This document shows positions 1 to 64,000 of a stretch of DNA of 64,000 nt, piece after piece. Under the pieces are notes generated by a model that ran no database searches, had not been told where the DNA came from, and worked only from the letters and a program-made list of their open reading frames with translations. Each line of letters begins with the position of its first letter. Position 1 is the first letter of the stretch. The stretch comes from Pseudomonas sp. HN11 (GTDB lineage Bacteria > Pseudomonadota > Gammaproteobacteria > Pseudomonadales > Pseudomonadaceae). The translations under genes and the position numbers were made by a program. Location: contig NZ_CP089985.1 of NCBI RefSeq assembly GCF_021390155.1, forward strand, positions 558,001-622,000. The letters run 5' to 3'.

Positions 1-1514
1 AAGGCCGCGACATGGCGCCTCGGGTCCAGCCGGCAGCCCATCCTGTGGGAACTTCGGTGGAAGTGCGCGACTTGTTCTTCAACACTCCGGCGCGGCGCAA
101 ATTCCTCAAGGCCGAAAAAACCGAATTCGATCACCTGCAAGAAGTCATCAAGCGTCTGGCCCTGGCCCGTTTCGATGTGGCTTTTCATCTGCGGCATAAC
201 GGCAAGACCATCCTCAGTCTGCACGAAGCTCACGATGACGCCGCGCGCGCTCGCCGGGTGTCGGCGATCTGCGGGCCGGGTTTCCTGGAGCAGGCGCTGC
301 CGATTGAAATCGAGCGCAATGGCTTGCGGTTGTGGGGTTGGGTCGGTTTGCCGACCTTCTCCCGCAGCCAGGCGGACTTGCAGTATTTCTTTGTGAACGG
401 TCGAGCGGTGCGCGACAAACTGGTGGCCCACGCGGTGCGCCAGGCTTATCGCGACGTGCTATTCAATGGGCGCCACCCGACGTTTGTGTTGTTCTTCGAG
501 GTCGACCCGTCGGTGGTGGATGTCAACGTGCACCCCACCAAGCACGAAGTGCGCTTCCGTGATGGACGCATGGTGCATGACTTCCTCTACGGCACCCTGC
601 ACCGCACCTTGGGTGATGTGCGCCCGGACGATCAGTTATCCGCGCCGATTGTGACGGCAGTGGTCCGCCCGAGCGGCCCGCAAGCGGGTGAGTTCGGGCC
701 TCAGGGCGAAATGAGCCTGGCGGCCAACCTACTGCAATCGCCGCAGTCACAACCTTCTTATACCGCGCCGAATTCCGGCGCTGGCTCCGGTTATCAATAC
801 CAATACACGTCGCGCCCACAGTCGGCGGTGCCGGTGGCCGAGGCCCAGGCGGCTTATCGCGAGTTTTTCGCGCCGCTGCCGGGTGCCGAGCCGGGCGCGC
901 CTGTAGCCTTGCCGGAAGGCGGTGGAGATATCCCTCCGTTGGGCTACGCATTGGCGCAGCTCAAGGGCATCTACATCCTGGCGGAAAACGCCCATGGCCT
1001 GGTGCTGGTGGACATGCACGCCGCCCACGAACGGATCATGTACGAACGCCTCAAGATCGCCATGGCCAGCGAAGGTCTCAGTGGCCAGCCGCTGTTGGTG
1101 CCGGAGTCCCTGGCGGTCAGCCAGCGTGAGGCTGATTGTGCCGAAGAACACCACGGCGTCTTCCAGAAACTAGGCTTTGAATTGCAGCGCCTGGGCCCGG
1201 AAACCCTGGCCATCCGCCAGATTCCCGCGCTGCTCAAGCAGGCCGAGGCCAACCGTCTGGTCGCCGACGTGCTGGCAGACCTGATGGAATACGGCACCAG
1301 TGACCGTATCCAGGCGCACATCAACGAACTGCTCGGCACCATGGCCTGCCACGGCGCCATCCGAGCCAACCGCCGCCTGGCCCTGCCGGAAATGAACGGC
1401 CTGCTGCGCGATATGGAAAACACCGAACGCAGCGGCCAATGCAACCACGGCCGACCGACCTGGACCCAGATGGGCCTGGACGATCTGGACAAACTCTTCC
1501 TGCGCGGCCGTTGA
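1..1514 (+). CDS. mutL: DNA mismatch repair protein MutL (5' end outside window)
   Basis: MutL couples MutS mismatch recognition to strand incision. The reading frame is open from the first bases and the gene starts upstream; what remains is about 503 residues, so roughly the first 130 residues (most of the GHKL ATPase motifs) are missing from the window. The visible part begins near the conserved ATPase-domain segment [14 protein letters not shown], continues through the transducer region and a Gln/Pro/Ser-rich linker (about 700-900), and ends in the dimerisation domain. That domain has [12 protein letters not shown], matching the nicking-endonuclease metal motif DQHA(x)2E(x)4E with Met for Gln, and a C-terminal CNHGRPTW motif, so this looks like an endonuclease-type MutL rather than the E. 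coli type. The stop overlaps the miaA start (TGATG), indicating translational coupling. Confidence 0.97.
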
Positions 1515-2485
1515 TGAGTGCCTTGCCCCCCGCGATCTTCCTGATGGGTCCCACGGCCGCCGGCAAGACCGACCTGGCCATCGAGCTGACCAAGGTGCTG
1601 CCGTGCGAGTTGATCAGCGTCGACTCTGCCCTGGTTTACCGGGACATGGACATCGGCACGGCCAAGCCGTCAAAAGAGCTGTTGGCCCAATATCCACATA
1701 AGCTGATCGACATCATCGATCCGTCAGAGAGCTATTCGGCCGCGGATTTCCGCACCGATGCCCTGGCTGCCATGGCTGACATCACCGCGCGGGGCAATAT
1801 TCCGCTGCTGGTGGGCGGTACGATGCTCTATTACAAGGCTTTGCAGGAGGGACTGGCGGATATGCCGCCGGCCGATGCACAGGTGCGTGCCGAACTCGAG
1901 GAAGAGGCCGCACGCCTTGGCTGGCAAGCCTTGCACGACCAATTGGCAGCCGTGGACCCGGTGTCCGCCGCGCGCATTCACCCCAATGACCCCCAGCGCC
2001 TCACTCGTGCGCTGGAAGTCTGGCGTGTCAGCGGGCAGACCATGACTGAACATCGGCTGAAACAAAGTGCGCAAAGTGCTGACGCAGGCGCATCTGGCGC
2101 GTCTCAATTGCCCTATACTGTGGCGAATCTGGCCATCGCTCCGGCAAATCGCCAGGTGCTGCATGATCGAATTGCACAAAGATTCACAATTATGTTGGAA
2201 CAGGGGTTTGTGGACGAGGTCGTAGCTCTGCGTTCCAGAGGTGACCTGCATCCAGGGTTACCTTCGATACGTGCCGTAGGCTACCGCCAAGTCTGGGATC
2301 ATCTGGATGGCAAGCTGACGTCAGCCGAAATGCAGGAGCGCGGCATCATTGCCACGCGCCAATTGGCGAAACGCCAGTTCACCTGGTTGCGCAGCTGGAG
2401 CGATTTGCACTGGCTGGACAGCCTGGACAGCGACAATCTGTCACGCGCCTTGAAATACTTGGGCACGGTCTCCATATTGAGCTGA
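1514..2485 (+). CDS. miaA: tRNA dimethylallyltransferase MiaA
   Basis: Transfers a dimethylallyl group to A37 of tRNAs reading UNN codons, the first step of ms2i6A synthesis. The 323-residue protein has the P-loop GPTAAGKT at about residues 12-19, the family segment [19 protein letters not shown], and [13 protein letters not shown] further on. I chose the ATG at 1514, which overlaps the mutL stop; an in-frame ATG 75 bases upstream lies inside mutL and would add a non-family extension. In gammaproteobacteria miaA is followed by hfq, as here, and hfq promoters commonly lie within or just after miaA. Confidence 0.97.
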
Positions 2486-2580
2486 GTCCTTGCAATTGCC
2501 GTCTATCCTTGGGGGTGTGACGGCCATAAGCTATCTATTTTTCCGATTTTTTATTATTGATCCTTAAAGGAGTGCGACAC

Positions 2581-2841
2581 ATGTCAAAAGGGCATTCGCT
2601 ACAAGACCCTTACTTGAATACTTTACGTAAAGAGAAAGTGGGGGTTTCCATCTACCTGGTCAACGGTATCAAGCTGCAAGGCACGATCGAGTCGTTCGAC
2701 CAGTTCGTGATCCTGCTGAAAAACACCGTCAGCCAGATGGTCTACAAGCACGCTATCTCGACAGTCGTCCCTGTTCGTCCAATCCGCCTGCCTAGCGCTG
2801 CCGGTGATGACGTAGCTGACGCTGAGCCAGGTAACGCCTGA
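2581..2841 (+). CDS. hfq: RNA chaperone Hfq
   Basis: Hexameric Sm-like protein that pairs small RNAs with mRNAs and, in Pseudomonas, works with Crc in catabolite repression. The 86-residue product ([19 protein letters not shown]...) has the Sm1 segment [12 protein letters not shown] and the Sm2 segment YKHAIST, plus a short acidic tail ([11 protein letters not shown]) that is reduced compared with the E. coli protein. The ATG at 2581 is preceded by AAAGGAG at a good distance; an in-frame ATG at 2557 lies upstream of this ribosome-binding site and is rejected. hflX follows 12 bases after the stop. Confidence 0.98.
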
Positions 2842-2853
2842 TAGGAGTCTCCT

Positions 2854-4155
2854 TTGTTCTTTGAGCGCCACGGTGGTGGTGAGCGGGTCATTCTCGTTCA
2901 CTTGGATGGACAGGACCCTGAGGCGCGCGAAGATCCGCAGGAGTTTCAGGAGTTGGCAAATTCGGCCGGCGCCGAGACCGTTGCGTTTTTTAACGTGCCG
3001 CGTCATCGGCCAACCGCCAAATATCTGATTGGCAGCGGCAAGGTCGAGGAACTGCGCGACCTGGTGCACGCTGAAGAAGCCGATCTGGTGATCTTCAATC
3101 ACGTCCTCACGCCCAGTCAGGAACGTAACCTCGAACGAGTCTTCGAGTGTCGCGTGATCGACCGTACCGGTCTGATTCTCGATATTTTCGCCCAACGCGC
3201 CCGTACCCATGAGGGCAAGCTCCAGGTTGAACTGGCCCAGCTTGACCACATGAGCACCCGGCTGGTTCGCGGCTGGACTCACCTTGAGCGTCAAGGCGGC
3301 GGCATCGGCATGCGGGGGCCGGGTGAAACCCAGCTCGAAACCGACCGACGCCTGTTGCGGGTTCGCCTGCGCCAGATCAAGGGTCGCCTGGAGAAAGTGC
3401 GCAGCCAGCGTGAGCAATCACGACGTGGCCGTTCCCGTGCGGATATCCCTACCGTGTCCCTGGTGGGCTATACCAACGCCGGCAAATCCACGCTCTTCAA
3501 CAACGTGACGAAGTCGGACGTGTACGCGGCCGATCAACTGTTCGCCACCCTCGACCCGACCTTGCGCCGTCTGGATCTGGACGACCTGGGGCCGATTGTC
3601 CTGGCCGATACCGTGGGTTTCATTCGTCACTTGCCGCACAAGCTGGTCGAAGCATTTCGGTCTACGCTCGAAGAATCGAGCAATTCCGACCTGCTGTTGC
3701 ACGTGATCGATGCGGCTGAACCGGATCGCATGTTGCAGATTGAACAGGTGATGCTGGTACTGGGCGAGATTGGCGCCCAGGACTTGCCGATCCTTGAGGT
3801 CTATAACAAACTCGATTTGCTTGAAGGCGTTGAGCCACAAATCCAGCGCGATGAGAACGGCAAACCCCAGCGGGTCTGGCTCTCGGCGCGTGATGGCAGT
3901 GGCCTTGAGTTGCTTGAACAAGCCATTGCCGAGTTGCTCGGCAGCGATTTGTTCGTCGGCACCTTGCGCTTGCCCCAGCGTTTTGCTCGACTGCGTGCAC
4001 AGTTTTTCGAGTTGGGCGCAGTACAGAAAGAAGAACACGACGAAGAAGGTGTCAGCTTGCTGGCCGTTCGATTGCCTCGCTCGGAGCTGAATCGGCTGGT
4101 CAGCCGTGAAGGCGTTGTACCGACAGAGTTCATCGAACAACACACTTTGCAATAA
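2854..4155 (+). CDS. hflX: Ribosome-associated GTPase HflX
   Basis: HflX binds the 50S subunit and splits or rescues stalled ribosomes, notably under heat stress. The 433-residue protein has the N-terminal HflX domain, a Gly-rich loop (ERQGGGIGMRGPGETQLE, about residues 146-163), and a G domain with G1 GYTNAGKST (205-213), G3 DTVGF and G4 NKLD. The start is TTG at 2854, placed 5-10 bases after TAGGAG; no closer ATG fits the family N-terminus. It lies 12 bases after hfq and ahead of hflKC, the conserved hfq-hflX-hflK-hflC order. Confidence 0.95.
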   Translation: MFFERHGGGERVILVHLDGQDPEAREDPQEFQELANSAGAETVAFFNVPRHRPTAKYLIGSGKVEELRDLVHAEEADLVIFNHVLTPSQERNLERVFECRVIDRTGLILDIFAQRARTHEGKLQVELAQLDHMSTRLVRGWTHLERQGGGIGMRGPGETQLETDRRLLRVRLRQIKGRLEKVRSQREQSRRGRSRADIPTVSLVGYTNAGKSTLFNNVTKSDVYAADQLFATLDPTLRRLDLDDLGPIVLADTVGFIRHLPHKLVEAFRSTLEESSNSDLLLHVIDAAEPDRMLQIEQVMLVLGEIGAQDLPILEVYNKLDLLEGVEPQIQRDENGKPQRVWLSARDGSGLELLEQAIAELLGSDLFVGTLRLPQRFARLRAQFFELGAVQKEEHDEEGVSLLAVRLPRSELNRLVSREGVVPTEFIEQHTLQ

Positions 4156-4251
4156 AAGCCTCCTAAAGCGGTTGTGCCGCAGTGGCAGGCATTCTGTAGC
4201 ATTGGTCGGCGCGCCGTGGGTGCGTCTTTGCTTTATCAGATGGAGAGCGCT

Positions 4252-5427
4252 ATGGCTTGGAATGAGCCGGGTGGCAACTCGAATAATCAGGATCCTTGGG
4301 GTGGTAAACGCCGCAATAATGGCGACCGCAAGGGGCCACCAGATCTCGACGAGGCCTTCCGAAAGCTGCAGGAAAGCCTGAATGGGTTGTTCGGTGGTGG
4401 AAAAAAACGTGGTGGTGACGACGGCGGTCGCACAAGCAAGGGCGGTGGCTATGGTCTGCTGGGCCTGGGTCTTGTCGTGCTGGCGGCCGTATGGCTGTAC
4501 AGCGCCGTCTACGTGGTGGACGAGCAGGAGCAAGCCGTGGTGCTGCGCTTCGGCAAGTACTACGAGACTGTCGGCCCTGGCCTGAATATCTACTTCCCGC
4601 CGATCGACAAGAAGTACATGGAAAACGTCACGCGTGAGCGTGCGTACACCAAGCAGGGCCAGATGCTGACCGAAGACGAGAACATCGTCGAAGTGCCGCT
4701 GACCGTGCAGTACAAGATCAGCAACCTGCAGGACTTCGTGCTGAACGTTGATCAGCCGGAAATCAGCCTGCAACACGCTACGGAAAGTGCGCTGCGCCAT
4801 GTCGTCGGTTCTACCGCGATGGACCAGGTGCTGACCGAAGGTCGTGAATTGATGGCCAGCGAGATCAAGGAGCGTCTGCAACGGTTCCTCGATACCTATC
4901 GCACCGGTATCACCGTGACCCAGGTGAACGTACAGAGCGCAGCCGCACCGCGTGAAGTACAGGAAGCCTTCGACGACGTGATCCGCGCCCGTGAAGACGA
5001 GCAGCGTTCGCGCAACCAGGCTGAAACCTACGCCAACGGCGTCGTGCCGGAAGCCCGTGGTCAGGCCCAGCGCATCCTCGAGGATGCCAACGGTTACCGC
5101 GACGAAGTGGTCTCCCGCGCCAAGGGTGAGGCGGATCGCTTTACCAAGCTGGTCGCCGAGTACCGCAAGGCGCCGGAAGTCACGCGTGAGCGTCTGTACC
5201 TGGACACCATGCAAGAAGTCTTCAGCAACACCAGCAAGGTGCTCGTGACCGGCAGCAAGGGTGGACAGAACAACCTGCTGTACCTGCCGCTGGACAAGAT
5301 GATCGAAGGTGGTCGTAGCAGCACCAGCGCACCGTCCACCGGTTCCAATGCCGCTGCCAACGAAGCGAGCGCCCGTGCGGCCGCTGACTTGCTGCAACAG
5401 CAAACACGTACCAGGGAGAGTCGTTGA
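4252..5427 (+). CDS. hflK: HflK, subunit of the FtsH-associated HflKC complex
   Basis: HflK and HflC form a membrane-anchored SPFH/prohibitin assembly that surrounds and modulates the FtsH protease. The 391-residue protein has a Gly/Asn-rich cytoplasmic N-terminus (MAWNEPGGNSNNQDPWGG), one membrane segment near residues 65-85 (YGLLGLGLVVLAAVWLYSAV), an SPFH domain, and an Ala/Glu-rich coiled coil (about 230-310). Start chosen at 4252 because the Gly-rich N-terminus then begins as in the family; the ORF is open 26 codons further up. It overlaps hflC by one base (TGATG). Confidence 0.96.
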   Translation: MAWNEPGGNSNNQDPWGGKRRNNGDRKGPPDLDEAFRKLQESLNGLFGGGKKRGGDDGGRTSKGGGYGLLGLGLVVLAAVWLYSAVYVVDEQEQAVVLRFGKYYETVGPGLNIYFPPIDKKYMENVTRERAYTKQGQMLTEDENIVEVPLTVQYKISNLQDFVLNVDQPEISLQHATESALRHVVGSTAMDQVLTEGRELMASEIKERLQRFLDTYRTGITVTQVNVQSAAAPREVQEAFDDVIRAREDEQRSRNQAETYANGVVPEARGQAQRILEDANGYRDEVVSRAKGEADRFTKLVAEYRKAPEVTRERLYLDTMQEVFSNTSKVLVTGSKGGQNNLLYLPLDKMIEGGRSSTSAPSTGSNAAANEASARAAADLLQQQTRTRESR

Positions 5428-6293
5428 TGAGCAATAAATCGCTGACCGCCCTGATTGTGGGCGTCGTCGTGGTCATCGCTGCCTGGAACTGCTTCTACAT
5501 CGTGGCTCAGACCGAGCGTGCGGTGCTGCTGCAATTCGGTCGCGTGGTCCAGGCGGATGTCCAGCCGGGCCTGCATGTGAAAGTCCCCTACGTCAACCAG
5601 GTGCGCAAGTTCGACGCCCGGCTGATGACCCTGGATGCACCGACACAGCGCTTCCTGACCCTGGAAAAGAAAGCCGTGATGGTTGACGCCTACGCCAAGT
5701 GGCGCGTCAAGGATGCCGAGCGCTTCTACACCGCGACTTCCGGCCTCAAGCAGATTGCCGACGAGCGTCTGTCGCGCCGTCTGGAGTCGGGCCTGCGTGA
5801 CCAGTTTGGTAAGCGCACCCTGCACGAGGTGGTATCCGGTGAGCGTGACGCGCTGATGGCTGACATCACGCGTTCGCTGAACACCATGGCAGAAAAAGAG
5901 CTGGGCATCGAAGTGGTTGATGTTCGGGTCAAGGCGATCGACCTGCCGAAGGAAGTGAACCGCAGCGTGTTCGAGCGTATGAGCACCGAGCGTGAGCGTG
6001 AAGCCCGTGAGCACCGCGCCAAGGGTAACGAGCTGGCAGAAGGTATCCGTGCGGATGCCGACCGTCAGCGCCGTGTACTGCTGGCCGAAGCCTATCGCGA
6101 GTCTGAAGAGGCCCGTGGTGATGGCGACGCTCAAGCGGCGGCGATCTACGCCAAGGCCTACGGCCAGGACCAGGAGTTCTACGCGTTCTACCGTAGCCTG
6201 CGCGCCTACCGTGAAAGCTTCGCGAACAAAACCGACGTCATGGTGCTGGACCCAAGTAGCGATTTCTTCCGCTACCTGGAAAAAGCCAAGTAA
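5427..6293 (+). CDS. hflC: HflC, subunit of the FtsH-associated HflKC complex
   Basis: Partner of HflK in the SPFH complex that regulates FtsH. The 288-residue protein starts MSNKSLTALIVGVVVVIAA, a single N-terminal membrane anchor, followed by an SPFH domain (TERAVLLQFGRVVQADVQPG) and an alpha-helical coiled-coil C-terminus. The ATG at 5427 shares its A with the hflK stop; an in-frame TTG lies directly before it. The GAGAG sequence just upstream can serve as ribosome-binding site. An intrinsic terminator about 90 bases downstream closes the operon. Confidence 0.96.
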   Translation: MSNKSLTALIVGVVVVIAAWNCFYIVAQTERAVLLQFGRVVQADVQPGLHVKVPYVNQVRKFDARLMTLDAPTQRFLTLEKKAVMVDAYAKWRVKDAERFYTATSGLKQIADERLSRRLESGLRDQFGKRTLHEVVSGERDALMADITRSLNTMAEKELGIEVVDVRVKAIDLPKEVNRSVFERMSTEREREAREHRAKGNELAEGIRADADRQRRVLLAEAYRESEEARGDGDAQAAAIYAKAYGQDQEFYAFYRSLRAYRESFANKTDVMVLDPSSDFFRYLEKAK

Positions 6294-6382
6294 TCAGCTC
6301 GCCACTGTGTAGGAAACACTCCGTCGGGCGGCTAAAACGCCTGGCGGGGTGATCCTTTCAGAAAACGGGTGTATGATGCGGC

Positions 6383-6406
6383 AGCCGGGAAATTCCCGGC
6401 TTTTTT
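6383..6406 (+). terminator. Intrinsic terminator after hflC
   Basis: AGCCGGGA and TCCCGGCT form an 8-bp GC-rich stem with a 3-base loop, followed directly by a run of T. It is placed to end the hfq-hflX-hflK-hflC transcript. The rest of the 293-base gap up to hisZ shows no convincing gene and presumably carries the hisZ-purA promoter. Confidence 0.85.
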
Positions 6407-6586
6407 GCGTCTGCGTGTTTGATTCGGCAGGCGTGACAGGATTTTCGAGGAAAGTGCCCGACGAGGCCGATTACAGGCCGTTCGTCACGTCGCTCTTGCG
6501 CGTGGTTTATGCAGGGGGCGGGCGTTTTCTGCTCTACTCAAGGCTCGGCCGAGGGCTGGCCGCCCGGATCAAAGGGGAATGGCGTA

Positions 6587-7774
6587 ATGGCAACGGTAGA
6601 CCGCTGGCTGCTGCCAGATGGCATCGAAGAAGTACTGCCACCAGAAGCTGCGCGCATTGAAGTAGCGCGTCGCCAGGTGTTGGATCTGTTCCAGAGCTGG
6701 GGTTACGAGTTTGTGGTGACCCCCCATATCGAGTACCTGGAATCCCTGCTGACCGGCGCGGGCCAGGACCTGGATCTGCGCACCTTCAAGGTCATCGACC
6801 CGCAATCGGGCCGGCAAATGGGTTTCCGTGCCGACATCACGCCGCAAGTGGCGCGTATCGATGCGCACACCCTGCGCCGAGAAGGTCCGAGCCGTCTGTG
6901 CTACGCCGGTAGCGTGCTGCATGCACAGCCGCGCGCGTTGTCGTCGTCCCGTAGCCCGATCCAGTTGGGTGCCGAGTTGTACGGCGATGCCAGCCCGAGC
7001 AGCGACGTTGAAGTGATCAGCTTGATGCTGGCCATGCTGCAACTGGCCGATGTGCCGGATGTCCACATGGACCTGGGCCACGTGGGGATCTACCGTGGCC
7101 TGGCCCGTGCGGCCGGTTTGTCCGGTGAAGTAGAACAACAGCTGTTTGATGCCCTGCAACGCAAGGCCATCGATGAAGTGATTGCCCTGACGGCGAGTGT
7201 GCCTGCCGATCTGGCTGACATGCTGCGTGCACTGGTCAACCTGTGTGGTGGCCGTGAAGTGCTGGTGGCCGCGCGTGAGCGCCTGGCCAACGCGCCGGCG
7301 CGGGTGCTGGCGGCACTGGACGACGTACTGGCGATTGCCGAGCAGTTGTCGGCGCGCTTCCCGGAGCTGCCGCTGTACTTTGACCTGGGTGAGTTGCGCG
7401 GCTACCACTACCACACCGGTGTGGTGTTCGCTGTATTTGTATCGGGTGTTGGCCAAGCCATCGCCCAGGGTGGTCGTTATGACGATATCGGCGCCGACTT
7501 CGGTCGTGCGCGTCCGGCCACTGGTTTTTCCACCGATTTGAAAACCCTGGTGACCCTGGGGCGTGCTGAGGTCGAGCTGCCGTCTGGTGGCATCTGGATG
7601 CCCGACAGTACGGACGCAGCACTCTGGCAGCAGGTTTGCCAGTTGCGCAGTGAGGGTCAGCGTGTCGTCCAGGCCTTGCCTGGGCAGCCATTGGCCGCCG
7701 CCCGTGATGCGGACTGCGACCGGCAATTGATTCTGCAGAACGGGCTTTGGCAAGTATCGCCACTGGCTTCTTGA
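6587..7774 (+). CDS. hisZ: ATP phosphoribosyltransferase regulatory subunit HisZ
   Basis: A catalytically inactive histidyl-tRNA synthetase paralogue that pairs with short-form HisG for the first step of histidine biosynthesis. The 395-residue protein has the class II synthetase-like core ([23 protein letters not shown] near the N-terminus; [15 protein letters not shown] as motif 2 equivalent; [42 protein letters not shown]) but no anticodon-binding domain. The ATG at 6587 follows AAAGGGGAATGGCGTA; upstream in-frame codons are non-conserved. It sits 54 bases before purA, as in other pseudomonads. Confidence 0.94.
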
Positions 7775-9118
<1,344 letters not shown>

Positions 9119-9139
9119 TAAGCTGTTGATGTAAAAAGC

Positions 9140-9163
9140 AAAGGGTTCCTTCGGGAGCCCTTT
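9140..9163 (+). terminator. Intrinsic terminator after purA
   Basis: AAAGGGTTCC, a TTCG tetraloop and GGAGCCCTTT form a 10-bp stem with one T-G pair. The T-run is short (TTTGTCGTTT), so efficiency is uncertain. Confidence 0.75.
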
Positions 9164-9258
9164 GTCGTTTCTGCCGCATGGGCGGCACGACCCTTGCTTT
9201 GCTTCTTTCTTTCGCGGTGCTATCAAATTAATGGCACCCGTGGTGGAGGGATTCCCAG

Positions 9259-11193
9259 ATGTCTGCCGTTCTCTCATTGTTACAAAGCCGTCTGTTGCGG
9301 CCGGTGTTCGTTACCCTAGGTATCGCTCTTTTGGTGCAAGTGCTGGTGGCAGTTGCCCTCACACGTAGCACGGTCTCGGCGCTGGAAGCCGATTTAGGCA
9401 ATCGCCTGAGTGTCGACAGCCAGAAACTGTCTGGCGAACTGGCGCAGGCGGGCAAGGAAGTCACGTCCAGCTTGGAGAGCCTGTCTACCAGCACGCGTCA
9501 GCGTCTGACGGCAGGGCTTTCGACCCGCTTGCAGGAAGAACAGAAGCAACTGCGTGCGACTCTGGAAAAAGACCTGCAGGACTCCGCCAATGATATGGCG
9601 CAACTGCTGGCCTCGGTGGCGCCGCGTGCCATGTGGGACAGCGACGTGCCGACGCTGTCGGAGTTCGCCCGGCGTGCCCAGCGCAATCCCAACGTGCTGT
9701 TCGTGGTCTATGACGACGCGGCGGGTGAGCATCTGACCCGCTACCTTAACCGTGAAAACCCCATCAACCAGGCGCTGCTGGCAAAGGGCGCGGGTGACCG
9801 TGCACTGGATAAAGTGCTGGATGCGGCTAAGAGCGACCCTTCTGTTTACTACGTCGAAGCATCCATCAGCCCCAATGGGGTCGAGATCGGCAAAGTCCGC
9901 ATGGGTGTTTCGACCGCGTCGGTTGAAGCGGATCTGCAAGCGCTCGACAAGCGTTTTGCAGCGCTGATCGCCAGCGGTGATCAGCTGGTAGGCGATAGCC
10001 TCAAAGGAGCAGCATCCGACAGCGCTGCCGCCATGGGCGCCCGCCTGCAATCCGCGCAGGCGACTGCCACCCAAATGACCGCCAACACCACCAGTGCCGT
10101 GCAGGACGCTGCTGGCACCTTGCGCTGGCGCATCGGCATGGGGCTTGCGCTGGTTGGTCTAGGCGTATTGCTGTTGATCGCTATCGTGCTGGGCCGCCGT
10201 GTGGTTACTCGCCTGAAGCTGCTGATCGCCGCCATGGATGATTTGGCGGCGGGCGAGGGTGACCTCACCAAGCGCGTGCAGATCAGCAGCAAGGACGAAA
10301 TCGGCGACATGGCTTCGGCGGTCAATCGCTTCGTGGATAAGTTGCAGCCCATCGTGCGCGAAGCAGGGGATGTGGCCCAGCGGACCGGTGTGGAAATCGG
10401 CGCCATGACCTTGCGCAATGCCGGTGCCGACGCGGCGGCCGGCTTGCAGCGCGACGAAGTGGCCGAAAGCTTGCGCGCGCTGTCGCAAATGGCCGATGAG
10501 GCACAGGCCGAGAGCCATGCGATGCAGGCGGCATTGCAGCAAGTGGTGGATATTCGACAGGCCACCGACGAGAACTCGCGTACCTCGGCGCAGGTCGGCA
10601 GTTTGATCGAAGCGTTGGCGGGCCAGGTGCAGGCAGGTTCCACGGTCATCGAGCGTCTGGCCCAGCAAAGCCAGCAGATCGAAGTGGTGCTGACCGTGAT
10701 CCACGGCATTGCCGAGCAAACCAACTTGCTGGCACTCAACGCCGCAATCGAGGCGGCGCGTGCCGGTGAAACCGGACGCGGTTTTGCCGTGGTGGCGGAC
10801 GAAGTGCGGGCGCTTGCGAGCAAGACCCAAAGCTCCACCGGCGATATCCAGGCGCATATCGTGGCGTTGCAACAGGGCGCGCGTGAGGCGGTAGAAACCA
10901 TCGGCAAGGCCGGGCGCCAGGCCAGTGAAGGTTTGCTGGTGCTGCGCGACAGCGTGCGCTTGCAGCAGACGGTGCAGGCTTCGGTGGAGCAGGTGCATGC
11001 CGCGATTGGCTTGGCGACGCGCGCGGCCGAACATCAGGCCCAGGGCGCCCATGCGGTGCGTGGTCGCGTTGAAGTGATCCACGCTCAGGCTGAGCGTGCT
11101 GCGCAGGCGGTGGTGGAGACGACGGCCAGTGGCAAGGTGTTGGATGGGTTGGCGGCGCAATTGAAGGCAAGCCTGGGGCAGTTCCGGGCCTAG
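9259..11193 (+). CDS. Methyl-accepting chemotaxis protein
   Basis: Inner-membrane chemoreceptor that signals through CheA/CheW. The 644-residue protein has an N-terminal membrane segment (about 13-34), a periplasmic part of about 255 residues, a second membrane segment (about 291-313), a HAMP domain (about 313-366) and a signalling domain whose hairpin tip [21 protein letters not shown] lies near residues 484-504. The periplasmic part is rich in Ala, Gln and Leu and looks largely helical; I cannot assign a ligand family. It is a single-gene unit; a REPIN follows it. Confidence 0.93.
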
Positions 11194-11212
11194 CATCGCC
11201 TGTTCCGGCGTC

Positions 11213-11279
11213 ATCGCGGGCAAGCCCGGCTCCCACCTTGGAATGCATTCCAAGTGTGGGACTCGGGCTTGCCGGCGAT
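11213..11279. repeat. REPIN (inverted pair of REP palindromes), diverged
   Basis: Two inverted arms of the form CGCGGGCAAGCCCGGCTCCCA and its near complement are separated by about 25 bases. It matches the P. fluorescens-group REP core but is the most diverged full copy in the window. It sits between the convergent 3' ends of the chemoreceptor gene and the ABC permease gene, where it could also act as a transcript-end hairpin. Confidence 0.8.
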
Positions 11280-11286
11280 AGCGCTC

Positions 11287-12852
11287 TCAGCGGCTCAGAT
11301 ACATCCGGGTCGTCAGCAGGTACACCGGCAACCCCGACACCAGAATCAACAACGCCGCATAGGGCGCCGCCGCCGCAAATTCCACATTCGAAGTGTGCGC
11401 CCACACCGCCGTCGCCAAGGTATTCAACCCCGTCGGGCTGAGCAGCAGCGTCGCCGTCAATTCCTTCATCGCATCCAGGAACACCAGCGCAAACGCCGCG
11501 CCCAACGCTGGGAAGATGATCGGCAGCGTCACCCGGCAAAACGCGCTGAACGATGAAGCGCCGAGCGTGCGCGCGGCTTCTTCCAGTTGCGGGGCGGCCT
11601 TGTTCAAGGCGGTGCGAATCGGCGCCTGGGCCAATGGCAGAAACAACAGCGCATAAGCAATCAACAGCAATGCCGAAGTCTGGTACAGCGCCGGCACGTA
11701 GTGCAGCGCGAAGTACACCAGGGTCAGCGCAATCACCAGGCCGGGCAGCGCATGCAGCAGGTACGGCAAGCGTTCAGCCCAAATCGCCAGTTGGCCTTTG
11801 TAGCGCACCACCAATAACCCCACCGGTACCGCCAGCACCAGGCACAGTGCGGCGCCGCCCAGCGAAAGTGCCAGGGAAGACAGCAACGCCTCACCGATCT
11901 CGGCCACCGGAAACGCAGCCGACGAACCGACTGCCAGCCAATACCCGAGCATGCCCAGCGGAATGCCGCTGCCGATGATCGCCAATACCAGGCAATACAC
12001 CTGACCCAGTGGCGCCCACTTGCCCAGTCGAACCTGCTCGGCATGCCGCGCCGCGCCCTGGCCGATGCGCACATGCCGGCCCTTGCCGCGTACGCGCAGC
12101 TCCAGCCACAGCAGCGTCAGGCACATCACCAGCAGCACCGCCGACAGCATCGCGGCATTCGCATTGCTGAATTCCAGTTCGAATTGCTGGTAGATCGCGG
12201 TGGTAAATGTCTGCAACCCGATGATCGACAGTGCGCCGAATTCCACCAGCATGTGCAGCGCGATCAACAGTGCGCCGGCCAGCAGCGACGGCCACAGCAG
12301 AGGCAAAGTTATGCGAAAGAATACGCCCCACCGGTTCAGTCCCAGGGTGCGGGCCGATTCTTCCAGGGAGGGATCAAGATTGCGCAATGTTGCCGCCACC
12401 GGCAAAAACACCAGCGGGTACTTGGACAGGCTCATCACCAGGATCGCCCCGCCCAGCCCTTCGAAGTTGGCACTCAGGGACACCCAGGTGAAGCTGCTGA
12501 CAAACGCCGGCACCGCAAACGGGAGGCACAGGATCACGCCCCAGATGCGCCGCCCCGGCAGGTTACTGCGTTCCAGCAGCCAGGCCAGGGACAAGCCAAT
12601 CACGCCACACGCCACCGTCACCCCGACCATCAGCGCCAAGGTGTTGCGCAGCAGCCCGAACACATACGGCCGCCAAAGCAGGTGCACCGCCTCAGCCCAG
12701 CCAGCTTGCCAGGCTTTGAGCCCGACATAGACCAGGGGCAGCAGGCTCAAGCCCACCAGGAACACTACGGGCAGCAACAGCCAGATCGAAGGGCGCTTGC
12801 GCCTTGGGCGCAACCCTCCACGCAAGGCGGGGGTGGGTAGCGGTGGGTTCAT
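11287..12852 (-). CDS. Iron(III)-type ABC transporter permease (fused FbpB/HitB type)
   Basis: Membrane component of a ferric-iron type ABC importer. The 521-residue protein has about 12 hydrophobic segments arranged as two homologous halves, each with an EAA-type loop (ESARTLGLNRWGVFFRITLP around residue 166 and EAARTLGASSFSAFCRVTLP around residue 430). This duplicated arrangement is typical of FbpB/HitB/SfuB proteins. Its ATG overlaps the stop of the upstream binding-protein gene by one base. No ATPase gene is present at this locus, so an ATPase encoded elsewhere must energise it. Confidence 0.92.
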   Translation of the reverse strand: MNPPLPTPALRGGLRPRRKRPSIWLLLPVVFLVGLSLLPLVYVGLKAWQAGWAEAVHLLWRPYVFGLLRNTLALMVGVTVACGVIGLSLAWLLERSNLPGRRIWGVILCLPFAVPAFVSSFTWVSLSANFEGLGGAILVMSLSKYPLVFLPVAATLRNLDPSLEESARTLGLNRWGVFFRITLPLLWPSLLAGALLIALHMLVEFGALSIIGLQTFTTAIYQQFELEFSNANAAMLSAVLLVMCLTLLWLELRVRGKGRHVRIGQGAARHAEQVRLGKWAPLGQVYCLVLAIIGSGIPLGMLGYWLAVGSSAAFPVAEIGEALLSSLALSLGGAALCLVLAVPVGLLVVRYKGQLAIWAERLPYLLHALPGLVIALTLVYFALHYVPALYQTSALLLIAYALLFLPLAQAPIRTALNKAAPQLEEAARTLGASSFSAFCRVTLPIIFPALGAAFALVFLDAMKELTATLLLSPTGLNTLATAVWAHTSNVEFAAAAPYAALLILVSGLPVYLLTTRMYLSR

Positions 12853-13877
12853 CAGTTCAAGCCAACGTCACGTTCCAGGTCCAGGGCTTCTTCGGCGTTG
12901 CCCAGGTCCGCTGGGGTGACTTTCGGCGGTTGCAGCTCGCTGAAAGGCTTCAGGCCGCGGTTCGATTCCATACCCTTGCGCAGCGGGTATTCGGCCGAGG
13001 TGTTGGTGATCACGCGCTGGCCTTCTTCACTGGCCATGAATGCGAGCAATTGCTGGGCTTCCTTGGGATGCTTGCTGGATTTCAGCGCCGCAGCCGAAGA
13101 CACCGTGATCAAGCCGCCGGCGTCGCCATTGGTGAAGTAGTGCAGTTGGGAATCCAGGTTGGTCTTTTCTTTCTTCAAGGCGAACCAGTAGTAGTTGTTC
13201 ACCAATACGGTGGCCACTTCGCCGTTTTCGACGGCTTTCAGCGCAACCATGTTGTTGCTGTACACCTTGCCGAAGGCGCGCAGGCCGGTCAGCCATTCTT
13301 CAGCCGCTTCGCGACCGTGCAGTTTGATGATCGCCACGGCCTGTTCCTGGAAGGCCCCGCTGGTCGGCACGAAGCCGACCTTGCCTTGCCACTCGGGACC
13401 GGCAAAATCCAGTACCGAGTTGGGTAGGTCTTTTTCCGCGATCAATTTCGGGTTGAACGCCACGACGCGGGTGCGCGCGGTCACGCCCATCCAGTCGCCA
13501 TTGGCGCCGACATAATCCTTGGGCAATACATCGAGAGTGCTGGCGTCGATCTTGGCCAGCAGGCCTTGTTCGCCGAGTTTGTTCAGCGGTGGCGATTCTT
13601 CGGTGTAGATCACGTCGGCAGGCGAGCGATCGCCTTCTTCCACGACTTGGCTGGCGAGCTGGTTACTGCTGCCTTTGCGCACGTTGACGTGGATGCCGGT
13701 CTTGGCTTCGAAGGCCTTGGCGAGTTCATCGCCGACTTCTTTATGCTGGCCGTTGTACAGGGTCAGGGAAACCTTGTCGGCGGAATAGGCAGTGGGCGAG
13801 AGCAGGGTCAGGCCGAGCAGAGTGATGGTCAGGCCACGCAGAAGGGATGTCTTGAGATGGGTATCGCGGAGCATCAT
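12852..13877 (-). CDS. Iron(III)-type ABC transporter substrate-binding protein (FbpA/HitA family)
   Basis: Periplasmic binding protein that delivers ferric iron or a similar ligand to the adjacent permease. The 341-residue precursor has a signal peptide (hydrophobic stretch LTITLLGLTLLSPTAYSA) with likely cleavage before DKVSLTLYNGQH. YNGQH near the mature start and the NNYYWFAL segment (candidate iron-ligand tyrosines) match the FbpA family. Two consecutive ATGs exist; the first (13877) has GAGGAA at the better distance. It is the first gene of a two-gene operon; I see no convincing Fur box upstream. Confidence 0.9.
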   Translation of the reverse strand: MMLRDTHLKTSLLRGLTITLLGLTLLSPTAYSADKVSLTLYNGQHKEVGDELAKAFEAKTGIHVNVRKGSSNQLASQVVEEGDRSPADVIYTEESPPLNKLGEQGLLAKIDASTLDVLPKDYVGANGDWMGVTARTRVVAFNPKLIAEKDLPNSVLDFAGPEWQGKVGFVPTSGAFQEQAVAIIKLHGREAAEEWLTGLRAFGKVYSNNMVALKAVENGEVATVLVNNYYWFALKKEKTNLDSQLHYFTNGDAGGLITVSSAAALKSSKHPKEAQQLLAFMASEEGQRVITNTSAEYPLRKGMESNRGLKPFSELQPPKVTPADLGNAEEALDLERDVGLN

Positions 13878-14002
13878 CCGGGTTGTTCCTCACTTGTATG
13901 CAACAAATACTTACAAGGATAAACGATAAAGTTTCTCAGGTGCGGGCGAGGGGGCAAATCGCCGGGATAGTTTCCGGCCAAGGTTTTCAAGCCCCGGAAA
14001 CG

Positions 14003-14025
14003 AAAAAACCCGCTTTCGCGGGTTT
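14003..14025 (-). terminator. Intrinsic terminator of the downstream tRNA-Leu gene
   Basis: Read leftward, AAACCCGC, a GAAA tetraloop and GCGGGTTT are followed by more T. It starts 10 bases after the tRNA 3' end and is identical in core to the terminator of the second tRNA gene. Confidence 0.9.
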
Positions 14026-14035
14026 GATCTGAATT

Positions 14036-14122
14036 TGGTGCCCAGGAGAAGACTCGAACTTCCACGACCTTGCGATCACCAGCACCTGAAGCTGGCGTGT
14101 CTACCAATTTCACCACCTGGGC
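14036..14122 (-). tRNA. tRNA-Leu (anticodon CAG), copy 1
   Basis: An 87-base class II tRNA read leftward: acceptor arms GCCCAGG and CCTGGGC, encoded CCA, anticodon stem CCAGC/GCTGG with the loop TTCAGGT giving anticodon CAG, a variable arm, and GTTCGAGTC in the T arm. It decodes CUG, the dominant leucine codon in this GC-rich genome. It has its own promoter and terminator and is nearly identical to the copy 239 bases away. Confidence 0.97.
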
Positions 14123-14156
14123 ATTATCAGCAGCGCTTGCGCTGTTGATGGGACGA

Positions 14157-14185
14157 ACTATACGGAGGGCTTTTTGATCTGTAAA
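14157..14185 (-). promoter_or_regulatory. Sigma-70 promoter of tRNA-Leu copy 1
   Basis: Read leftward: -35 TTTACA, a 17-base spacer ending in CTCCG, and -10 TATAGT. The same boxes with the same spacing precede the second tRNA copy, which supports the call. Confidence 0.85.
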
Positions 14186-14241
14186 CCCCTGATTCGAAAA
14201 AATAAATCAAGTTTTCTGTTAAAAATCAAAGGCCTGAAACG

Positions 14242-14264
14242 AAAAAACCCGCTTTCGCGGGTTT
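14242..14264 (-). terminator. Intrinsic terminator of the upstream tRNA-Leu gene
   Basis: Same hairpin as after copy 1: AAACCCGC, GAAA loop, GCGGGTTT and a T-run, read leftward. It separates the two tRNA genes into independent transcripts. Confidence 0.9.
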
Positions 14265-14274
14265 GATCTGAATG

Positions 14275-14361
14275 TGGTGCCCAGGAGAAGACTCGAACTT
14301 CCACGACCTTGCGATCACCAGCACCTGAAGCTGGCGTGTCTACCAATTTCACCACCTGGGC
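14275..14361 (-). tRNA. tRNA-Leu (anticodon CAG), copy 2
   Basis: An 87-base tRNA whose sequence matches copy 1 throughout the mature region as far as I can compare, including encoded CCA and anticodon CAG. Flanks differ except for the promoter and terminator cores, indicating a tandem duplication of the whole transcription unit (period 239 bases). Confidence 0.97.
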
Positions 14362-14395
14362 AGCATCAACAACGTTGCCGTCGTCGATGGCGCGC

Positions 14396-14424
14396 ACTAT
14401 ACGGAGGGGAATTTAAGCTGTAAA
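14396..14424 (-). promoter_or_regulatory. Sigma-70 promoter of tRNA-Leu copy 2
   Basis: Read leftward: -35 TTTACA, 17-base spacer ending CTCCG, -10 TATAGT, about 35 bases before the mature tRNA 5' end. Confidence 0.85.
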
Positions 14425-14585
14425 GCCCTGCTATGAAAAAAGCCTGGAAAATTTCGCCAGTGGTCGTGCAAGGTGTGCGGCGGGGGCTGCAAAGGGCTTT
14501 TAAAGGCTTGTCGGCGTCTGAAATTTCCCGTTTCAATACGCGTATGCCAAACTAACCCGCATATAGACAAGGTGAAAACTCTCTA

Positions 14586-17213
14586 ATGGCCGATTGGCAG
14601 TCCCTCGATCCCGAGGCCGCTCGTGAAGCGGAAAAATATGAAAACCCTATTCCTAGCCGCGAACTGATCCTGGCGCACCTCGCCGATCGGGGTTCGCCTG
14701 CTAGCCGTGAGCAGTTGGTTGAAGAGTTCGGTCTGACCACCGAAGACCAGCTCGAAGCCCTGCGCCGCCGTTTGCGTGCCATGGAGCGCGACGCTCAACT
14801 GATCTACACCCGCCGTGGCACCTACGCGCCTGTGGATAAGCTCGACCTGATCCTGGGCCGCATTGCTGGTCACCGAGACGGTTTCGGCTTCCTGATCCCG
14901 GACGACGGCAGCGATGACCTGTTCATGAGCCCGGCGCAAATGCGCCTGGTGTTCGATGGCGACCGTGCTCTGGCACGCGTTTGCGGCCTGGATCGGCGCG
15001 GTCGTCGTGAAGGCGTGATCGTCGAAGTGGTGTCCCGTGCCCACGAGTCCATCGTCGGCCGTTACTTCGAAGAAGGCGGCATCGGCTTTGTCGTGCCGGA
15101 TAACCCGAAGGTCCAGCAGGAAGTGCTGATCACCCCGGGTCGCAACGGTGCCGCCAAGGTCGGCCAGTTCGTCGAGGTGAAAATCACCCATTGGCCAACG
15201 GCGCGCTTCCAGCCGCAAGGCGACATTGTTGAAGTGGTCGGCAATTACATGGCGCCGGGCATGGAAATCGACGTTGCCCTGCGCACCTACGATATTCCTC
15301 ATGTCTGGCCTGAGGCTGTGCTCAAAGAAGCCGGCAAGCTCAAGCCTGAAGTGGAAGAGAAAGACAAAGAAAAACGCATCGACCTGCGCCATCTGCCGTT
15401 CGTCACCATCGACGGCGAAGACGCCCGCGACTTTGACGATGCGGTTTACTGCGAAGCCAAACCCGGCAAGCTGCGCCTGTTCTCCGGTGGTTGGAAGTTG
15501 TTCGTCGCGATTGCCGACGTGTCCAGCTACGTGAAAATCGGTTCTGCCCTGGATAACGAAGCTCAGGTGCGCGGCAACTCCGTGTACTTCCCTGAGCGCG
15601 TGATCCCGATGCTGCCTGAGCAGCTGTCCAACGGCCTGTGCTCCCTGAACCCGAAAGTCGATCGTTTGGCCATGGTGTGCGAGATGACCATCTCGAAAAC
15701 CGGCGAAATGACCGACTACCAGTTCTATGAGGCGGTGATCCACTCCCAGGCGCGTCTGACCTACAACAAGGTCAGCACCATCCTGGAAACGCCGAAGACC
15801 AGCGAAGCCAAAGCCCTGCGTAGCGAATACGCTGGCGTAGTGCCGCACCTCAAGCAGCTTTACGCACTGTACAAGGTGTTGCTGGGCGCACGTCATACCC
15901 GTGGCGCAATCGATTTTGAAACCCAGGAAACCCGGATTGTCTTCGGTTCCGAGCGCAAGATCGCCGCGATTACCCCGACCACGCGTAACGATGCACACAA
16001 GCTGATCGAGGAATGCATGCTGGCGGCCAACGTGGCCACCGCCGAATTCCTGAAGAAGCATGAGATTCCAGCCTTGTACCGCGTGCACGACGGCCCGCCG
16101 CCGGAGCGCCTGGAAAAACTGCGCGCGTTCCTTGGCGAGCTCGGCCTGTCCCTGCACAAAGGCAAGGACGGCCCGACGCCGAAGGATTACCAGGCATTGC
16201 TGGCAAGCATCAAGGACCGTCCGGATTACCACGTGATCCAGACCGTCATGCTGCGCTCTCTGAGCCAGGCGGTGTACAGCGCTGATAATCAGGGCCATTT
16301 CGGCCTGAATTACGAGGCGTACACCCACTTCACCTCACCGATCCGTCGTTACCCGGACCTGCTCACGCACCGCGCGATCCGCAGCGTGATCCACTCCAAG
16401 CAGAACACCCCGCACGTCAAGCGCGCCGGTGCCATGACCATTCCGAAAGCACGGATCTATCCGTACGACGAAGCGGCCCTGGAACAGCTGGGCGAGCAGT
16501 GTTCCATGAGCGAGCGCCGCGCTGACGAGGCCACCCGCGATGTGGTGAACTGGCTCAAGTGCGAATTCATGAAAGACCGCGTTGGCGAGACGTTCCCAGG
16601 CGTGATCACGGCCGTGACCGGTTTTGGTCTGTTTGTCGAACTGACCGACATCTACGTCGAAGGCCTGGTGCACGTCACCGCCTTGCCGGGTGACTACTAC
16701 CACTTCGACCCTGTGCACCACCGTTTGGCGGGCGAGCGCACCGGTCGTAGCTTCCGTCTTGGCGATACCGTGGAAGTGCAGGTCATGCGCGTCGATCTCG
16801 ACGAACGCAAGATCGACTTCGGCATGTCCGACAAGCCGGCCGAGTCGCCGGGCAACCGTAAAAAACGTGGCAGCGAACCGACCAGCAAAGGCAAGGCCGC
16901 GCCTGCTAAAGCAGCGGCCGCCGAGCCTGCACCCGCCAAGGCCGGCCGCCGCTCGTCGACCAAGGAAAAGGCTCCCGAAGCCTACCGTCCAAGCGACGCT
17001 GCGGCGAAAAACGCCGAGCTGCGCAAGAGCCGCGAGTTGAAGCAGCAGTTGCTCAACGAAGCCAAAAGCGGTGGTAAAGCGGCGTCTGGGGGAAAGTCCC
17101 GCGGGGCCGAAAATCCGTCGAGCAAGCCAAGTAAACACCGTAAAGGCCCGCCCAAAGCGGGTTCGGCCCCCGCGAAAAGCGGCGGGTCGCGCAAACCTAA
17201 GGCCAAGTCATGA
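14586..17213 (+). CDS. rnr: Ribonuclease R
   Basis: Processive 3'-5' exoribonuclease that degrades structured RNA and takes part in rRNA quality control and trans-translation turnover. The 875-residue protein has an N-terminal helix-turn-helix-like region (about 1-80), cold-shock domains, an RNB catalytic domain whose acidic motif DGEDARDFDDAV lies near residues 276-287, an S1 domain (about 670-755; FPGVITAVTGFGLFVEL), and a long Lys/Ala/Pro-rich basic tail of about 115 residues. It overlaps rlmB by four bases (ATGA), so the two are translationally coupled. Confidence 0.97.
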   Translation: MADWQSLDPEAAREAEKYENPIPSRELILAHLADRGSPASREQLVEEFGLTTEDQLEALRRRLRAMERDAQLIYTRRGTYAPVDKLDLILGRIAGHRDGFGFLIPDDGSDDLFMSPAQMRLVFDGDRALARVCGLDRRGRREGVIVEVVSRAHESIVGRYFEEGGIGFVVPDNPKVQQEVLITPGRNGAAKVGQFVEVKITHWPTARFQPQGDIVEVVGNYMAPGMEIDVALRTYDIPHVWPEAVLKEAGKLKPEVEEKDKEKRIDLRHLPFVTIDGEDARDFDDAVYCEAKPGKLRLFSGGWKLFVAIADVSSYVKIGSALDNEAQVRGNSVYFPERVIPMLPEQLSNGLCSLNPKVDRLAMVCEMTISKTGEMTDYQFYEAVIHSQARLTYNKVSTILETPKTSEAKALRSEYAGVVPHLKQLYALYKVLLGARHTRGAIDFETQETRIVFGSERKIAAITPTTRNDAHKLIEECMLAANVATAEFLKKHEIPALYRVHDGPPPERLEKLRAFLGELGLSLHKGKDGPTPKDYQALLASIKDRPDYHVIQTVMLRSLSQAVYSADNQGHFGLNYEAYTHFTSPIRRYPDLLTHRAIRSVIHSKQNTPHVKRAGAMTIPKARIYPYDEAALEQLGEQCSMSERRADEATRDVVNWLKCEFMKDRVGETFPGVITAVTGFGLFVELTDIYVEGLVHVTALPGDYYHFDPVHHRLAGERTGRSFRLGDTVEVQVMRVDLDERKIDFGMSDKPAESPGNRKKRGSEPTSKGKAAPAKAAAAEPAPAKAGRRSSTKEKAPEAYRPSDAAAKNAELRKSRELKQQLLNEAKSGGKAASGGKSRGAENPSSKPSKHRKGPPKAGSAPAKSGGSRKPKAKS

Positions 17214-17974
17214 GTCTGGAAAAAATCTACGGCGTTCACGCCGTAGAGGCACTGCTGCGTCACCATCCTAAACGCGTCAAGCAAGTGTGGCTGGCCGAAG
17301 GCCGCAGCGAGCCGCGCGTGCAAGCGCTGGTTGAACTGGCCACCCAAAACAAGGTTGCCATCGGTCAGGCCGAGCGTCGTGAGATGGACGTGTGGGTCGA
17401 AGGCGTCCACCAGGGCGTGGTCGCGGACGTCAGCCCGAGCCAGGTCTGGGGCGAGGCGATGCTCGACGAGTTGCTCGACCGTACCGAAGGTGCGCCGTTG
17501 CTGCTGGTGCTGGACGGCGTGACCGATCCGCACAACCTCGGTGCCTGCCTGCGTTCGGCGGACGCTGCCGGCGCGCTGGCGGTGATCGTGCCTAAAGACA
17601 AGTCGGCAACCCTGACGCCAGTTGTGCGTAAAGTAGCCTGTGGTGCGGCGGAAGTGATTCCGCTGGTGGCCGTGACCAACCTGGCGCGCACTCTTGAGAA
17701 GCTCCAGCAGCGCGGCCTGTGGGTCGTGGGCACGGCAGGCGAGGCCGAGGTCAGTATTTATGACCAAGACCTCACCGGCCCGACCATCCTGATCATGGGC
17801 GCCGAAGGCAAAGGCATGCGTCGCCTGACCCGCGAGCATTGCGATTACCTGGTGCATCTGCCGATGGCCGGTAGCGTCAGCAGCCTCAACGTGTCAGTTG
17901 CCACTGGCGTCTGCCTGTTTGAAGCCCGGCGCCAGCGCGGTGCCAAAAAGGTAGTCGCTTCGCGCAAGTCTTAA
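17210..17974 (+). CDS. rlmB: 23S rRNA (guanosine-2251-2'-O) methyltransferase RlmB
   Basis: SPOUT-class enzyme that methylates G2251 in the ribosomal P loop. The 254-residue protein has the N-terminal substrate-binding domain (LEKIYGVHAVEALLRHHP) and a C-terminal trefoil-knot domain with VTDPHNLGACLRSADAAGA, IMGAEGKGMRRL and MAGSVSSLNVSVATGVCLFE. It starts within the last codons of rnr. A palindromic repeat follows directly after the stop. Confidence 0.96.
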   Translation: MSLEKIYGVHAVEALLRHHPKRVKQVWLAEGRSEPRVQALVELATQNKVAIGQAERREMDVWVEGVHQGVVADVSPSQVWGEAMLDELLDRTEGAPLLLVLDGVTDPHNLGACLRSADAAGALAVIVPKDKSATLTPVVRKVACGAAEVIPLVAVTNLARTLEKLQQRGLWVVGTAGEAEVSIYDQDLTGPTILIMGAEGKGMRRLTREHCDYLVHLPMAGSVSSLNVSVATGVCLFEARRQRGAKKVVASRKS

Positions 17975-17975
17975 G

Positions 17976-18037
17976 CTTCGAGCTGCAAGTCAGAAGCAAG
18001 GTGGTTGACCACTTGTAGCTTGCAGCTTGCAGCTTCC
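17976..18037. repeat. Dispersed palindromic repeat, AGCTTGCAGCTT type (copy a)
   Basis: Contains GAGCTGCAAG and then TTGTAGCTTGCAGCTTGCAG, giving an imperfect inverted arrangement centred near GGTTGACC. Similar elements occur near 40085, 50599 and 63742. They are distinct from the REPINs in this window. Confidence 0.6.
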
Positions 18038-18174
18038 CCCCTGCTCCTCTACTATTGCGCCCCTTGCCGTCCTGGCAGGCACCGATGTGCCTCCCTGTGG
18101 CAAGATCCATAAGTGTCATTCACTCCTTGTCTGACCGTTTTTGAGCGGCAGGCTACAACCCGTAAGGAGCATTC

Positions 18175-18597
18175 ATGCGTCATTACGAAATCATCTTTTT
18201 GGTCCACCCGGATCAAAGCGAGCAAGTCGGCGGCATGGTTGAGCGTTACACCAAGCTGATCGAAGAAGACGGCGGCAAAATCCACCGTCTGGAAGATTGG
18301 GGCCGTCGTCAACTGGCCTACGCAATCAACAATGTTCACAAGGCTCACTACGTGATGCTGAACGTTGAGTGCACTGGCAAGGCCCTGGCCGAGCTGGAAG
18401 ACAACTTCCGCTACAACGATGCAGTGATCCGTAACCTGGTCATCCGTCGCGAAGAAGCCGTTACCGGCCAATCCGAGATGCTCAAGGCTGAAGAAAACCG
18501 CAGTGAGCGCCGTGAGCGTCGCGACCGTCCTGAGCACGAAGGCGCTGATAGCGCTGATAGTGATGACAGCGACAACAGCGATAACGCTGACGAGTAA
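18175..18597 (+). CDS. rpsF: 30S ribosomal protein S6
   Basis: Small-subunit protein that heterodimerises with S18 on the platform. The 140-residue product starts [17 protein letters not shown] and ends in a Glu/Asp/Arg-rich tail ([16 protein letters not shown]) that may receive glutamate additions if a RimK is present. AAGGAG lies directly before the ATG. First gene of rpsF-rpsR-(membrane protein)-rplI. The leader of roughly 120 bases is long enough for S6:S18 autoregulation, but I could not draw the leader structure with confidence. Confidence 0.98.
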
Positions 18598-18625
18598 TCC
18601 ACGGACCTTTTAAGGAGCCTATCAA

Positions 18626-18856
18626 ATGGCACGTTTCTTCCGTCGTCGTAAATTCTGCCGCTTCACCGCTGAAGACGTGAAAGAGATCGATTACAAAGAT
18701 CTCAACACTCTGAAAGCCTACGTATCCGAGACCGGCAAAATCGTTCCAAGCCGTATCACCGGTACCAAAGCACGTTATCAGCGTCAGCTGGCCACCGCTA
18801 TCAAGCGCGCCCGCTTCCTGGCCCTGCTGGCCTACACCGACAGCCACGGCCGCTGA
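18626..18856 (+). CDS. rpsR: 30S ribosomal protein S18
   Basis: 76-residue basic protein ([13 protein letters not shown]...) that binds 16S rRNA as a heterodimer with S6. It has the conserved [20 protein letters not shown] segment and Arg-rich ends, and a clear TAAGGAG site upstream. It lies 28 bases after rpsF in the same operon. Confidence 0.98.
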
Positions 18857-18892
18857 GACCGGGCAGTCGACAAGTAGTAAGGGATTGAATGC

Positions 18893-19786
18893 ATGCGCGC
18901 CTTAGCTGAGTTCATCATGCGCGGTCGTGTGCAGGCCACTCTCGTAGTGGCTGGATGTGCAGCATTGCCGTTGTTGTATTGGTTGGCTGCCGCCGCTGGA
19001 TGCCTTGTGCTCCTGCGGCGCGGTTTGCAGGATGCCGTTGGCATCCTGGCCCTGGGAATCGTGGCCGCCTTGATCTGGTGGCTGCAACTGGGCGAACCCA
19101 AAGTGCTTCTGGTGCTGCTGGGGTCGTCGAGCCTTGCGTTGGTTTTGCGCGCAAGTGAGTCCTGGGTCCGCACGCTGCTGGTCAGCGTGGCATTGGGGTT
19201 GGTGTTTTCGGTGTTGATTGACGCGGCTTTCCGCCCGCAGATCGAGGCGCTGTCGCAAGAGATCGTCAAGATCCTGCCGATGGCCCTCGGGGAACTCTAC
19301 CAGCAGCTGTCGGTAGAAGAGCGAGCGCGACTGGCAACACTGATTGCACCGGCCCTGATCGGCCTGATGGCGGTAATGATGCAGATCGTCAGTTTGCTGA
19401 GCCTGATGCTTGGGCGGTATTGGCAGGCGTTGTTGTACAACCCGGGTGGTTTTGGTCGCGAGTTTCGCAGTATCAGAATCCCCGTGGGCCCGGCGATGTT
19501 GTTGCTGGCACTCATGGTGGTCGGACCGTCCTTCGGTTCACAAGCCACCTTGCTGGTGTTGTTTTGCAGCGTACCGCTGGTGTTTTCCGGACTGGCCCTG
19601 ATTCACGGGCTGGTCGCGCAGAAGCGCCTGGCCAAGTTCTGGCTGGTGGGGATGTACGTAACGATGCTGTTATTCATGCAACTGATCTATCCGTTACTCG
19701 TGGTTTTGGCCATTGTCGACGGCCTGATTGATTTTCGCGGTCGTCTGGCGTCGAAAGACGCCGATAACGCGAACGGTGAAGGTTAA
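18893..19786 (+). CDS. Conserved hypothetical membrane protein in the S18-L9 operon
   Basis: A 297-residue polytopic membrane protein with about eight hydrophobic segments (for example ATLVVAGCAALPLLYWLAAAA, VLLVLLGSSSLALVLRA, AMLLLALMVVGPSFGSQATLL and YVTMLLFMQLIYPLLVVLAI). The arrangement is reminiscent of DUF2232/YybS-like proteins, but I do not recognise it with certainty. A gene at this position between rpsR and rplI is usual in Pseudomonas. Spacing to both neighbours is short, so it is co-transcribed with ribosomal proteins; its function is unknown. Confidence 0.85.
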   Translation: MRALAEFIMRGRVQATLVVAGCAALPLLYWLAAAAGCLVLLRRGLQDAVGILALGIVAALIWWLQLGEPKVLLVLLGSSSLALVLRASESWVRTLLVSVALGLVFSVLIDAAFRPQIEALSQEIVKILPMALGELYQQLSVEERARLATLIAPALIGLMAVMMQIVSLLSLMLGRYWQALLYNPGGFGREFRSIRIPVGPAMLLLALMVVGPSFGSQATLLVLFCSVPLVFSGLALIHGLVAQKRLAKFWLVGMYVTMLLFMQLIYPLLVVLAIVDGLIDFRGRLASKDADNANGEG

Positions 19787-19804
19787 AAGTTAGAGGATTT
19801 TCAC

Positions 19805-20251
19805 ATGCAACTGATCCTTCTGGAAAAAGTCGCCAACCTGGGCAACCTGGGCGACAAAGTGAACGTTAAGGCCGGTTACGGTCGTAACTACCTGCTGCCA
19901 TACGGCAAAGCCACCGCTGCAACCGCTGCCAACCTGGCCGCGTTTGAAGAGCGTCGTGCTGAGCTGGAAAAAGCAGCAGCAGACAAAAAAGCTTCGGCCG
20001 AAACTCGCGCTGCCCAACTGGCTGAGCTGGAAGTGACTATCACTGCCACTGCCGGTGACGAAGGCAAACTGTTCGGTTCGATCGGCACCCACGACATCGC
20101 TGATGCACTGACCGCCTCCGGCGTTGAAGTGCAGAAGAGCGAAGTTCGTCTGCCGAACGGCACCATCCGCAACGTAGGCGAATTCGACGTAGCCGTGCAT
20201 CTGCACGCCGAAGTTGAAGCCACCGTACGCGTTGTCGTGGTAGCAGCTTAA
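19805..20251 (+). CDS. rplI: 50S ribosomal protein L9
   Basis: 148-residue large-subunit protein with the N-terminal domain [30 protein letters not shown], the long connecting helix (about 40-75, Ala/Glu/Lys-rich) and the C-terminal rRNA-binding domain. AGAGGA lies before the ATG. A terminator follows about 45 bases after the stop. Confidence 0.98.
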
Positions 20252-20297
20252 AGCAAGCTAACTGACTGGCACCCCCGGTGTCAGGCGGTTAACATCG

Positions 20298-20334
20298 GGC
20301 ACGATCCTGTTTACAGGTCGTGCCTTTTGTTTTT
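20298..20334 (+). terminator. Intrinsic terminator after rplI
   Basis: GGCACGA-T-CCTG, loop TTTA, CAGG-T-CGTGCC form an 11-bp stem with one T-T mismatch, followed by TTTTGTTTTT. It separates the rpsF operon from dnaB. Confidence 0.88.
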
Positions 20335-20360
20335 CTACACACCCCTAATTCCAAGTGGCC

Positions 20361-21758
20361 ATGAACGATATTTCAGCTCCTGAGCAATACGATCTGCAAA
20401 CCGCTGCCCTGAAGGTGCCGCCGCATTCCATCGAGGCCGAACAGGCCGTGCTCGGTGGTTTGATGCTGGACAACAACGCCTGGGAACGCGTGCTGGATCA
20501 AGTCTCGGACGGTGACTTCTATCGCCATGACCACCGCCTGATTTTCCGCGCCATCGCCAAGCTGGCCGACCAGAACTCGCCGATCGACGTAGTGACCCTG
20601 GCCGAGCAGCTGGACAAGGAAGGCCAGACCTCCCAGGTCGGCGGCCTGGGTTACCTCGGTGAGCTTGCGAAAAACACGCCGTCCGTCGCCAACATCAAGG
20701 CCTATGCCCAGATCGTCCGCCAGCGGGCCACGCTGCGCCAGTTGATCGGCATCAGCACCGAGATCGCCGACAGCGCCTTCAACCCGGAAGGGCGCACGGC
20801 CGAAGAGATCCTCGATGAAGCCGAACGGCAGATCTTCCAGATCGCCGAGGCCCGCCCGAAAACCGGCGGCCCGGTAGGCGTCAACGAGCTGTTGACCAAG
20901 GCCATCGACCGTATCGACACGCTGTTCAACACCGACGCGGCCATCACCGGTATTTCCACCGGTTATGCCGACCTTGACGAAAAAACCAGCGGCTTGCAGC
21001 CTTCCGACTTGATCATCGTCGCCGGCCGTCCCTCCATGGGTAAGACCACCTTTGCGATGAACCTGGTGGAAAACGCCGTGTTGCGCAGCGACAAAACCGT
21101 CCTGGTGTACTCCCTGGAGATGCCAGGTGAATCGCTGATCATGCGGATGCTTTCGTCCCTGGGTCGTATCGACCAGACCAAAGTGCGTTCCGGCCAACTG
21201 GATGATGACGACTGGCCGCGCCTGACCTCGGCGGTCAACCTGCTCAATGACCGCAAGTTGTTCATCGACGACACCGCGGGCATCAGCCCTTCGGAGATGC
21301 GTGCGCGGACTCGCCGCCTGGCGCGTGAACATGGCGACATCGCGCTGATCATGATCGACTACCTGCAGTTGATGCAGATTCCGGGTTCCAGCGGTGACAG
21401 CCGGACCAACGAGATTTCCGAGATCTCCCGGTCCTTGAAAGCCCTGGCCAAAGAATTCAACTGCCCGGTGGTGGCGCTGTCCCAGCTCAACCGCTCCCTG
21501 GAACAACGTCCCAACAAGCGCCCGGTGAACTCCGACTTGCGGGAATCCGGAGCAATCGAGCAGGATGCTGACGTGATCATGTTCGTGTACCGCGACGAGG
21601 TGTATCACCCCGAGACCGAGCACAAGGGCATCGCCGAGATCATCATCGGCAAACAGCGGAACGGCCCCATCGGCTTTATCCGCCTGGCCTTCATCGGTAA
21701 GTACACCCGCTTCGAAAACCTCGCGCCAGGCAGCTACAACTTCGACGACGACGAATAG
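20361..21758 (+). CDS. dnaB: Replicative DNA helicase DnaB
   Basis: Hexameric ring helicase that unwinds DNA at the replication fork. The 465-residue protein has the N-terminal primase-interacting domain (PPHSIEAEQAVLGGLMLDNNAWE), Walker A GRPSMGKTTFAMN near residue 222, Walker B LIMIDYLQLM, and the C-terminal SDLRESGAIEQDADVIMFVYR. I prefer ATG 20361 over the in-frame GTG two codons upstream because it gives the usual MNDIS start. Shine-Dalgarno pairing is poor at either start. Confidence 0.96.
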   Translation: MNDISAPEQYDLQTAALKVPPHSIEAEQAVLGGLMLDNNAWERVLDQVSDGDFYRHDHRLIFRAIAKLADQNSPIDVVTLAEQLDKEGQTSQVGGLGYLGELAKNTPSVANIKAYAQIVRQRATLRQLIGISTEIADSAFNPEGRTAEEILDEAERQIFQIAEARPKTGGPVGVNELLTKAIDRIDTLFNTDAAITGISTGYADLDEKTSGLQPSDLIIVAGRPSMGKTTFAMNLVENAVLRSDKTVLVYSLEMPGESLIMRMLSSLGRIDQTKVRSGQLDDDDWPRLTSAVNLLNDRKLFIDDTAGISPSEMRARTRRLAREHGDIALIMIDYLQLMQIPGSSGDSRTNEISEISRSLKALAKEFNCPVVALSQLNRSLEQRPNKRPVNSDLRESGAIEQDADVIMFVYRDEVYHPETEHKGIAEIIIGKQRNGPIGFIRLAFIGKYTRFENLAPGSYNFDDDE

Positions 21759-21768
21759 TCCGTCTGCT

Positions 21769-21795
21769 CAATTCCGACCATTACCGTCGGAATTG
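21769..21795 (+). terminator. Stem-loop after dnaB
   Basis: CAATTCCGAC and GTCGGAATTG form a perfect 10-bp stem with loop CATTACC, only 10 bases after the dnaB stop. The downstream T content is low, so it could be a weak terminator or an mRNA-end stabiliser. Confidence 0.6.
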
Positions 21796-21854
21796 GTCAA
21801 AATTTGTGCTATATTCCGCGCCCGCGATTTTTCATCTCAACACCGGTCACCGTC

Positions 21855-24158
<2,304 letters not shown>

Positions 24159-24179
24159 TCGCAGTCTGAATAAGTAAAT

Positions 24180-24209
24180 CGCCAGCCTCGTGCTGGCGTT
24201 TTGCTTTCT
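24180..24209 (+). terminator. Intrinsic terminator after the ygiQ-like gene
   Basis: CGCCAGC, loop CTCGT, GCTGGCG followed by TTTTGCTTT. The stem is 7 bp and GC-rich. Confidence 0.8.
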
Positions 24210-24251
24210 AGCCGATGGGTAGCCTGTTTGTTAAGGTGGCGCGCATTAAAT

Positions 24252-24331
24252 CGCCTTCGCGAGCAAGCCCGCTCCCACACTTGAATGTATTCGCAAATCA
24301 AAATGTGGGAGCGGGCTTGCTCGCGAAGGCG
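24252..24331. repeat. REPIN
   Basis: Left arm CGCCTTCGCGAGCAAGCCCG continues to CTCCCACACTTG, and the right arm is its complement (TGTGGGAGCGGGCTTGCTCG to GAAGGCG), with an AT-rich centre. Near-perfect REP palindrome pair. It lies just upstream of the putative toxin/immunity pair. Confidence 0.93.
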
Positions 24332-24369
24332 TCAGTTCAGTCACCACCCATTTCAAGGAAGAACACCCC

Positions 24370-25290
24370 ATGGGTAACCCCCTGGCCGGCATCGGCATGG
24401 ACTCCAACCGCTCGCAGTTCATGGCGCGCCAGCGCATCGAAAGCCAGATCAACCTCCCGCGCCTGTTTGCGGCCATCGACGCCGATCCAGGTATCGTTGG
24501 CGCAGGCGTCGTATACATCGACGCCGACTTCAACGTCATTACCCTGCGCGAATTCAAGCCCATCTGCAGCATCAAGCCCAAGCGCATCATTTTGCGTGAA
24601 GCGCAGAAGTACATTGCGCCAACGCAGTTTGCTCAACATGTCGTGAGCAATCCTCGAGAGTCGCGACTGATTGGCGAAGCCGTGAATACCGGAATCTCCT
24701 GCTTGGGGGCGGTCATCAGTTGGGCTGCGATCGCCAGTGGAACCATTCTGGTGCCTTTCAGCGCTGGCGCCAGTTCCGTCATCGTTGTAGTGGGGTATGC
24801 GGCTGCCGGCGCGAGTACGCTTCAGTGCTTTAACGGCATTGCCCGAACAGCGCTGGAAGTCGCCAAACCTGAGGTCAAGGATTCGCTCGACAGTGAAGGC
24901 TGGTACCAGAATGCCTCCATCGTGCTGGACGCCGTATCACTGGCAGGCGTGGGCGCTTCGGCCTTGACGACGGTCAAGCTGGTCAGGGCCGCCAAAGCAT
25001 CGACGGGCAAGAGCCTGCGTGATGTGCTTCGCGGTTTGAATCGCCAGGAAAGAGCCAAGCTGACGAAAGAGCTGCTGAGCATCAACCATCCCAGCTTGAC
25101 CGCGAAGATGATCAAATTGAGGCAGGCGTCGGGCGAACTCACCAAGCGTTTCACCCCTACGCAGCTCAAGCACAGCACCACTACCCAGATAAAAGACGTC
25201 CTGGGCGCAAGCGTTGGGTTTGGCGGGAGTGCCTACTCCGGAAACGTCAACACCATCGCGATTGGACTCTACGAGGAGGTAAGCGAATGA
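24370..25290 (+). CDS. Hypothetical protein with central hydrophobic segments; candidate toxin/effector
   Basis: I do not recognise a family. The 306-residue protein begins MGNPLAGIGMDSNRSQFMARQ, has no signal peptide, a mixed N-terminal domain (about 1-95), then two or three strongly hydrophobic Gly/Ala-rich stretches (about 110-160, for example ISWAAIASGTILVPFSAGAS and VIVVVGYAAAGAS) and another apolar stretch near 185-205 (VLDAVSLAGVGASALTTV), followed by a basic helical C-terminus. This resembles membrane-inserting secreted toxins that carry embedded hydrophobic helices. It overlaps the next gene, a small membrane protein, by four bases. The pair is flanked by a REPIN and sits between conserved genes, which suggests an accessory insertion. 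Function by analogy only. Confidence 0.75.
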   Translation: MGNPLAGIGMDSNRSQFMARQRIESQINLPRLFAAIDADPGIVGAGVVYIDADFNVITLREFKPICSIKPKRIILREAQKYIAPTQFAQHVVSNPRESRLIGEAVNTGISCLGAVISWAAIASGTILVPFSAGASSVIVVVGYAAAGASTLQCFNGIARTALEVAKPEVKDSLDSEGWYQNASIVLDAVSLAGVGASALTTVKLVRAAKASTGKSLRDVLRGLNRQERAKLTKELLSINHPSLTAKMIKLRQASGELTKRFTPTQLKHSTTTQIKDVLGASVGFGGSAYSGNVNTIAIGLYEEVSE

Positions 25291-25736
25291 GCGAATTGAT
25301 GACGCTACGCGACTTTTTCAGGCAATACTTTCTGACGTTTATGGGCGGCGTATTTGCTGCGTGTTTTTCTTTGGCGTTGGCTGTGGCGCTGGCGTTCATC
25401 ACCTATTTTCGTGATGCGCCCATTGCTCAAGTGGGGCTCAAGATCATGTCTGCCGGGGCGCTGCTCATTCTGTTGACGGTCCATAGCAACTTTATGATTT
25501 TGCGGGGCCGACCCTCCTGGGTGTGGATAATGGTCGGCATCTACGTCGTCTGTCTATTGTTTGTCGTCCCAATGCTTCAGTACCAGCCTCATAAAGTTCT
25601 CTATGGGTTGGCGCTGTTATTCCCGTTCCTTGGATTGTTAATACTTAACAGCAAGGTTCAACGAGAGATGCGCCAGAAGCTGCATGAGATCCGCCACCTA
25701 CGCCAAGCCACGCTTGCCAGGCGCAAAACCGGCTAA
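25287..25736 (+). CDS. Small polytopic membrane protein; candidate immunity partner
   Basis: 149 residues with four predicted membrane segments (about 17-38, 47-67, 77-96, 101-120) and a basic C-terminal tail (REMRQKLHEIRHLRQATLARRKTG). No recognisable family. The ATG overlaps the upstream stop (ATGA), so its production is coupled to the preceding hydrophobic-core protein. Composition is visibly lower in GC than the neighbours (for example the stretch around 25540-25660). If the upstream protein is a membrane-targeting toxin, this is the natural immunity candidate; alternatively both form one membrane complex. Confidence 0.75.
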   Translation: MSELMTLRDFFRQYFLTFMGGVFAACFSLALAVALAFITYFRDAPIAQVGLKIMSAGALLILLTVHSNFMILRGRPSWVWIMVGIYVVCLLFVVPMLQYQPHKVLYGLALLFPFLGLLILNSKVQREMRQKLHEIRHLRQATLARRKTG

Positions 25737-25922
25737 TTGGGTAGATTCCCTACCCACCTTCACACCCGCGCCACATATGGGTGCGTCACTTGCACCAGAG
25801 CATCGCTGTCGGCGCGTTTTGGTGCTGTACTGCACCGGATCTTACGATAAAGCGCAATGACCGCCGCTCTGGCATAAGTCTTGCGCGCTTTGTTCCCATG
25901 CCCTGGCTCGCAGGAGGCCGCC

Positions 25923-28900
25923 GTGTCGATTCATGTCGCGTTGCACCACGTTACGCATTACCGCTACGACCGCGCTGTCGAACTCGGCCCACAGATCGTG
26001 CGGTTGCGCCCGGCGGCCCATAGCCGCACGCGGATTCTGTCCTACGCGCTGAAAGTGCTGCCTGAGCAACATTTCATCAACTGGCAGCAGGACCCCCAGG
26101 GCAATTACCTGGCGCGGTTGGTGTTCCCGGAAAAGACCGATGAACTGCGCATCGAGGTCGACCTGGTCGCCGAGATGGCGGTGTTCAATCCGTTCGACTT
26201 TTTCCTCGAGCCCTACGCCGAAAAAATCCCCTTCAACTACGCCGCCGATGAGCAACGCGAGCTGGCGCCGTACCTGGAAACCTTGCCGCTGACGCCGAGG
26301 TTTGCCGCGTACCTGGCCGGTATCGACCGCACGCCATTGCCGGCGGTGGATTTCCTGGTGGGTCTCAACCAGCGCCTGGCGGCCGATATCGGCTACCTGA
26401 TCCGCATGGAGCCGGGTGTGCAAACGCCGGAATTCACCTTGGAAAACGCTTCCGGCTCCTGCCGCGATTCGGCCTGGTTGCTGGTGCAATTACTGCGCAA
26501 TCTCGGTTTGGCGGCGCGGTTTGTGTCCGGCTACCTGATTCAACTCACCGCCGACGTCAAAGCCCTCGACGGCCCCTCCGGTACCGAAGTGGACTTCACC
26601 GACCTGCACGCCTGGTGCGAAGTGTATTTGCCTGGCGCCGGCTGGATCGGGCTGGACGCCACCTCCGGGTTGTTCGCCGGTGAAGGTCATATCCCGTTGG
26701 CGTGTAGTCCCGATCCATCATCTGCCGCACCCATCAGTGGGCTGGTGGAGCCCTGCGAGTGTGAATTCACCCACGAAATGTCGGTTGAGCGGATTTGGGA
26801 GGCACCACGGGTTACCAAGCCTTACACCGAAGAGCAATGGCTGGCGATCCAAGCTCTGGGGCGGCAGATCGATGGCGATTTACTCAAAGACGACGTACGC
26901 CTGACCATGGGCGGCGAGCCGACCTTCGTCTCCATCGATGATCCCGACGGTGCCGAATGGAATACCGCCGCGCTTGGCCCGGACAAGCGCCGGCTGTCCG
27001 CCGAGTTGTTCCAACGCATGCGTAAGCACTACGCGCCAAAGGGCCTGGTGCATTTCGGCCAGGGCAAGTGGTACCCCGGCGAGCAACTGCCGCGCTGGTC
27101 GCTCAACTGCTACTGGCGCCGCGACGGTGTGCCGATCTGGCACAACAGTGCATTGATCGCCGATGAGCAAGAGGACTATGGCGCGGATGGCGCCCTGGCC
27201 GGGCGTTTCCTGGCCAGCGTCGCTGAGCGCCTGAAACTGCCGGCACGCTTTGTGTTCCCGGCCTTTGAAGACAACTTCTACTACCTGTGGCGCGAAGGTG
27301 CGCTGCCGCAAAACGTCACCGCCCAAGACCCACGCCTGGGCGACGAACTGGAGCGCGAACGCCTGCGCAAAGTGTTCGCCCAGGGCCTGGATAAAATCAT
27401 CGGGCAAGTGCTGCCGCTGGCGCGCACGACGGCCAATGACCGCTGGCAAAGCGGGCGCTGGTACCTGCGTGACAACCATTGCCGCCTGGTGCCGGGGGAT
27501 TCGCCCCTGGGTTATCGTCTGCCACTGGCCTCGCAGCCTTGGGTGACGGCGGCCGAGTACCCGTTTGTGCACCCGACCGACCCTAATCAGGACCAGCCGG
27601 ATCTGCCGACCACCTCCCAACTGCAAAGCCACGGCGAACCTGCACCCAGCGACGAACGTGTGCCCAAGGTGGACGAGTCTGCCGACTGGCTGACCCGCAC
27701 CGCGCTGTGCGCCGAAGCGCGGGACGGGCGCCTCTACCTGTTCATGCCGCCCCTTGAGCGTGTCGAGGATTATTTGGAACTGGTGGCCGCCATCGAAGCC
27801 ACCGCCGAAGAACTGCATTGCCCGGTACTGCTCGAAGGCTATGAGCCTCCAGCGGATACGCGTCTGAGTAACTTGCGCGTCACGCCGGACCCTGGCGTGA
27901 TCGAGGTCAACGTGCAGCCCTCCGCCAGCTGGGACGAGTTGGTGGAACGCACCGAGTTCCTCTACGAAGAGGCCCGGCAAACCCGCCTGACCACTGAGAA
28001 ATTCATGATCGACGGGCGCCACACCGGCACCGGTGGTGGTAACCACTTTGTGCTCGGTGGTGCGACCCCCAAGGACTCGCCGTTCCTGCGTCGGCCGGAT
28101 TTGCTGCGCAGCCTGATCAGCTACTGGCACAACCATCCATCGTTGTCCTACCTGTTTTCCGGCCTGTTCATCGGCCCGACATCCCAGGCGCCACGGGTGG
28201 ACGAGGCACGCAACGATGCGTTGTACGAGCTGGAAATTGCCTTCGCGCAAATGCCCGAACCCGGTGAAGAATGCCCGCCATGGTTGGTGGACCGCCTGCT
28301 GCGCAACCTGCTGATCGACGTGACCGGCAATACCCATCGCGCCGAATTCTGCATCGACAAACTCTACTCGCCCGACGGCGCCACCGGCCGCCTGGGCCTG
28401 CTGGAGTTGCGCGCATTTGAAATGCCGCCCCATGCGCGCATGAGCCTGACCCAGCAATTGCTGTTGCGGGCGCTGGTCGCGCGTTTCTGGCGGGAACCCT
28501 ACGCGCCGCCGAAGCTGGCGCGCTGGGGCACCGAGTTGCACGACCGTTTCCTGTTACCGCATTTCATCGAACAGGACTTTGCCGACGTGATCGTCGAACT
28601 CAACGCCGCCGGTTATCCGCTGCGCGCCGAGTGGTTTGCGGCGCACCTCGAATTCCGCTTCCCCAAGATCGGTGACTACGCCGTCAGTGGTATCGAACTG
28701 GAACTGCGCCAGGCCCTGGAACCCTGGCATGTACTGGGCGAAGAGGGCGCGGTGGGCGGCACGGTGCGTTATGTGGATTCGTCCCTTGAGCGCCTGCAAG
28801 TCAAATTGACCGGGCTGCCACCGCAGCGCTATCTGCTGACCTGCAATGGCATTCCGGTGCCGCTGCAGCCGACAGGACGGGTGGGTGAGTTCGTCGCCGG

Positions 28901-29213
28901 TGTGCGTTACCGCGCCTGGCAACCGGCCAACTGCCTGCAACCGACCATCGCGGTGCATGCGCCGTTGGTGTTCGACTTGCTGGATACCTGGATGCAACGC
29001 TCGCTGGGCGGCTGCCAATACCATGTTGCCCATCCGGGCGGGCGCAATTACGACAGCTTGCCGGTGAATGCCAACGAGGCCGAGAGCCGGCGCATGGCAC
29101 GGTTTTTCCGGTTGGGGCACAGCCCTGGGAAGCTTCCCGTGCCAGCAGTCGTCATCAACGATGAGTTGCCGATGACCTTGGACTTGCGGCGTTTCCCCAA
29201 TAAAAATGATTAA
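25923..29213 (+). CDS. Transglutaminase-like / DUF2126 fusion protein
   Basis: Large protein of 1,096 residues. The N-terminus (SIHVALHHVTHYRYDRAVELGPQIVRLRP) is the bacterial transglutaminase N-terminal region. A transglutaminase core follows, with candidate catalytic Cys in GSCRDSAWLLVQLLRNLG (about residue 180), His in DLHAWCEVYLPGAGW (about 229) and Asp in GLDATSGL. From about residue 300 to the end is DUF2126 (MGGEPTFVSIDD near its start), of unknown activity. The start is GTG 25923 with AGGAGG just upstream; the open frame extends 14 codons further. First gene of a three-gene set with an ATP-grasp/alpha-E protein and a second transglutaminase, so it probably belongs to a peptide or protein amide-bond modifying system. 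Substrate unknown; no signal peptide. Confidence 0.9.
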   Translation: MSIHVALHHVTHYRYDRAVELGPQIVRLRPAAHSRTRILSYALKVLPEQHFINWQQDPQGNYLARLVFPEKTDELRIEVDLVAEMAVFNPFDFFLEPYAEKIPFNYAADEQRELAPYLETLPLTPRFAAYLAGIDRTPLPAVDFLVGLNQRLAADIGYLIRMEPGVQTPEFTLENASGSCRDSAWLLVQLLRNLGLAARFVSGYLIQLTADVKALDGPSGTEVDFTDLHAWCEVYLPGAGWIGLDATSGLFAGEGHIPLACSPDPSSAAPISGLVEPCECEFTHEMSVERIWEAPRVTKPYTEEQWLAIQALGRQIDGDLLKDDVRLTMGGEPTFVSIDDPDGAEWNTAALGPDKRRLSAELFQRMRKHYAPKGLVHFGQGKWYPGEQLPRWSLNCYWRRDGVPIWHNSALIADEQEDYGADGALAGRFLASVAERLKLPARFVFPAFEDNFYYLWREGALPQNVTAQDPRLGDELERERLRKVFAQGLDKIIGQVLPLARTTANDRWQSGRWYLRDNHCRLVPGDSPLGYRLPLASQPWVTAAEYPFVHPTDPNQDQPDLPTTSQLQSHGEPAPSDERVPKVDESADWLTRTALCAEARDGRLYLFMPPLERVEDYLELVAAIEATAEELHCPVLLEGYEPPADTRLSNLRVTPDPGVIEVNVQPSASWDELVERTEFLYEEARQTRLTTEKFMIDGRHTGTGGGNHFVLGGATPKDSPFLRRPDLLRSLISYWHNHPSLSYLFSGLFIGPTSQAPRVDEARNDALYELEIAFAQMPEPGEECPPWLVDRLLRNLLIDVTGNTHRAEFCIDKLYSPDGATGRLGLLELRAFEMPPHARMSLTQQLLLRALVARFWREPYAPPKLARWGTELHDRFLLPHFIEQDFADVIVELNAAGYPLRAEWFAAHLEFRFPKIGDYAVSGIELELRQALEPWHVLGEEGAVGGTVRYVDSSLERLQVKLTGLPPQRYLLTCNGIPVPLQPTGRVGEFVAGVRYRAWQPANCLQPTIAVHAPLVFDLLDTWMQRSLGGCQYHVAHPGGRNYDSLPVNANEAESRRMARFFRLGHSPGKLPVPAVVINDELPMTLDLRRFPNKND

Positions 29214-29224
29214 ACGCCGATCCT

Positions 29225-29250
29225 AATGTGGGCGCGGGCTTGCTCTCACA
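29225..29250. repeat. Degenerate single REP sequence
   Basis: AATGTGGGCGCGGGCTTGCT matches one arm of the REP core with a G-to-C type change, followed by CTCACAAGG rather than CGCGAAGG. No inverted partner arm is present. It lies in the 96-base gap inside the transglutaminase operon. Confidence 0.55.
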
Positions 29251-29309
29251 AGGGGATTTGCAGTGTTTGTTAGGTTAATCTGAGCCCCCTTGCCTCTGCC
29301 GAGCGTTCC

Positions 29310-31796
29310 ATGTCCGACTTGCTCGACCGTTACCCGCTGACCGCGGGCACTTATCACGAATTGCTGGACGACAGCGGCGCGGTACGTGCTCATTGGCGGC
29401 GACTGCTCGATCACCTGCAACGCAGCACGCCTGCGCAGTTGGCCCAGCGCCAGGCATTGCTGACCCGGCAGATCCAGGAAAACGGCGTGACTTACAACGT
29501 CTACGCCGACCCCAAGGGCGCTGACCGCCCTTGGGAGCTGGACTTGCTGCCCCATGTGCTGGCGGCTGATGAGTGGCAGCACCTGTCGGCCGGTATCGCC
29601 CAGCGTGCACGCTTGCTCAATGCCGTGCTGGCGGATCTGTACGGTCCGCAGCGCCTGATCAAGGAAGGCTTGCTGCCGGCTGAGCTGGTATTCGGGCACA
29701 ACAATTTCCTGTGGCCGTGCCAGGGCATCCACCCGCCGGACGGTGCGTTCCTGCACCTGTATGCCGTGGACCTGGCGCGTACGCCGGATGGCCGCTGGTG
29801 GGTCACCGCCGACCGTACCCAGGCGCCGTCCGGTGCCGGTTATGCGCTGGAAAACCGCACCATCGTATCCCGCGCCTTCCCGGATCTTTACCGTGACCTG
29901 CAGGTTCAGCACCTCACCGGTTTCTTCCGCACCTTGCAGGAAACCCTGGCCCGTCAGGCGCCCAGTGATGACCAGCCACCGCTGATCGTGCTGCTCACGC
30001 CGGGGCGCTTCAACGAAAGCTATTTCGAACATCTCTACCTCGCCCGTCAGCTCGGTTACCCGCTGGTAGAAGGTGGCGACCTCACCGTGCGTGACAGCAC
30101 CGTGTTCCTGAAAACCTTAAGCGGTCTGCGCCGGGTGCACGCGATCATGCGTCGCCTCGATGATGATTTCTGCGACCCGCTGGAGCTGCGCACCGACTCG
30201 GCCCTCGGCGTGCCCGGCCTGCTCGATGCGGTGCGCCAGGGCAATGTACTGGTGGCCAATGCCCTGGGCAGCGGCGTACTGGAATCCCCCGGGTTGCTTG
30301 GCTTTCTGCCGAAGATCAACGAATTCCTGTTCGGTGAAGAACTGATCCTGCCATCCATTGCCACCTGGTGGTGCGGTGAAGCGCCGGTACTGGCCGAAGC
30401 GCTGGAGAAGCTGCCGGAGTTGCTGATCAAACCCGCATTTGCGTCGCAGAGTTTCGCCCCGGTATTCGGCCGTGACCTGAACGACGAACAACGCCAGGCC
30501 CTGGCCGAACGCATGCGCGCGCGGCCTTACGCCTATGTCGCCCAGGAGTTGGCGCAACTGTCCCAGGCGCCGGTGTGGCACATCGTGGATGACCACCTGC
30601 AACACCGCGCTATCGGCATGCGCGTGTACGCCGTGGCGAGCGATGAAGGTTATCGCGTGTTACCGGGCGGACTCACTCGAGTGGCCGCCGAGGCCGACGC
30701 TGAAGTGGTGTCGATGCAACGTGGCGGCGCCAGCAAGGACACCTGGGTGCTCGGCGAACGCGCCGCCGCTGGCGAACACTGGCGTGCGCAACGGGCGATT
30801 GGCGCCCATGACCTGGTGCGCCGCGATCCCTATCTGCCGTCCCGCGTAGTGGAGAATCTGTATTGGTTCGGTCGTTACTGTGAACGCTGCGATGACAGTG
30901 CGCGTTGGTTGCGTATCGTGCTCGCGCGTTATGTGGACGGTGATGATCCCTTGGCCTTGCAGGCTGCCGTCGAGCTGGGAGAAAACTTGCGCCTGCTGCC
31001 GGAGGAGGGGGAATTGCCCGAGCGTCTGCTCGCCGCCTTGCTCGGTGATGACTGGCCGTCGAGCCTGCGCGCCAACTTGCAACGCTTGCAGTGGGCGGCG
31101 TCTCAGGTGCGCGGCAAACTGTCCCGAGAAAACTGGCAGGCCCTGGTGGAACTGCAACGCGAAGCCATGGAGCTGGAAAGCGAGTCACCGGATTTTGGCG
31201 AGTTGCTGGATTTCCTCAATCGCTTGGTGATGTCTCTGGCGGCGCTGTCCGGGTTTGCCCTGGACGACATGACCCGCGATGAAGGCTGGCGCTTTTTGAT
31301 GATGGGCCGGCGCATCGAGCGTCTGCAATTTCTGAGCAGCAGTCTCGCGGCGTTCCTGCGCGGCGTGGCGGTGTTCGATCAGGCCGGGTTGGAGTGGTTG
31401 CTGGAATTGGGCAACAGCAGCATCACCTACCGTTCGCGTTACCTGGCGGTGCCGCAGTTGATCCCGGTGCTCGACCTGTTGTTGTTGGATGAGCAGAACC
31501 CCCATGCGGTGTTGTTCCAGCTCAAACTGGTGAGCCGCACGCTGCGGCGTCTCAACGATGATTTTGGTGTGCCGCGGGAAACTGGCCTTGGCCTGTTGGT
31601 GGAGCGCCTGGCGCGTTTCGACCTGGGTTGCCTGGAGAACCCATTGTTCGGCGAATCCAGCGTGCGTGCCGCGCTGGACGGCCTGGCCGACCTGCTGCAG
31701 GCGGTGGCCGATGAGAGTGGGCAAGTGTCGGATCGCCTGGCCTTGCGCCATTTCGCCCATGTGGATGATGTCAGCCAGCAAACGGTGTCGGTGTGA
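29310..31796 (+). CDS. Circularly permuted ATP-grasp / alpha-E domain fusion protein
   Basis: 828-residue fusion. The N-terminal two thirds (about 1-475) match the circularly permuted ATP-grasp type 2 family (DUF404/DUF407; segments YGPQRLIKEGLLPAELVFGH, PGRFNESYFEHLYLARQLGYPLVEGGDL, VANALGSGVLESPGL), predicted to be a carboxylate-amine ligase. The C-terminal third (about 510-828) is an alpha-E domain (DUF403; ENLYWFGRYCERCDDSARWLR, MMGRRIERLQFLSSSL). The two are separate proteins in many bacteria. The stop overlaps the next gene (TGATG). Substrate unknown; co-occurrence with transglutaminases suggests formation and processing of an isopeptide or short peptide. Confidence 0.92.
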   Translation: MSDLLDRYPLTAGTYHELLDDSGAVRAHWRRLLDHLQRSTPAQLAQRQALLTRQIQENGVTYNVYADPKGADRPWELDLLPHVLAADEWQHLSAGIAQRARLLNAVLADLYGPQRLIKEGLLPAELVFGHNNFLWPCQGIHPPDGAFLHLYAVDLARTPDGRWWVTADRTQAPSGAGYALENRTIVSRAFPDLYRDLQVQHLTGFFRTLQETLARQAPSDDQPPLIVLLTPGRFNESYFEHLYLARQLGYPLVEGGDLTVRDSTVFLKTLSGLRRVHAIMRRLDDDFCDPLELRTDSALGVPGLLDAVRQGNVLVANALGSGVLESPGLLGFLPKINEFLFGEELILPSIATWWCGEAPVLAEALEKLPELLIKPAFASQSFAPVFGRDLNDEQRQALAERMRARPYAYVAQELAQLSQAPVWHIVDDHLQHRAIGMRVYAVASDEGYRVLPGGLTRVAAEADAEVVSMQRGGASKDTWVLGERAAAGEHWRAQRAIGAHDLVRRDPYLPSRVVENLYWFGRYCERCDDSARWLRIVLARYVDGDDPLALQAAVELGENLRLLPEEGELPERLLAALLGDDWPSSLRANLQRLQWAASQVRGKLSRENWQALVELQREAMELESESPDFGELLDFLNRLVMSLAALSGFALDDMTRDEGWRFLMMGRRIERLQFLSSSLAAFLRGVAVFDQAGLEWLLELGNSSITYRSRYLAVPQLIPVLDLLLLDEQNPHAVLFQLKLVSRTLRRLNDDFGVPRETGLGLLVERLARFDLGCLENPLFGESSVRAALDGLADLLQAVADESGQVSDRLALRHFAHVDDVSQQTVSV

Positions 31797-32686
31797 TGAG
31801 TGCGCGCTACCAGATTTTCCACGATACCCATTACCATTACGACAGCCCGGTGTCCCTGGCCCAGCAGTTGGCACACCTTTGGCCACGGCCGTGCGCCTGG
31901 CAGCGCTGCAGCTTGCAGCAACTGGCTATCAGCCCGGAGCCTACGTCGCGCCGCGATGAGCTGGACGTGTTCGGCAACCCCATCACTCGCCTGGCATTCG
32001 AACGGCCCCATGATGAATTGCGGGTGAACGCCGGGCTGACCGTGGAAGTGCTGGCGCGGCCCGCGCTGGATTTCCAGCAATCACCCGCTTGGGACCCTAC
32101 CCGCGGTAGCCTGACCTACAGCGGCCAGGCCATGTCTCCTGAGCTGATTGAAGCTTGCCGCTACCGTTTCGAATCGCCCTATGTGCACCTGAAAAAAACC
32201 TTCGTCGAATTCTCCGAAAGCTGCTTTCCCCCTGGTAAACCGCTGTTGCTGGGCGTGCAGGCGCTGATGGAAAAGATTTTCAGCGAATTCACCTTCGACG
32301 CCGAAGCGACTCAGGTCGCCACGCCGCTGGTCGAGGTGTTGGAGCGCCGACGCGGTGTGTGCCAGGACTTCGCCCACCTGATGCTCGCCTGCCTGCGCTC
32401 GCGAGGCTTGGCGGCGCGCTATATCAGCGGTTACCTGCTCACCCAGCCACCGCCCGGCCAACCCCGGCTGATCGGCGCCGATGCGTCCCACGCGTGGGTC
32501 TCGGTGTATTGCCCGGTTTCAGGCTGGGTGGATTTCGATCCGACGAACAATGTGCAGCCGGCACTGGAGCACATCACCCTGGCCTGGGGCCGGGATTTTT
32601 CCGATGTGTCGCCGTTGCGAGGGGTGATTCTGGGGGGAGGGAGCCATGACCCTGAGGTGCGGGTGACGGTGATGCCGTTGGAATAG
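31796..32686 (+). CDS. Transglutaminase family protein
   Basis: 296-residue protein with the bacterial transglutaminase N-terminal region (YQIFHDTHYHYDSPVSLAQQLAHLWPRP) and a transglutaminase core: candidate Cys in RRGVCQDFAHLMLACLRSRGL, His in ASHAWVSVYCPVSGW and Asp in DFDPTNN. Closest in layout to COG1305 proteins. The ATG overlaps the ATP-grasp stop; an in-frame GTG lies directly before it. It could act as an amidase/protease of the same fold rather than a cross-linking enzyme. Last gene of the operon. Confidence 0.93.
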   Translation: MSARYQIFHDTHYHYDSPVSLAQQLAHLWPRPCAWQRCSLQQLAISPEPTSRRDELDVFGNPITRLAFERPHDELRVNAGLTVEVLARPALDFQQSPAWDPTRGSLTYSGQAMSPELIEACRYRFESPYVHLKKTFVEFSESCFPPGKPLLLGVQALMEKIFSEFTFDAEATQVATPLVEVLERRRGVCQDFAHLMLACLRSRGLAARYISGYLLTQPPPGQPRLIGADASHAWVSVYCPVSGWVDFDPTNNVQPALEHITLAWGRDFSDVSPLRGVILGGGSHDPEVRVTVMPLE

Positions 32687-32695
32687 CGGTTGATT

Positions 32696-32724
32696 GTGCC
32701 GAGCCGGACAGGCCGGCTCAGCAC
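32696..32724. terminator. Stem-loop between convergent genes
   Basis: GTGCCGAGCCGG, loop ACAGG, CCGGCTCAGCAC form a 12-bp stem with one mismatch or wobble. It lies between the transglutaminase gene and the convergent small-protein gene. No good T-run on either strand, so termination is only suggested. Confidence 0.5.
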
Positions 32725-32732
32725 AAGGAAAT

Positions 32733-32915
32733 TTATTCAGCCGGATCTTTTGGTGTTTCGGTCTCGTCGCTCGTTTCTTCACCATCGACATCGGTGTTCA
32801 GCCCATTGGCCTCTTCTTCTGCAGCGGCTTTCTTGCGTTGCAGTTTTTCCTCTTTCTTCTGCTCCTTGGCCAAGTCTCTCTGACGTTTGGCGAAGGAGTA
32901 ATTAGGTTTGGCCAT
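32733..32915 (-). CDS. Small charged conserved protein (60 aa)
   Basis: MAKPNYSFAKRQRDLAKEQKKEEK followed by QRKKAAAEEEANGLNTDVDG and an acidic end EETSDETETPKDPAE. The N-terminal half is strongly basic and predicted helical; the C-terminal third is acidic and disordered. I recall similar short proteins in other pseudomonads with this N-terminus, but no function. AGAGGATCGCCC on the minus strand gives a plausible ribosome-binding site. The charge pattern suggests nucleic-acid or ribosome association, which is speculation. Confidence 0.8.
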   Translation of the reverse strand: MAKPNYSFAKRQRDLAKEQKKEEKLQRKKAAAEEEANGLNTDVDGEETSDETETPKDPAE

Positions 32916-33163
32916 GGGCGATCCTCTAGGGTCGAAGGTGAGGGTGGCGGCGCGCAGCTGCCTTGGGACGACATGGTAGCAGCTTCAGGGTGCGCTTGGC
33001 CTTCACTTACCGCAGGCGTAGGCGGCCAGCAGGCCGTTGAACAGTTGGTTGAGGTGCATGGCGCGGACTCCGATGGGTGATGCGCCGATCATAGTCAGGT
33101 GGTTGTACTTTGGCTGGTAGATTGTGTTGATAAGTCTGATAGCCTAAAGTTGTATACAATCTG

Positions 33164-33177
33164 TTGATTCAGATCAT
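33164..33177. promoter_or_regulatory. ANR/FNR-type box upstream of azurin
   Basis: TTGAT-TCAG-ATCAT matches the consensus TTGATNNNNATCAA at nine of ten fixed positions. It is centred about 77 bases before the azurin start, which would place it near -41.5 if transcription starts around 33212. Azurin is known to be under ANR control in P. aeruginosa. A perfect arm pair GCCTGA-T-TCAGGC follows at 33188-33200. The remainder of the 332-base gap from 32916 shows no gene. Confidence 0.75.
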
Positions 33178-33247
33178 AAGAATTCCTGCCTGATTCAGGC
33201 ACCTTTGTCGCACTACGCGTTTTCTAAACCCTGCCTTGGAGATTCAC

Positions 33248-33694
33248 ATGTTTGCCAAACTCGTTGCTGTTTCCCTGCTGACTCTGGCGAGCGGCCAGTT
33301 GCTTGCTGCAGAGTGCAAGGTCACTGTCGACTCCACCGACCAAATGTCCTTCAACACCAAAGCCATTGAAATCGACAAGAGCTGCAAAACCTTCACCGTT
33401 GAGCTGACTCACTCCGGCAACCTGCCGAAAAATGTCATGGGCCACAACTGGGTGCTGACCAGCGCCGCCAACATGCAGCCAGTCGCCACCGATGGCATGG
33501 CCGCTGGTATCGACAAGGACTACCTGAAACCAGGTGATGACCGCATCATCGCCCACACCAAGATCATTGGCGCTGGCGAGAAAGACTCGGTGACCTTCGA
33601 CGTGTCGAAGCTGACCGCCGGGACTGACTATGCGTTCTTCTGCTCGTTCCCAGGCCACATCTCGATGATGAAAGGCACTGTGACCCTGAAGTAA
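33248..33694 (+). CDS. azu: Azurin (periplasmic blue copper protein)
   Basis: Small cupredoxin that carries electrons in the periplasm, associated with denitrification and redox stress. The 148-residue precursor has a 20-residue signal peptide ([20 protein letters not shown]) and a 128-residue mature chain. Mature-number copper ligands are all present: Gly45/His46 (MGHNW), Cys112 (FFCSF), His117 (PGHIS), Met121. The disulfide cysteines (Cys3 and Cys26) are also there. The ATG at 33248 follows TTGGAGATTCAC; an upstream in-frame ATG at 33236 would lie before this site. A REPIN follows the stop. Confidence 0.98.
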
Positions 33695-33710
33695 CACCGC
33701 GTTATCGTTC

Positions 33711-33792
33711 TTCGCGAGCAAGCCCGCTCCCACACTTGACCGTGTTCCCAGGTTGGAAAACGGTCAAGTGTGGGAGCGGGCTTGCTCGCGAA
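33711..33792. repeat. REPIN
   Basis: TTCGCGAGCAAGCCCGCTCC...CACACTTGACCG and its complement CGGTCAAGTGTGGGAGCGGG...CTCGCGAA form a long, nearly perfect inverted pair around a short centre. It lies between the azurin gene and the convergent nadE. Confidence 0.94.
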
Positions 33793-33830
33793 AGCGGTCT
33801 GAAAATCAACACAAACCTACAGGGTTCACC

Positions 33831-34658
33831 TCACGGCGCAAACGGCATGACCCGCTTGTGCTCGGTCTTGCGATAGGTCTCGCAGATAATTCTGAACGCT
33901 TCTTCACGCACCGGCTCACCGTGCAGGAAGGCATCGATCTCGGCATAGGTCACGCCATGGGACGTTTCGTCGGGCTTGCCCGGCGACAGGTCTTCCAGGT
34001 CCGCCGTCGGCACTTTCTCCACCAACGACTCCGGCGCGCCAAAGTGCCGCGCAATCGCACGCACCTGATTCTTCACCAGGCCGCTCAACGGCGCCAGGTC
34101 GCACGCGCCATCACCGAACTTGGTGAAAAAGCCCATCACCGCTTCCGCCGCATGATCGGTACCGATCACCAGGCCTCCAGCCGCGCCGGCGATGGTGTAC
34201 TGCGCCACCATGCGCATGCGCGCCTTGGTGTTGCCCAGCACGAAATCGCGGGACACCGCCGCCTTGCCTTCAAACGCCGCCACTTCATTGGCCAGGGCTT
34301 TCACCGCCGGGCCGATGTTCACGGTGTGGCGCTCGTCCGGCTCGATAAAATCCACCGACGCCTGGGCGTCGATCTCATCGAACTGGGTTTCGTACGGCAG
34401 GCGCACGGCGATAAAACGGTAGGCCTCATCGCCGCTGTTCTCGCGTAGCTCTTTTACTGCACGTTGAGCCAAGAGACCTGCGGTCAGGGAGTCGACGCCA
34501 CCACTGATGCCCAGCACCAATGCTTTGAGCCCGGAATTGCGCAGGCAGTCCTGGATAAAGGTCACGCGGCGGGCAACCTCGGCCTCAAGGGCGGCCTGGT
34601 CGTTGAACGGCGCTTGGACCTTGAGCTGTTCAGCAATCTCACGCTGTACGGCTTGCAT
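33831..34658 (-). CDS. nadE: NH3-dependent NAD+ synthetase NadE
   Basis: Amidates nicotinate adenine dinucleotide to NAD+, the last step of NAD synthesis. The 275-residue protein has the PP-loop SGGVDS at residues 52-57, and no glutaminase domain, so it uses ammonia. Further family segments are [36 protein letters not shown] and [17 protein letters not shown]. It starts 3 bases after the pncB stop, with AAGGAG inside the end of pncB, forming a two-gene NAD salvage operon. Confidence 0.96.
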
Positions 34659-34661
34659 GAT

Positions 34662-35876
34662 TCACTCCTTGCTAGAGATGGCAGGTACTTTGAAAACATG
34701 ACGCAAATAGGCGACGAAATTCGGGTCGGTGCAGTGGGTCTTGCCCGCTTCATCGGAGATCTTCGCGACGGGCTGGCCATTGCAGGCGGTCATTTTAAGC
34801 ACGATGCTCATGGGTTCCACACCTGGAATGTCGCAGGTCAGGTTGGTGCCGATACCGAAGCTCACATTAATGCGACCACGCAGCGCACGGAATATCTCCA
34901 GCGCCTTGGGTAACGACAGGCTGTCGGAGAACACCAACGTCTTGCTCATCGGCTCGATGCCGAGCTTGTGGTAATGGGCGATGGCTTTTTCCGCCCATTG
35001 CACCGGATCACCGGAGTCATGGCGCAGACCGTCGAACAGCTTGGCGAAGTACAAGTCGAAGTCGCCCAGGAACGCGTCGGTGGTGATGCAGTCGGTCAGG
35101 GCGATGCCCAGCAGGCCACGGTATTCGCGCACCCAGCAATCCAACGCGGCGATCTGGCTGTCGATCAGGCGTGGGCCGAGTTGCTGGTGGGCCATGATCC
35201 ATTCGTGGGCCATGGTACCCAGCGGTTTCATGTCCAGCTCACGCGCCAGATGCACGTTGCTGGTGCCGACAAAACGGCCGGGGAAGTCGTGCTTGAGCAC
35301 GCTGACCACTTCTTCCTGCACCCGGTACGAGAAGCGCCGACGCGTACCGAAGTCAGCCACTTGCAGCTCGGACAGCTCGTCGCTGCTGGCGTTGGCGGTC
35401 AGCCAGTCGAACTTGCGGTACAGCTGCTCGCGCGCCTGTTCAAGGATCACGGTCTGGTAGCGGTAGCGGTTACGCACTTCGCTGACGATGGCCAGCATCG
35501 GCACTTCAAACAGGATCACATGCAGCCACGGCCCGCGCAGGCGGATGAATAATTCGCCGTTCTCGATGCCGGTCTGCACGTAGCGCAGGTTGAAGCGAAA
35601 CAGTCCGAGGAAGCGCAGAAAGTCAGGCTTCATGAAGCTGATGCATTCCAGAAACCCCAGTTGGTCGGGGCTCAGGTTCAGCTCGGCGAGGCGTTCGATC
35701 TGGTAGCGGATCTCCGCCAGGTACGGGCGCAGGTCTTCGCTGTTACGGCAACGGAACTCCCATTCAACTTCCACATTAGGATAGTTGTGCAGCACCGCCT
35801 GCATCATGGTCAGCTTGTAGAAGTCGGTGTCGAGCAAGTTCTGCACGATGCGATCGGCAAACACACTCTCGCTCAT
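34662..35876 (-). CDS. pncB: Nicotinate phosphoribosyltransferase PncB
   Basis: Converts nicotinate and PRPP to nicotinate mononucleotide, the entry to the Preiss-Handler salvage route completed by the following nadE. The 404-residue protein starts [24 protein letters not shown] and has the segments [31 protein letters not shown] and [11 protein letters not shown] chose the ATG at 35876, with GGAG upstream; the open frame extends 16 codons further without conservation. Confidence 0.96.
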
Positions 35877-35997
35877 AACGGGAATCTCCAGACGGGTCGG
35901 CGATGGGCGCCGACCTTTACGCACAATTAAGGAAGGGGGCTAGTGGCGCATAGACCTGTGGGGTTTTGCCAGTGATTTTTTGCGCTGGAGCTACCGA

Positions 35998-36071
35998 CGC
36001 CTTCGCGAGCAAGCCCGCTCCCACCTTTGGAATGCATTTCAAGTGTGGGAGCGGGCTTGCTCGCGAAGGCG
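35998..36071. repeat. REPIN, directly abutted by an IS3-family element
   Basis: CGCCTTCGCGAGCAAGCCCG...CCACCTTTGG and its inverted partner CAAGTGTGGGAGCGGGCTTG...CGCGAAGGCG form a complete REPIN. The IS target duplication (ATT) begins at 36072, one base after the REPIN ends. The remaining bases from 35877 are the pncB upstream region. Confidence 0.94.
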
Positions 36072-36107
36072 ATTTGAAGTGCGCCCCAAAAGTTGGACAG
36101 TTGTTGG

Positions 36108-36917
36108 TTAGGCTACAGCGGACTTGACCCTATAGGCTACAGGGCTCAGTCCGCCAAGCTTCACTTTGATTCGTTTATAGTTGTAGTAATGGATGTACTC
36201 ATCCAACCCAGCTTGCAACTGTTCCACGTTGTCGAAGTTTTTTCGGTAGTAAAATTCTGACTTCAGTGTGCCGAAAAAACTCTCCATTGTGGCGTTGTCA
36301 TAACAGTTTCCTCTGCGTGACATGCTTTGCTCCAGCCCCGCCTTTTCCAGTCGCTCTCGGTATTTTGAGTGTCGGTAATGCCAGCCCTGATCCGAGTGCA
36401 GCATAGGCTTAGCCCCCTCAGGTAAGCGTTGAAGAGCTTTTTCCAACATCTCGCCCACCAAAGCATATTGGGGGCGCATGGCCATCTGATAGGCCACAAT
36501 CTCGCCGTTGTACAAATCTAAAACTGGAGATAAGTACATCTTCTTGCCAGCCACTTTGAACTCGGTGACATCAGTTACCCATTTCTGATTCGGTTTCTCA
36601 GCCTCGAATTGACGAGCCAGTGTATTGGGCGATACATCTCCCATCGGTCCGTTATACGACCGGTATTTCTTTGGTCGCACGGTGCATTTCAGACCCAGCT
36701 CCCCCATCAGCCGACGTACCGTTTTCCCGTTGATCTGTGGTCGTTCTTTACGAAGCTCTAAAGTCATACGACGATAACCAAGACAGCCCATATGCTCATT
36801 CTGGAGGTTCTGGATAGCTGCTTTGACCGAGGCAAACCGGTCTGCAACGCCCATCGCTTTGAGTTGGTAGTAGTACGTGCTTCGCGCAAGGCTCACCAGC
36901 TTGAGCAACTCACTCAA
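36108..36917 (-). CDS. IS3-family transposase OrfB (made as OrfAB fusion by -1 frameshift)
   Basis: DDE transposase catalytic part. Shows the HTH_21-like segment GCLGYRRMTLELRKE, then the catalytic triad: Asp in WVTDVTEFK, Asp in LHSDQGWHY and Glu in NATMESFFGTLKSEF. The listed start is a TTG; the frame is open upstream through VSELKQEFSLSELLK into the orfA end, so the functional enzyme is probably the OrfAB fusion. The slippery run is G-AAA-AAG at 36953-36959 (read leftward). Confidence 0.94.
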   Translation of the reverse strand: MSELLKLVSLARSTYYYQLKAMGVADRFASVKAAIQNLQNEHMGCLGYRRMTLELRKERPQINGKTVRRLMGELGLKCTVRPKKYRSYNGPMGDVSPNTLARQFEAEKPNQKWVTDVTEFKVAGKKMYLSPVLDLYNGEIVAYQMAMRPQYALVGEMLEKALQRLPEGAKPMLHSDQGWHYRHSKYRERLEKAGLEQSMSRRGNCYDNATMESFFGTLKSEFYYRKNFDNVEQLQAGLDEYIHYYNYKRIKVKLGGLSPVAYRVKSAVA

Positions 36918-36943
36918 GGAAAACTCTTGCTTAAGCTCACTGA

Positions 36944-37483
36944 CTAATCGGGCTTTTTCTTCTGTTCTTTCTCCCGCCTCATCACTGCCTCGCCTAACTC
37001 CCCAAGCTTTTTTAGGTAGGCGTTCTCCATGCGCAGATACTTGAGCTCATCGAGCAACGTCTTGTGTTCGGGCTCAGGGGCAGTGATTGGGGCAGAAGAT
37101 TTACGTGGTTTAATGGGTGGCTTAGACATAACGGTACACAGTCCTTTTTTCCCTGACTCCAGGGCTTCAATGCCGCCACTGTAATACTGCTGCTGCCATC
37201 TGCCCACCTGAGTGGAGTTACCCAAATTGAAAAGCGCCGCTGCGCGGCGTAAGGAAAGGGAGTCACGCCACATGCGTTGTAGGACGGAGAACTTGAACAA
37301 GGCGGAGTAACGTTGGCCGGTGGTGCTCAAACTGGCCTCACCGTGCAATCGATACGCCTCGACCCAGCGACGAAGCAATGTAGGGTCCATTTGAAATTGA
37401 GCGGCGATACGGCGAAAGCCTCGGCCTTTCTCAAGGAAAGTGGTAATAGCGGATAGCTTGAACTGCGTCGTGTACTTACTCAT
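36944..37483 (-). CDS. IS3-family OrfA (DNA-binding subunit)
   Basis: 179 residues with two helix-turn-helix units (LSAITTFLEKGRGFRRIAAQ and LSLRRAAALFNLGNSTQVGR) and a C-terminal coiled coil (LLDELKYLRMENAYLKKLGE). The ATG at 37483 begins MSKYTTQFKLS; the longer open frame starting outside the IS is ignored. Its last codons contain the frameshift run AAG AAA AAG before the stop, and orfB is in the -1 frame. Confidence 0.93.
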   Translation of the reverse strand: MSKYTTQFKLSAITTFLEKGRGFRRIAAQFQMDPTLLRRWVEAYRLHGEASLSTTGQRYSALFKFSVLQRMWRDSLSLRRAAALFNLGNSTQVGRWQQQYYSGGIEALESGKKGLCTVMSKPPIKPRKSSAPITAPEPEHKTLLDELKYLRMENAYLKKLGELGEAVMRREKEQKKKPD

Positions 37484-37548
37484 GAAAAATACGCCCCAAG
37501 AATTGGATGGGTGTCCAACTTCTGGGGCGCACTTCAATTCTCCAGGCG

Positions 37549-38439
37549 CTAAAGCACCTGCTCCATCATCCACTTCACAAATTCACGCACCTTGGGCACC
37601 TCCGCCGAATGTTCGGGGTAGGCCAGGTAATACGCATCCTGGCTCGGCATTGCATGCTGCCAGGGAATGACCAGCTTGCCTTCGGCCAACTCTTCTTCCA
37701 CCAGAAAGCGCGGCAGCAACGCTACGCCACAGCCCACCTGCGCGGCCCGAATGCACATATAGAAGGTGTCGAAGCGTGGCCCGTGATAGCTGTGCTCGGT
37801 GTGGAAGCCCTGGCTGGCAAACCAGTCGTGCCAGCCCTGGGGACGCGAAGCGTTTTGCAGCAGCACCAGGTCGCTCAGTTGCGTGGGATCGGTGAACGGC
37901 TGGGCCTGCAGGCTTTCTGGCGCGCACACCGGCACCAACGCTTCGCTGAACAATTTGAGGCTTTCGGTGCCGGGGCGTGAACCCTGGCCGAAGTAGAAGG
38001 CCATGTCGGCCTTGCCTTGCAGCAGTTCGTCCGGCTCCTGCTCGTTGCACAGATCCAAGTGGATCTGCGGATGGCGCAGCCGCCAGCCCTTGAGGCGCGG
38101 CACCAGCCAGCGCGCGCCGAAGGTGTAGGGCGTGGACACCCGCAGCACTTCGGTTTCGCCGCCATAGGAGCGCAGATAATGGGTGGACATTTCCACTTGC
38201 GTGAGGATCTTGCGCACTTCCACCAGGTACAAATCGCCCGCCGGGGTCATCTGCAAGCGCCGGCGCACGCGGCGGAACAGCAGGTGTTGCAGCAATTCTT
38301 CCAACTGCGCCACCTGCTTGCTCACTGCGCTCTGCGTGAGGTTCAGCTCCTCGGCAGCGCGGGTGAAGCTCAGGTGGCGGGTGGCGGCTTCGAAGCACTG
38401 CAGGGCAGTGATCGAGGGCAAATGTCTTTTGTTCAGCAC
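37549..38439 (-). CDS. LysR-family transcriptional regulator, divergent from amaB
   Basis: 296-residue regulator with an N-terminal winged helix (LPSITALQCFEAATRHLSFT, then RAAEELNLTQSAVSKQVAQLEE) and a C-terminal effector-binding domain. The start is GTG 38439 (MLNKRHLP), preceded by AGAGG; the open frame continues 559 codons upstream only because it runs antisense through amaB. It is divergent from amaB across 153 bases, so it probably controls the pipecolate/aminoadipate genes; in P. putida a LysR regulator occupies the same place. An IS ends 12 bases downstream of its stop, outside the gene. Confidence 0.92.
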   Translation of the reverse strand: MLNKRHLPSITALQCFEAATRHLSFTRAAEELNLTQSAVSKQVAQLEELLQHLLFRRVRRRLQMTPAGDLYLVEVRKILTQVEMSTHYLRSYGGETEVLRVSTPYTFGARWLVPRLKGWRLRHPQIHLDLCNEQEPDELLQGKADMAFYFGQGSRPGTESLKLFSEALVPVCAPESLQAQPFTDPTQLSDLVLLQNASRPQGWHDWFASQGFHTEHSYHGPRFDTFYMCIRAAQVGCGVALLPRFLVEEELAEGKLVIPWQHAMPSQDAYYLAYPEHSAEVPKVREFVKWMMEQVL

Positions 38440-38592
38440 GGCACGCCTCTTTTTATTCTTTGCATGAGTAAACGGAATGATATCTCGCCTAATCGTCGTT
38501 TGTTGGCAAGTCTTGGGCCAGCTACAAATAAGCTCTGGATCGCCGTGTCGATGGCGGCGCGAATTTTCTGTTTGAGATTGAAGGAGTGACCC

Positions 38593-40083
38593 ATGGTTGC
38601 CGCATTGCTTGATCGTCTCGGGGTAAACCCGGCGCTGTACCAGTCGGGCAAGCAGCCCGTGCATTCGCCGATTGATGGCAGCCGAATCGGCAGTGTGCAT
38701 TGGGAAGGTGCCGCCGAGGTGGAGCAACAGGTCAGTCGCGCCGAGCATGCATTCGAAGCCTGGCGCAAAGTGCCGGCACCGCGCCGTGGTGAACTGGTGC
38801 GTCAGTTCGGCGACGTGTTGCGCGAATACAAGGCAGACCTGGGCGAGTTGGTGTCCTGGGAAGCCGGCAAGATCACCCAGGAAGGCCTGGGTGAAGTGCA
38901 GGAAATGATCGACATCTGCGACTTCGCAGTCGGCCTCTCGCGCCAGCTGTACGGTTTGACCATCGCCTCCGAGCGCCCTGGCCATCATATGCGTGAAACC
39001 TGGCATCCGCTGGGCGTGGTGGGCGTGATCAGCGCGTTCAACTTCCCGGTGGCAGTGTGGGCGTGGAACACCACCCTGGCGCTGGTATGCGGCAACGCCG
39101 TGATCTGGAAACCCTCTGAAAAGACCCCGCTCACGGCCCTGGCCTGCCAGGCATTGTTCGAGCGTGTGCTGAAGAAATTCGACGGCGCCCCGGAGTACCT
39201 GAGCCAAGTGATCATCGGCGGCCGCGACGCCGGCGCCGCATTGGTGGATGATCCGCGCGTCGCCTTGATCAGTGCCACCGGCAGCACGCGTATGGGGCGC
39301 GAGGTGGCGCCGAAGGTCGCCGCACGTTTTGCCCGCAGCATCCTCGAGCTGGGCGGCAATAACGCAATGATTCTCGGCCCTAGCGCCGATCTGGACATGG
39401 CCGTGCGCGCCATCCTGTTCAGCGCCGTCGGTACCGCCGGGCAACGTTGCACCACCCTGCGGCGCCTGATCGCCCATGAGTCGGTGAAAGAAGAAATCGT
39501 CACCCGTCTCAAGGCCGCCTATTCCAAGGTGCGCATCGGCCACCCATTGGAAGGCAACCTGATCGGCCCGCTGATCGACAAGCACGGCTTCGACAACATG
39601 CAGGACGCCCTGGAGCAAGCCTTGAGCGAAGGCGGCAAGGTGTTCGGCGGCAAGCGTCAGTTGGAAGACCAATTCCCCAACGCCTATTACGTCTCGCCAG
39701 CCATTGTGGAAATGCCCGAGCAAAGCGACGTGGTATGCACCGAGACCTTTGCCCCGATCCTCTATGTGATCGGCTACAACGACTTCAACGAAGCCCTGCG
39801 CCTCAACAACGCCGTGCCTCAAGGCCTGTCGTCGTGCATCTTTACCACCGACGTGCGTGAAGCCGAGCAGTTCATGTCGGCGGTGGGCAGCGACTGCGGC
39901 ATCGCCAACGTCAACATCGGCCCGAGCGGCGCGGAAATCGGCGGCGCGTTTGGCGGCGAGAAAGAAACCGGCGGCGGGCGTGAATCGGGCTCGGATGCGT
40001 GGCGCGGGTATATGCGTCGCCAGACCAATACCGTCAATTACTCGCTTGAGCTGCCATTGGCACAAGGCATTACATTCGATTGA
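38593..40083 (+). CDS. amaB: Alpha-aminoadipic semialdehyde dehydrogenase AmaB (ALDH7 type)
   Basis: Oxidises L-2-aminoadipate semialdehyde (piperideine-6-carboxylate) to 2-aminoadipate in L-lysine/pipecolate catabolism. The 496-residue protein has the ALDH core with candidate catalytic Cys286 in GTAGQRCTTL and Glu252 in LELGGNN, and ALDH7-type features such as the GGKRQLEDQFPNAYYVSPAIVE segment (split here only by quotation). AAGGAG precedes the ATG. Followed by amaA after a 102-base gap that holds a palindromic repeat. The gene pair and the divergent LysR gene match the P. putida ama locus. Confidence 0.9.
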   Translation: MVAALLDRLGVNPALYQSGKQPVHSPIDGSRIGSVHWEGAAEVEQQVSRAEHAFEAWRKVPAPRRGELVRQFGDVLREYKADLGELVSWEAGKITQEGLGEVQEMIDICDFAVGLSRQLYGLTIASERPGHHMRETWHPLGVVGVISAFNFPVAVWAWNTTLALVCGNAVIWKPSEKTPLTALACQALFERVLKKFDGAPEYLSQVIIGGRDAGAALVDDPRVALISATGSTRMGREVAPKVAARFARSILELGGNNAMILGPSADLDMAVRAILFSAVGTAGQRCTTLRRLIAHESVKEEIVTRLKAAYSKVRIGHPLEGNLIGPLIDKHGFDNMQDALEQALSEGGKVFGGKRQLEDQFPNAYYVSPAIVEMPEQSDVVCTETFAPILYVIGYNDFNEALRLNNAVPQGLSSCIFTTDVREAEQFMSAVGSDCGIANVNIGPSGAEIGGAFGGEKETGGGRESGSDAWRGYMRRQTNTVNYSLELPLAQGITFD

Positions 40084-40084
40084 T

Positions 40085-40176
40085 TCCAGCCTCAAGTTGC
40101 ACGCTGCAAGCTCCAAGTTAGAAGCAATCTGGCTTTTAGCTTGCCGCTTGTAGCTTGAAACTTGCCGCTGCTCCCA
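40085..40176. repeat. Dispersed palindromic repeat, AGCTTGCAGCTT type (copy b)
   Basis: TTGCACGCTGCAAGCTCCAAG with GTTAGAAGCAATC, then inverted counterparts GCTTTTAGCTTGCCGCTTGTAGCTTG. It fills the gap between amaB and amaA. Confidence 0.65.
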
Positions 40177-40185
40177 GGAGCAGAT

Positions 40186-41463
40186 ATGCAGACAAAATGT
40201 CTATGGGAACACCTGACCCCCAGCCGGCCGGACCGTGCCGCGCTCAAGGGCGAGGTCAAGGTGGATGTGTGCGTGATCGGCGCCGGGATTACGGGGCTGT
40301 CGGCGGCCATTCATTTGCTGGAACAAGGTAAAAGCGTCGCGGTGCTGGAGGCTCATCGTACCGGCCATGGTGGTTCTGGACGCAACGTGGGGTTGGTCAA
40401 CGCCGGCCTGTGGATCCCGCCGGACGAGATCGAAGCCGGTTTCGGCGAAGCGGTGGGCAGCCAGCTCAACCGCATGTTGGGCGCGGCGCCGTCGCTGGTG
40501 TTCAGCCTGATCGACAAATACAACATCGATTGTCAACTGCGCCGCGAGGGCACCTTGCACATGGCGCACAACGCCCGCGGCGAGGCGGATTTGCGCAGCC
40601 GTGAAGCACAATGGAAACGCCGTGGCGCACCGGTTGAGCTACTCACCGGCCAGGCCTGCGAGCAAGCCACGGGCACCAGGAAAATCGCCGCCGCCTTGCT
40701 GGACCGGCGCGCCGGCACGTTGAACCCGATGGCCTACACCAGTGGCTTGGCCAATGCCGCCGCGGGGCTGGGCGGGCAGTTATTCGATCACTCGCCGGTC
40801 ACTCAGCTTGAGCGCCAAGGTTCGCACTGGTCGGTGCAGACCGCCCAGGGTTCAGTGCAGGCTGCGCAGGTGGTGATCGCCTCCAACGCCTACACCGAGG
40901 GCGAATGGACCGCGCTGCGGCGCAATTTTTTCCCCGGTTATTACTACCAGGTTGCGTCGGCCCCGCTGACGGACGATGCTGCCAATCAGATTCTGCCCGG
41001 TGGCCAAGGCTCCTGGGACACACGCCAAGTGTTGAGCAGCATCCGCCGCGATGCCGATGGCCGTTTGTTGCTCGGCAGCCTGGGCAACGGCAACCAGAAA
41101 CCGGCCTGGTTCCTCAAGGCGTGGGCCGATCGGGTGCAGCAACATTACTTCCCGTACCTCAAATCGGTGCAGTGGGATTTCACCTGGACTGGCTGCATCG
41201 CCTTTACCCCGGACCACTTGATGCGGTTGTTCGAACCCGCCCCTGGCCTCGTGGCAGTTACGGGATACAACGGCCGTGGCGTGACCACCGGCAGCGTCGT
41301 CGGCAAGGCGTTCGCCGACTACTTATGTCACCAGAATCCCCAGGCTTTACCGATTCCTTTCGCCCCCATGCAACCGCTGGCCGGAGTCGCCCTGCGCAGC
41401 TGTCTTTATGAAGCTGGATTCTCGCTGTATCACGCGGGGCAATGCCTGAGGATCGTGATCTGA
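40186..41463 (+). CDS. amaA: FAD-dependent oxidoreductase, probable L-pipecolate oxidase AmaA
   Basis: D-amino-acid-oxidase-like (DAO) flavoprotein predicted to oxidise L-pipecolate to piperideine-6-carboxylate, the substrate of AmaB. The 425-residue protein has the dinucleotide-binding motif IGAGITGLSAAIHLLEQG (GxGxxG at 32-37) with Glu55 to bind ribose, and GRGVTTGSVVGKAFADYL near the C-terminus. ATG 40186 is preceded by CAGGAGCAGAT; the frame is open eight codons further. Substrate assignment rests on the amaB-LysR neighbourhood; related enzymes act on other amines. Confidence 0.85.
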   Translation: MQTKCLWEHLTPSRPDRAALKGEVKVDVCVIGAGITGLSAAIHLLEQGKSVAVLEAHRTGHGGSGRNVGLVNAGLWIPPDEIEAGFGEAVGSQLNRMLGAAPSLVFSLIDKYNIDCQLRREGTLHMAHNARGEADLRSREAQWKRRGAPVELLTGQACEQATGTRKIAAALLDRRAGTLNPMAYTSGLANAAAGLGGQLFDHSPVTQLERQGSHWSVQTAQGSVQAAQVVIASNAYTEGEWTALRRNFFPGYYYQVASAPLTDDAANQILPGGQGSWDTRQVLSSIRRDADGRLLLGSLGNGNQKPAWFLKAWADRVQQHYFPYLKSVQWDFTWTGCIAFTPDHLMRLFEPAPGLVAVTGYNGRGVTTGSVVGKAFADYLCHQNPQALPIPFAPMQPLAGVALRSCLYEAGFSLYHAGQCLRIVI

Positions 41464-41606
41464 TCAGCGAAATAGCGCTCAGAAGCCTGCATTTTCTTAG
41501 CAGGCTACTAATCTGTATTGGTGCAAGTCGTAGCAGTCACGCACTGTAAATGTGCAGTTCCGTTACGCCCTCTGTTACAGCGTCAGGATCTGTCGTTTAT
41601 TGGTTT

Positions 41607-41680
41607 GGTTGCAGGTGCGACCTGTCGTGGTTGTACTTTTCGGATTCTTTGGTTGCACCTTTAGAGGCTAGAGGGTTGCA
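41607..41680. promoter_or_regulatory. Three direct GGTTGCA repeats upstream of the braC promoter
   Basis: GGTTGCA occurs at 41607-41613, 41651-41657 and 41674-41680, about 105-170 bases before the predicted sigma-54 start site, the usual range for enhancer-binding activators. They may be half-sites; the activator is unknown. The rest of the 374-base gap 41464-41837 shows no convincing gene. Confidence 0.4.
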
Positions 41681-41751
41681 CGTGCTGGCGAATGGAGGCG
41701 AAACACCTGTAATAACAATGACACCGTGTCTTTTTGAAGAATAAAAACGTA

Positions 41752-41768
41752 ATGGCACGCGCCTTGCT
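41752..41768 (+). promoter_or_regulatory. Sigma-54 promoter of the branched-chain amino-acid transport operon
   Basis: TGGCACG-CGCC-TTGCT agrees with the consensus TGGCACG-N4-TTGCW at every fixed position. The GG (41754-41755) and GC (41766-41767) are 12 bases apart, as required. Predicted start near 41779, about 59 bases before the braC ATG. Confidence 0.85.
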
Positions 41769-41837
41769 CTGGGCTTTCGGTGAAAAGTTTGAACGCAAGT
41801 TGTCGTGCCAAAAATCAAAAATATCGGAGCACCACTC

Positions 41838-42974
41838 ATGTCCCAGACGTTTTACAAGAAAGGTTTTCTGGCCCTCGCCGTTGCAGCGGCACTGGGCATT
41901 TCTACGTTTGTTCACGCTGATGTGAAGATTGGCGTAGCGGGGCCCATGACCGGCGCCAACGCCGCTTTCGGTGAGCAGTACATGAAGGGTGCCCAGGCGG
42001 CAGCCGATGTGATCAATAAGGCTGGCGGCATCAACGGCGAAAAAATCGTGCTGGTGGCCGGCGACGATGCTTGCGAACCCAAACAAGCCGTGGCCGTGGC
42101 CAACCGCCTGGCTGACCAGGACAAAGTGATCGGCGTGGTCGGGCACTTCTGCTCGTCCAACACCATTCCGGCCTCTGAGGTGTATGACGAAGCCGGCATC
42201 ATTGCCATCACCCCAGGCTCCACCAACCCACAAGTGACCGAGCGTGGCCTGGGCGCGATGTTCCGCATGTGCGGCCGTGACGACCAGCAAGGCATCGTTG
42301 CCGGCGACTACATCGTCGACGTACTCAAGGGCAAGAAAGTCGCCGTCATCAATGACAAGGACACCTACGGCAAAGGCCTGGCTGATGCCACCGCTGCCCA
42401 GTTGACCAAGCGCGGCGTCAAGCCGGTGCTGGAAGAAGGCCTGACCCGTGGCGAGAAAGACTTCAGCGCCCTGGTCACCAAGATCCGCTCTACCGGTGCC
42501 GACGTCGTGTATTTCGGCGGCCTGCACCCGGAAGCCGGTCCTCTGGTTCGCCAGATCCGTGAAGCCGGTTTGAAAGACGTGAAATTCATGTCCGATGACG
42601 GTGTTGTGACCGATGAACTGGTTGCCACCGCTGGCGGCAAACAATACGTCGATGGCGTGTACATGACCTTCGGCGCCGACCCGCGCCTGCTGCCAGACAG
42701 CAAGGCCGTGGTGGAAGAGTTCCGCAAAAACGGCACTGAGCCGGAAGGCTATACCCTGTACGCCTACGCCTCGGTCCAGGCCCTGGCCGCCGGCTTCAAT
42801 GGCGCCAAGTCCAACAAGGGCGAAGACGCCGCCAAGTGGCTCAAGGCTCATCCGGTAAAAACCGTCATGGGCGAAAAAGCCTGGGATTCGAAGGGCGACC
42901 TGAAAATCTCCGACTACGTGGTTTACCAGTGGGACAAAGACGGCAAATACCACCAGTTGGAAAAACAGAAGTAA
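41838..42974 (+). CDS. braC: Branched-chain amino-acid ABC transporter, substrate-binding protein
   Basis: Periplasmic binding protein (Leu/Ile/Val family) that feeds BraDEFG. The 378-residue precursor has a signal peptide (KKGFLALAVAAALGISTFVHA) before DVKIGVAGPMTGANAAFGEQ, and the family segment IVGVVGHFCSSNTIPASE in similar form (IGVVGHFCSSNTIPASEVYD). ATG 41838 follows GGAGCACCACTC. A strong hairpin follows the stop, typical for high expression of the binding protein relative to the membrane genes. Confidence 0.94.
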   Translation: MSQTFYKKGFLALAVAAALGISTFVHADVKIGVAGPMTGANAAFGEQYMKGAQAAADVINKAGGINGEKIVLVAGDDACEPKQAVAVANRLADQDKVIGVVGHFCSSNTIPASEVYDEAGIIAITPGSTNPQVTERGLGAMFRMCGRDDQQGIVAGDYIVDVLKGKKVAVINDKDTYGKGLADATAAQLTKRGVKPVLEEGLTRGEKDFSALVTKIRSTGADVVYFGGLHPEAGPLVRQIREAGLKDVKFMSDDGVVTDELVATAGGKQYVDGVYMTFGADPRLLPDSKAVVEEFRKNGTEPEGYTLYAYASVQALAAGFNGAKSNKGEDAAKWLKAHPVKTVMGEKAWDSKGDLKISDYVVYQWDKDGKYHQLEKQK

Positions 42975-42980
42975 TCCTTA

Positions 42981-43009
42981 ACACCGCATTCCCCATGTGG
43001 GAGCGGTGT
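42981..43009 (+). other. Intercistronic stem-loop between braC and braD
   Basis: ACACCGC pairs with GCGGTGT and the inner TTCCC pairs with GGGAG, around a short loop. No T-run follows, so it is more likely an mRNA stabiliser or partial attenuator than a full terminator, explaining excess binding protein. Confidence 0.65.
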
Positions 43010-43088
43010 CGTGATCGAGATCTGTCTTTTCCTCCAGAAGCGCCGCACACCCACCGGTGTGCAGGTGCTCACCGCGTGAGATTGCGTT

Positions 43089-44003
43089 ATGGATGGTATT
43101 TTCCTGCAGCAACTGGTCAACGGCCTGACCCTCGGGTCGGTCTATGGCCTGATCGCCATCGGCTACACAATGGTCTATGGCATCATTGGCATGATCAACT
43201 TCGCCCACGGCGAGGTTTATATGATTTCCGCTTACCTCGCGGCGATCAGTCTGGCACTGCTGGCTTACTTCGGCATCGAATCCTTCCCGCTGCTCATTCT
43301 CGGCACCTTGATCTTCACCGTGGTCGTCACCGGCGTGTACGGTTGGGTCATCGAGCGTGTCGCCTACAAACCGCTGCGCAACTCCACGCGACTGGCACCG
43401 CTGATCAGCGCCATCGGTATCTCGCTGATCCTGCAGAACTACGCGCAAATCGCCCAGGGTGCCAAGCAACAAGGCATTCCCACCCTGCTGGCCGGGGCGT
43501 GGCGTGTCGACATCGGCAGCGGCTTCGTTCAGTTGACGTACACCAAAGTCTTCATTCTGGTCGCCGCTTTCGCCGGCATGGCGTTGCTCACTTACGTCAT
43601 CAAATACACCAAGCTCGGCCGCATGTGCCGCGCGACCCAGCAAGACCGCAAGATGGCGTCGATCCTCGGCATCAACACCGACCGGGTGATCTCCTACGTA
43701 TTCGTCATCGGCGCCGCCATGGCTGCACTGGCCGGCGTGCTCATCACCCTCAACTACGGCACTTTCGACTTCTATGCCGGCTTCATCATCGGCATCAAGG
43801 CGTTTACCGCAGCGGTGCTCGGCGGCATCGGCTCCCTGCCTGGAGCGATGCTGGGTGGGATCATTCTCGGTATCTCCGAGTCGCTGTTCTCAGGGTTGAT
43901 CAACTCTGATTACAAAGACGTGTTCAGTTTCTCCCTGCTGGTGGTGATTCTGATTTTCCGTCCCCAGGGCCTGCTTGGTCGCCCACTCGTGGCGAAGGTG
44001 TAA
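43089..44003 (+). CDS. braD: Branched-chain amino-acid ABC transporter permease LivH/BraD
   Basis: 304-residue inner-membrane permease with about eight membrane segments, starting MDGIFLQQLVNGLTLGSVYGL, which is the family start. Contains INFAHGEVYMISAYLA and the EAA-like region GRMCRATQQDRKMASILGIN. It precedes braE by two bases. Confidence 0.95.
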   Translation: MDGIFLQQLVNGLTLGSVYGLIAIGYTMVYGIIGMINFAHGEVYMISAYLAAISLALLAYFGIESFPLLILGTLIFTVVVTGVYGWVIERVAYKPLRNSTRLAPLISAIGISLILQNYAQIAQGAKQQGIPTLLAGAWRVDIGSGFVQLTYTKVFILVAAFAGMALLTYVIKYTKLGRMCRATQQDRKMASILGINTDRVISYVFVIGAAMAALAGVLITLNYGTFDFYAGFIIGIKAFTAAVLGGIGSLPGAMLGGIILGISESLFSGLINSDYKDVFSFSLLVVILIFRPQGLLGRPLVAKV

Positions 44004-44005
44004 AC

Positions 44006-45283
44006 ATGTCTGCTGCCAAACCTATCGATATCAAGAAAAGTGTGGTCGATACAGTCCTCGCCGGGCTGATTTCCCTGGTCGTGTTCGGCCCCATCGTCGG
44101 CGTGGTCCTCGACGGCTACAGCTTCAACCTGGAACCGGCCCGCGTGGGCCTGCTGGTGGCCATCGTGATGGTCGGCCGCTTTGCCATCAGCCTGTTCCTG
44201 CAAACCCCCAGGGGCCTGAAGATTCTGCAGGGCTTCGAGAGCAGTGGCTCTGGCGTGCATGTACTGGCGCCGGACTACAAGTCGCGGCTGCGCTGGATCA
44301 TCCCGGCACTGATCGTGATCGCCATCGTGTTTCCGATTTTCGCCAACAAATACCTGCTCACCGTGGTGATACTCGGCCTGATCTATGTATTGCTCGGCCT
44401 GGGCCTCAATATCGTGGTCGGCCTGGCGGGGCTGCTCGACCTGGGTTACGTGGCGTTCTACGCCATTGGCGCCTACGGCCTGGCATTGGGTTATCAATAC
44501 CTCGGCCTGGGTTTCTGGACGGTGCTGCCACTGGCGGCCATCGCGGCGGCGCTGGCGGGGTGCATACTCGGGTTCCCAGTGTTGCGAATGCATGGCGACT
44601 ATTTGGCCATCGTGACCCTGGGCTTTGGTGAAATCATCCGTCTGGTGCTCAATAACTGGCTGTCATTTACCGGCGGTCCAAACGGCATGCCGGTGCCATC
44701 GCCGACCTTCCTCGGCCTTGAGTTCGGCAAGCGTGCGAAGGATGGCGGGATTCCCTTCCATGAATTCTTCGGCATCGACTACAACCCCAATATCAAATTC
44801 CTGTTCATCTACATCGTGCTGTTCCTGGTGGTGCTGGCCGTGCTGTACATCAAGCATCGTCTGACCCGCATGCCGGTCGGCCGTGCCTGGGAAGCCCTGC
44901 GCGAAGATGAAATCGCCTGCCGTTCCATGGGCCTGAACCACGTGCTGGTCAAGCTCTCGGCATTCACCATCGGGGCATCGACTGCCGGCTTGGCCGGGGT
45001 GTTCTTTGCCAGTTATCAGGGCTTCGTCAACCCGTCGTCGTTCACCTTCTTCGAGTCGGCGCTGATCCTGGCCATCGTGGTACTGGGCGGCATGGGCTCG
45101 ACGGTAGGTGTGGTAATTGCGGCATTCGTATTGACCGTTGCGCCTGAACTGCTGCGCAGCTTCTCCGAATACCGCGTGCTGCTGTTTGGTGTGTTGATGG
45201 TGGTGATGATGATCTGGCGACCGCGCGGCTTGATCCGGATCAGCCGCACCGGCGTGACGCCACGCAAGGGGGTAGCGCCATGA
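44006..45283 (+). CDS. braE: Branched-chain amino-acid ABC transporter permease LivM/BraE
   Basis: 425-residue inner-membrane permease with an N-terminal extension, GLGLNIVVGLAGLLDLGYVAFYAIGAY as family core, and the EAA-like loop GRAWEALREDEIACRSMGLN. It overlaps braF by four bases (ATGA). Confidence 0.95.
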   Translation: MSAAKPIDIKKSVVDTVLAGLISLVVFGPIVGVVLDGYSFNLEPARVGLLVAIVMVGRFAISLFLQTPRGLKILQGFESSGSGVHVLAPDYKSRLRWIIPALIVIAIVFPIFANKYLLTVVILGLIYVLLGLGLNIVVGLAGLLDLGYVAFYAIGAYGLALGYQYLGLGFWTVLPLAAIAAALAGCILGFPVLRMHGDYLAIVTLGFGEIIRLVLNNWLSFTGGPNGMPVPSPTFLGLEFGKRAKDGGIPFHEFFGIDYNPNIKFLFIYIVLFLVVLAVLYIKHRLTRMPVGRAWEALREDEIACRSMGLNHVLVKLSAFTIGASTAGLAGVFFASYQGFVNPSSFTFFESALILAIVVLGGMGSTVGVVIAAFVLTVAPELLRSFSEYRVLLFGVLMVVMMIWRPRGLIRISRTGVTPRKGVAP

Positions 45284-46155
45284 GCAAGGAAGTCGTGCTC
45301 TCCGTGGAACATTTGATGATGCACTTTGGTGGCATCAAGGCCTTGAGCGATGTGAGCCTCAAGGTCGAACGCAACTCGATCTTCGCGCTGATCGGCCCCA
45401 ACGGCGCCGGCAAGACCACGGTGTTCAACTGCCTCACCGGCTTCTACAAAGCCAGCGGCGGCAAGATCCAGCTCAACATTCGCGGCAAACAAACAGACGT
45501 AATCCAGCTGCTCGGCGAACGTTTCCAGCCCACCGACTTCGTGTCGCCCAAAAGCTTCTTCAGCCGGGTGTTCTACAAGATGTTCGGCGGCACCCACTTG
45601 GTGAACCGCGCTGGCTTGGCGCGGACCTTCCAGAACATTCGCCTGTTCAAGGAAATGTCGGTGGTGGAAAACCTGCTGGTGGCCCAGCACATGTGGGTCA
45701 ACCGCAACATGCTCGCGGGCATCCTCAATACCAAGGCCTACCGCAAGGCTGAAAGCGACGCCCTCGACCACGCCTTCTACTGGCTGGAAGTGGTGGACCT
45801 GGTGGACTGCGCCAACCGCCTGGCCGGTGAACTCTCCTACGGCCAGCAGCGCCGTCTGGAAATCGCCCGTGCCATGTGCACCCGGCCGCAGATCATCTGC
45901 CTGGACGAACCCGCAGCGGGCCTCAATCCCCAGGAAACCGAAGCCCTCAGCGCGATGATTCGCCTGCTGCGCGACGAACACGACCTGACGGTGGTGCTGA
46001 TCGAACACGACATGGGCATGGTGATGAGTATTTCCGACCACATCGTGGTGCTTGACCATGGCAACGTGATCGCCGAGGGCGGGCCAGACGCGATCCGCAA
46101 CGACCCAAAAGTGATTGCCGCCTACCTGGGCGCCGATGAAGAGGAGTTGGTATGA
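45280..46155 (+). CDS. braF: Branched-chain amino-acid ABC transporter ATPase LivG/BraF
   Basis: 291-residue ATP-binding subunit with Walker A GPNGAGKTT (about 38-46), signature LSYGQQRRLEIARAM, Walker B IICLDEPAAGLNP and switch His in IEHDMGMV. It overlaps both neighbours by four bases, so the whole set is translationally coupled. Confidence 0.96.
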   Translation: MSKEVVLSVEHLMMHFGGIKALSDVSLKVERNSIFALIGPNGAGKTTVFNCLTGFYKASGGKIQLNIRGKQTDVIQLLGERFQPTDFVSPKSFFSRVFYKMFGGTHLVNRAGLARTFQNIRLFKEMSVVENLLVAQHMWVNRNMLAGILNTKAYRKAESDALDHAFYWLEVVDLVDCANRLAGELSYGQQRRLEIARAMCTRPQIICLDEPAAGLNPQETEALSAMIRLLRDEHDLTVVLIEHDMGMVMSISDHIVVLDHGNVIAEGGPDAIRNDPKVIAAYLGADEEELV

Positions 46156-46868
46156 GTGCACCTATCCTCGAAATGAAGGACCTGGACGTGTATTACGGTC
46201 CGATTCAGGCCCTGAAAAAAGTCTCGCTGCACATCAACGAAGGCGAAACCGTCAGCCTGATCGGCTCCAATGGCGCGGGTAAATCCACGCTGCTGATGTC
46301 GATCTTCGGCCAGCCTCGGGCGGAGTCGGGGCAGATCCTCTATAACGGCGTCGACATTACCCACAAGTCTTCGCACTACATCGCATCCAACGGTATTGCG
46401 CAGTCGCCGGAAGGGCGCCGGGTGTTCCCCGACATGACCGTCGAGGAAAACTTGCTGATGGGCACCATCCCCATTGGCGACAAGTATGCCTTTGATGACA
46501 TGCAGCGCATGTTCGAGCTGTTTCCACGGCTCAAGGAGCGACGTAACCAGCGCGCCATGACCATGTCCGGCGGCGAGCAGCAAATGCTCGCCATCGCCCG
46601 CGCTTTGATGAGCCGCCCCAAGCTGTTGCTGCTGGACGAGCCAAGCCTGGGCCTGGCGCCGATTGTGGTGAAGCAGATCTTCTCGACCCTGCGCGAGCTG
46701 GCCTCAACCGGCATGACCATTTTCCTGGTGGAGCAGAACGCCAACCATGCGCTGCGCCTGTCGGACCGCGCGTATGTGATGGTCAATGGCGAGATTCGCC
46801 TGACGGGCACCGGTAAGGAATTGCTGGTGAATGAGGAAGTGCGCAACGCCTATCTGGGCGGGCATTAA
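46152..46868 (+). CDS. braG: Branched-chain amino-acid ABC transporter ATPase LivF/BraG
   Basis: 238-residue ATP-binding subunit: Walker A GSNGAGKST, signature MSGGEQQMLAIARALMS, Walker B LLLLDEPSLGLAP, and VEQNANHALRLSDRAYVM. Last gene of the bra operon; a hairpin lies 25 bases after the stop. Confidence 0.96.
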   Translation: MSAPILEMKDLDVYYGPIQALKKVSLHINEGETVSLIGSNGAGKSTLLMSIFGQPRAESGQILYNGVDITHKSSHYIASNGIAQSPEGRRVFPDMTVEENLLMGTIPIGDKYAFDDMQRMFELFPRLKERRNQRAMTMSGGEQQMLAIARALMSRPKLLLLDEPSLGLAPIVVKQIFSTLRELASTGMTIFLVEQNANHALRLSDRAYVMVNGEIRLTGTGKELLVNEEVRNAYLGGH

Positions 46869-46892
46869 CGAATAGATGTTTCGGCATGACCC

Positions 46893-46914
46893 TGTGGGAG
46901 CTTCGGCTCCCACA
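46893..46914 (+). terminator. Hairpin terminator after the bra operon
   Basis: TGTGGGAGC, TTCG tetraloop, GCTCCCACA: a 9-bp stem followed by TTCATTTT. The GTGGGAGC core also resembles a REP half-element. Confidence 0.7.
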
Positions 46915-46950
46915 TTCATTTTGAGGCTATCAACAGGCCAGTCTGGAAAT

Positions 46951-47427
46951 TGTGGAAAACAAATCCAGCCTCCCTCCAAAGCGCGACATATAGCCGCCGC
47001 AAATCCCTGTTTTGTCACAGTTTTGACTTGTCCCCATCCGCTGTGGAACCGGCTGTGGGTAACGTGGGAGTAGCTGCCTGAAAGCCAATAACTGCGTGGC
47101 TTGTAGCGTGATGGTTGTTTTTTGATCAGCTGGTTTTTGGCAACCAGTCGAGGCCTTTGTCAACCTGTTTATAGACACAGGTATATGACCGGAATATGTC
47201 TCGCCGACCTGTGGATAAGTCTGTGACTAAACTCTGGAAAGACCGCCGCAGGGGCCGGAATAACTGGCCTGGAGCCATCGTTCTTATTTTTCAAGCGGGG
47301 AAAGGCCTACATACGCCCCGGCCAAGGTCAAGCAAAAAACTTTGTAAAACCGCCTGGAGCCCATGTGAATAGCGGCCTGAAGCATTTTGTACTTGCCCCC
47401 AAAGACTGTGGGCGCAGTTGTGGATAA
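46951..47427. other. Gene-free region with DnaA-box-like sites
   Basis: The 721 bases between braG and the SDR gene (46869-47589) hold no supportable gene. Within them, TGTGGATAA (complement of the DnaA box TTATCCACA) occurs exactly at 47210-47218 and 47419-47427, and with one change as TGTGGGTAA at 47054-47062 and TGTGGAAAA at 46951-46959, all in the same orientation. Base composition is lower in GC than the flanking genes. It is not near dnaA, so it is not the usual oriC; a DnaA-titrating or regulatory role is possible. Confidence 0.45.
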
Positions 47428-47589
47428 CCTGCGCGCACATAGCTGCAAGCCAAGGTTTGTATGGCTTTGAGAGAGTTGATTAAAAAGTGATCAGGTATGT
47501 ATCAAGTTGTGTGCTTAGCGGTTGCCGCAAACGCGGCGTAAGGGCATTCTGCTGGCTGATTTTTTCCCGATGCCCGCAAGGAGAACACC

Positions 47590-48354
47590 ATGTCCGACAC
47601 GCTGTTTATTACTGGCGCAACCTCAGGTTTCGGCGAAGCCTGCGCCCGTCGTTTTGCCGAAGCCGGCTGGAAACTGGTGCTCACCGGCCGTCGCGCCGAC
47701 CGCCTGAATGCGCTGGTCGAAGAGCTTTCCAAGCAAACCGAAGTGCATGGCCTGGTGGTGGACGTGCGGGATCGCAAAGGCATGGAAGACGCCATCGCCA
47801 ACCTGCCGCCGTCGTTCGCCAAGCTGCGCGGGCTGATCAACAATGCCGGCCTGGCGGTGGGCACCGACCCTGCGCCCAAATGCAGCCTCGACGATTGGGA
47901 AACCATGGTCGACACCAACATCAAGGGCCTGCTGACCACCACCAACCTGCTGCTGCCACGCCTGATCGCTCATGGTCGCGGCGCGGGCATCATCAACCTG
48001 GGTTCCATTGCCGGTAACTACCCGTATCCGGGCAGCCACGTGTATGGCGGTTCCAAGGCGTTCGTGAAGCAGTTCTCGCTGAACCTGCGTTGCGACCTGC
48101 AAGGCACCGGCGTGCGCGTGACCAACATCGAGCCAGGCCTGTGCGAGAGCGAGTTCTCGCTGGTACGGTTCGGCGGTGACCAAGCGCGGTATGACGCGAC
48201 CTATGCGGGGGCCGAGCCGATCCAGCCGCAGGATATTGCTGACACGATTTTCTGGGTGATGAACACGCCGGCGCATGTGAATATCAACCGGTTGGAGCTG
48301 ATGCCAGTGAGCCAGACCTGGGCCGGGTTTGCGATTGAGCGCAGCGCCAAGTAA
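47590..48354 (+). CDS. Short-chain dehydrogenase/reductase (YdfG-like)
   Basis: 254-residue NAD(P)-dependent SDR. TGATSGFG (8-15) is the cofactor motif, NNAG is present, and the catalytic set is Ser in LGSIAGNYPY and Tyr-x3-Lys in YGGSK. GRRADRL after strand 2 suggests preference for NADP. The pattern resembles E. coli YdfG (serine/3-hydroxy acid dehydrogenase), which I take as the best guess. AAGGAG precedes the ATG. Confidence 0.9.
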   Translation: MSDTLFITGATSGFGEACARRFAEAGWKLVLTGRRADRLNALVEELSKQTEVHGLVVDVRDRKGMEDAIANLPPSFAKLRGLINNAGLAVGTDPAPKCSLDDWETMVDTNIKGLLTTTNLLLPRLIAHGRGAGIINLGSIAGNYPYPGSHVYGGSKAFVKQFSLNLRCDLQGTGVRVTNIEPGLCESEFSLVRFGGDQARYDATYAGAEPIQPQDIADTIFWVMNTPAHVNINRLELMPVSQTWAGFAIERSAK

Positions 48355-48369
48355 GGCTCTAGACCGCGT

Positions 48370-48462
48370 CGCCTGCTTCGCGAGCAAGCCCGCTCCCACA
48401 TTCGACCGCATTCATATGTTGGAACTCGGTCAAGTGTGGGAGCGGGCTTGCTCGCGATGGCG
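48370..48462. repeat. REPIN
   Basis: GCTTCGCGAGCAAGCCCGCT...CCCACATTCGACCG and inverted CGGTCAAGTGTGGGAGCGGG...CTTGCTCGCGATGGCG. It lies between the SDR gene and the CDF transporter gene. Confidence 0.93.
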
Positions 48463-48551
48463 TCAGATCGGCCAAAACAAGTCATAAGGTACACTCCCTT
48501 CTTGAAAACCCCTCCGCACTGTGCGGATTTAAGGTTTTGACGGGAGGAAAT

Positions 48552-49457
48552 GTGAGTAACCGAGGTGAGCAGGCACTGCTCAAACAATCGACCATCCTGA
48601 TGTTCGCCGTAGCGATCGCCGGGATTGTCACGGGTGTGATTTCTGGCGCCCAATCCATTCTGTTCGACGGTTTTTTCTCGCTGATCGCCACCGCCATCAA
48701 GGTGTTGATGCTGATCACGGCCAAGCTGATCGCCAAGAAAAGCAACGAGCGTTTCCAGTTCGGCTATTGGCACCTGGAGCCCATGGTGCTGCTGATCGAA
48801 GGCAGCTTTCTGTTACTGATCGCCATCTATGCGTTCCTCAACGGCGTGTTCGGCATTATCAATGGCGGACGCGAGATCGAATTGGGGTTGGTGATCATCT
48901 ACGCGGCGGTGTTTACCGTTGTCGAATTCGCCTACTTTTTCTACGTGCGATATCGCAATCGCAGGCTGAAATCATCGCTGATCCAGTTCGACAACATCAG
49001 TTGGCTGGTGGACGCGATGCTGTCGGTGGGCCTGCTGATCAGCTTTCTGGCAGCACTGTTGCTCAAGTCCCAGGGCTATGCCGAATGGGCGGTGTATGTC
49101 GACCCACTGATCCTGATCCTGCTGGCCCTGAGCATGCTGGCGCCGGCGTTCAAGATCCTGCGTCCGGCCTTGCGCGAGGTGTTGGGCATTGCTCCGGACC
49201 AGTTGGACGACAAAGTGCGCGAAGTGATGGATGCGGCCCAGGCCAGGCATGGTTTCGACGACTACGTGTCTTACGTACAAAAGCACGGACGGGCGCGGTT
49301 TATCGAAATTCATGTGGTGTTGCCGGCGGATTACCCGGTGGATAACGTCGCGACCCTTGATGGGCTGCGCGAAGAGATATCCACAGGGCTCGGCACACCG
49401 GATGCGGCGCGCTGGTTGACGATCAGCTTTACCGGAGATCGCAAGTGGATTGCGTGA
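48552..49457 (+). CDS. Cation diffusion facilitator family transporter
   Basis: 301-residue inner-membrane protein with about six membrane segments and a C-terminal cytoplasmic ferredoxin-like domain (about 210-301). The acidic positions of the family metal site appear as FDGFFS in segment 2 and WLVDAMLS in segment 5, so a divalent metal antiporter is expected, but the usual HxxxD/DxxxD pattern is not evident and the metal is uncertain. GTG start at 48552, chosen because GGGAGG lies just upstream; a TTG five codons earlier is weaker. Its end overlaps the convergent AGE gene by 29 bases. Confidence 0.88.
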   Translation: MSNRGEQALLKQSTILMFAVAIAGIVTGVISGAQSILFDGFFSLIATAIKVLMLITAKLIAKKSNERFQFGYWHLEPMVLLIEGSFLLLIAIYAFLNGVFGIINGGREIELGLVIIYAAVFTVVEFAYFFYVRYRNRRLKSSLIQFDNISWLVDAMLSVGLLISFLAALLLKSQGYAEWAVYVDPLILILLALSMLAPAFKILRPALREVLGIAPDQLDDKVREVMDAAQARHGFDDYVSYVQKHGRARFIEIHVVLPADYPVDNVATLDGLREEISTGLGTPDAARWLTISFTGDRKWIA

Positions 49458-50547
49458 GGCCCTGGTAACAAGTCGCCAAATGATAAGGCGTGGTCGACGG
49501 CATGTCCCGTCGGCTCACGACGCCCTTGGCATCCAGGCATTCATTCCAGCCTTTTGCATGGAGGAAGTGCTGCTGCAGCGCCAGCAATTGGCGTTGCAGC
49601 ACCGCTTCGCTGTTTGGTCGCAAGGTCAGTGCCCGCAGGTACTCGGCCTGAGCCCAGATACGCTGGGTGCCGTCGCGTACTGTGCCGTCCAACGCCAACA
49701 TGCCGCTGACCGCGCCGCTGACGTTATCCACACCCTTGAGCTCTGCGTAAGCAAAAGCACGCGTCAGGGACGCATGCAGCGGCGTACCGCGCAGCACATC
49801 CGAAGACTCCAGCAAAAAGAACCATTCGAACTGGTGCCCCGGCTCGAACCAGTTATCCACAGCGCCCAGCGGTTTTTCCATCATCACGCCGTGTTGGCGG
49901 TCGATGAAGCGCTGCTGCATGGCCGTCGCCAACGCCAGCAGGGCGGCTTGCACGTTGGCATCTTCACGCACCGCGAGGGTGGCGAGGAAACCTTCGGCCA
50001 AGTGCATCAGCGGGTTTTGCAGCGGGCCCGACTTGAGCGATGACCAGTTGCGCTCCAATACGGCCTCGTACAGGCCGTCGCCTGTGGAAAAGCGCTCGGC
50101 GACCACTTCAAGGGCGGCATTGAGTACCGACTCCACCAACGGCTCACGTACCTTGGCCCAGTAATGGGCGCAGGCGAAGATGATGAAGGCGTGGGTATAG
50201 AGGTCTTTGCGCTTGTCCAGCGGTTGGCCGGACGGGTCGACGCTGTAGAACCAGCCGCCGTGCTCGGCGTCGTGGAAGTGCCGTTGCAGGGAGCGGAACA
50301 GTGCCGCCGCACGGTCTTCGGCGAAGGCGGCACCCGGCTCGCCGATCAGGCTGGCGAACAGGTACAACTGACGGGCGCAGGCCATGGCACGGTAGCGTTG
50401 CGGAGGCAGCGGTTGATGATCGGCGTCCAACGCCTCATAGGGCAATGCCAGTTCGGCATTCCAGCCCGGGCCTTTCCAGAGCGGCACGATCAGGCTGTGG
50501 AAGTGCGTAAGCACGGTGTTCAAGGAGGGTTGGGAAGCGCTGGGCAT
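49429..50547 (-). CDS. AGE-family epimerase/isomerase
   Basis: 372-residue (alpha/alpha)6-barrel protein of the N-acylglucosamine 2-epimerase / cellobiose 2-epimerase / mannose isomerase family. Family segments: GGWFYSVDPSGQPLDKRKDLY, THAFIIFACAHYW, NPLMHLAEGFLAT, PGHQFEWFFLLE, WAQAEYLRALTL. The sugar specificity cannot be read from the sequence; mannose/fructose isomerisation is a common activity of such stand-alone proteins. It converges on the CDF gene with a 29-base overlap. Confidence 0.88.
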   Translation of the reverse strand: MPSASQPSLNTVLTHFHSLIVPLWKGPGWNAELALPYEALDADHQPLPPQRYRAMACARQLYLFASLIGEPGAAFAEDRAAALFRSLQRHFHDAEHGGWFYSVDPSGQPLDKRKDLYTHAFIIFACAHYWAKVREPLVESVLNAALEVVAERFSTGDGLYEAVLERNWSSLKSGPLQNPLMHLAEGFLATLAVREDANVQAALLALATAMQQRFIDRQHGVMMEKPLGAVDNWFEPGHQFEWFFLLESSDVLRGTPLHASLTRAFAYAELKGVDNVSGAVSGMLALDGTVRDGTQRIWAQAEYLRALTLRPNSEAVLQRQLLALQQHFLHAKGWNECLDAKGVVSRRDMPSTTPYHLATCYQGLTQSTCDLR

Positions 50548-50598
50548 TGGCTGGCGTCGTCACGGCAGGGGCGTAGGCGCGCATGGTAGCAGAGGGGC

Positions 50599-50690
50599 AG
50601 CTGTAAGTTGTGAGCGGCAAGCTGCAAGTAAGAGCGGATTGGCTTTTTACTTGCAGCTTTTGGCTTGCCGCTTTTAGCTGGCGAGCAGCC
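50599..50690. repeat. Dispersed palindromic repeat, AGCTTGCAGCTT type (copy c)
   Basis: AGCTGTAAGTTGTGAGCGGC-AAGCTGCAAGTAAGAGCGGA, then the inverted counterpart GGCTTTTTACTTGCAGCTTT-TGGCTTGCCGCTTTTAGCTG. The element reaches the stop of the hupE/ureJ gene and spans most of the gap to the AGE gene. Confidence 0.65.
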
Positions 50691-51246
50691 ACACCCCAGT
50701 CGCCGCCGAAGCCGCCCCCGCAATCCGCACCAACGGCGCCGCCGCCGTCGGCAGGAGGCGCACGACGGCGTAACCGGCCGCGTGCAGTACCGCCGTTGCA
50801 CCGACAAAACCCGCCGCATACGTCCAAGGGTTGGACATGTCCGGCAGCTCCAGGCCGTGTGCCACACCGTGGAACAGTGCGAACAAGGCTGTCGCCCCCA
50901 CCGCCATGAACAGCGGCGGCCGCACCGCCAGCGCCACCGCCAGGCCCAGGGCCAGCACCGACGCGGCAATTCCGCTTTCCAATGCCGGCAACTCCAGGCC
51001 TTCAAAACCCAGTACGCCGCCAATCAACATGGTGCCAACAAAGGTGCAAGGCAGTGCCCAACGAGCGGCGCCTTTTTGTTGGGCGGCCCACAAACCGACG
51101 GCGACCATCGCCAGCAAGTGGTCGATGCCACTCAAGGGATGGCTGATGCCGGCCACCAGGCCGTTGTCGCCGTGGCCCGGATGAGCGAAGGCGAGGGCAG
51201 GGGCTAGCAGCAGGGCGGCGGCGGTGAGGAGTTTCTTGAGGCTCAT
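50674..51246 (-). CDS. HupE/UreJ family membrane protein, probable nickel transport accessory
   Basis: 190-residue protein with a signal-like first segment, a His-rich mature start (HPGHGDN) and further His motifs HPLSGIDHLLAMVA and HGVAHGLELP in about six membrane segments. HupE/UreJ proteins are secondary nickel or cobalt permeases; its place 22 bases after ureG supports supplying nickel for urease maturation. Confidence 0.9.
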   Translation of the reverse strand: MSLKKLLTAAALLLAPALAFAHPGHGDNGLVAGISHPLSGIDHLLAMVAVGLWAAQQKGAARWALPCTFVGTMLIGGVLGFEGLELPALESGIAASVLALGLAVALAVRPPLFMAVGATALFALFHGVAHGLELPDMSNPWTYAAGFVGATAVLHAAGYAVVRLLPTAAAPLVRIAGAASAATGVWLLAS

Positions 51247-51268
51247 GGACAGGTTCCTTATGGGTTGA

Positions 51269-51883
51269 TCAGGCGGCGGTCAGCAGGCCTTGGCGTTCGA
51301 TGAAGGCGACGATGTCATCCAGGCCGACACCGGTTTTCTGGTTGCTGAACACAAAGGGTTTACCGTTGCGCATGCGGGTGGTGTCGCTGTTCATCAGCTC
51401 CAGCGAGGCGCCGACCAGCGGCGCCAGGTCGATCTTGTTGATCACCAGCAAGTCGGATTTGCAAATGCCAGGCCCGCCCTTGCGTGGAAGCTTGTCGCCG
51501 GCGGACACATCGATCACGTAGATGGTCAGGTCCGACAGCTCCGGGCTGAAGGTGGCCGAGAGGTTGTCGCCGCCGGACTCCACCAGAATCAGGTCCAGGC
51601 CCGGGAAGCGGCGGTTGAGTTGGTCCACCGCCTCCAGGTTGATCGAGGCGTCTTCGCGGATCGCCGTATGCGGGCAGCCGCCGGTCTCCACGCCGATGAT
51701 GCGTTCCGGCGCGAGGGCCTGGTTGCGTACCAGGAAGTCGGCATCTTCGCGGGTGTAGATGTCGTTGGTGACCACCGCCAGGTTGTAGCGATCACGCAGC
51801 GCGAGGCACAGGGCCAGGGTCAGGGCCGTCTTGCCGGAGCCCACCGGGCCGCCGATACCGACACGTAAAGGTTGTGTGTTCAT
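51269..51883 (-). CDS. ureG: Urease accessory GTPase UreG
   Basis: 204-residue SIMIBI GTPase that drives nickel insertion into urease. P-loop GGPVGSGKT (11-19), [15 protein letters not shown], nickel-binding CPH in [17 protein letters not shown], and [11 protein letters not shown]. It follows ureF by 12 bases. The urease structural genes (ureDABC) are not in this window, as in other pseudomonads where ureEFG are separate. Confidence 0.97.
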
Positions 51884-51895
51884 GAGTGTGTTCTC

Positions 51896-52570
51896 CTAGG
51901 AACGAAACAGGCGGCTGTACTGGCGCTCATGGGCCATGGACGCCAGGGACAGGCCAAAGGCGGCGCTGCCAAAATGATCGGGATGAATGCGGCTGGCGTC
52001 CTGCTGGGCTTGTTGCAGCAGCGGCAGCAGTTCGCTGGTCAGGCGCTGGGCGGCTTGCTGGCCCAGAGGCAGGGTTTTCATCAGCACGGCCAATTGGTTT
52101 TCCAGCCAGCTCCACAGCCAGGCGGCGAGGGCATCGGCGGGGCTGATGCTCCACGCGCGTGCGGCCAAGGCCCAGCCCAGGGCGAGATGGGGCTCACCGC
52201 ACTGCTCAAGAAATTCGCGGGCAGCGCCGTCCAGTTCCGGCAAACCATTGAGCAACTGTTGCAGCGAGTAGCCCATCTGTCGGCTCTCCTGATACAGCTC
52301 ACGGGTTTCACGGCTGGCGCGGTGCTCTTCACATAACTGCGCCAGGCGTCGCCAATCCGCCTCAAAGGCAGCCTGACAATGGGCGAGCAGGACCGGCGCC
52401 TCGAAACGCGCAAGGTTGAGCAGCAACTGGTCGCTGATCCAGCGTCGTGCGCTGGCCGCGTCATTGACGCGGCCGTTCTCCACCGCCATTTCCAGGCCTT
52501 GGGAATAGCTGTAGCCGCCAATCGGCAATTGCGGACTGGCCAGACGCAGCAGCGCCCAGGCTGGGTTCAT
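51896..52570 (-). CDS. ureF: Urease accessory protein UreF
   Basis: 224-residue all-helical protein that joins UreG and UreD on apo-urease. It starts MNPAWALLRLASPQLPIGGYSYSQGLE, the family signature, and ends LFRS. It overlaps ureE by four bases. Confidence 0.96.
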   Translation of the reverse strand: MNPAWALLRLASPQLPIGGYSYSQGLEMAVENGRVNDAASARRWISDQLLLNLARFEAPVLLAHCQAAFEADWRRLAQLCEEHRASRETRELYQESRQMGYSLQQLLNGLPELDGAAREFLEQCGEPHLALGWALAARAWSISPADALAAWLWSWLENQLAVLMKTLPLGQQAAQRLTSELLPLLQQAQQDASRIHPDHFGSAAFGLSLASMAHERQYSRLFRS

Positions 52571-53067
52571 AGACGCACGCCGAACTGGTGCAGCTTAGGC
52601 GGATAGTTGAAGTCTTCATCACCATGGCGCGAGTGATGGTGGCCGCCGCCGTAGGCGCCATGCTCCGGCTGGAACGGTGCCTCGATGGTCTCGGTCTGCG
52701 CACCCAGCTGTTCGAGCATGGCCTTGAGCACATAGTCATCGAGCAGGCGCAACCAGCCATCGCCCACTTGCAACGCCACATGGCGGTTGCCCAGGTGATA
52801 GGCCGCACGGGTCAGCTCAAATGCACTGTTGCACGTCACGTGCAAGAGTTGTTCAGGCCGGGCGCATACGCGTACGACGCGTCCGTCCTCTGCCTGTAGG
52901 AATTCGCCATCGTGTAGCGGCGGCTGGCCACGCTCCAGGAAAAGGCCGACGTCTTCACCATCGGCACTGAAACAGCGCAGGCGGCTTTTACTGCGTGCTT
53001 CGAAGTTCAGCAGCAACTCGGCGACCCAAAGGGCTTGGGGGGCGATTCGGCGGTGGATCACCAGCAT
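52567..53067 (-). CDS. ureE: Urease accessory protein UreE (nickel metallochaperone)
   Basis: 166-residue dimeric nickel carrier. Shows the N-terminal peptide-binding domain, the central HLGNRHVALQVGDGWLRLLDDYVL with the conserved metal-site His, and a C-terminal His-containing tail (HGAYGGGHHHSRHGDEDFNY). First gene of ureE-ureF-ureG-hupE. The 276 bases between it and the divergent NlpC/P60 gene hold no other gene and must contain both promoters. Confidence 0.96.
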   Translation of the reverse strand: MLVIHRRIAPQALWVAELLLNFEARSKSRLRCFSADGEDVGLFLERGQPPLHDGEFLQAEDGRVVRVCARPEQLLHVTCNSAFELTRAAYHLGNRHVALQVGDGWLRLLDDYVLKAMLEQLGAQTETIEAPFQPEHGAYGGGHHHSRHGDEDFNYPPKLHQFGVRL

Positions 53068-53343
53068 CAGGAAGCTTCCAGCTATGAGCGATGCAAGTGC
53101 TAGAGCAAGGGGCTTGCCAACCCGGTTGGAGAGTAGGAATTCCCTGTCAGCAGGGCGGTGATGCCACTAAATAGGGCGCGGGAATATTATTGGCATGATC
53201 AAAAATGGTGCGCTGGTTGGGTTGGCGCACTCGTTATGGGCATTTTCGGATTTGTCCTACGTTGTTCGGGGAATTGCCGTTCAAGTAGTTACCTGCTGTG
53301 TCATTAGTCTGTGCGCCGTGTTCAACCCACTGCGACGTTTATC

Positions 53344-53841
53344 ATGTTTAGATCATTGTGTTGTTTAGTTATTGTCAGTCTGTCTTTCGCCATTTCATCA
53401 GCTTCAGCCTCTCTGCAGTCCCGTCCCACGTTCAGCGCTTCAGTACAAGAAGCCGCCATTGACGATGTGGTTGACCGTGCCCATGAACTGCTTGGCACGC
53501 CGTACAAATGGGGTGGCTCTTCGGTGCAGCAAGGCTTCGATTGCAGCAGCTTCCTGGTGTACCTGTTCAAGACCGAAGCCAATATCCAGATACCACGCAC
53601 CACCGCCGCCATGCACCGCTCCACGGCTCCGACTATCAAGCGCAACGCACTCAAGCCCGGCGATGCGGTGTTTTTCAAATCAAACGGCCGCGGCCAAGTC
53701 AGCCATGTGGGGCTTTATATAGGCGAGGGCAAATTTATTCATTCGCCACGTACGGGCAAAAACATCCGTATTGATTCGTTGAGCAACAGCTACTGGAGCA
53801 AGAGCTACACCACGGCCAAGCGTTTCCACTCGGCGGGGTGA
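53344..53841 (+). CDS. NlpC/P60 family peptidoglycan hydrolase, secreted
   Basis: 165-residue precursor with a signal peptide (MFRSLCCLVIVSLSFAISSASA) and an NlpC/P60 domain. Candidate catalytic residues are Cys67 (FDCSSFL), His121 (SHVGLYIG) and His133 (FIHSP). Such enzymes cleave the D-Glu to diaminopimelate bond of the peptide stem; the closest E. coli type is Spr/MepS. The start was chosen at 53344 to begin at the signal peptide; the frame is open 11 codons upstream. Cys6 and Cys7 in the signal region do not form a clear lipobox. Confidence 0.9.
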   Translation: MFRSLCCLVIVSLSFAISSASASLQSRPTFSASVQEAAIDDVVDRAHELLGTPYKWGGSSVQQGFDCSSFLVYLFKTEANIQIPRTTAAMHRSTAPTIKRNALKPGDAVFFKSNGRGQVSHVGLYIGEGKFIHSPRTGKNIRIDSLSNSYWSKSYTTAKRFHSAG

Positions 53842-53846
53842 TTGCG

Positions 53847-54479
53847 TTATTCGGTGCTGCCCAGGCCTTGCCAGTGCTTCAAGCCGATAAAGATAAAGCG
53901 CAATTGCTGGGTGATTTTCGCCTGGGGCGTCAGGTGGTCAGGCAGAGCCTGGGCCGGCGGGTCGATGATATCGGGAAGGGTGGCGAACACACTTTTGACG
54001 ATGAGGTCGGCCATCACATGCAGGCCCTCGGCATCCAGGTGCTGGAGTTTTGGCATGGACGTCAGGTCGGCGGCCAAGTCGCGGGTGATGTCTTCACGCA
54101 ATGCACCGATCGCCTGGCGCACCGCCAGGCAGCCGCCGTATTGCTCGCGGGCCAGAAACAGGAATTGTGAACGGTTGGCCGAGACCACATCGAGAAAGAT
54201 ACGTACGGAGGCATCAATAATGCCGCCCATCACGAATTCGTTGTGGCGCACCAGGCGGATGGTGGCGCGGAAGGTCTGGCCGACTTCACTCACCAGCACG
54301 AGCCCCAACTGGTCCATGTCGGCAAAATGCCGATAGAAACCGGTGGGCACGATACCGGCCGTCTTCGCCACTTCACGCAGGCTGAGGCTGCCAAACCCAC
54401 GGCCACACTCCATCAGATGGCGGGCTGCGTCCATCAGGGCGAGTCTGGTCTGTTGCTTCTGTTCGGCGCGGGGCAGCAT
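53847..54479 (-). CDS. desT: TetR-family regulator, DesT-like (fatty acid desaturation)
   Basis: 210-residue regulator with the TetR helix-turn-helix (LSLREVAKTAGIVPTGFYRHFADMD) at about residues 30-55. The N-terminus MLPRAEQKQQTRLALMDAAR is like P. aeruginosa DesT, which senses acyl-CoA saturation and represses desCB; in that organism desT also lies beside ureE. Start at 54479 chosen on that similarity, the frame being open 15 codons more. Here no desaturase genes are next to it; an IS3-family element lies about 145 bases upstream. Its stop lies 5 bases from the convergent NlpC gene stop. Confidence 0.82.
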   Translation of the reverse strand: MLPRAEQKQQTRLALMDAARHLMECGRGFGSLSLREVAKTAGIVPTGFYRHFADMDQLGLVLVSEVGQTFRATIRLVRHNEFVMGGIIDASVRIFLDVVSANRSQFLFLAREQYGGCLAVRQAIGALREDITRDLAADLTSMPKLQHLDAEGLHVMADLIVKSVFATLPDIIDPPAQALPDHLTPQAKITQQLRFIFIGLKHWQGLGSTE

Positions 54480-54584
54480 TGGCGGGTGGGCTTTGTCGGC
54501 AAGTACAGCGACGCACTCTAACAAAACAGTTCCGGTGGCGTCGAACTTGCCAGGGGAAGGGCGTGACGCGATCTACAGGAAAGC

Positions 54585-54614
54585 AAAAGCCCGATCGACA
54601 GATCGGGCTTTTTT
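54585..54614 (+). terminator. Orphan intrinsic terminator upstream of desT
   Basis: AAAAGCCCGATC, loop GACA, GATCGGGC, TTTTTT: a strong terminator on the plus strand, with A-run on the other side so it could work both ways. No gene on the plus strand ends here (the NlpC gene ends at 53841), and the IS begins 9 bases later. Confidence 0.8.
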
Positions 54615-54675
54615 CTGGGCCATGTCCCGTCCTGAATAAGGTTTACACCTTCTGACCTATCTTCAGGAGGAGCCA

Positions 54676-55077
54676 ATGGATGCGGGCAAAAGGCGAAGCC
54701 AGCGTGACTACACGCTAGCCTTTAAATTATCGGTCGTAGACCAGGTCGAAAAGGGCGAGTTGAGTTATAAAGAGGCTCAACGGCGCTACGGCATTCAGGG
54801 CCGGTCCACGGTACTGGTCTGGCTGCGCAAGCACGGCCGGCAGGACTGGAGTCAGGGCGCCTCAATTCGAGAACCGAGGAGCAGGTCCATGACTGAGCCA
54901 CCCCTCCCGCTAACACCCGAGCAGCGGATCAAAGAGCTCGAAGAGCAGTTGGCGCTAAGCAACCAGAAAGCGCAGTTCTTCGAAGCCGTCGTGAATGTTC
55001 TGAAGAATGACTACGGTGTTTCTGTCGTAAAAAAGCGACCCGGCAAGTCCTCTCGCAAGGGCAAATCCAAGACCTGA
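54676..55077 (+). CDS. IS3-family OrfA
   Basis: 133 residues with a helix-turn-helix (YTLAFKLSVVDQVEKGELSY, KEAQRRYGIQGRSTVLVWLR) and a C-terminal coiled coil (RIKELEEQLALSNQKAQFFE), the usual OrfA layout. AGGAGGAG precedes the ATG. The heptamer A-AAA-AAG at 55029-55035, in the right register, lies 42 bases before the stop and would shift ribosomes into orfB. Confidence 0.94.
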   Translation: MDAGKRRSQRDYTLAFKLSVVDQVEKGELSYKEAQRRYGIQGRSTVLVWLRKHGRQDWSQGASIREPRSRSMTEPPLPLTPEQRIKELEEQLALSNQKAQFFEAVVNVLKNDYGVSVVKKRPGKSSRKGKSKT

Positions 55078-55100
55078 GCATCACCAGGGCTTGCCTGTTC

Positions 55101-55898
55101 ATGGGCATTTCGCGCCAAGCATATTACCAACGAAATCGGGCTTTCGACGCGAGGGCTCGCCAAGATCAAGAGGTGATGGACTTTGTTCTTGAAAAGCGCC
55201 GACGCCAGCCACGGATCGGCACGCGCAAGCTGCATTACCTGATGAGCGTCGAATTTGGCGCATCAGTGCAGGTCGGCAGAGACCGCCTGTTCAGCATCCT
55301 GCGCAACGCTCGAGAACTGGTTGTGCGCAAACGGGCTTACCACAAAACGACGGACAGCCATCACCGCTTTCGCCGCCATCCTAACCTGCTCAAAGCGGGC
55401 CAGAAGCAGATCGTACCCAACAGGCCAGAGCAGGTGTGGGTTGCAGACATAACCTACCTGCCGACACAGGAAAGCGTGGCTTATGTGAGCCTGGTGACAG
55501 ACGCTTACTCGCGCAAGATCGTAGGCCATCATGTGCATGCGAGTTTGCATACCGAGTCGGTGATCAAAGCGATGGAAAAGGCAGTTGGTGAACGCCAAAC
55601 CACGCTTCCACTAATCCATCATTCAGACCGCGGAGCCCAATACTGCTCTGAGCTTTATCAGCGCTTGCACGCCAGTCATGGCATCAGATGCTCGATGACC
55701 GACGGCTATGACTGCTACCAGAATGCTCTGGCGGAACGGATAAACGGCATTTTGAAGACCGAGTTTCTGCTGTATCGCCCTAAAAATCTGGCGGATGCAG
55801 TGAAGATGGTGGGTGAGTCGGTGCTGATCTACAACGGGGAAAGGCCACACATGTCCCTGAAATACAAAACGCCCGATGCGGTGCATCGAGCGTTTTGA
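55101..55898 (+). CDS. IS3-family transposase OrfB (DDE)
   Basis: 265 residues from the ATG at 55101; the frame is open upstream to the slippery site, giving an OrfAB fusion. Catalytic residues: Asp in WVADITYLPTQ, Asp in HHSDRGAQYC, Glu in NALAERINGILKTEF. A helix-turn-helix-like segment RQPRIGTRKLHYLMS precedes the core. Confidence 0.95.
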   Translation: MGISRQAYYQRNRAFDARARQDQEVMDFVLEKRRRQPRIGTRKLHYLMSVEFGASVQVGRDRLFSILRNARELVVRKRAYHKTTDSHHRFRRHPNLLKAGQKQIVPNRPEQVWVADITYLPTQESVAYVSLVTDAYSRKIVGHHVHASLHTESVIKAMEKAVGERQTTLPLIHHSDRGAQYCSELYQRLHASHGIRCSMTDGYDCYQNALAERINGILKTEFLLYRPKNLADAVKMVGESVLIYNGERPHMSLKYKTPDAVHRAF

Positions 55899-55946
55899 GA
55901 CTGAAACAGGTGTAAACCTATTTCAGGACTAGACACCACCACGGGG

Positions 55947-56399
55947 TTAGCTCTGTGCTTGATGCAGTTCTTGCAGACGATCGGCACCGCCTTCGGCGAT
56001 ACCTTGAGTGTAAGCACGGTCGTTGGCTTGTTCAGCGCCGCCTTCAACCAGACCTTTCTGTTCCAGGCGATCACGGCCACCTTCGGCAACAGCGTTGCGT
56101 TCCAGCAGGCGATCAGCACCACCTTCGACCAGGCCTTTTTGTTCCAGGCGGTTGCGACCGTTTTCGGTCAGGCCTTCGGTATAAGCGCGTTTGTTGGCTT
56201 GTTCCGAACCATTTTCAGCAACAGCGCCTTTGGCGTAGTCACGGTTCTCTTCTTCTTGCGAACCGCTGCGCGCTACGGTCTGGCTGAAATGAACGGCGTC
56301 AGCTTTGACTTGTGGGGTAGCTTGTTCGGCAGCTGGCAGGGCAAAGGCACTGGAAGCCAGGATGGATAACAGGGCGGTAGCGAGTAGTTGGCGTTTCAT
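55947..56399 (-). CDS. Secreted repeat protein (often annotated as phage infection protein in Pseudomonas)
   Basis: 150-residue precursor with signal peptide MKRQLLATALLSILASSAFA. The mature part is hydrophilic and made of short degenerate repeats of the type EGGxDRLxEx or ENGxxRxxxx: ENGSEQANKRAYTEG, ENGRNRLEQKGLV, EGGADRLLERNAVA, EGGRDRLEQKGLV, EGGAEQANDRAYTQG, EGGADRLQE. I recall similar Pseudomonas proteins carrying the label phage infection protein without evidence for that role. Start at 56399, preceded by AAGGAGCAACCC. The IS ends 11 bases downstream of the stop, so the coding region is intact. Confidence 0.8.
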   Translation of the reverse strand: MKRQLLATALLSILASSAFALPAAEQATPQVKADAVHFSQTVARSGSQEEENRDYAKGAVAENGSEQANKRAYTEGLTENGRNRLEQKGLVEGGADRLLERNAVAEGGRDRLEQKGLVEGGAEQANDRAYTQGIAEGGADRLQELHQAQS

Positions 56400-56759
56400 G
56401 ATGGGTTGCTCCTTGGGAGGGCGATAAAGTGGGTACAGGGCTAATGCTACTCTCGATAAGTCGATATAAAAGTTCATAAACACAATGGTAATAATCAATA
56501 GAATTGATTGTTCTGGTCGGAGGCTCTAGACCGGGCCTCTCAAGCACGCGGTTTTGCACCGGGGTGGGTATTTTCGACACGTACGTGGGTAACAATGGTG
56601 CGCTGTTGCAAGGGGAATCTGACGAAGTGGTCAGAAATTGAGGTTTTTCCCGGCAAATCGGGGATTGGGTTAAACCCCGAGGCGGTTTGCCAGTCGTAGT
56701 TCTATTAAGCTGTCATCAAAGGCTGTGACCCAGCCAGTCGTATTCAGGAGTCCTGTGCA
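56400..56759. promoter_or_regulatory. Divergent intergenic region of 360 bases
   Basis: Upstream region shared by the secreted repeat protein (leftward) and asmA (rightward). It is AT-richer near 56440-56510. I see a perfect 10-base palindrome CACGTACGTG at 56578-56587 and no convincing gene or RNA. Confidence 0.4.
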
Positions 56760-58829
56760 ATGACGCGCACTCGTAAAATTGTCGCTTGGAGCTGCGCCAG
56801 CTTCGTTCTGTTAATCGCCGTGGTGGTGTTGGTCCTGGTGTTCTTTGACTGGAATCGCATCAAGCCGCCTCTGAACGCCAAGGTTTCCGAAGAGCTGCAT
56901 CGACCGTTTGCCATCAACGGTAACCTGGCGGTGGTGTGGGCGCGTGAGCCCGATGAAGGCGGCTGGCGCGCCTGGGTGCCATGGCCCCACGTGATTGCCG
57001 AGGACTTGACCCTGGGCAATCCCGACTGGTCGAAAACCCCGCAAATGGTCACCCTCAAAAAAGTCGAACTGCGCATTTCTCCACTGGCGTTGCTGGTGCA
57101 GCGTGTGGTCATCCCGCGCATCGACCTCACCGAGCCGAGCGCGCAGTTGCAGCGTCTGGCCGATGGCCGCGCCAACTGGACCTTCAAGTTCGACCCCAAG
57201 GACCCGAATGCCGAGCCCTCCAGCTGGGTGGTGGACATTGGCGCCATCGGCTTCGACAAGGGCCACGTGACCCTCGACGACCAGACCCTCAAGACTCAGC
57301 TGGATGTGATCATCGATCCGCTGGGTAAACCCATTCCCTTCGGCGAAATCGTCGGCGACGCTGATGCCAAGAAGGCCCTGGAAAAAGGCTCCGCACCCCA
57401 GGACTATGCGTTTGGCCTCAAGGTCAAAGGCCAGTACCACGGCCAGAAGCTCGACGGCAGTGGCAAGATCGGCGGCCTGCTGGCCTTGCAGGACGCGGCC
57501 AAGCCGTTCCCGCTGCAAGCCCAAGTCAAGATTGCCGACACCCGCATCGCCCTCGCGGGCACGCTGACCGATCCGCTGAACCTCGGCGCGCTCGACTTGC
57601 GCCTGAAACTCGCCGGCTCCAGTCTGGGCAATCTGTACCCGTTGACCGGCGTGACCCTGCCGGATTCGCCGCCCTATTCCACCGACGGCCACCTGATCGC
57701 CAAGCTGCACGAAGCCAGCGGCGCCTCGTTCCGCTATGAAAATTTCAACGGCAAGATCGGCAACAGCGATATCCACGGCGACCTCGCCTACGTCGCCAGC
57801 CAGCCACGACCCAAGCTCAGTGGCGCGTTGGTGTCCAACCAACTGCTGATGACCGACCTTGCACCCCTGATCGGCGCCGACTCCAACGCCAAGCAAAAGG
57901 CTCGTGGTGGCGACAGCAAACAGCCGGCGACCAAAGTGCTGCCGGTGGAGGAGTTCCGTACCGAGCGCTGGCGCGTCATGGATGCCGATGTGGAGTTCAC
58001 CGGCAAGCGCATCGTGCACAGTGCCGATCTGCCGTTTACCGACCTCTACACCCATCTGGTCCTGAATGACGGCGAGCTAAGCCTCGAGCCCCTGCGTTTC
58101 GGCGTGGCCGGCGGCAAGCTGGATGCGCAGATTCGTCTGAACGGCCGCATCATGCCAATGGAAGGCCGCGCCAAACTCACGGCGCGTAACTTCAAGCTCA
58201 AGCAGCTCTTCCCGACCTTTGAACCGATGAAAACCAGCTTTGGCGAACTCAACGGCGATGCCGACATTTCCGGACGCGGCAATTCCGTGGCGGCCCTGCT
58301 GGGCACCTCCAACGGTGACCTGAAGATGCTGATCAACGACGGCGCCATCAGCCGTGGCCTGATGGAAATCGCCGGGCTCAACGTCGGCAACTACGTGGTA
58401 GGCCGCCTGTTTGGCGACAAGGAAGTGAAGATCAACTGCGCGGCGGCAGACTTCGGTATCAAGACGGGCCTGGCGACCACGCGGTTGTTTGTGTTCGATA
58501 CCGAGAACGCCATCATCTACATCGATGGCACGGCGAACATGGCGACCGAGCAGTTGGACCTGACCATCACGCCGGAGTCGAAAGGCTTCCGCCTGTTTTC
58601 CTTGCGTTCACCACTGTACGTCAAGGGGCCATTCATCAAGCCCAATGCAGGTGTGAAAGCCATTCCGCTGGCACTGCGCGGTGCGGGCATGGTGGCGTTG
58701 GGTGTGATTGCCGGGCCGGCGGCCGGGTTGCTGGCATTGGTCGCGCCGAGTGGCGGTGAACCGAATGAATGTGCACCGTTGCTGCAGCAGATGAAGGAAG
58801 GCAAGGCGCCGAAAACCGTTAAAGGCTGA
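56760..58829 (+). CDS. AsmA family protein
   Basis: 689-residue inner-membrane-anchored protein with one N-terminal membrane segment (ASFVLLIAVVVLVLVFFDW, about 14-32), a long periplasmic AsmA region predicted to form a repeating beta-groove, and a C-terminal segment (about 620-670) containing ESKGFRLFSLRSPLYVKGPF and a hydrophobic stretch. AsmA-like proteins are linked to phospholipid transport between membranes and outer-membrane biogenesis. A terminator follows directly. Confidence 0.92.
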   Translation: MTRTRKIVAWSCASFVLLIAVVVLVLVFFDWNRIKPPLNAKVSEELHRPFAINGNLAVVWAREPDEGGWRAWVPWPHVIAEDLTLGNPDWSKTPQMVTLKKVELRISPLALLVQRVVIPRIDLTEPSAQLQRLADGRANWTFKFDPKDPNAEPSSWVVDIGAIGFDKGHVTLDDQTLKTQLDVIIDPLGKPIPFGEIVGDADAKKALEKGSAPQDYAFGLKVKGQYHGQKLDGSGKIGGLLALQDAAKPFPLQAQVKIADTRIALAGTLTDPLNLGALDLRLKLAGSSLGNLYPLTGVTLPDSPPYSTDGHLIAKLHEASGASFRYENFNGKIGNSDIHGDLAYVASQPRPKLSGALVSNQLLMTDLAPLIGADSNAKQKARGGDSKQPATKVLPVEEFRTERWRVMDADVEFTGKRIVHSADLPFTDLYTHLVLNDGELSLEPLRFGVAGGKLDAQIRLNGRIMPMEGRAKLTARNFKLKQLFPTFEPMKTSFGELNGDADISGRGNSVAALLGTSNGDLKMLINDGAISRGLMEIAGLNVGNYVVGRLFGDKEVKINCAAADFGIKTGLATTRLFVFDTENAIIYIDGTANMATEQLDLTITPESKGFRLFSLRSPLYVKGPFIKPNAGVKAIPLALRGAGMVALGVIAGPAAGLLALVAPSGGEPNECAPLLQQMKEGKAPKTVKG

Positions 58830-58843
58830 AACGGCAGATGAAT

Positions 58844-58878
58844 AAAAGGGGGGAGCTGGCTAACCGGCTCCCCCTTTT
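58844..58878. terminator. Bidirectional terminator between asmA and the ferritin-like gene
   Basis: AAAAGGGGGGAGC and GGCTCCCCCTTTT pair with one bulged G around TGGCTAACC. Flanking A-run and T-run make it suitable for both convergent genes. Confidence 0.85.
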
Positions 58879-58889
58879 GTATGTCGCAG

Positions 58890-59420
58890 TTACAGGCTTT
58901 CTAGAATGTCAGCCATATCGTCGGCATGCTCTTCTTCCTGAGCCAGGATTTCTTCAAACAGACGGCGGGTGGTTGGGTCTTTATCACCGATGTATTGGAT
59001 GATTTCGCGGTAGCTGTCCACGGCAATCCGCTCGGCGACCAGGTCTTCGTAGACCATTTCCTTCAAGTTATTGCCCGCCACGTATTGCGCGTGGGAGTTC
59101 TTCGACAGCAGGTCCGGGTTGAACTCCGGCTCACCGCCCAACTGCACGATGCGTTCGGCGAGTTTGTCAGCGTGTTCGGCTTCTTGGGTGGCGTGTTCGA
59201 GGAACTCCTCGGCGGCGACGGACGCCTTGATGCCGCTGGCCATGAAGTAGTGGCGCTTGTAGCGCAGCACGCAGACCAACTCGGTGGCCAGGGATGCGTT
59301 GAGCAGGCGGATGATTTCTTCGCGGTCGGCGTCATAGCCTTCGGTCACTGCGCCGTTTTCGACGTTCTGACGAGCGCGATTGCGCAGGGTTGCAACGTCA
59401 GTCAAGTTTGCTTCGGTCAT
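58890..59420 (-). CDS. Ferritin-like / bacterioferritin-type protein
   Basis: 176-residue four-helix ferritin-like protein. Candidate di-iron ligands: Glu in ATELVCVLRYKRH, ExxH in EEFLEHATQEAEHADKLAE, Glu in YEDLVAERIAVDSY and ExxH in EEILAQEEEHADDMAD. Similar to the P. aeruginosa protein annotated as probable bacterioferritin downstream of the desT-ure region. Likely iron storage or peroxide detoxification; it lacks the Met typical for haem binding as far as I can judge. AGGAGAATGAG precedes the start. Confidence 0.87.
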   Translation of the reverse strand: MTEANLTDVATLRNRARQNVENGAVTEGYDADREEIIRLLNASLATELVCVLRYKRHYFMASGIKASVAAEEFLEHATQEAEHADKLAERIVQLGGEPEFNPDLLSKNSHAQYVAGNNLKEMVYEDLVAERIAVDSYREIIQYIGDKDPTTRRLFEEILAQEEEHADDMADILESL

Positions 59421-59588
59421 CTCATTCTCCTGGTGCTAATCCGGTTTTGCGCCACGCTCTGCCGGCGTGATCGCTCCAAGTTGTGAGTCCCGCGTCACGC
59501 AAAAAGTTTTATCGGATTTATGTCATCACCGCGTCGCGTGACTGGGCTAGCCTCTGGTGAGTCTTTTCTGATCAAGGACGTTCGGCCC

Positions 59589-60479
59589 ATGCCGCAGTCG
59601 TTAGCCACGCGTTACCCACTGGTACTGGTCCCCGGGATGCTCGGGTTCGTGCGCCTCGGGTGGTTCCCCTATTGGTACGGCATCATCCCGGCGCTACAGG
59701 CGGGTGGGGCGCAGGTATTTCCCGTACAGGTGGCGCCGTTGGATTCCAGCGAAGTGCGTGGCGAGCAATTGCTGGTGCAGATCGAGCGCATCCGCCGTGA
59801 AACGGGGGCCGACAAGGTCAACCTGATCGGCCACAGCCAGGGTTCGCTCACCGCGCGGTATGCGGCAGCCAAGCGCCCGGAGTGGGTGGCGTCGGTGACG
59901 TCCGTGGCCGGGCCCAACCATGGCTCGGAGCTGGCGGACCACATTCACCTGAGTTACCCGGCGGACGGCGTGAAAGGCCGGATCATGAGCGCGCTGTTTC
60001 ACCTGGTTGCCGGGGTGATGGGCATGCTGGAAACCGGCTATCGCGGGCCACGCTTCAAGATGGATTTGCAGGCCTCCCATCATTCGCTGACCAGTGCGGG
60101 CGTGGCGCTGTTCAATCAGCGCTATCCACAGGGGTTGCCGCAGACATGGGGCGGGCAGGGGGCTGAAGAGGTCAACGGCGTGCGTTATTACTCGTGGTCC
60201 GGGACGTTGCAGCCGGGCATCACCGACCGTGGGCGCAACCTGTTCGATGGGACAAACCGCAGTTGCCGCTTGTTCGCCCGCAGCTTCGTGCGCGAAAAAG
60301 GCCAGTGCGACGGCATGGTCGGCCGCTACAGCTCGCACCTGGGCTTGGTGATCGGCGATGACTACGCTCTGGACCACTTCGATATCGTCAACCAGTCCTT
60401 GGGCCTGGTGGGCAAGGGCGCCGAGCCGATCCGACTGTTTGTCGAACATGCCCGACGCTTGAAGGAGGCTGGGGTTTAA
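59589..60479 (+). CDS. Triacylglycerol lipase-like alpha/beta hydrolase (family I.1 type), no signal peptide
   Basis: 296 residues, closely patterned on Pseudomonas family I lipases: RYPLVLVPGMLGF (oxyanion region), nucleophile Ser83 in GHSQG, candidate acid Asp241 (CDGMVG), His263 (ALDHFDIVNQ), and the disulfide pair Cys226-Cys240. The secretory leader usual for LipA/LipC is missing with either this start or the longer frame beginning at 59520, so a cytoplasmic location is implied unless another start is used. No lif foldase gene is nearby. It converges with the EamA gene and shares the TTAA at their stops. Confidence 0.88.
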   Translation: MPQSLATRYPLVLVPGMLGFVRLGWFPYWYGIIPALQAGGAQVFPVQVAPLDSSEVRGEQLLVQIERIRRETGADKVNLIGHSQGSLTARYAAAKRPEWVASVTSVAGPNHGSELADHIHLSYPADGVKGRIMSALFHLVAGVMGMLETGYRGPRFKMDLQASHHSLTSAGVALFNQRYPQGLPQTWGGQGAEEVNGVRYYSWSGTLQPGITDRGRNLFDGTNRSCRLFARSFVREKGQCDGMVGRYSSHLGLVIGDDYALDHFDIVNQSLGLVGKGAEPIRLFVEHARRLKEAGV

Positions 60480-61345
60480 CGCACCGGCGTGGTCCAGCGC
60501 TCCGACAGAATCACCCCGCCCAAGGTCAGCAAACCGCCCACCAGGTGGTACAGCGCCAATTCTTCCTTCAACACGACGGCGGCGATCAAGGCGGTGATCA
60601 ACGGCAGCAGGTTGAAAAACAGCGTGGTGCGGCTCGGGCCCAAGGTTTTTACCGAATGCATCCACGCCAGTGGCGCGACCATCGAGGCCAGCAGGCACGC
60701 ATACAGTACCAGCGGAATGTTCGCCCAACCCAAGCCTGCCTTCGCCGAGAACAGAAACAGCGGAAACAGCACCATCACCGCCACCAACACCTGCAAATAC
60801 AGCAACACCAACGGCGGCAGACGCAACTGCCATTTTTTCAGCAAAGTGCTGTAGACCGCGTAGGCCAGGGTCGCGACCAGCATCATGCCGTCACCCCGGT
60901 TGACCCCGTGTTGCAGCAAGGCGTCGAGGCTGCCGGCGCAGACCACCACCACCACGCCGGCGAACGACAGCACTGCACCGGTGAGCGCGCCGTAGGTCAA
61001 GCGTTGGCCGAGGCTGATGATCGCCGCCGTCAGCGCCATCAACGGCATCAATGACAGGATGATGCCCATATTGGTCGCGGAGGTCAGCGACGCGGCGTAG
61101 TACGCCAGGCTCTGGTACACCGCCATACCCAGCACACCGAGGATGAACACCTTGCCCAGGTTCGGCCGGATCAGCGCCCAGTTAGCGATCACCGCCTTGA
61201 TCATGAACGGCGTGAACAACAGTGCCGCCAGCAACCAGCGGTAAAAACCGATTTCTGCCGGGAACAGCGCGCCCACGGCCAGTTTGTTGACGACGGTGTT
61301 GCCGGCCCAGATGAAAATGGCCAGCAAGGGATAGGTGTATTGCAT
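60476..61345 (-). CDS. EamA/DMT-family transporter
   Basis: 289-residue inner-membrane protein with about ten membrane segments in two EamA repeats (YTYPLLAIFIWAGNTVVNKL; GDGMMLVATLAYAVYSTLLKK). Probably an exporter of small metabolites. Start at 61345 (MQYTYPL), since the 44 codons upstream are hydrophilic and run into the neighbouring divergent promoter. Divergent from an AraC-type regulator across about 97 bases containing matched operator arms. Confidence 0.9.
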   Translation of the reverse strand: MQYTYPLLAIFIWAGNTVVNKLAVGALFPAEIGFYRWLLAALLFTPFMIKAVIANWALIRPNLGKVFILGVLGMAVYQSLAYYAASLTSATNMGIILSLMPLMALTAAIISLGQRLTYGALTGAVLSFAGVVVVVCAGSLDALLQHGVNRGDGMMLVATLAYAVYSTLLKKWQLRLPPLVLLYLQVLVAVMVLFPLFLFSAKAGLGWANIPLVLYACLLASMVAPLAWMHSVKTLGPSRTTLFFNLLPLITALIAAVVLKEELALYHLVGGLLTLGGVILSERWTTPVR

Positions 61346-61383
61346 CGAAAGGAACCCAGTGTGTTGATGAGGCAGGATTATCC

Positions 61384-61442
61384 ATTGTCTGGATCGAAGC
61401 CTATACTGCGACCCAGCCAAACCACCTCTGTATCCAGACAAT
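61384..61442. promoter_or_regulatory. Paired inverted operator arms between the EamA and AraC genes
   Basis: ATTGTCTGGAT (61384-61394) and its exact complement ATCCAGACAAT (61432-61442) lie 48 bases apart centre to centre. The right arm abuts the araC-type ATG at 61443. Likely binding sites of the AraC-family protein for autoregulation and for control of the transporter. Confidence 0.65.
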
Positions 61443-62231
61443 ATGGCCAAGCACAACGTACGCCTTCCGGATTTCACCCGGCTGCCTAGCCCGGTGTACT
61501 TTCGCTATTCGGATTTCGCTCCTGACACCGAGTGCACGCCGCACCAGCATTTCTGGGGCTCGCTGGATTACTCGGCCAGCGGTGTGATGCGCATGGAAGT
61601 GGCCGGCAACCGCTTCATGTCGCCGCCGCAATACGCGGTGTGGGTGCCGCCGCATACCGAACACAGCTCCTACAATGCCGAGGCGATCGTCTACCACTCC
61701 GTAGGGCTGGCGCCGGAACTCTGCGAGCAGTTGCCCCAGCAGCCTTGCACCCTGGCGATCAGCGATATCCTCAAGGCTATCCTCAGCGATTTCGCCCTGC
61801 GTGACGTGAACATGCCGCAGACCGACGCCGACATCCGCCTGGCCCAGGTGCTGGTAGACCAGCTCAAGCAGGCGCCGATCCACGAATGCTTTTTGCCCTA
61901 CGCCCGCCACCCCGGTTTGCTCGGCGTGCTGGAAGGCATGCAGGCCGACCCTGCTGACAACCGCGCCTTGGCGCATTGGGCCGAGCAAGTCCACGTGAGC
62001 GAACGCACCCTGGCGCGCCTGTTTGTACGGGAACTGGGCATGAGCTTCGGCGAATGGCGCCAGCGCTTGCGTTACCTAGCGGCCATCGAGGCTCTCGACA
62101 GCGAGCGCAGCGTGCAACATGTGGCGTTTGACCTGGGTTACAGCACCGCGTCGGCCTTTATCGCCATGTTCCAGCGACAGGCGGGCTGCACCCCTGAGCA
62201 GTACCGGCGGACACATCTCCGTGGTCGATGA
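61443..62231 (+). CDS. AraC-family transcriptional regulator
   Basis: 262-residue regulator with an N-terminal cupin-like sensing domain (about 10-120; HQHFWGSLDYSASGVMRMEV, PPHTEHSSYNAEAIVYHSVG) and a C-terminal AraC DNA-binding domain (about 165-258; VHVSERTLARLFVRELGMSF, VAFDLGYSTASAFIAMFQRQ). The ATG at 61443 directly follows an operator arm and no clear ribosome-binding site is seen, so translation may be weak or the leader short. Divergent from the EamA gene it probably controls. Confidence 0.91.
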   Translation: MAKHNVRLPDFTRLPSPVYFRYSDFAPDTECTPHQHFWGSLDYSASGVMRMEVAGNRFMSPPQYAVWVPPHTEHSSYNAEAIVYHSVGLAPELCEQLPQQPCTLAISDILKAILSDFALRDVNMPQTDADIRLAQVLVDQLKQAPIHECFLPYARHPGLLGVLEGMQADPADNRALAHWAEQVHVSERTLARLFVRELGMSFGEWRQRLRYLAAIEALDSERSVQHVAFDLGYSTASAFIAMFQRQAGCTPEQYRRTHLRGR

Positions 62232-62302
62232 ACATGTAACAAGCTTTGACTACACTGCTGGGTAGGCCGTGCCGCCCGGCACGGTAACAGGGAGAAAACT
62301 CC

Positions 62303-62602
62303 ATGAAGATGCTGCGAATTCCGCTGTTGATGATGGGCCTGCTGCTGTGTTCCCAAGGCTTTGCTGCCACCGCCCAGCAAAATAAAATGACCACCTGCAA
62401 TGCCGAAGCGACCACCAAGACGCTCAAGGGAGACGAACGCAAGGCGTTCATGAAGACCTGCCTGTCCGCCCCAGCGGCCAATGACGCCAAGACCCTGACA
62501 CCGCAACAGCAGAAGATGAAGGATTGCAATGCCTCAGCGAAAACCAAGGCGCTGACTGGTGATGCGCGCAAAACATTCATGAGCACTTGCCTCAAAGGCT
62601 GA
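62303..62602 (+). CDS. PsiF-repeat periplasmic protein
   Basis: 99-residue precursor with signal peptide (MLRIPLLMMGLLLCSQGFAA) and two PsiF repeats: QQNKMTTCNAEATTKTLKGD-ERKAFMKTCL and QQQKMKDCNASAKTKALTGD-ARKTFMSTCLKG, each with two Cys. E. coli PsiF is phosphate-starvation inducible with unknown function. AGGGAGAAAACTCC precedes the ATG. A REP-like hairpin follows. Confidence 0.92.
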   Translation: MKMLRIPLLMMGLLLCSQGFAATAQQNKMTTCNAEATTKTLKGDERKAFMKTCLSAPAANDAKTLTPQQQKMKDCNASAKTKALTGDARKTFMSTCLKG

Positions 62603-62610
62603 TCCCACAG

Positions 62611-62635
62611 GTGGGAGCAGGCCGCCTGCTCCCAC
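62611..62635. terminator. REP-like hairpin after the psiF-like gene
   Basis: GTGGGAGCAGG, CCG, CCTGCTCCCAC: a perfect 11-bp stem derived from the REP core, eight bases after the stop. No T-run follows; it may be a single REP that doubles as transcript end. Confidence 0.7.
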
Positions 62636-62725
62636 ACTTGATCGCATTCACTTCTGACCCACTCGCTTGATTCTCTCAAGGCTGGCAGACTGCCCATCCT
62701 TTAAGGCCGTTCGTTTTGAGGCTGT

Positions 62726-63739
62726 ATGCCAACGTTTTCTCAGCGTCACGTGATATTGCTGGCCAGCTACATCATCATTTTCGGCGGACTGCTACTGGTA
62801 CTGCCGCTCAAATTGCTGCCCAGCCTGTTGGCCGGTCTGTTGGTGTTCGAGCTGGTCAATATGCTCACCCCCCAACTGCAACGGCTGATCGAAGGCCGGC
62901 GCGCGCGTTGGCTGGCGGTGGCCTTGCTCGGCACCCTGATCGTCAGCGTGCTCACCCTGATATTTGCCGGTGCCATCAGCTTCCTGCTCCACGAAGCGGA
63001 AAACCCTGGGGCCTCACTCGACAAATTCATGGGTGTGGTCGACCGCGCGCGGGGCCAGTTGCCGCCGTTTCTCGATGCCTACCTGCCCGCCAGCGCCGCC
63101 GAGTTCCGTGTCGCCATCGGCGACTGGCTGAGCAAGCACCTGAGCGAACTGCAGCTTGTGGGCAAGGATGCCGCCCACATGTTCGTCACCCTGCTGATCG
63201 GCATGGTGCTAGGCGCCATCATCGCCCTGCAACGCGTGCCCGACCTGACCAAACGCAAGCCCCTGGCTGCCGCACTGTTCGACCGTCTGCACCTGCTGGT
63301 CCAAGCCTTTCGCAACATCGTTTTTGCACAAATCAAGATTGCCGCACTCAACACGGCGTTCACCGCCGTTTTCCTTGCCGTGGTGCTGCCGCTGTGCGGG
63401 ATTCACCTGCCGCTGACCAAAACCCTGATCGTGCTGACCTTCCTGCTCGGCTTACTGCCGGTCATCGGCAACCTGATGTCCAACACCCTGATCACCATCG
63501 TCGCGCTGTCGCTGTCGATCTGGGTGGCGGTAGCAGCGTTGGGGTATCTGATCGTGATCCACAAGATCGAGTACTTCCTCAATGCGCGGATCGTCGGCGG
63601 GCAGATCAGTGCCAAGTCGTGGGAATTGCTGCTGGCGATGTTGGTGTTCGAGGCTGCGTTTGGGCTACCCGGCGTGGTGGCGGGGCCGATTTATTACGCG
63701 TATCTCAAGAGTGAGTTGAAGCTTGGGGGGATGGTTTAG
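62726..63739 (+). CDS. AI-2E family transporter (PerM/TqsA-like)
   Basis: 337-residue membrane protein with about eight membrane segments: two near the N-terminus (HVILLASYIIIFGGLLLVLP; SLLAGLLVFELVNML), one near 70-90, a large soluble loop, then the conserved C-terminal bundle (ALNTAFTAVFLAVVLPLCGI; TLIVLTFLLGLLPVIGNLMS). The family exports autoinducer-2 or other small molecules; the substrate cannot be told. Confidence 0.9.
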   Translation: MPTFSQRHVILLASYIIIFGGLLLVLPLKLLPSLLAGLLVFELVNMLTPQLQRLIEGRRARWLAVALLGTLIVSVLTLIFAGAISFLLHEAENPGASLDKFMGVVDRARGQLPPFLDAYLPASAAEFRVAIGDWLSKHLSELQLVGKDAAHMFVTLLIGMVLGAIIALQRVPDLTKRKPLAAALFDRLHLLVQAFRNIVFAQIKIAALNTAFTAVFLAVVLPLCGIHLPLTKTLIVLTFLLGLLPVIGNLMSNTLITIVALSLSIWVAVAALGYLIVIHKIEYFLNARIVGGQISAKSWELLLAMLVFEAAFGLPGVVAGPIYYAYLKSELKLGGMV

Positions 63740-63741
63740 AA

Positions 63742-63823
63742 GCAGCTTTGAGCTGCAAGCTGCAAGCGGTAAGTAAAAGCGGATTTGCTTTTAACTTGTC
63801 GCTTGCAGCTGAAGACTTACCGC
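63742..63823. repeat. Dispersed palindromic repeat, AGCTTGCAGCTT type (copy d)
   Basis: GAGCTGCAAGCTGCAAGCGG-TAAGTAAAAGCGGA, short centre TTT, then GCTTTTAACTTGTCGCTTGC-AGCTGAAGACTTACCGC. The clearest copy of the family, lying between the convergent 3' ends of the permease gene and the yegD-like gene. Confidence 0.7.
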
Positions 63824-64000
63824 TTAAAAGCCATACCGTTTGCTGGCCTCAATCGCCAGACCACTGCCGATACTGCCAAAGATATTCCCTTCCACATGCC
63901 GCGCATTCGGCAGCATCGCCGAAATGCTGTGGCGCAGTGCCGGAATCCCGCTGGAACCCCCGGTAAAGAACACCGTGTCCACTTGCGCCACGCTCACCGA
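63824..64000 (-). CDS. Hsp70-family chaperone YegD-like, C-terminal end (gene continues beyond window)
   Basis: Read leftward from the window edge, 58 codons are open to a TAA at 63824-63826: SVSVAQVDTVFFTGGSSGIP, then ALRHSISAMLPNARHVEGNI and FGSIGSGLAIEASKRYGF. The FFTGGSSGIPALR motif is the adenosine-binding loop of actin-fold Hsp70 proteins near the C-terminus of YegD-type chaperones that lack the substrate-binding domain. Most of the gene lies outside the window. Confidence 0.85.
   Translation of the reverse strand, partial: SVSVAQVDTVFFTGGSSGIPALRHSISAMLPNARHVEGNIFGSIGSGLAIEASKRYGF

Follow-up and report, generated by a model that had tools for sequence, protein, structure and literature searches.

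What a small operon with two transglutaminase genes and an ATP-grasp gene does, and whether its ATP-grasp protein is the ligase, is the question raised by positions 25923 to 32686 of the window (the whole 64,000-nucleotide stretch of Pseudomonas sp. HN11 DNA that was analysed). The three genes lie on one strand and encode a transglutaminase-DUF2126 protein (P1), a circularly permuted ATP-grasp/alpha-E fusion (P2), and a second transglutaminase (P3). An amide-bond system of this kind was already predicted in 2009: Iyer et al. reportedly described a peptide-synthesis or tagging system composed of a circularly permuted ATP-grasp, a GS-like ligase, alpha-E, a transglutaminase, and Anbu. To our knowledge, no substrate is known for the Anbu/DUF2126/ATP-grasp systems. 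These systems are common: of 299 genomes sampled from the phylum, 84 have DUF2126.

Anatomy of the three-gene locus

The coding features of the locus are as follows.

25923..29213, + strand: P1, GTG start at 25923, 1096 aa (Pfam; 80 named relatives)
26460-26462, 26607-26609, and 26655-26657, + strand: codons of the putative P1 triad C180/H229/D245, each residue present in 80/80 relatives
29228..29245, + strand: single REP-type element GTGGGCGCGGGCTTGCTC in the P1-P2 gap, with 1 mismatch to the REP sequence of the window
29310..31796, + strand: P2, 828 aa, Pfam CP_ATPgrasp_2 (2.4e-157) and Alpha-E (4.6e-64)
29808..29816, + strand: P2 codons A167 to R169, the site of the metal-binding Glu/Asn (E-x-N) in unfused relatives
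31796..32686, + strand: P3, ATG start, 296 aa, stand-alone, Pfam Bact_transglu_N and Transglut_core

An earlier note on this DNA, made from the letters alone, had proposed these three genes, and they proved to be real, with their domains confirmed by Pfam. P1 matches Bact_transglu_N (3e-26) and Transglut_core (4.4e-15) and consists of a transglutaminase domain (approximately residues 1–275) followed by DUF2126 (residues 276–1089), for which all 826 model positions are covered (E=0, 1352.5 bits). In P2, the circularly permuted ATP-grasp (approximately residues 81–459) and alpha-E (residues 509–815) are parts of a single polypeptide, as had been noted, and the reported TGATG overlap consists of one base common to the P2 stop and the P3 start. 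P1 and P2 are separated by 96 bp, in which no terminator-like site was found; the REP sequence related to the single element in this gap occurs in 8 exact copies in the window, arranged as inverted pairs.

The order P1-P2-P3 on the same strand is kept in the loci of 69 of the 80 relatives, which are the P1 relatives fetched and are counted as if kin were independent. The clustering is far above chance, and independent conservation of the three genes, which the earlier note had named as an argument against its proposal, was not seen. The Cys/His/Asp candidates of both transglutaminases also stood: in addition to the P1 triad, the P3 triad C189/H232/D248 is kept in 74 of 75 P3-like ORFs. The putative triads of both proteins are thus intact, as in transglutaminase-like Cys-His-Asp enzymes.

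That a circularly permuted ATP-grasp occurs in one cluster with alpha-E, transglutaminase, and DUF2126 domains agrees with the earlier assignment to the amidoligase/transglutaminase sets that comparative genomics had predicted (Iyer 2009, according to PMC5666114 and PMC6376114). The operon shares its domain set with that predicted system, Anbu excepted. The Anbu operon (P. putida PP_2685-2688, Y. bercovieri) uses related ATP-grasp, alpha-E, and transglutaminase families; as described in PMC8050072 and PMC7801951, however, it includes no DUF2126, and its ATP-grasp and alpha-E are separate proteins, unlike P2. The Rlo and RimK/RimB systems of P. aeruginosa are described as likewise pairing an ATP-grasp protein with a counteracting enzyme, and Rlo as having a transglutaminase-type domain that is inactive and lies in the membrane; the RimK-like ATP-grasp and retropepsin-like proteases reported for these systems (PMC12239564) are not among the Pfam domains of P1–P3.

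The ATP-grasp site of P2

The earlier note took P2 for a working ligase and had named missing metal-binding residues beforehand as counter-evidence. At the sequence level these residues are indeed missing (A167, R169). In the alignment, the Glu and Asn of E-x-N are found in 0 of 77 fused proteins, whereas all 31 unfused relatives have both. The Asn position is Arg in 74 of the 77 fused proteins, and the Glu position is variable (A, S, G, R, N). At another ATP-grasp site Gln replaces Arg in 65/77 fused proteins, compared with Arg in 31/31 unfused ones. The GGYG glycine loop, kept by all 31 unfused proteins, is gone from the fused proteins, in which this region varies widely, and the loop Lys is retained in 56/77 as against 31/31. 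Five ATP-grasp residues are still present in the fused proteins (D154, R282, D289, and E240 in 77/77; R157 in 76/77), so some ligand binding may persist. Position G177 is Gly in all fused proteins and Ser in the unfused ones.

Sequence alignment with a solved structure points to the same site. The structure 3n6x, a putative glutathionylspermidine synthase, aligns with positions 4–473 of the P2-family profile (3.6e-133), and the residues lost from P2 align with its E-D-N; unlike P2, this protein retains both E-D-N and the glycine loop, and its 474-residue chain stops at the ATP-grasp part. By motif and spacing, judged by eye, the lost residues match D318/E330/N332 of E. coli GspS, although hhalign of the P2 and unfused profiles against the single E. 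coli GspS sequence gave no match. In the homologous TryS, Mg2+ is described as assigned to Asp330/Glu344/Asn346 in a modelling paper (PMC3581523). Compared with catalytic proteins of the GspS/3n6x type, P2 has D154, carries A167 and R169 at the E-x-N positions, and lacks the glycine loop. P2 is probably a pseudo-ligase; a literature search for inactive ATP-grasp found no paper.

The degree of conservation was compared in the 27 loci that hold both copies, where the mean pairwise identity is 0.55 for the fused ATP-grasp and 0.70 for the unfused one. Low conservation alone proves little, because P3, with its triad intact, has a mean pairwise identity of 0.49 in the same loci.

Possible unlinked partners, Anbu, and the upstream region

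Two unfused ATP-grasp/alpha-E pairs (L009 and L010), which the earlier reader, limited to the window, could not see, are located elsewhere in this genome, unlinked to the operon. Both ATP-grasps keep the Asp, E-x-N, and the glycine-rich loop in their sequences. L009 holds ATP-grasp, alpha-E, and transglutaminase genes, that is to say, the first three of the four genes of the Anbu operon without Anbu. Among the 80 relatives, 28 have an unfused ATP-grasp within the same locus. Across the 299 phylum genomes, each counted singly regardless of kinship, a strong unfused ATP-grasp match was present in 84/84 DUF2126-positive versus 72/215 DUF2126-negative genomes. In a tree of unfused ATP-grasps, both copies of this genome group with a Pseudomonas Anbu-operon copy, and the tree does not show which of them partners the triplet.

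The lack of Anbu in the window, already remarked on in the earlier note together with a call for a genome search, extends to the whole genome, in which a query with an Anbu from another genome (G338) gave no match. A PF00227 search of the genome returned a single match, outside the window, which is presumably HslV. Anbu was found in 50 of the 84 DUF2126-positive and 51 of the 215 DUF2126-negative genomes, an association that disappears only within genomes positive for the unfused ATP-grasp. The remaining 34 DUF2126-positive genomes gave no Anbu match, so Anbu is not a constant part of the set. The operon differs from the system of Iyer 2009, as described, in that Anbu is missing genome-wide, its own ATP-grasp lacks the metal ligands, and the intact ATP-grasp/alpha-E pairs are unlinked.

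Three features precede P1.

25817..25828, + strand: conserved 12-mer TTTTGGTGCTGT, upstream of the promoter
25870..25884, + strand: putative sigma-54-type -24/-12 promoter TGGCATAAGTCTTGC (TGGC-N7-TTGC), 38 bases to the P1 start
25911..25917, + strand: Shine-Dalgarno sequence CAGGAGG before P1, also present in 8 upstream sequences compared

The putative sigma-54-type promoter, which is new here, has GG-N10-GC with a TGGC/TTGC core. The 350 bp before P1 contain TGGC-N7-TTGC in 39 of the 80 relatives (0.52 expected), compared with 3/80 on the opposite strand and 0/80 inside the gene; this looser pattern was chosen after the P1 site had been seen by eye, which makes it post hoc as far as the window and its close relatives are concerned. 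By group, it is present in 20/20 Pseudomonas-type loci and in 19/60 others (0.42 expected). The stricter TGGCACN5TTGCW, with one mismatch allowed, did not match the P1 site, and a sigma-70 promoter scan found 2 sites versus 1.5 expected, close to chance. Across 21 sequences, no 12-mer of the 80 bp preceding the -24 element carries more information than TTTTGGTGCTGT (0.85 bits; mean 0.51), which may be a candidate activator-binding half-site. The NtrC consensus GCACY-N5-RGTGC is absent upstream of P1 in the window and in the 20 Pseudomonas-type loci; one such site lies upstream of L009.

Promoters of this type commonly serve in nitrogen starvation, and the operon is therefore probably transcribed under nitrogen or related stress. 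In published transcriptomes, nitrogen-limitation induction is reported for the Anbu operon, for example in P. putida (PMC8050072, PMC7801951), and a Burkholderia cenocepacia cluster of DUF404/407, DUF403, and two transglutaminase-like genes is described as sigma54-NtrC dependent (PMC5491218). The induction of P. putida PP_2686-2688 is reported to persist in an rpoN mutant (PMC7801951), which speaks against strict sigma-54 dependence.

Proposed mechanism and its alternatives

As a whole, we favour with moderate confidence an Anbu-independent amide-bond module with a sigma-54-type promoter and a non-catalytic P2, for which ligation comes from elsewhere. Its basis is sequence: anatomy, gene order, motif loss, the intact pairs elsewhere, co-occurrence, the absence of Anbu, and the promoter sequence. 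The operon would function without Anbu as a module of the predicted CP-ATP-grasp/alpha-E/transglutaminase/DUF2126 amide-bond system, with transcription starting at the sigma-54-type promoter, presumably upon a nitrogen signal. P2, whose ATP-grasp has apparently lost the metal site and glycine loop, would most likely act together with its alpha-E as a partner without catalysis of its own or as a platform for substrate. The unlinked unfused ATP-grasp/alpha-E pairs would supply the ATP-dependent activation in trans, and the amide or isopeptide bonds so formed would be open to transfer or hydrolysis by the P1 N-terminal and P3 transglutaminase-like domains.

The same residues bear on two other accounts of P2. 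If P2 were active, it would link an amino group to a carrier as an ATP-grasp amidoligase, and the two transglutaminases would transfer or hydrolyse the product. Its strong Pfam family match and the many retained ATP-grasp positions would then be expected, and phosphate release from ATP is reported for the Anbu-operon ATP-grasp of Yersinia bercovieri (PMC6376114); the missing E-x-N ligands, the degraded glycine loop, and the lower conservation of the fused copy in the same loci make this improbable. Alternatively, the site may have been repurposed rather than lost, with Arg in place of Asn allowing magnesium-free binding of a nucleotide or an anionic substrate, for another chemistry or as a regulatory sensor. 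The replacement is itself conserved, as is the nearby change from Ser to Gly (G177), but the loose Glu position and the variable loop fit decay better, and we regard repurposing as unlikely.

A purely hydrolytic system, in which P1 and P3 would be cysteine amidases or peptidases that free nitrogen and DUF2126 and P2 would only recognise the substrate, also seems rather unlikely to us. Transglutaminase-fold enzymes are capable of hydrolysis, both triads are intact, and nitrogen scavenging fits the sigma-54-type promoter. However, the unfused ATP-grasp match in every DUF2126-positive genome sampled, with the motif intact in the 31 examined, suggests a synthetic step, as does Pfam's label for DUF2126.

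Building on the non-catalytic P2, we tentatively suggest as a possibility that the pseudo-ligase, the trans-encoded ATP-grasp/alpha-E, and P1 form a heteromeric, Anbu-free amide-ligating and transamidating machine, induced by nitrogen starvation, for reversible protein tagging or for nitrogen storage as peptide bonds; the fusion itself would derive from a duplicated active ATP-grasp/alpha-E pair. The data shift expectations: P2 alone would be inactive, the unlinked pairs would be needed, and sigma-54/nitrogen control would set the relevant condition. An old open question on these systems thereby becomes testable in Pseudomonas.

DUF2126 of P1 may also contribute ATP-dependent activation. Its Pfam label is putative amidoligase, which the earlier reader had not used, and in the predicted system it would be a glutamine-synthetase-like ligase; a literature search for DUF2126 found no paper. 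The P1 profile gave no hhalign match to the single E. coli sequences YbdK and GshA. Between DUF2126 and the GCS2 profile, hhalign found two weak matches, at PGVIEVN and GRLGLLELRAFEMPP (probabilities 0.8% and 1.3%), and a top score as high, the only measure used in this control, was reached in only 1 of 291 column shuffles.

Organization and conservation of the operon

The window (positions 558001–622000) is part of one 6.27 Mb contig. The three genes, with the domains assigned to them in the earlier note, are arranged as follows:

25870–25884, plus strand: sigma-54-type −24/−12 promoter, TGGCATAAGTCTTGC, of the TGGC-N7-TTGC form, 38 bases before the P1 start
25923 (GTG)–29213, plus strand: P1, transglutaminase N-region, transglutaminase core, and full-length DUF2126 (Pfam), with CAGGAGG before the start
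29310–31796, plus strand: P2, circularly permuted ATP-grasp and Alpha-E (Pfam)
From ATG 31796, plus strand: P3, transglutaminase N-region and core (Pfam)

The P2 stop and P3 start codons have one base in common. None of the three proteins has an NCBIfam match at E up to 0.001, no signal peptide was obvious by eye in the set, and alignment revealed that the proposed catalytic triads of P1 and P3 are intact. Systems of this kind were reportedly predicted in a 2009 study and the genes are common; therefore, the operon is a further member of a known, uncharacterised kind of system.

Among named genomes, at least 585 P1 relatives were confirmed from 593 pattern matches, and the closest among the matches listed are from Pseudomonas (up to 98% identity). 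In the best 80 of these relatives, the order P1-P2-P3 on a single strand is kept in 69 loci, although not always in direct adjacency; thus, the genes are conserved together rather than independently, which was the alternative raised in the earlier note. The 11 loci without the full order comprise six that end at a contig or locus edge (L079, L081, L091, L103, L121, and L132), one with just 2.6 kb of sequence downstream of P1 (L115), two with P1 alone and approximately 10 kb of downstream sequence (L084 and L123), one without P3 (L128), and one in which the set is rearranged (L120). DUF2126 was matched in 84/299 genomes of the phylum sample and 108/149 of the genus sample, including a few fragmentary matches. 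Genome G383 (C3:463363–464263) has DUF2126 in fragments only and no Alpha-E match, and in genome G340 (C25:108570–110105) the DUF2126 match omits model positions 80–385 inside an 809-aa open frame.

Metal site of the P2 ATP-grasp domain and the proposed division of labour

The earlier note had taken P2 as a working ligase. We aligned 77 fused proteins, namely that of the window and 76 relatives (two of them incomplete), with 31 unfused ATP-grasps. Of the latter, 28 come from these loci, two are encoded in this genome, and one belongs to an Anbu operon of genome G338. The alignment revealed that (i) the Glu and Asn of the unfused motif VLEDNLRTPSG, present in 31/31 unfused proteins, occur in 0/77 fused proteins, where the Glu position is occupied by 41 A, 24 S, 8 G, 2 R, and 2 N and the Asn position by 74 R, 2 H, and 1 Q, the P2 of the window reading VTADRTQAPSG; (ii) the GGYG loop is found in 31/31 unfused proteins and is variable among the fused ones, 56/77 of which keep the lysine preceding it; and (iii) 77/77 fused proteins retain the first Asp (D154). 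Matched by motif, the Asp, Glu, and Asn correspond to D318, E330, and N332 of E. coli glutathionylspermidine synthetase, which bind magnesium there. In a modelling paper, Asp330, Glu344, and Asn346 of the homologous trypanothione synthetase hold two Mg ions (PMC3581523). The metal motif is intact in 3n6x, the sole solved relative found. Judged from the alignment, the ATP-grasp domain of P2 looks dead and P2 would most simply be a pseudo-ligase, so the assignment of ligase activity to P2 is not upheld. This loss across fused ATP-grasps did not turn up in searches of an open-licence paper library; the 2009 prediction paper may contain it.

In the 27 loci carrying both fused and unfused copies, the mean pairwise identity is 0.70 for unfused and 0.55 for fused ATP-grasps, and 0.51 and 0.38 for the respective alpha-E regions; DUF2126 stands at 0.68, the transglutaminase domain of P1 at 0.73, and P3 at 0.49. 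As P3 retains its triad, a low identity does not by itself show inactivity.

Intact ATP-grasps are encoded elsewhere in this genome, which has three Alpha-E matches, P2 among them. The second (C1:4757471) lies in an ATP-grasp, alpha-E, and transglutaminase operon (locus L009), and the third (C1:3298288; locus L010, 3877–6239) in an ATP-grasp/alpha-E pair with no transglutaminase or Anbu adjoining. Both ATP-grasps retain the metal motif and are 87% identical. Within the flanking sequence retrieved around the triplet, 28/80 named loci carry an unfused ATP-grasp, and in 11 of these the genes stand in exactly the order ATP-grasp, alpha-E, P1, P2, P3 on a single strand. The count is 0/20 for the Pseudomonas-type loci, which comprise 19 from named Pseudomonas and one from ‘gamma proteobacterium L18’. 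In the phylum sample (n = 299; raw counts, kinship ignored), the L009 ATP-grasp was matched in 84/84 DUF2126-positive genomes (best E ≤ 4.8e-145) and 72/215 DUF2126-negative genomes. The unfused state of these matches was read from the match table in 77 of the 84 genomes (open frame ≤616 aa) and judged from the E-value in six, fused copies scoring much worse (at most approximately 360 bits); in genome G207 the match sits in a 1368-aa frame. In the genus sample (raw counts, kinship ignored; genomes absent from the match listing counted by subtraction), at least two Alpha-E matches occur in 107/108 DUF2126-positive genomes, the exception being G383, and the 41 negative genomes have two in 7, one in 12, and none in 22.

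DUF2126, labelled putative amidoligase in Pfam, is likely a ligase according to prior work. Its comparison with the GCS2 profile was not significant (probabilities of 0.8% and 1.3%), the two best local matches coincide with conserved E-x-N and E-x-R motifs, and 1/291 column shuffles reaches the real score. In the scheme that we infer, including its catalytic steps, partnership, signal, and substrate, the unfused ATP-grasp/alpha-E proteins would make an amide or peptide bond using ATP, DUF2126 possibly sharing in this step; P2 would take the role of a partner or platform without activity; transfer or cleavage of the bond would fall to the two transglutaminase-like domains; and the set would be expressed from the sigma-54-type promoter. 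As a whole, a P2 pseudo-ligase with partners encoded in trans seems to us a fairly probable reading.

Relationship to Anbu

The absence of Anbu, previously noted for the window, extends to the whole genome, in which the Anbu protein of G338 has no match; the single PF00227 protein is presumably HslV. The same query matched 17/149 genus genomes (7/108 DUF2126-positive and 10/41 negative). Of the phylum genomes, 101 carry Anbu, and 100 of these also match the ATP-grasp. Anbu is present in 50/84 genomes with DUF2126 versus 51/215 without (all 299; p = 1e-8; kinship ignored); among ATP-grasp-positive genomes only, the counts are 50/84 versus 50/72 (p = 0.24). The picture is of an ATP-grasp/alpha-E core with Anbu and the triplet as two optional modules. 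The L009 operon stops where G338 carries Anbu (L009, 2649–4463, compared with locus L145, 4442–6885), and the gene right after its transglutaminase, cytochrome-like and on the other strand, is apparently the gene beyond Anbu in G338 (translations read).

Promoter, possible nitrogen regulation, and neighbouring elements

TGGC-N7-TTGC is the sigma-54 −24/−12 consensus. A stricter sigma-54 search had missed the P1 site, which was first noticed by eye; neither the window nor its close relatives can therefore serve as an independent test. The 350 bp preceding P1 contain the pattern in 39/80 relatives versus 0.52 expected from shuffles: 20/20 Pseudomonas-type loci and 19/60 others (0.42 expected). 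On the opposite strand, these regions have it in 3/80 relatives, and a 350-bp stretch inside the gene has it in 0/80. The seven spacer positions, not used as anchor, average 1.76 bits versus 0.51 in the 80 bp upstream (21 sequences). For the unfused ATP-grasp genes, 14/31 upstream regions hold a comparable site, when a looser first base is allowed, versus 0.7 expected; gene starts were taken from the alignment, and some of the sites are very close or distant. Upstream of L009 are TGGCACGGGCCTTGC and the NtrC-like GCACCAGGACGGTGC; the region before P1 yielded no NtrC-like site.

A sigma54-NtrC-dependent cluster is described in Burkholderia cenocepacia, consisting of DUF404/407, DUF403, one transglutaminase-like gene, and one large transglutaminase-like gene (PMC5491218); from size and order, the large gene would be a P1 relative. 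Two papers report genes of the P. putida Anbu operon PP_2685-2688 as up in nitrogen limitation (PMC8050072, PMC7801951). Strict sigma-54 control of this operon is disfavoured by the latter, because PP_2686-2688 rise equally in an rpoN mutant and PP_2685 is hardly up in the wild type (PMC7801951). In one set of marine metagenome networks, these domains are reported to track those of urea metabolism (PMC3597751). For the DUF2126 triplet in Pseudomonas, a conserved promoter of sigma-54 type did not turn up in searches of an open-licence paper library.

Elsewhere in the window, an exact sigma-54 consensus, TGGCACGCGCCTTGCT (41753–41768), lies a short distance before an ORF (ATG at 41838) that is followed by branched-chain amino acid ABC transporter genes (43089–46865); sigma-54 near-matches number four versus 4.79 by chance, approximately chance level. 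Just upstream of the operon, the protein encoded at 24370–25290 matches NCBIfam Ssp4, a T6SS effector family (3.3e-114), and an overlapping small ORF (25287–25736) with hydrophobic stretches by eye could encode its immunity protein. The REP sequence GTGGGAGCGGGCTTGCTC has nine matches versus 0.14 expected, forming four REPIN-like inverted pairs (24261–24322, 33716–33787, 36007–36062, and 48382–48453), with a single one-mismatch copy at 29228 within the operon. Two minus-strand ORFs at 36108–37573 resemble an IS3-type transposase pair, as read from their translations.
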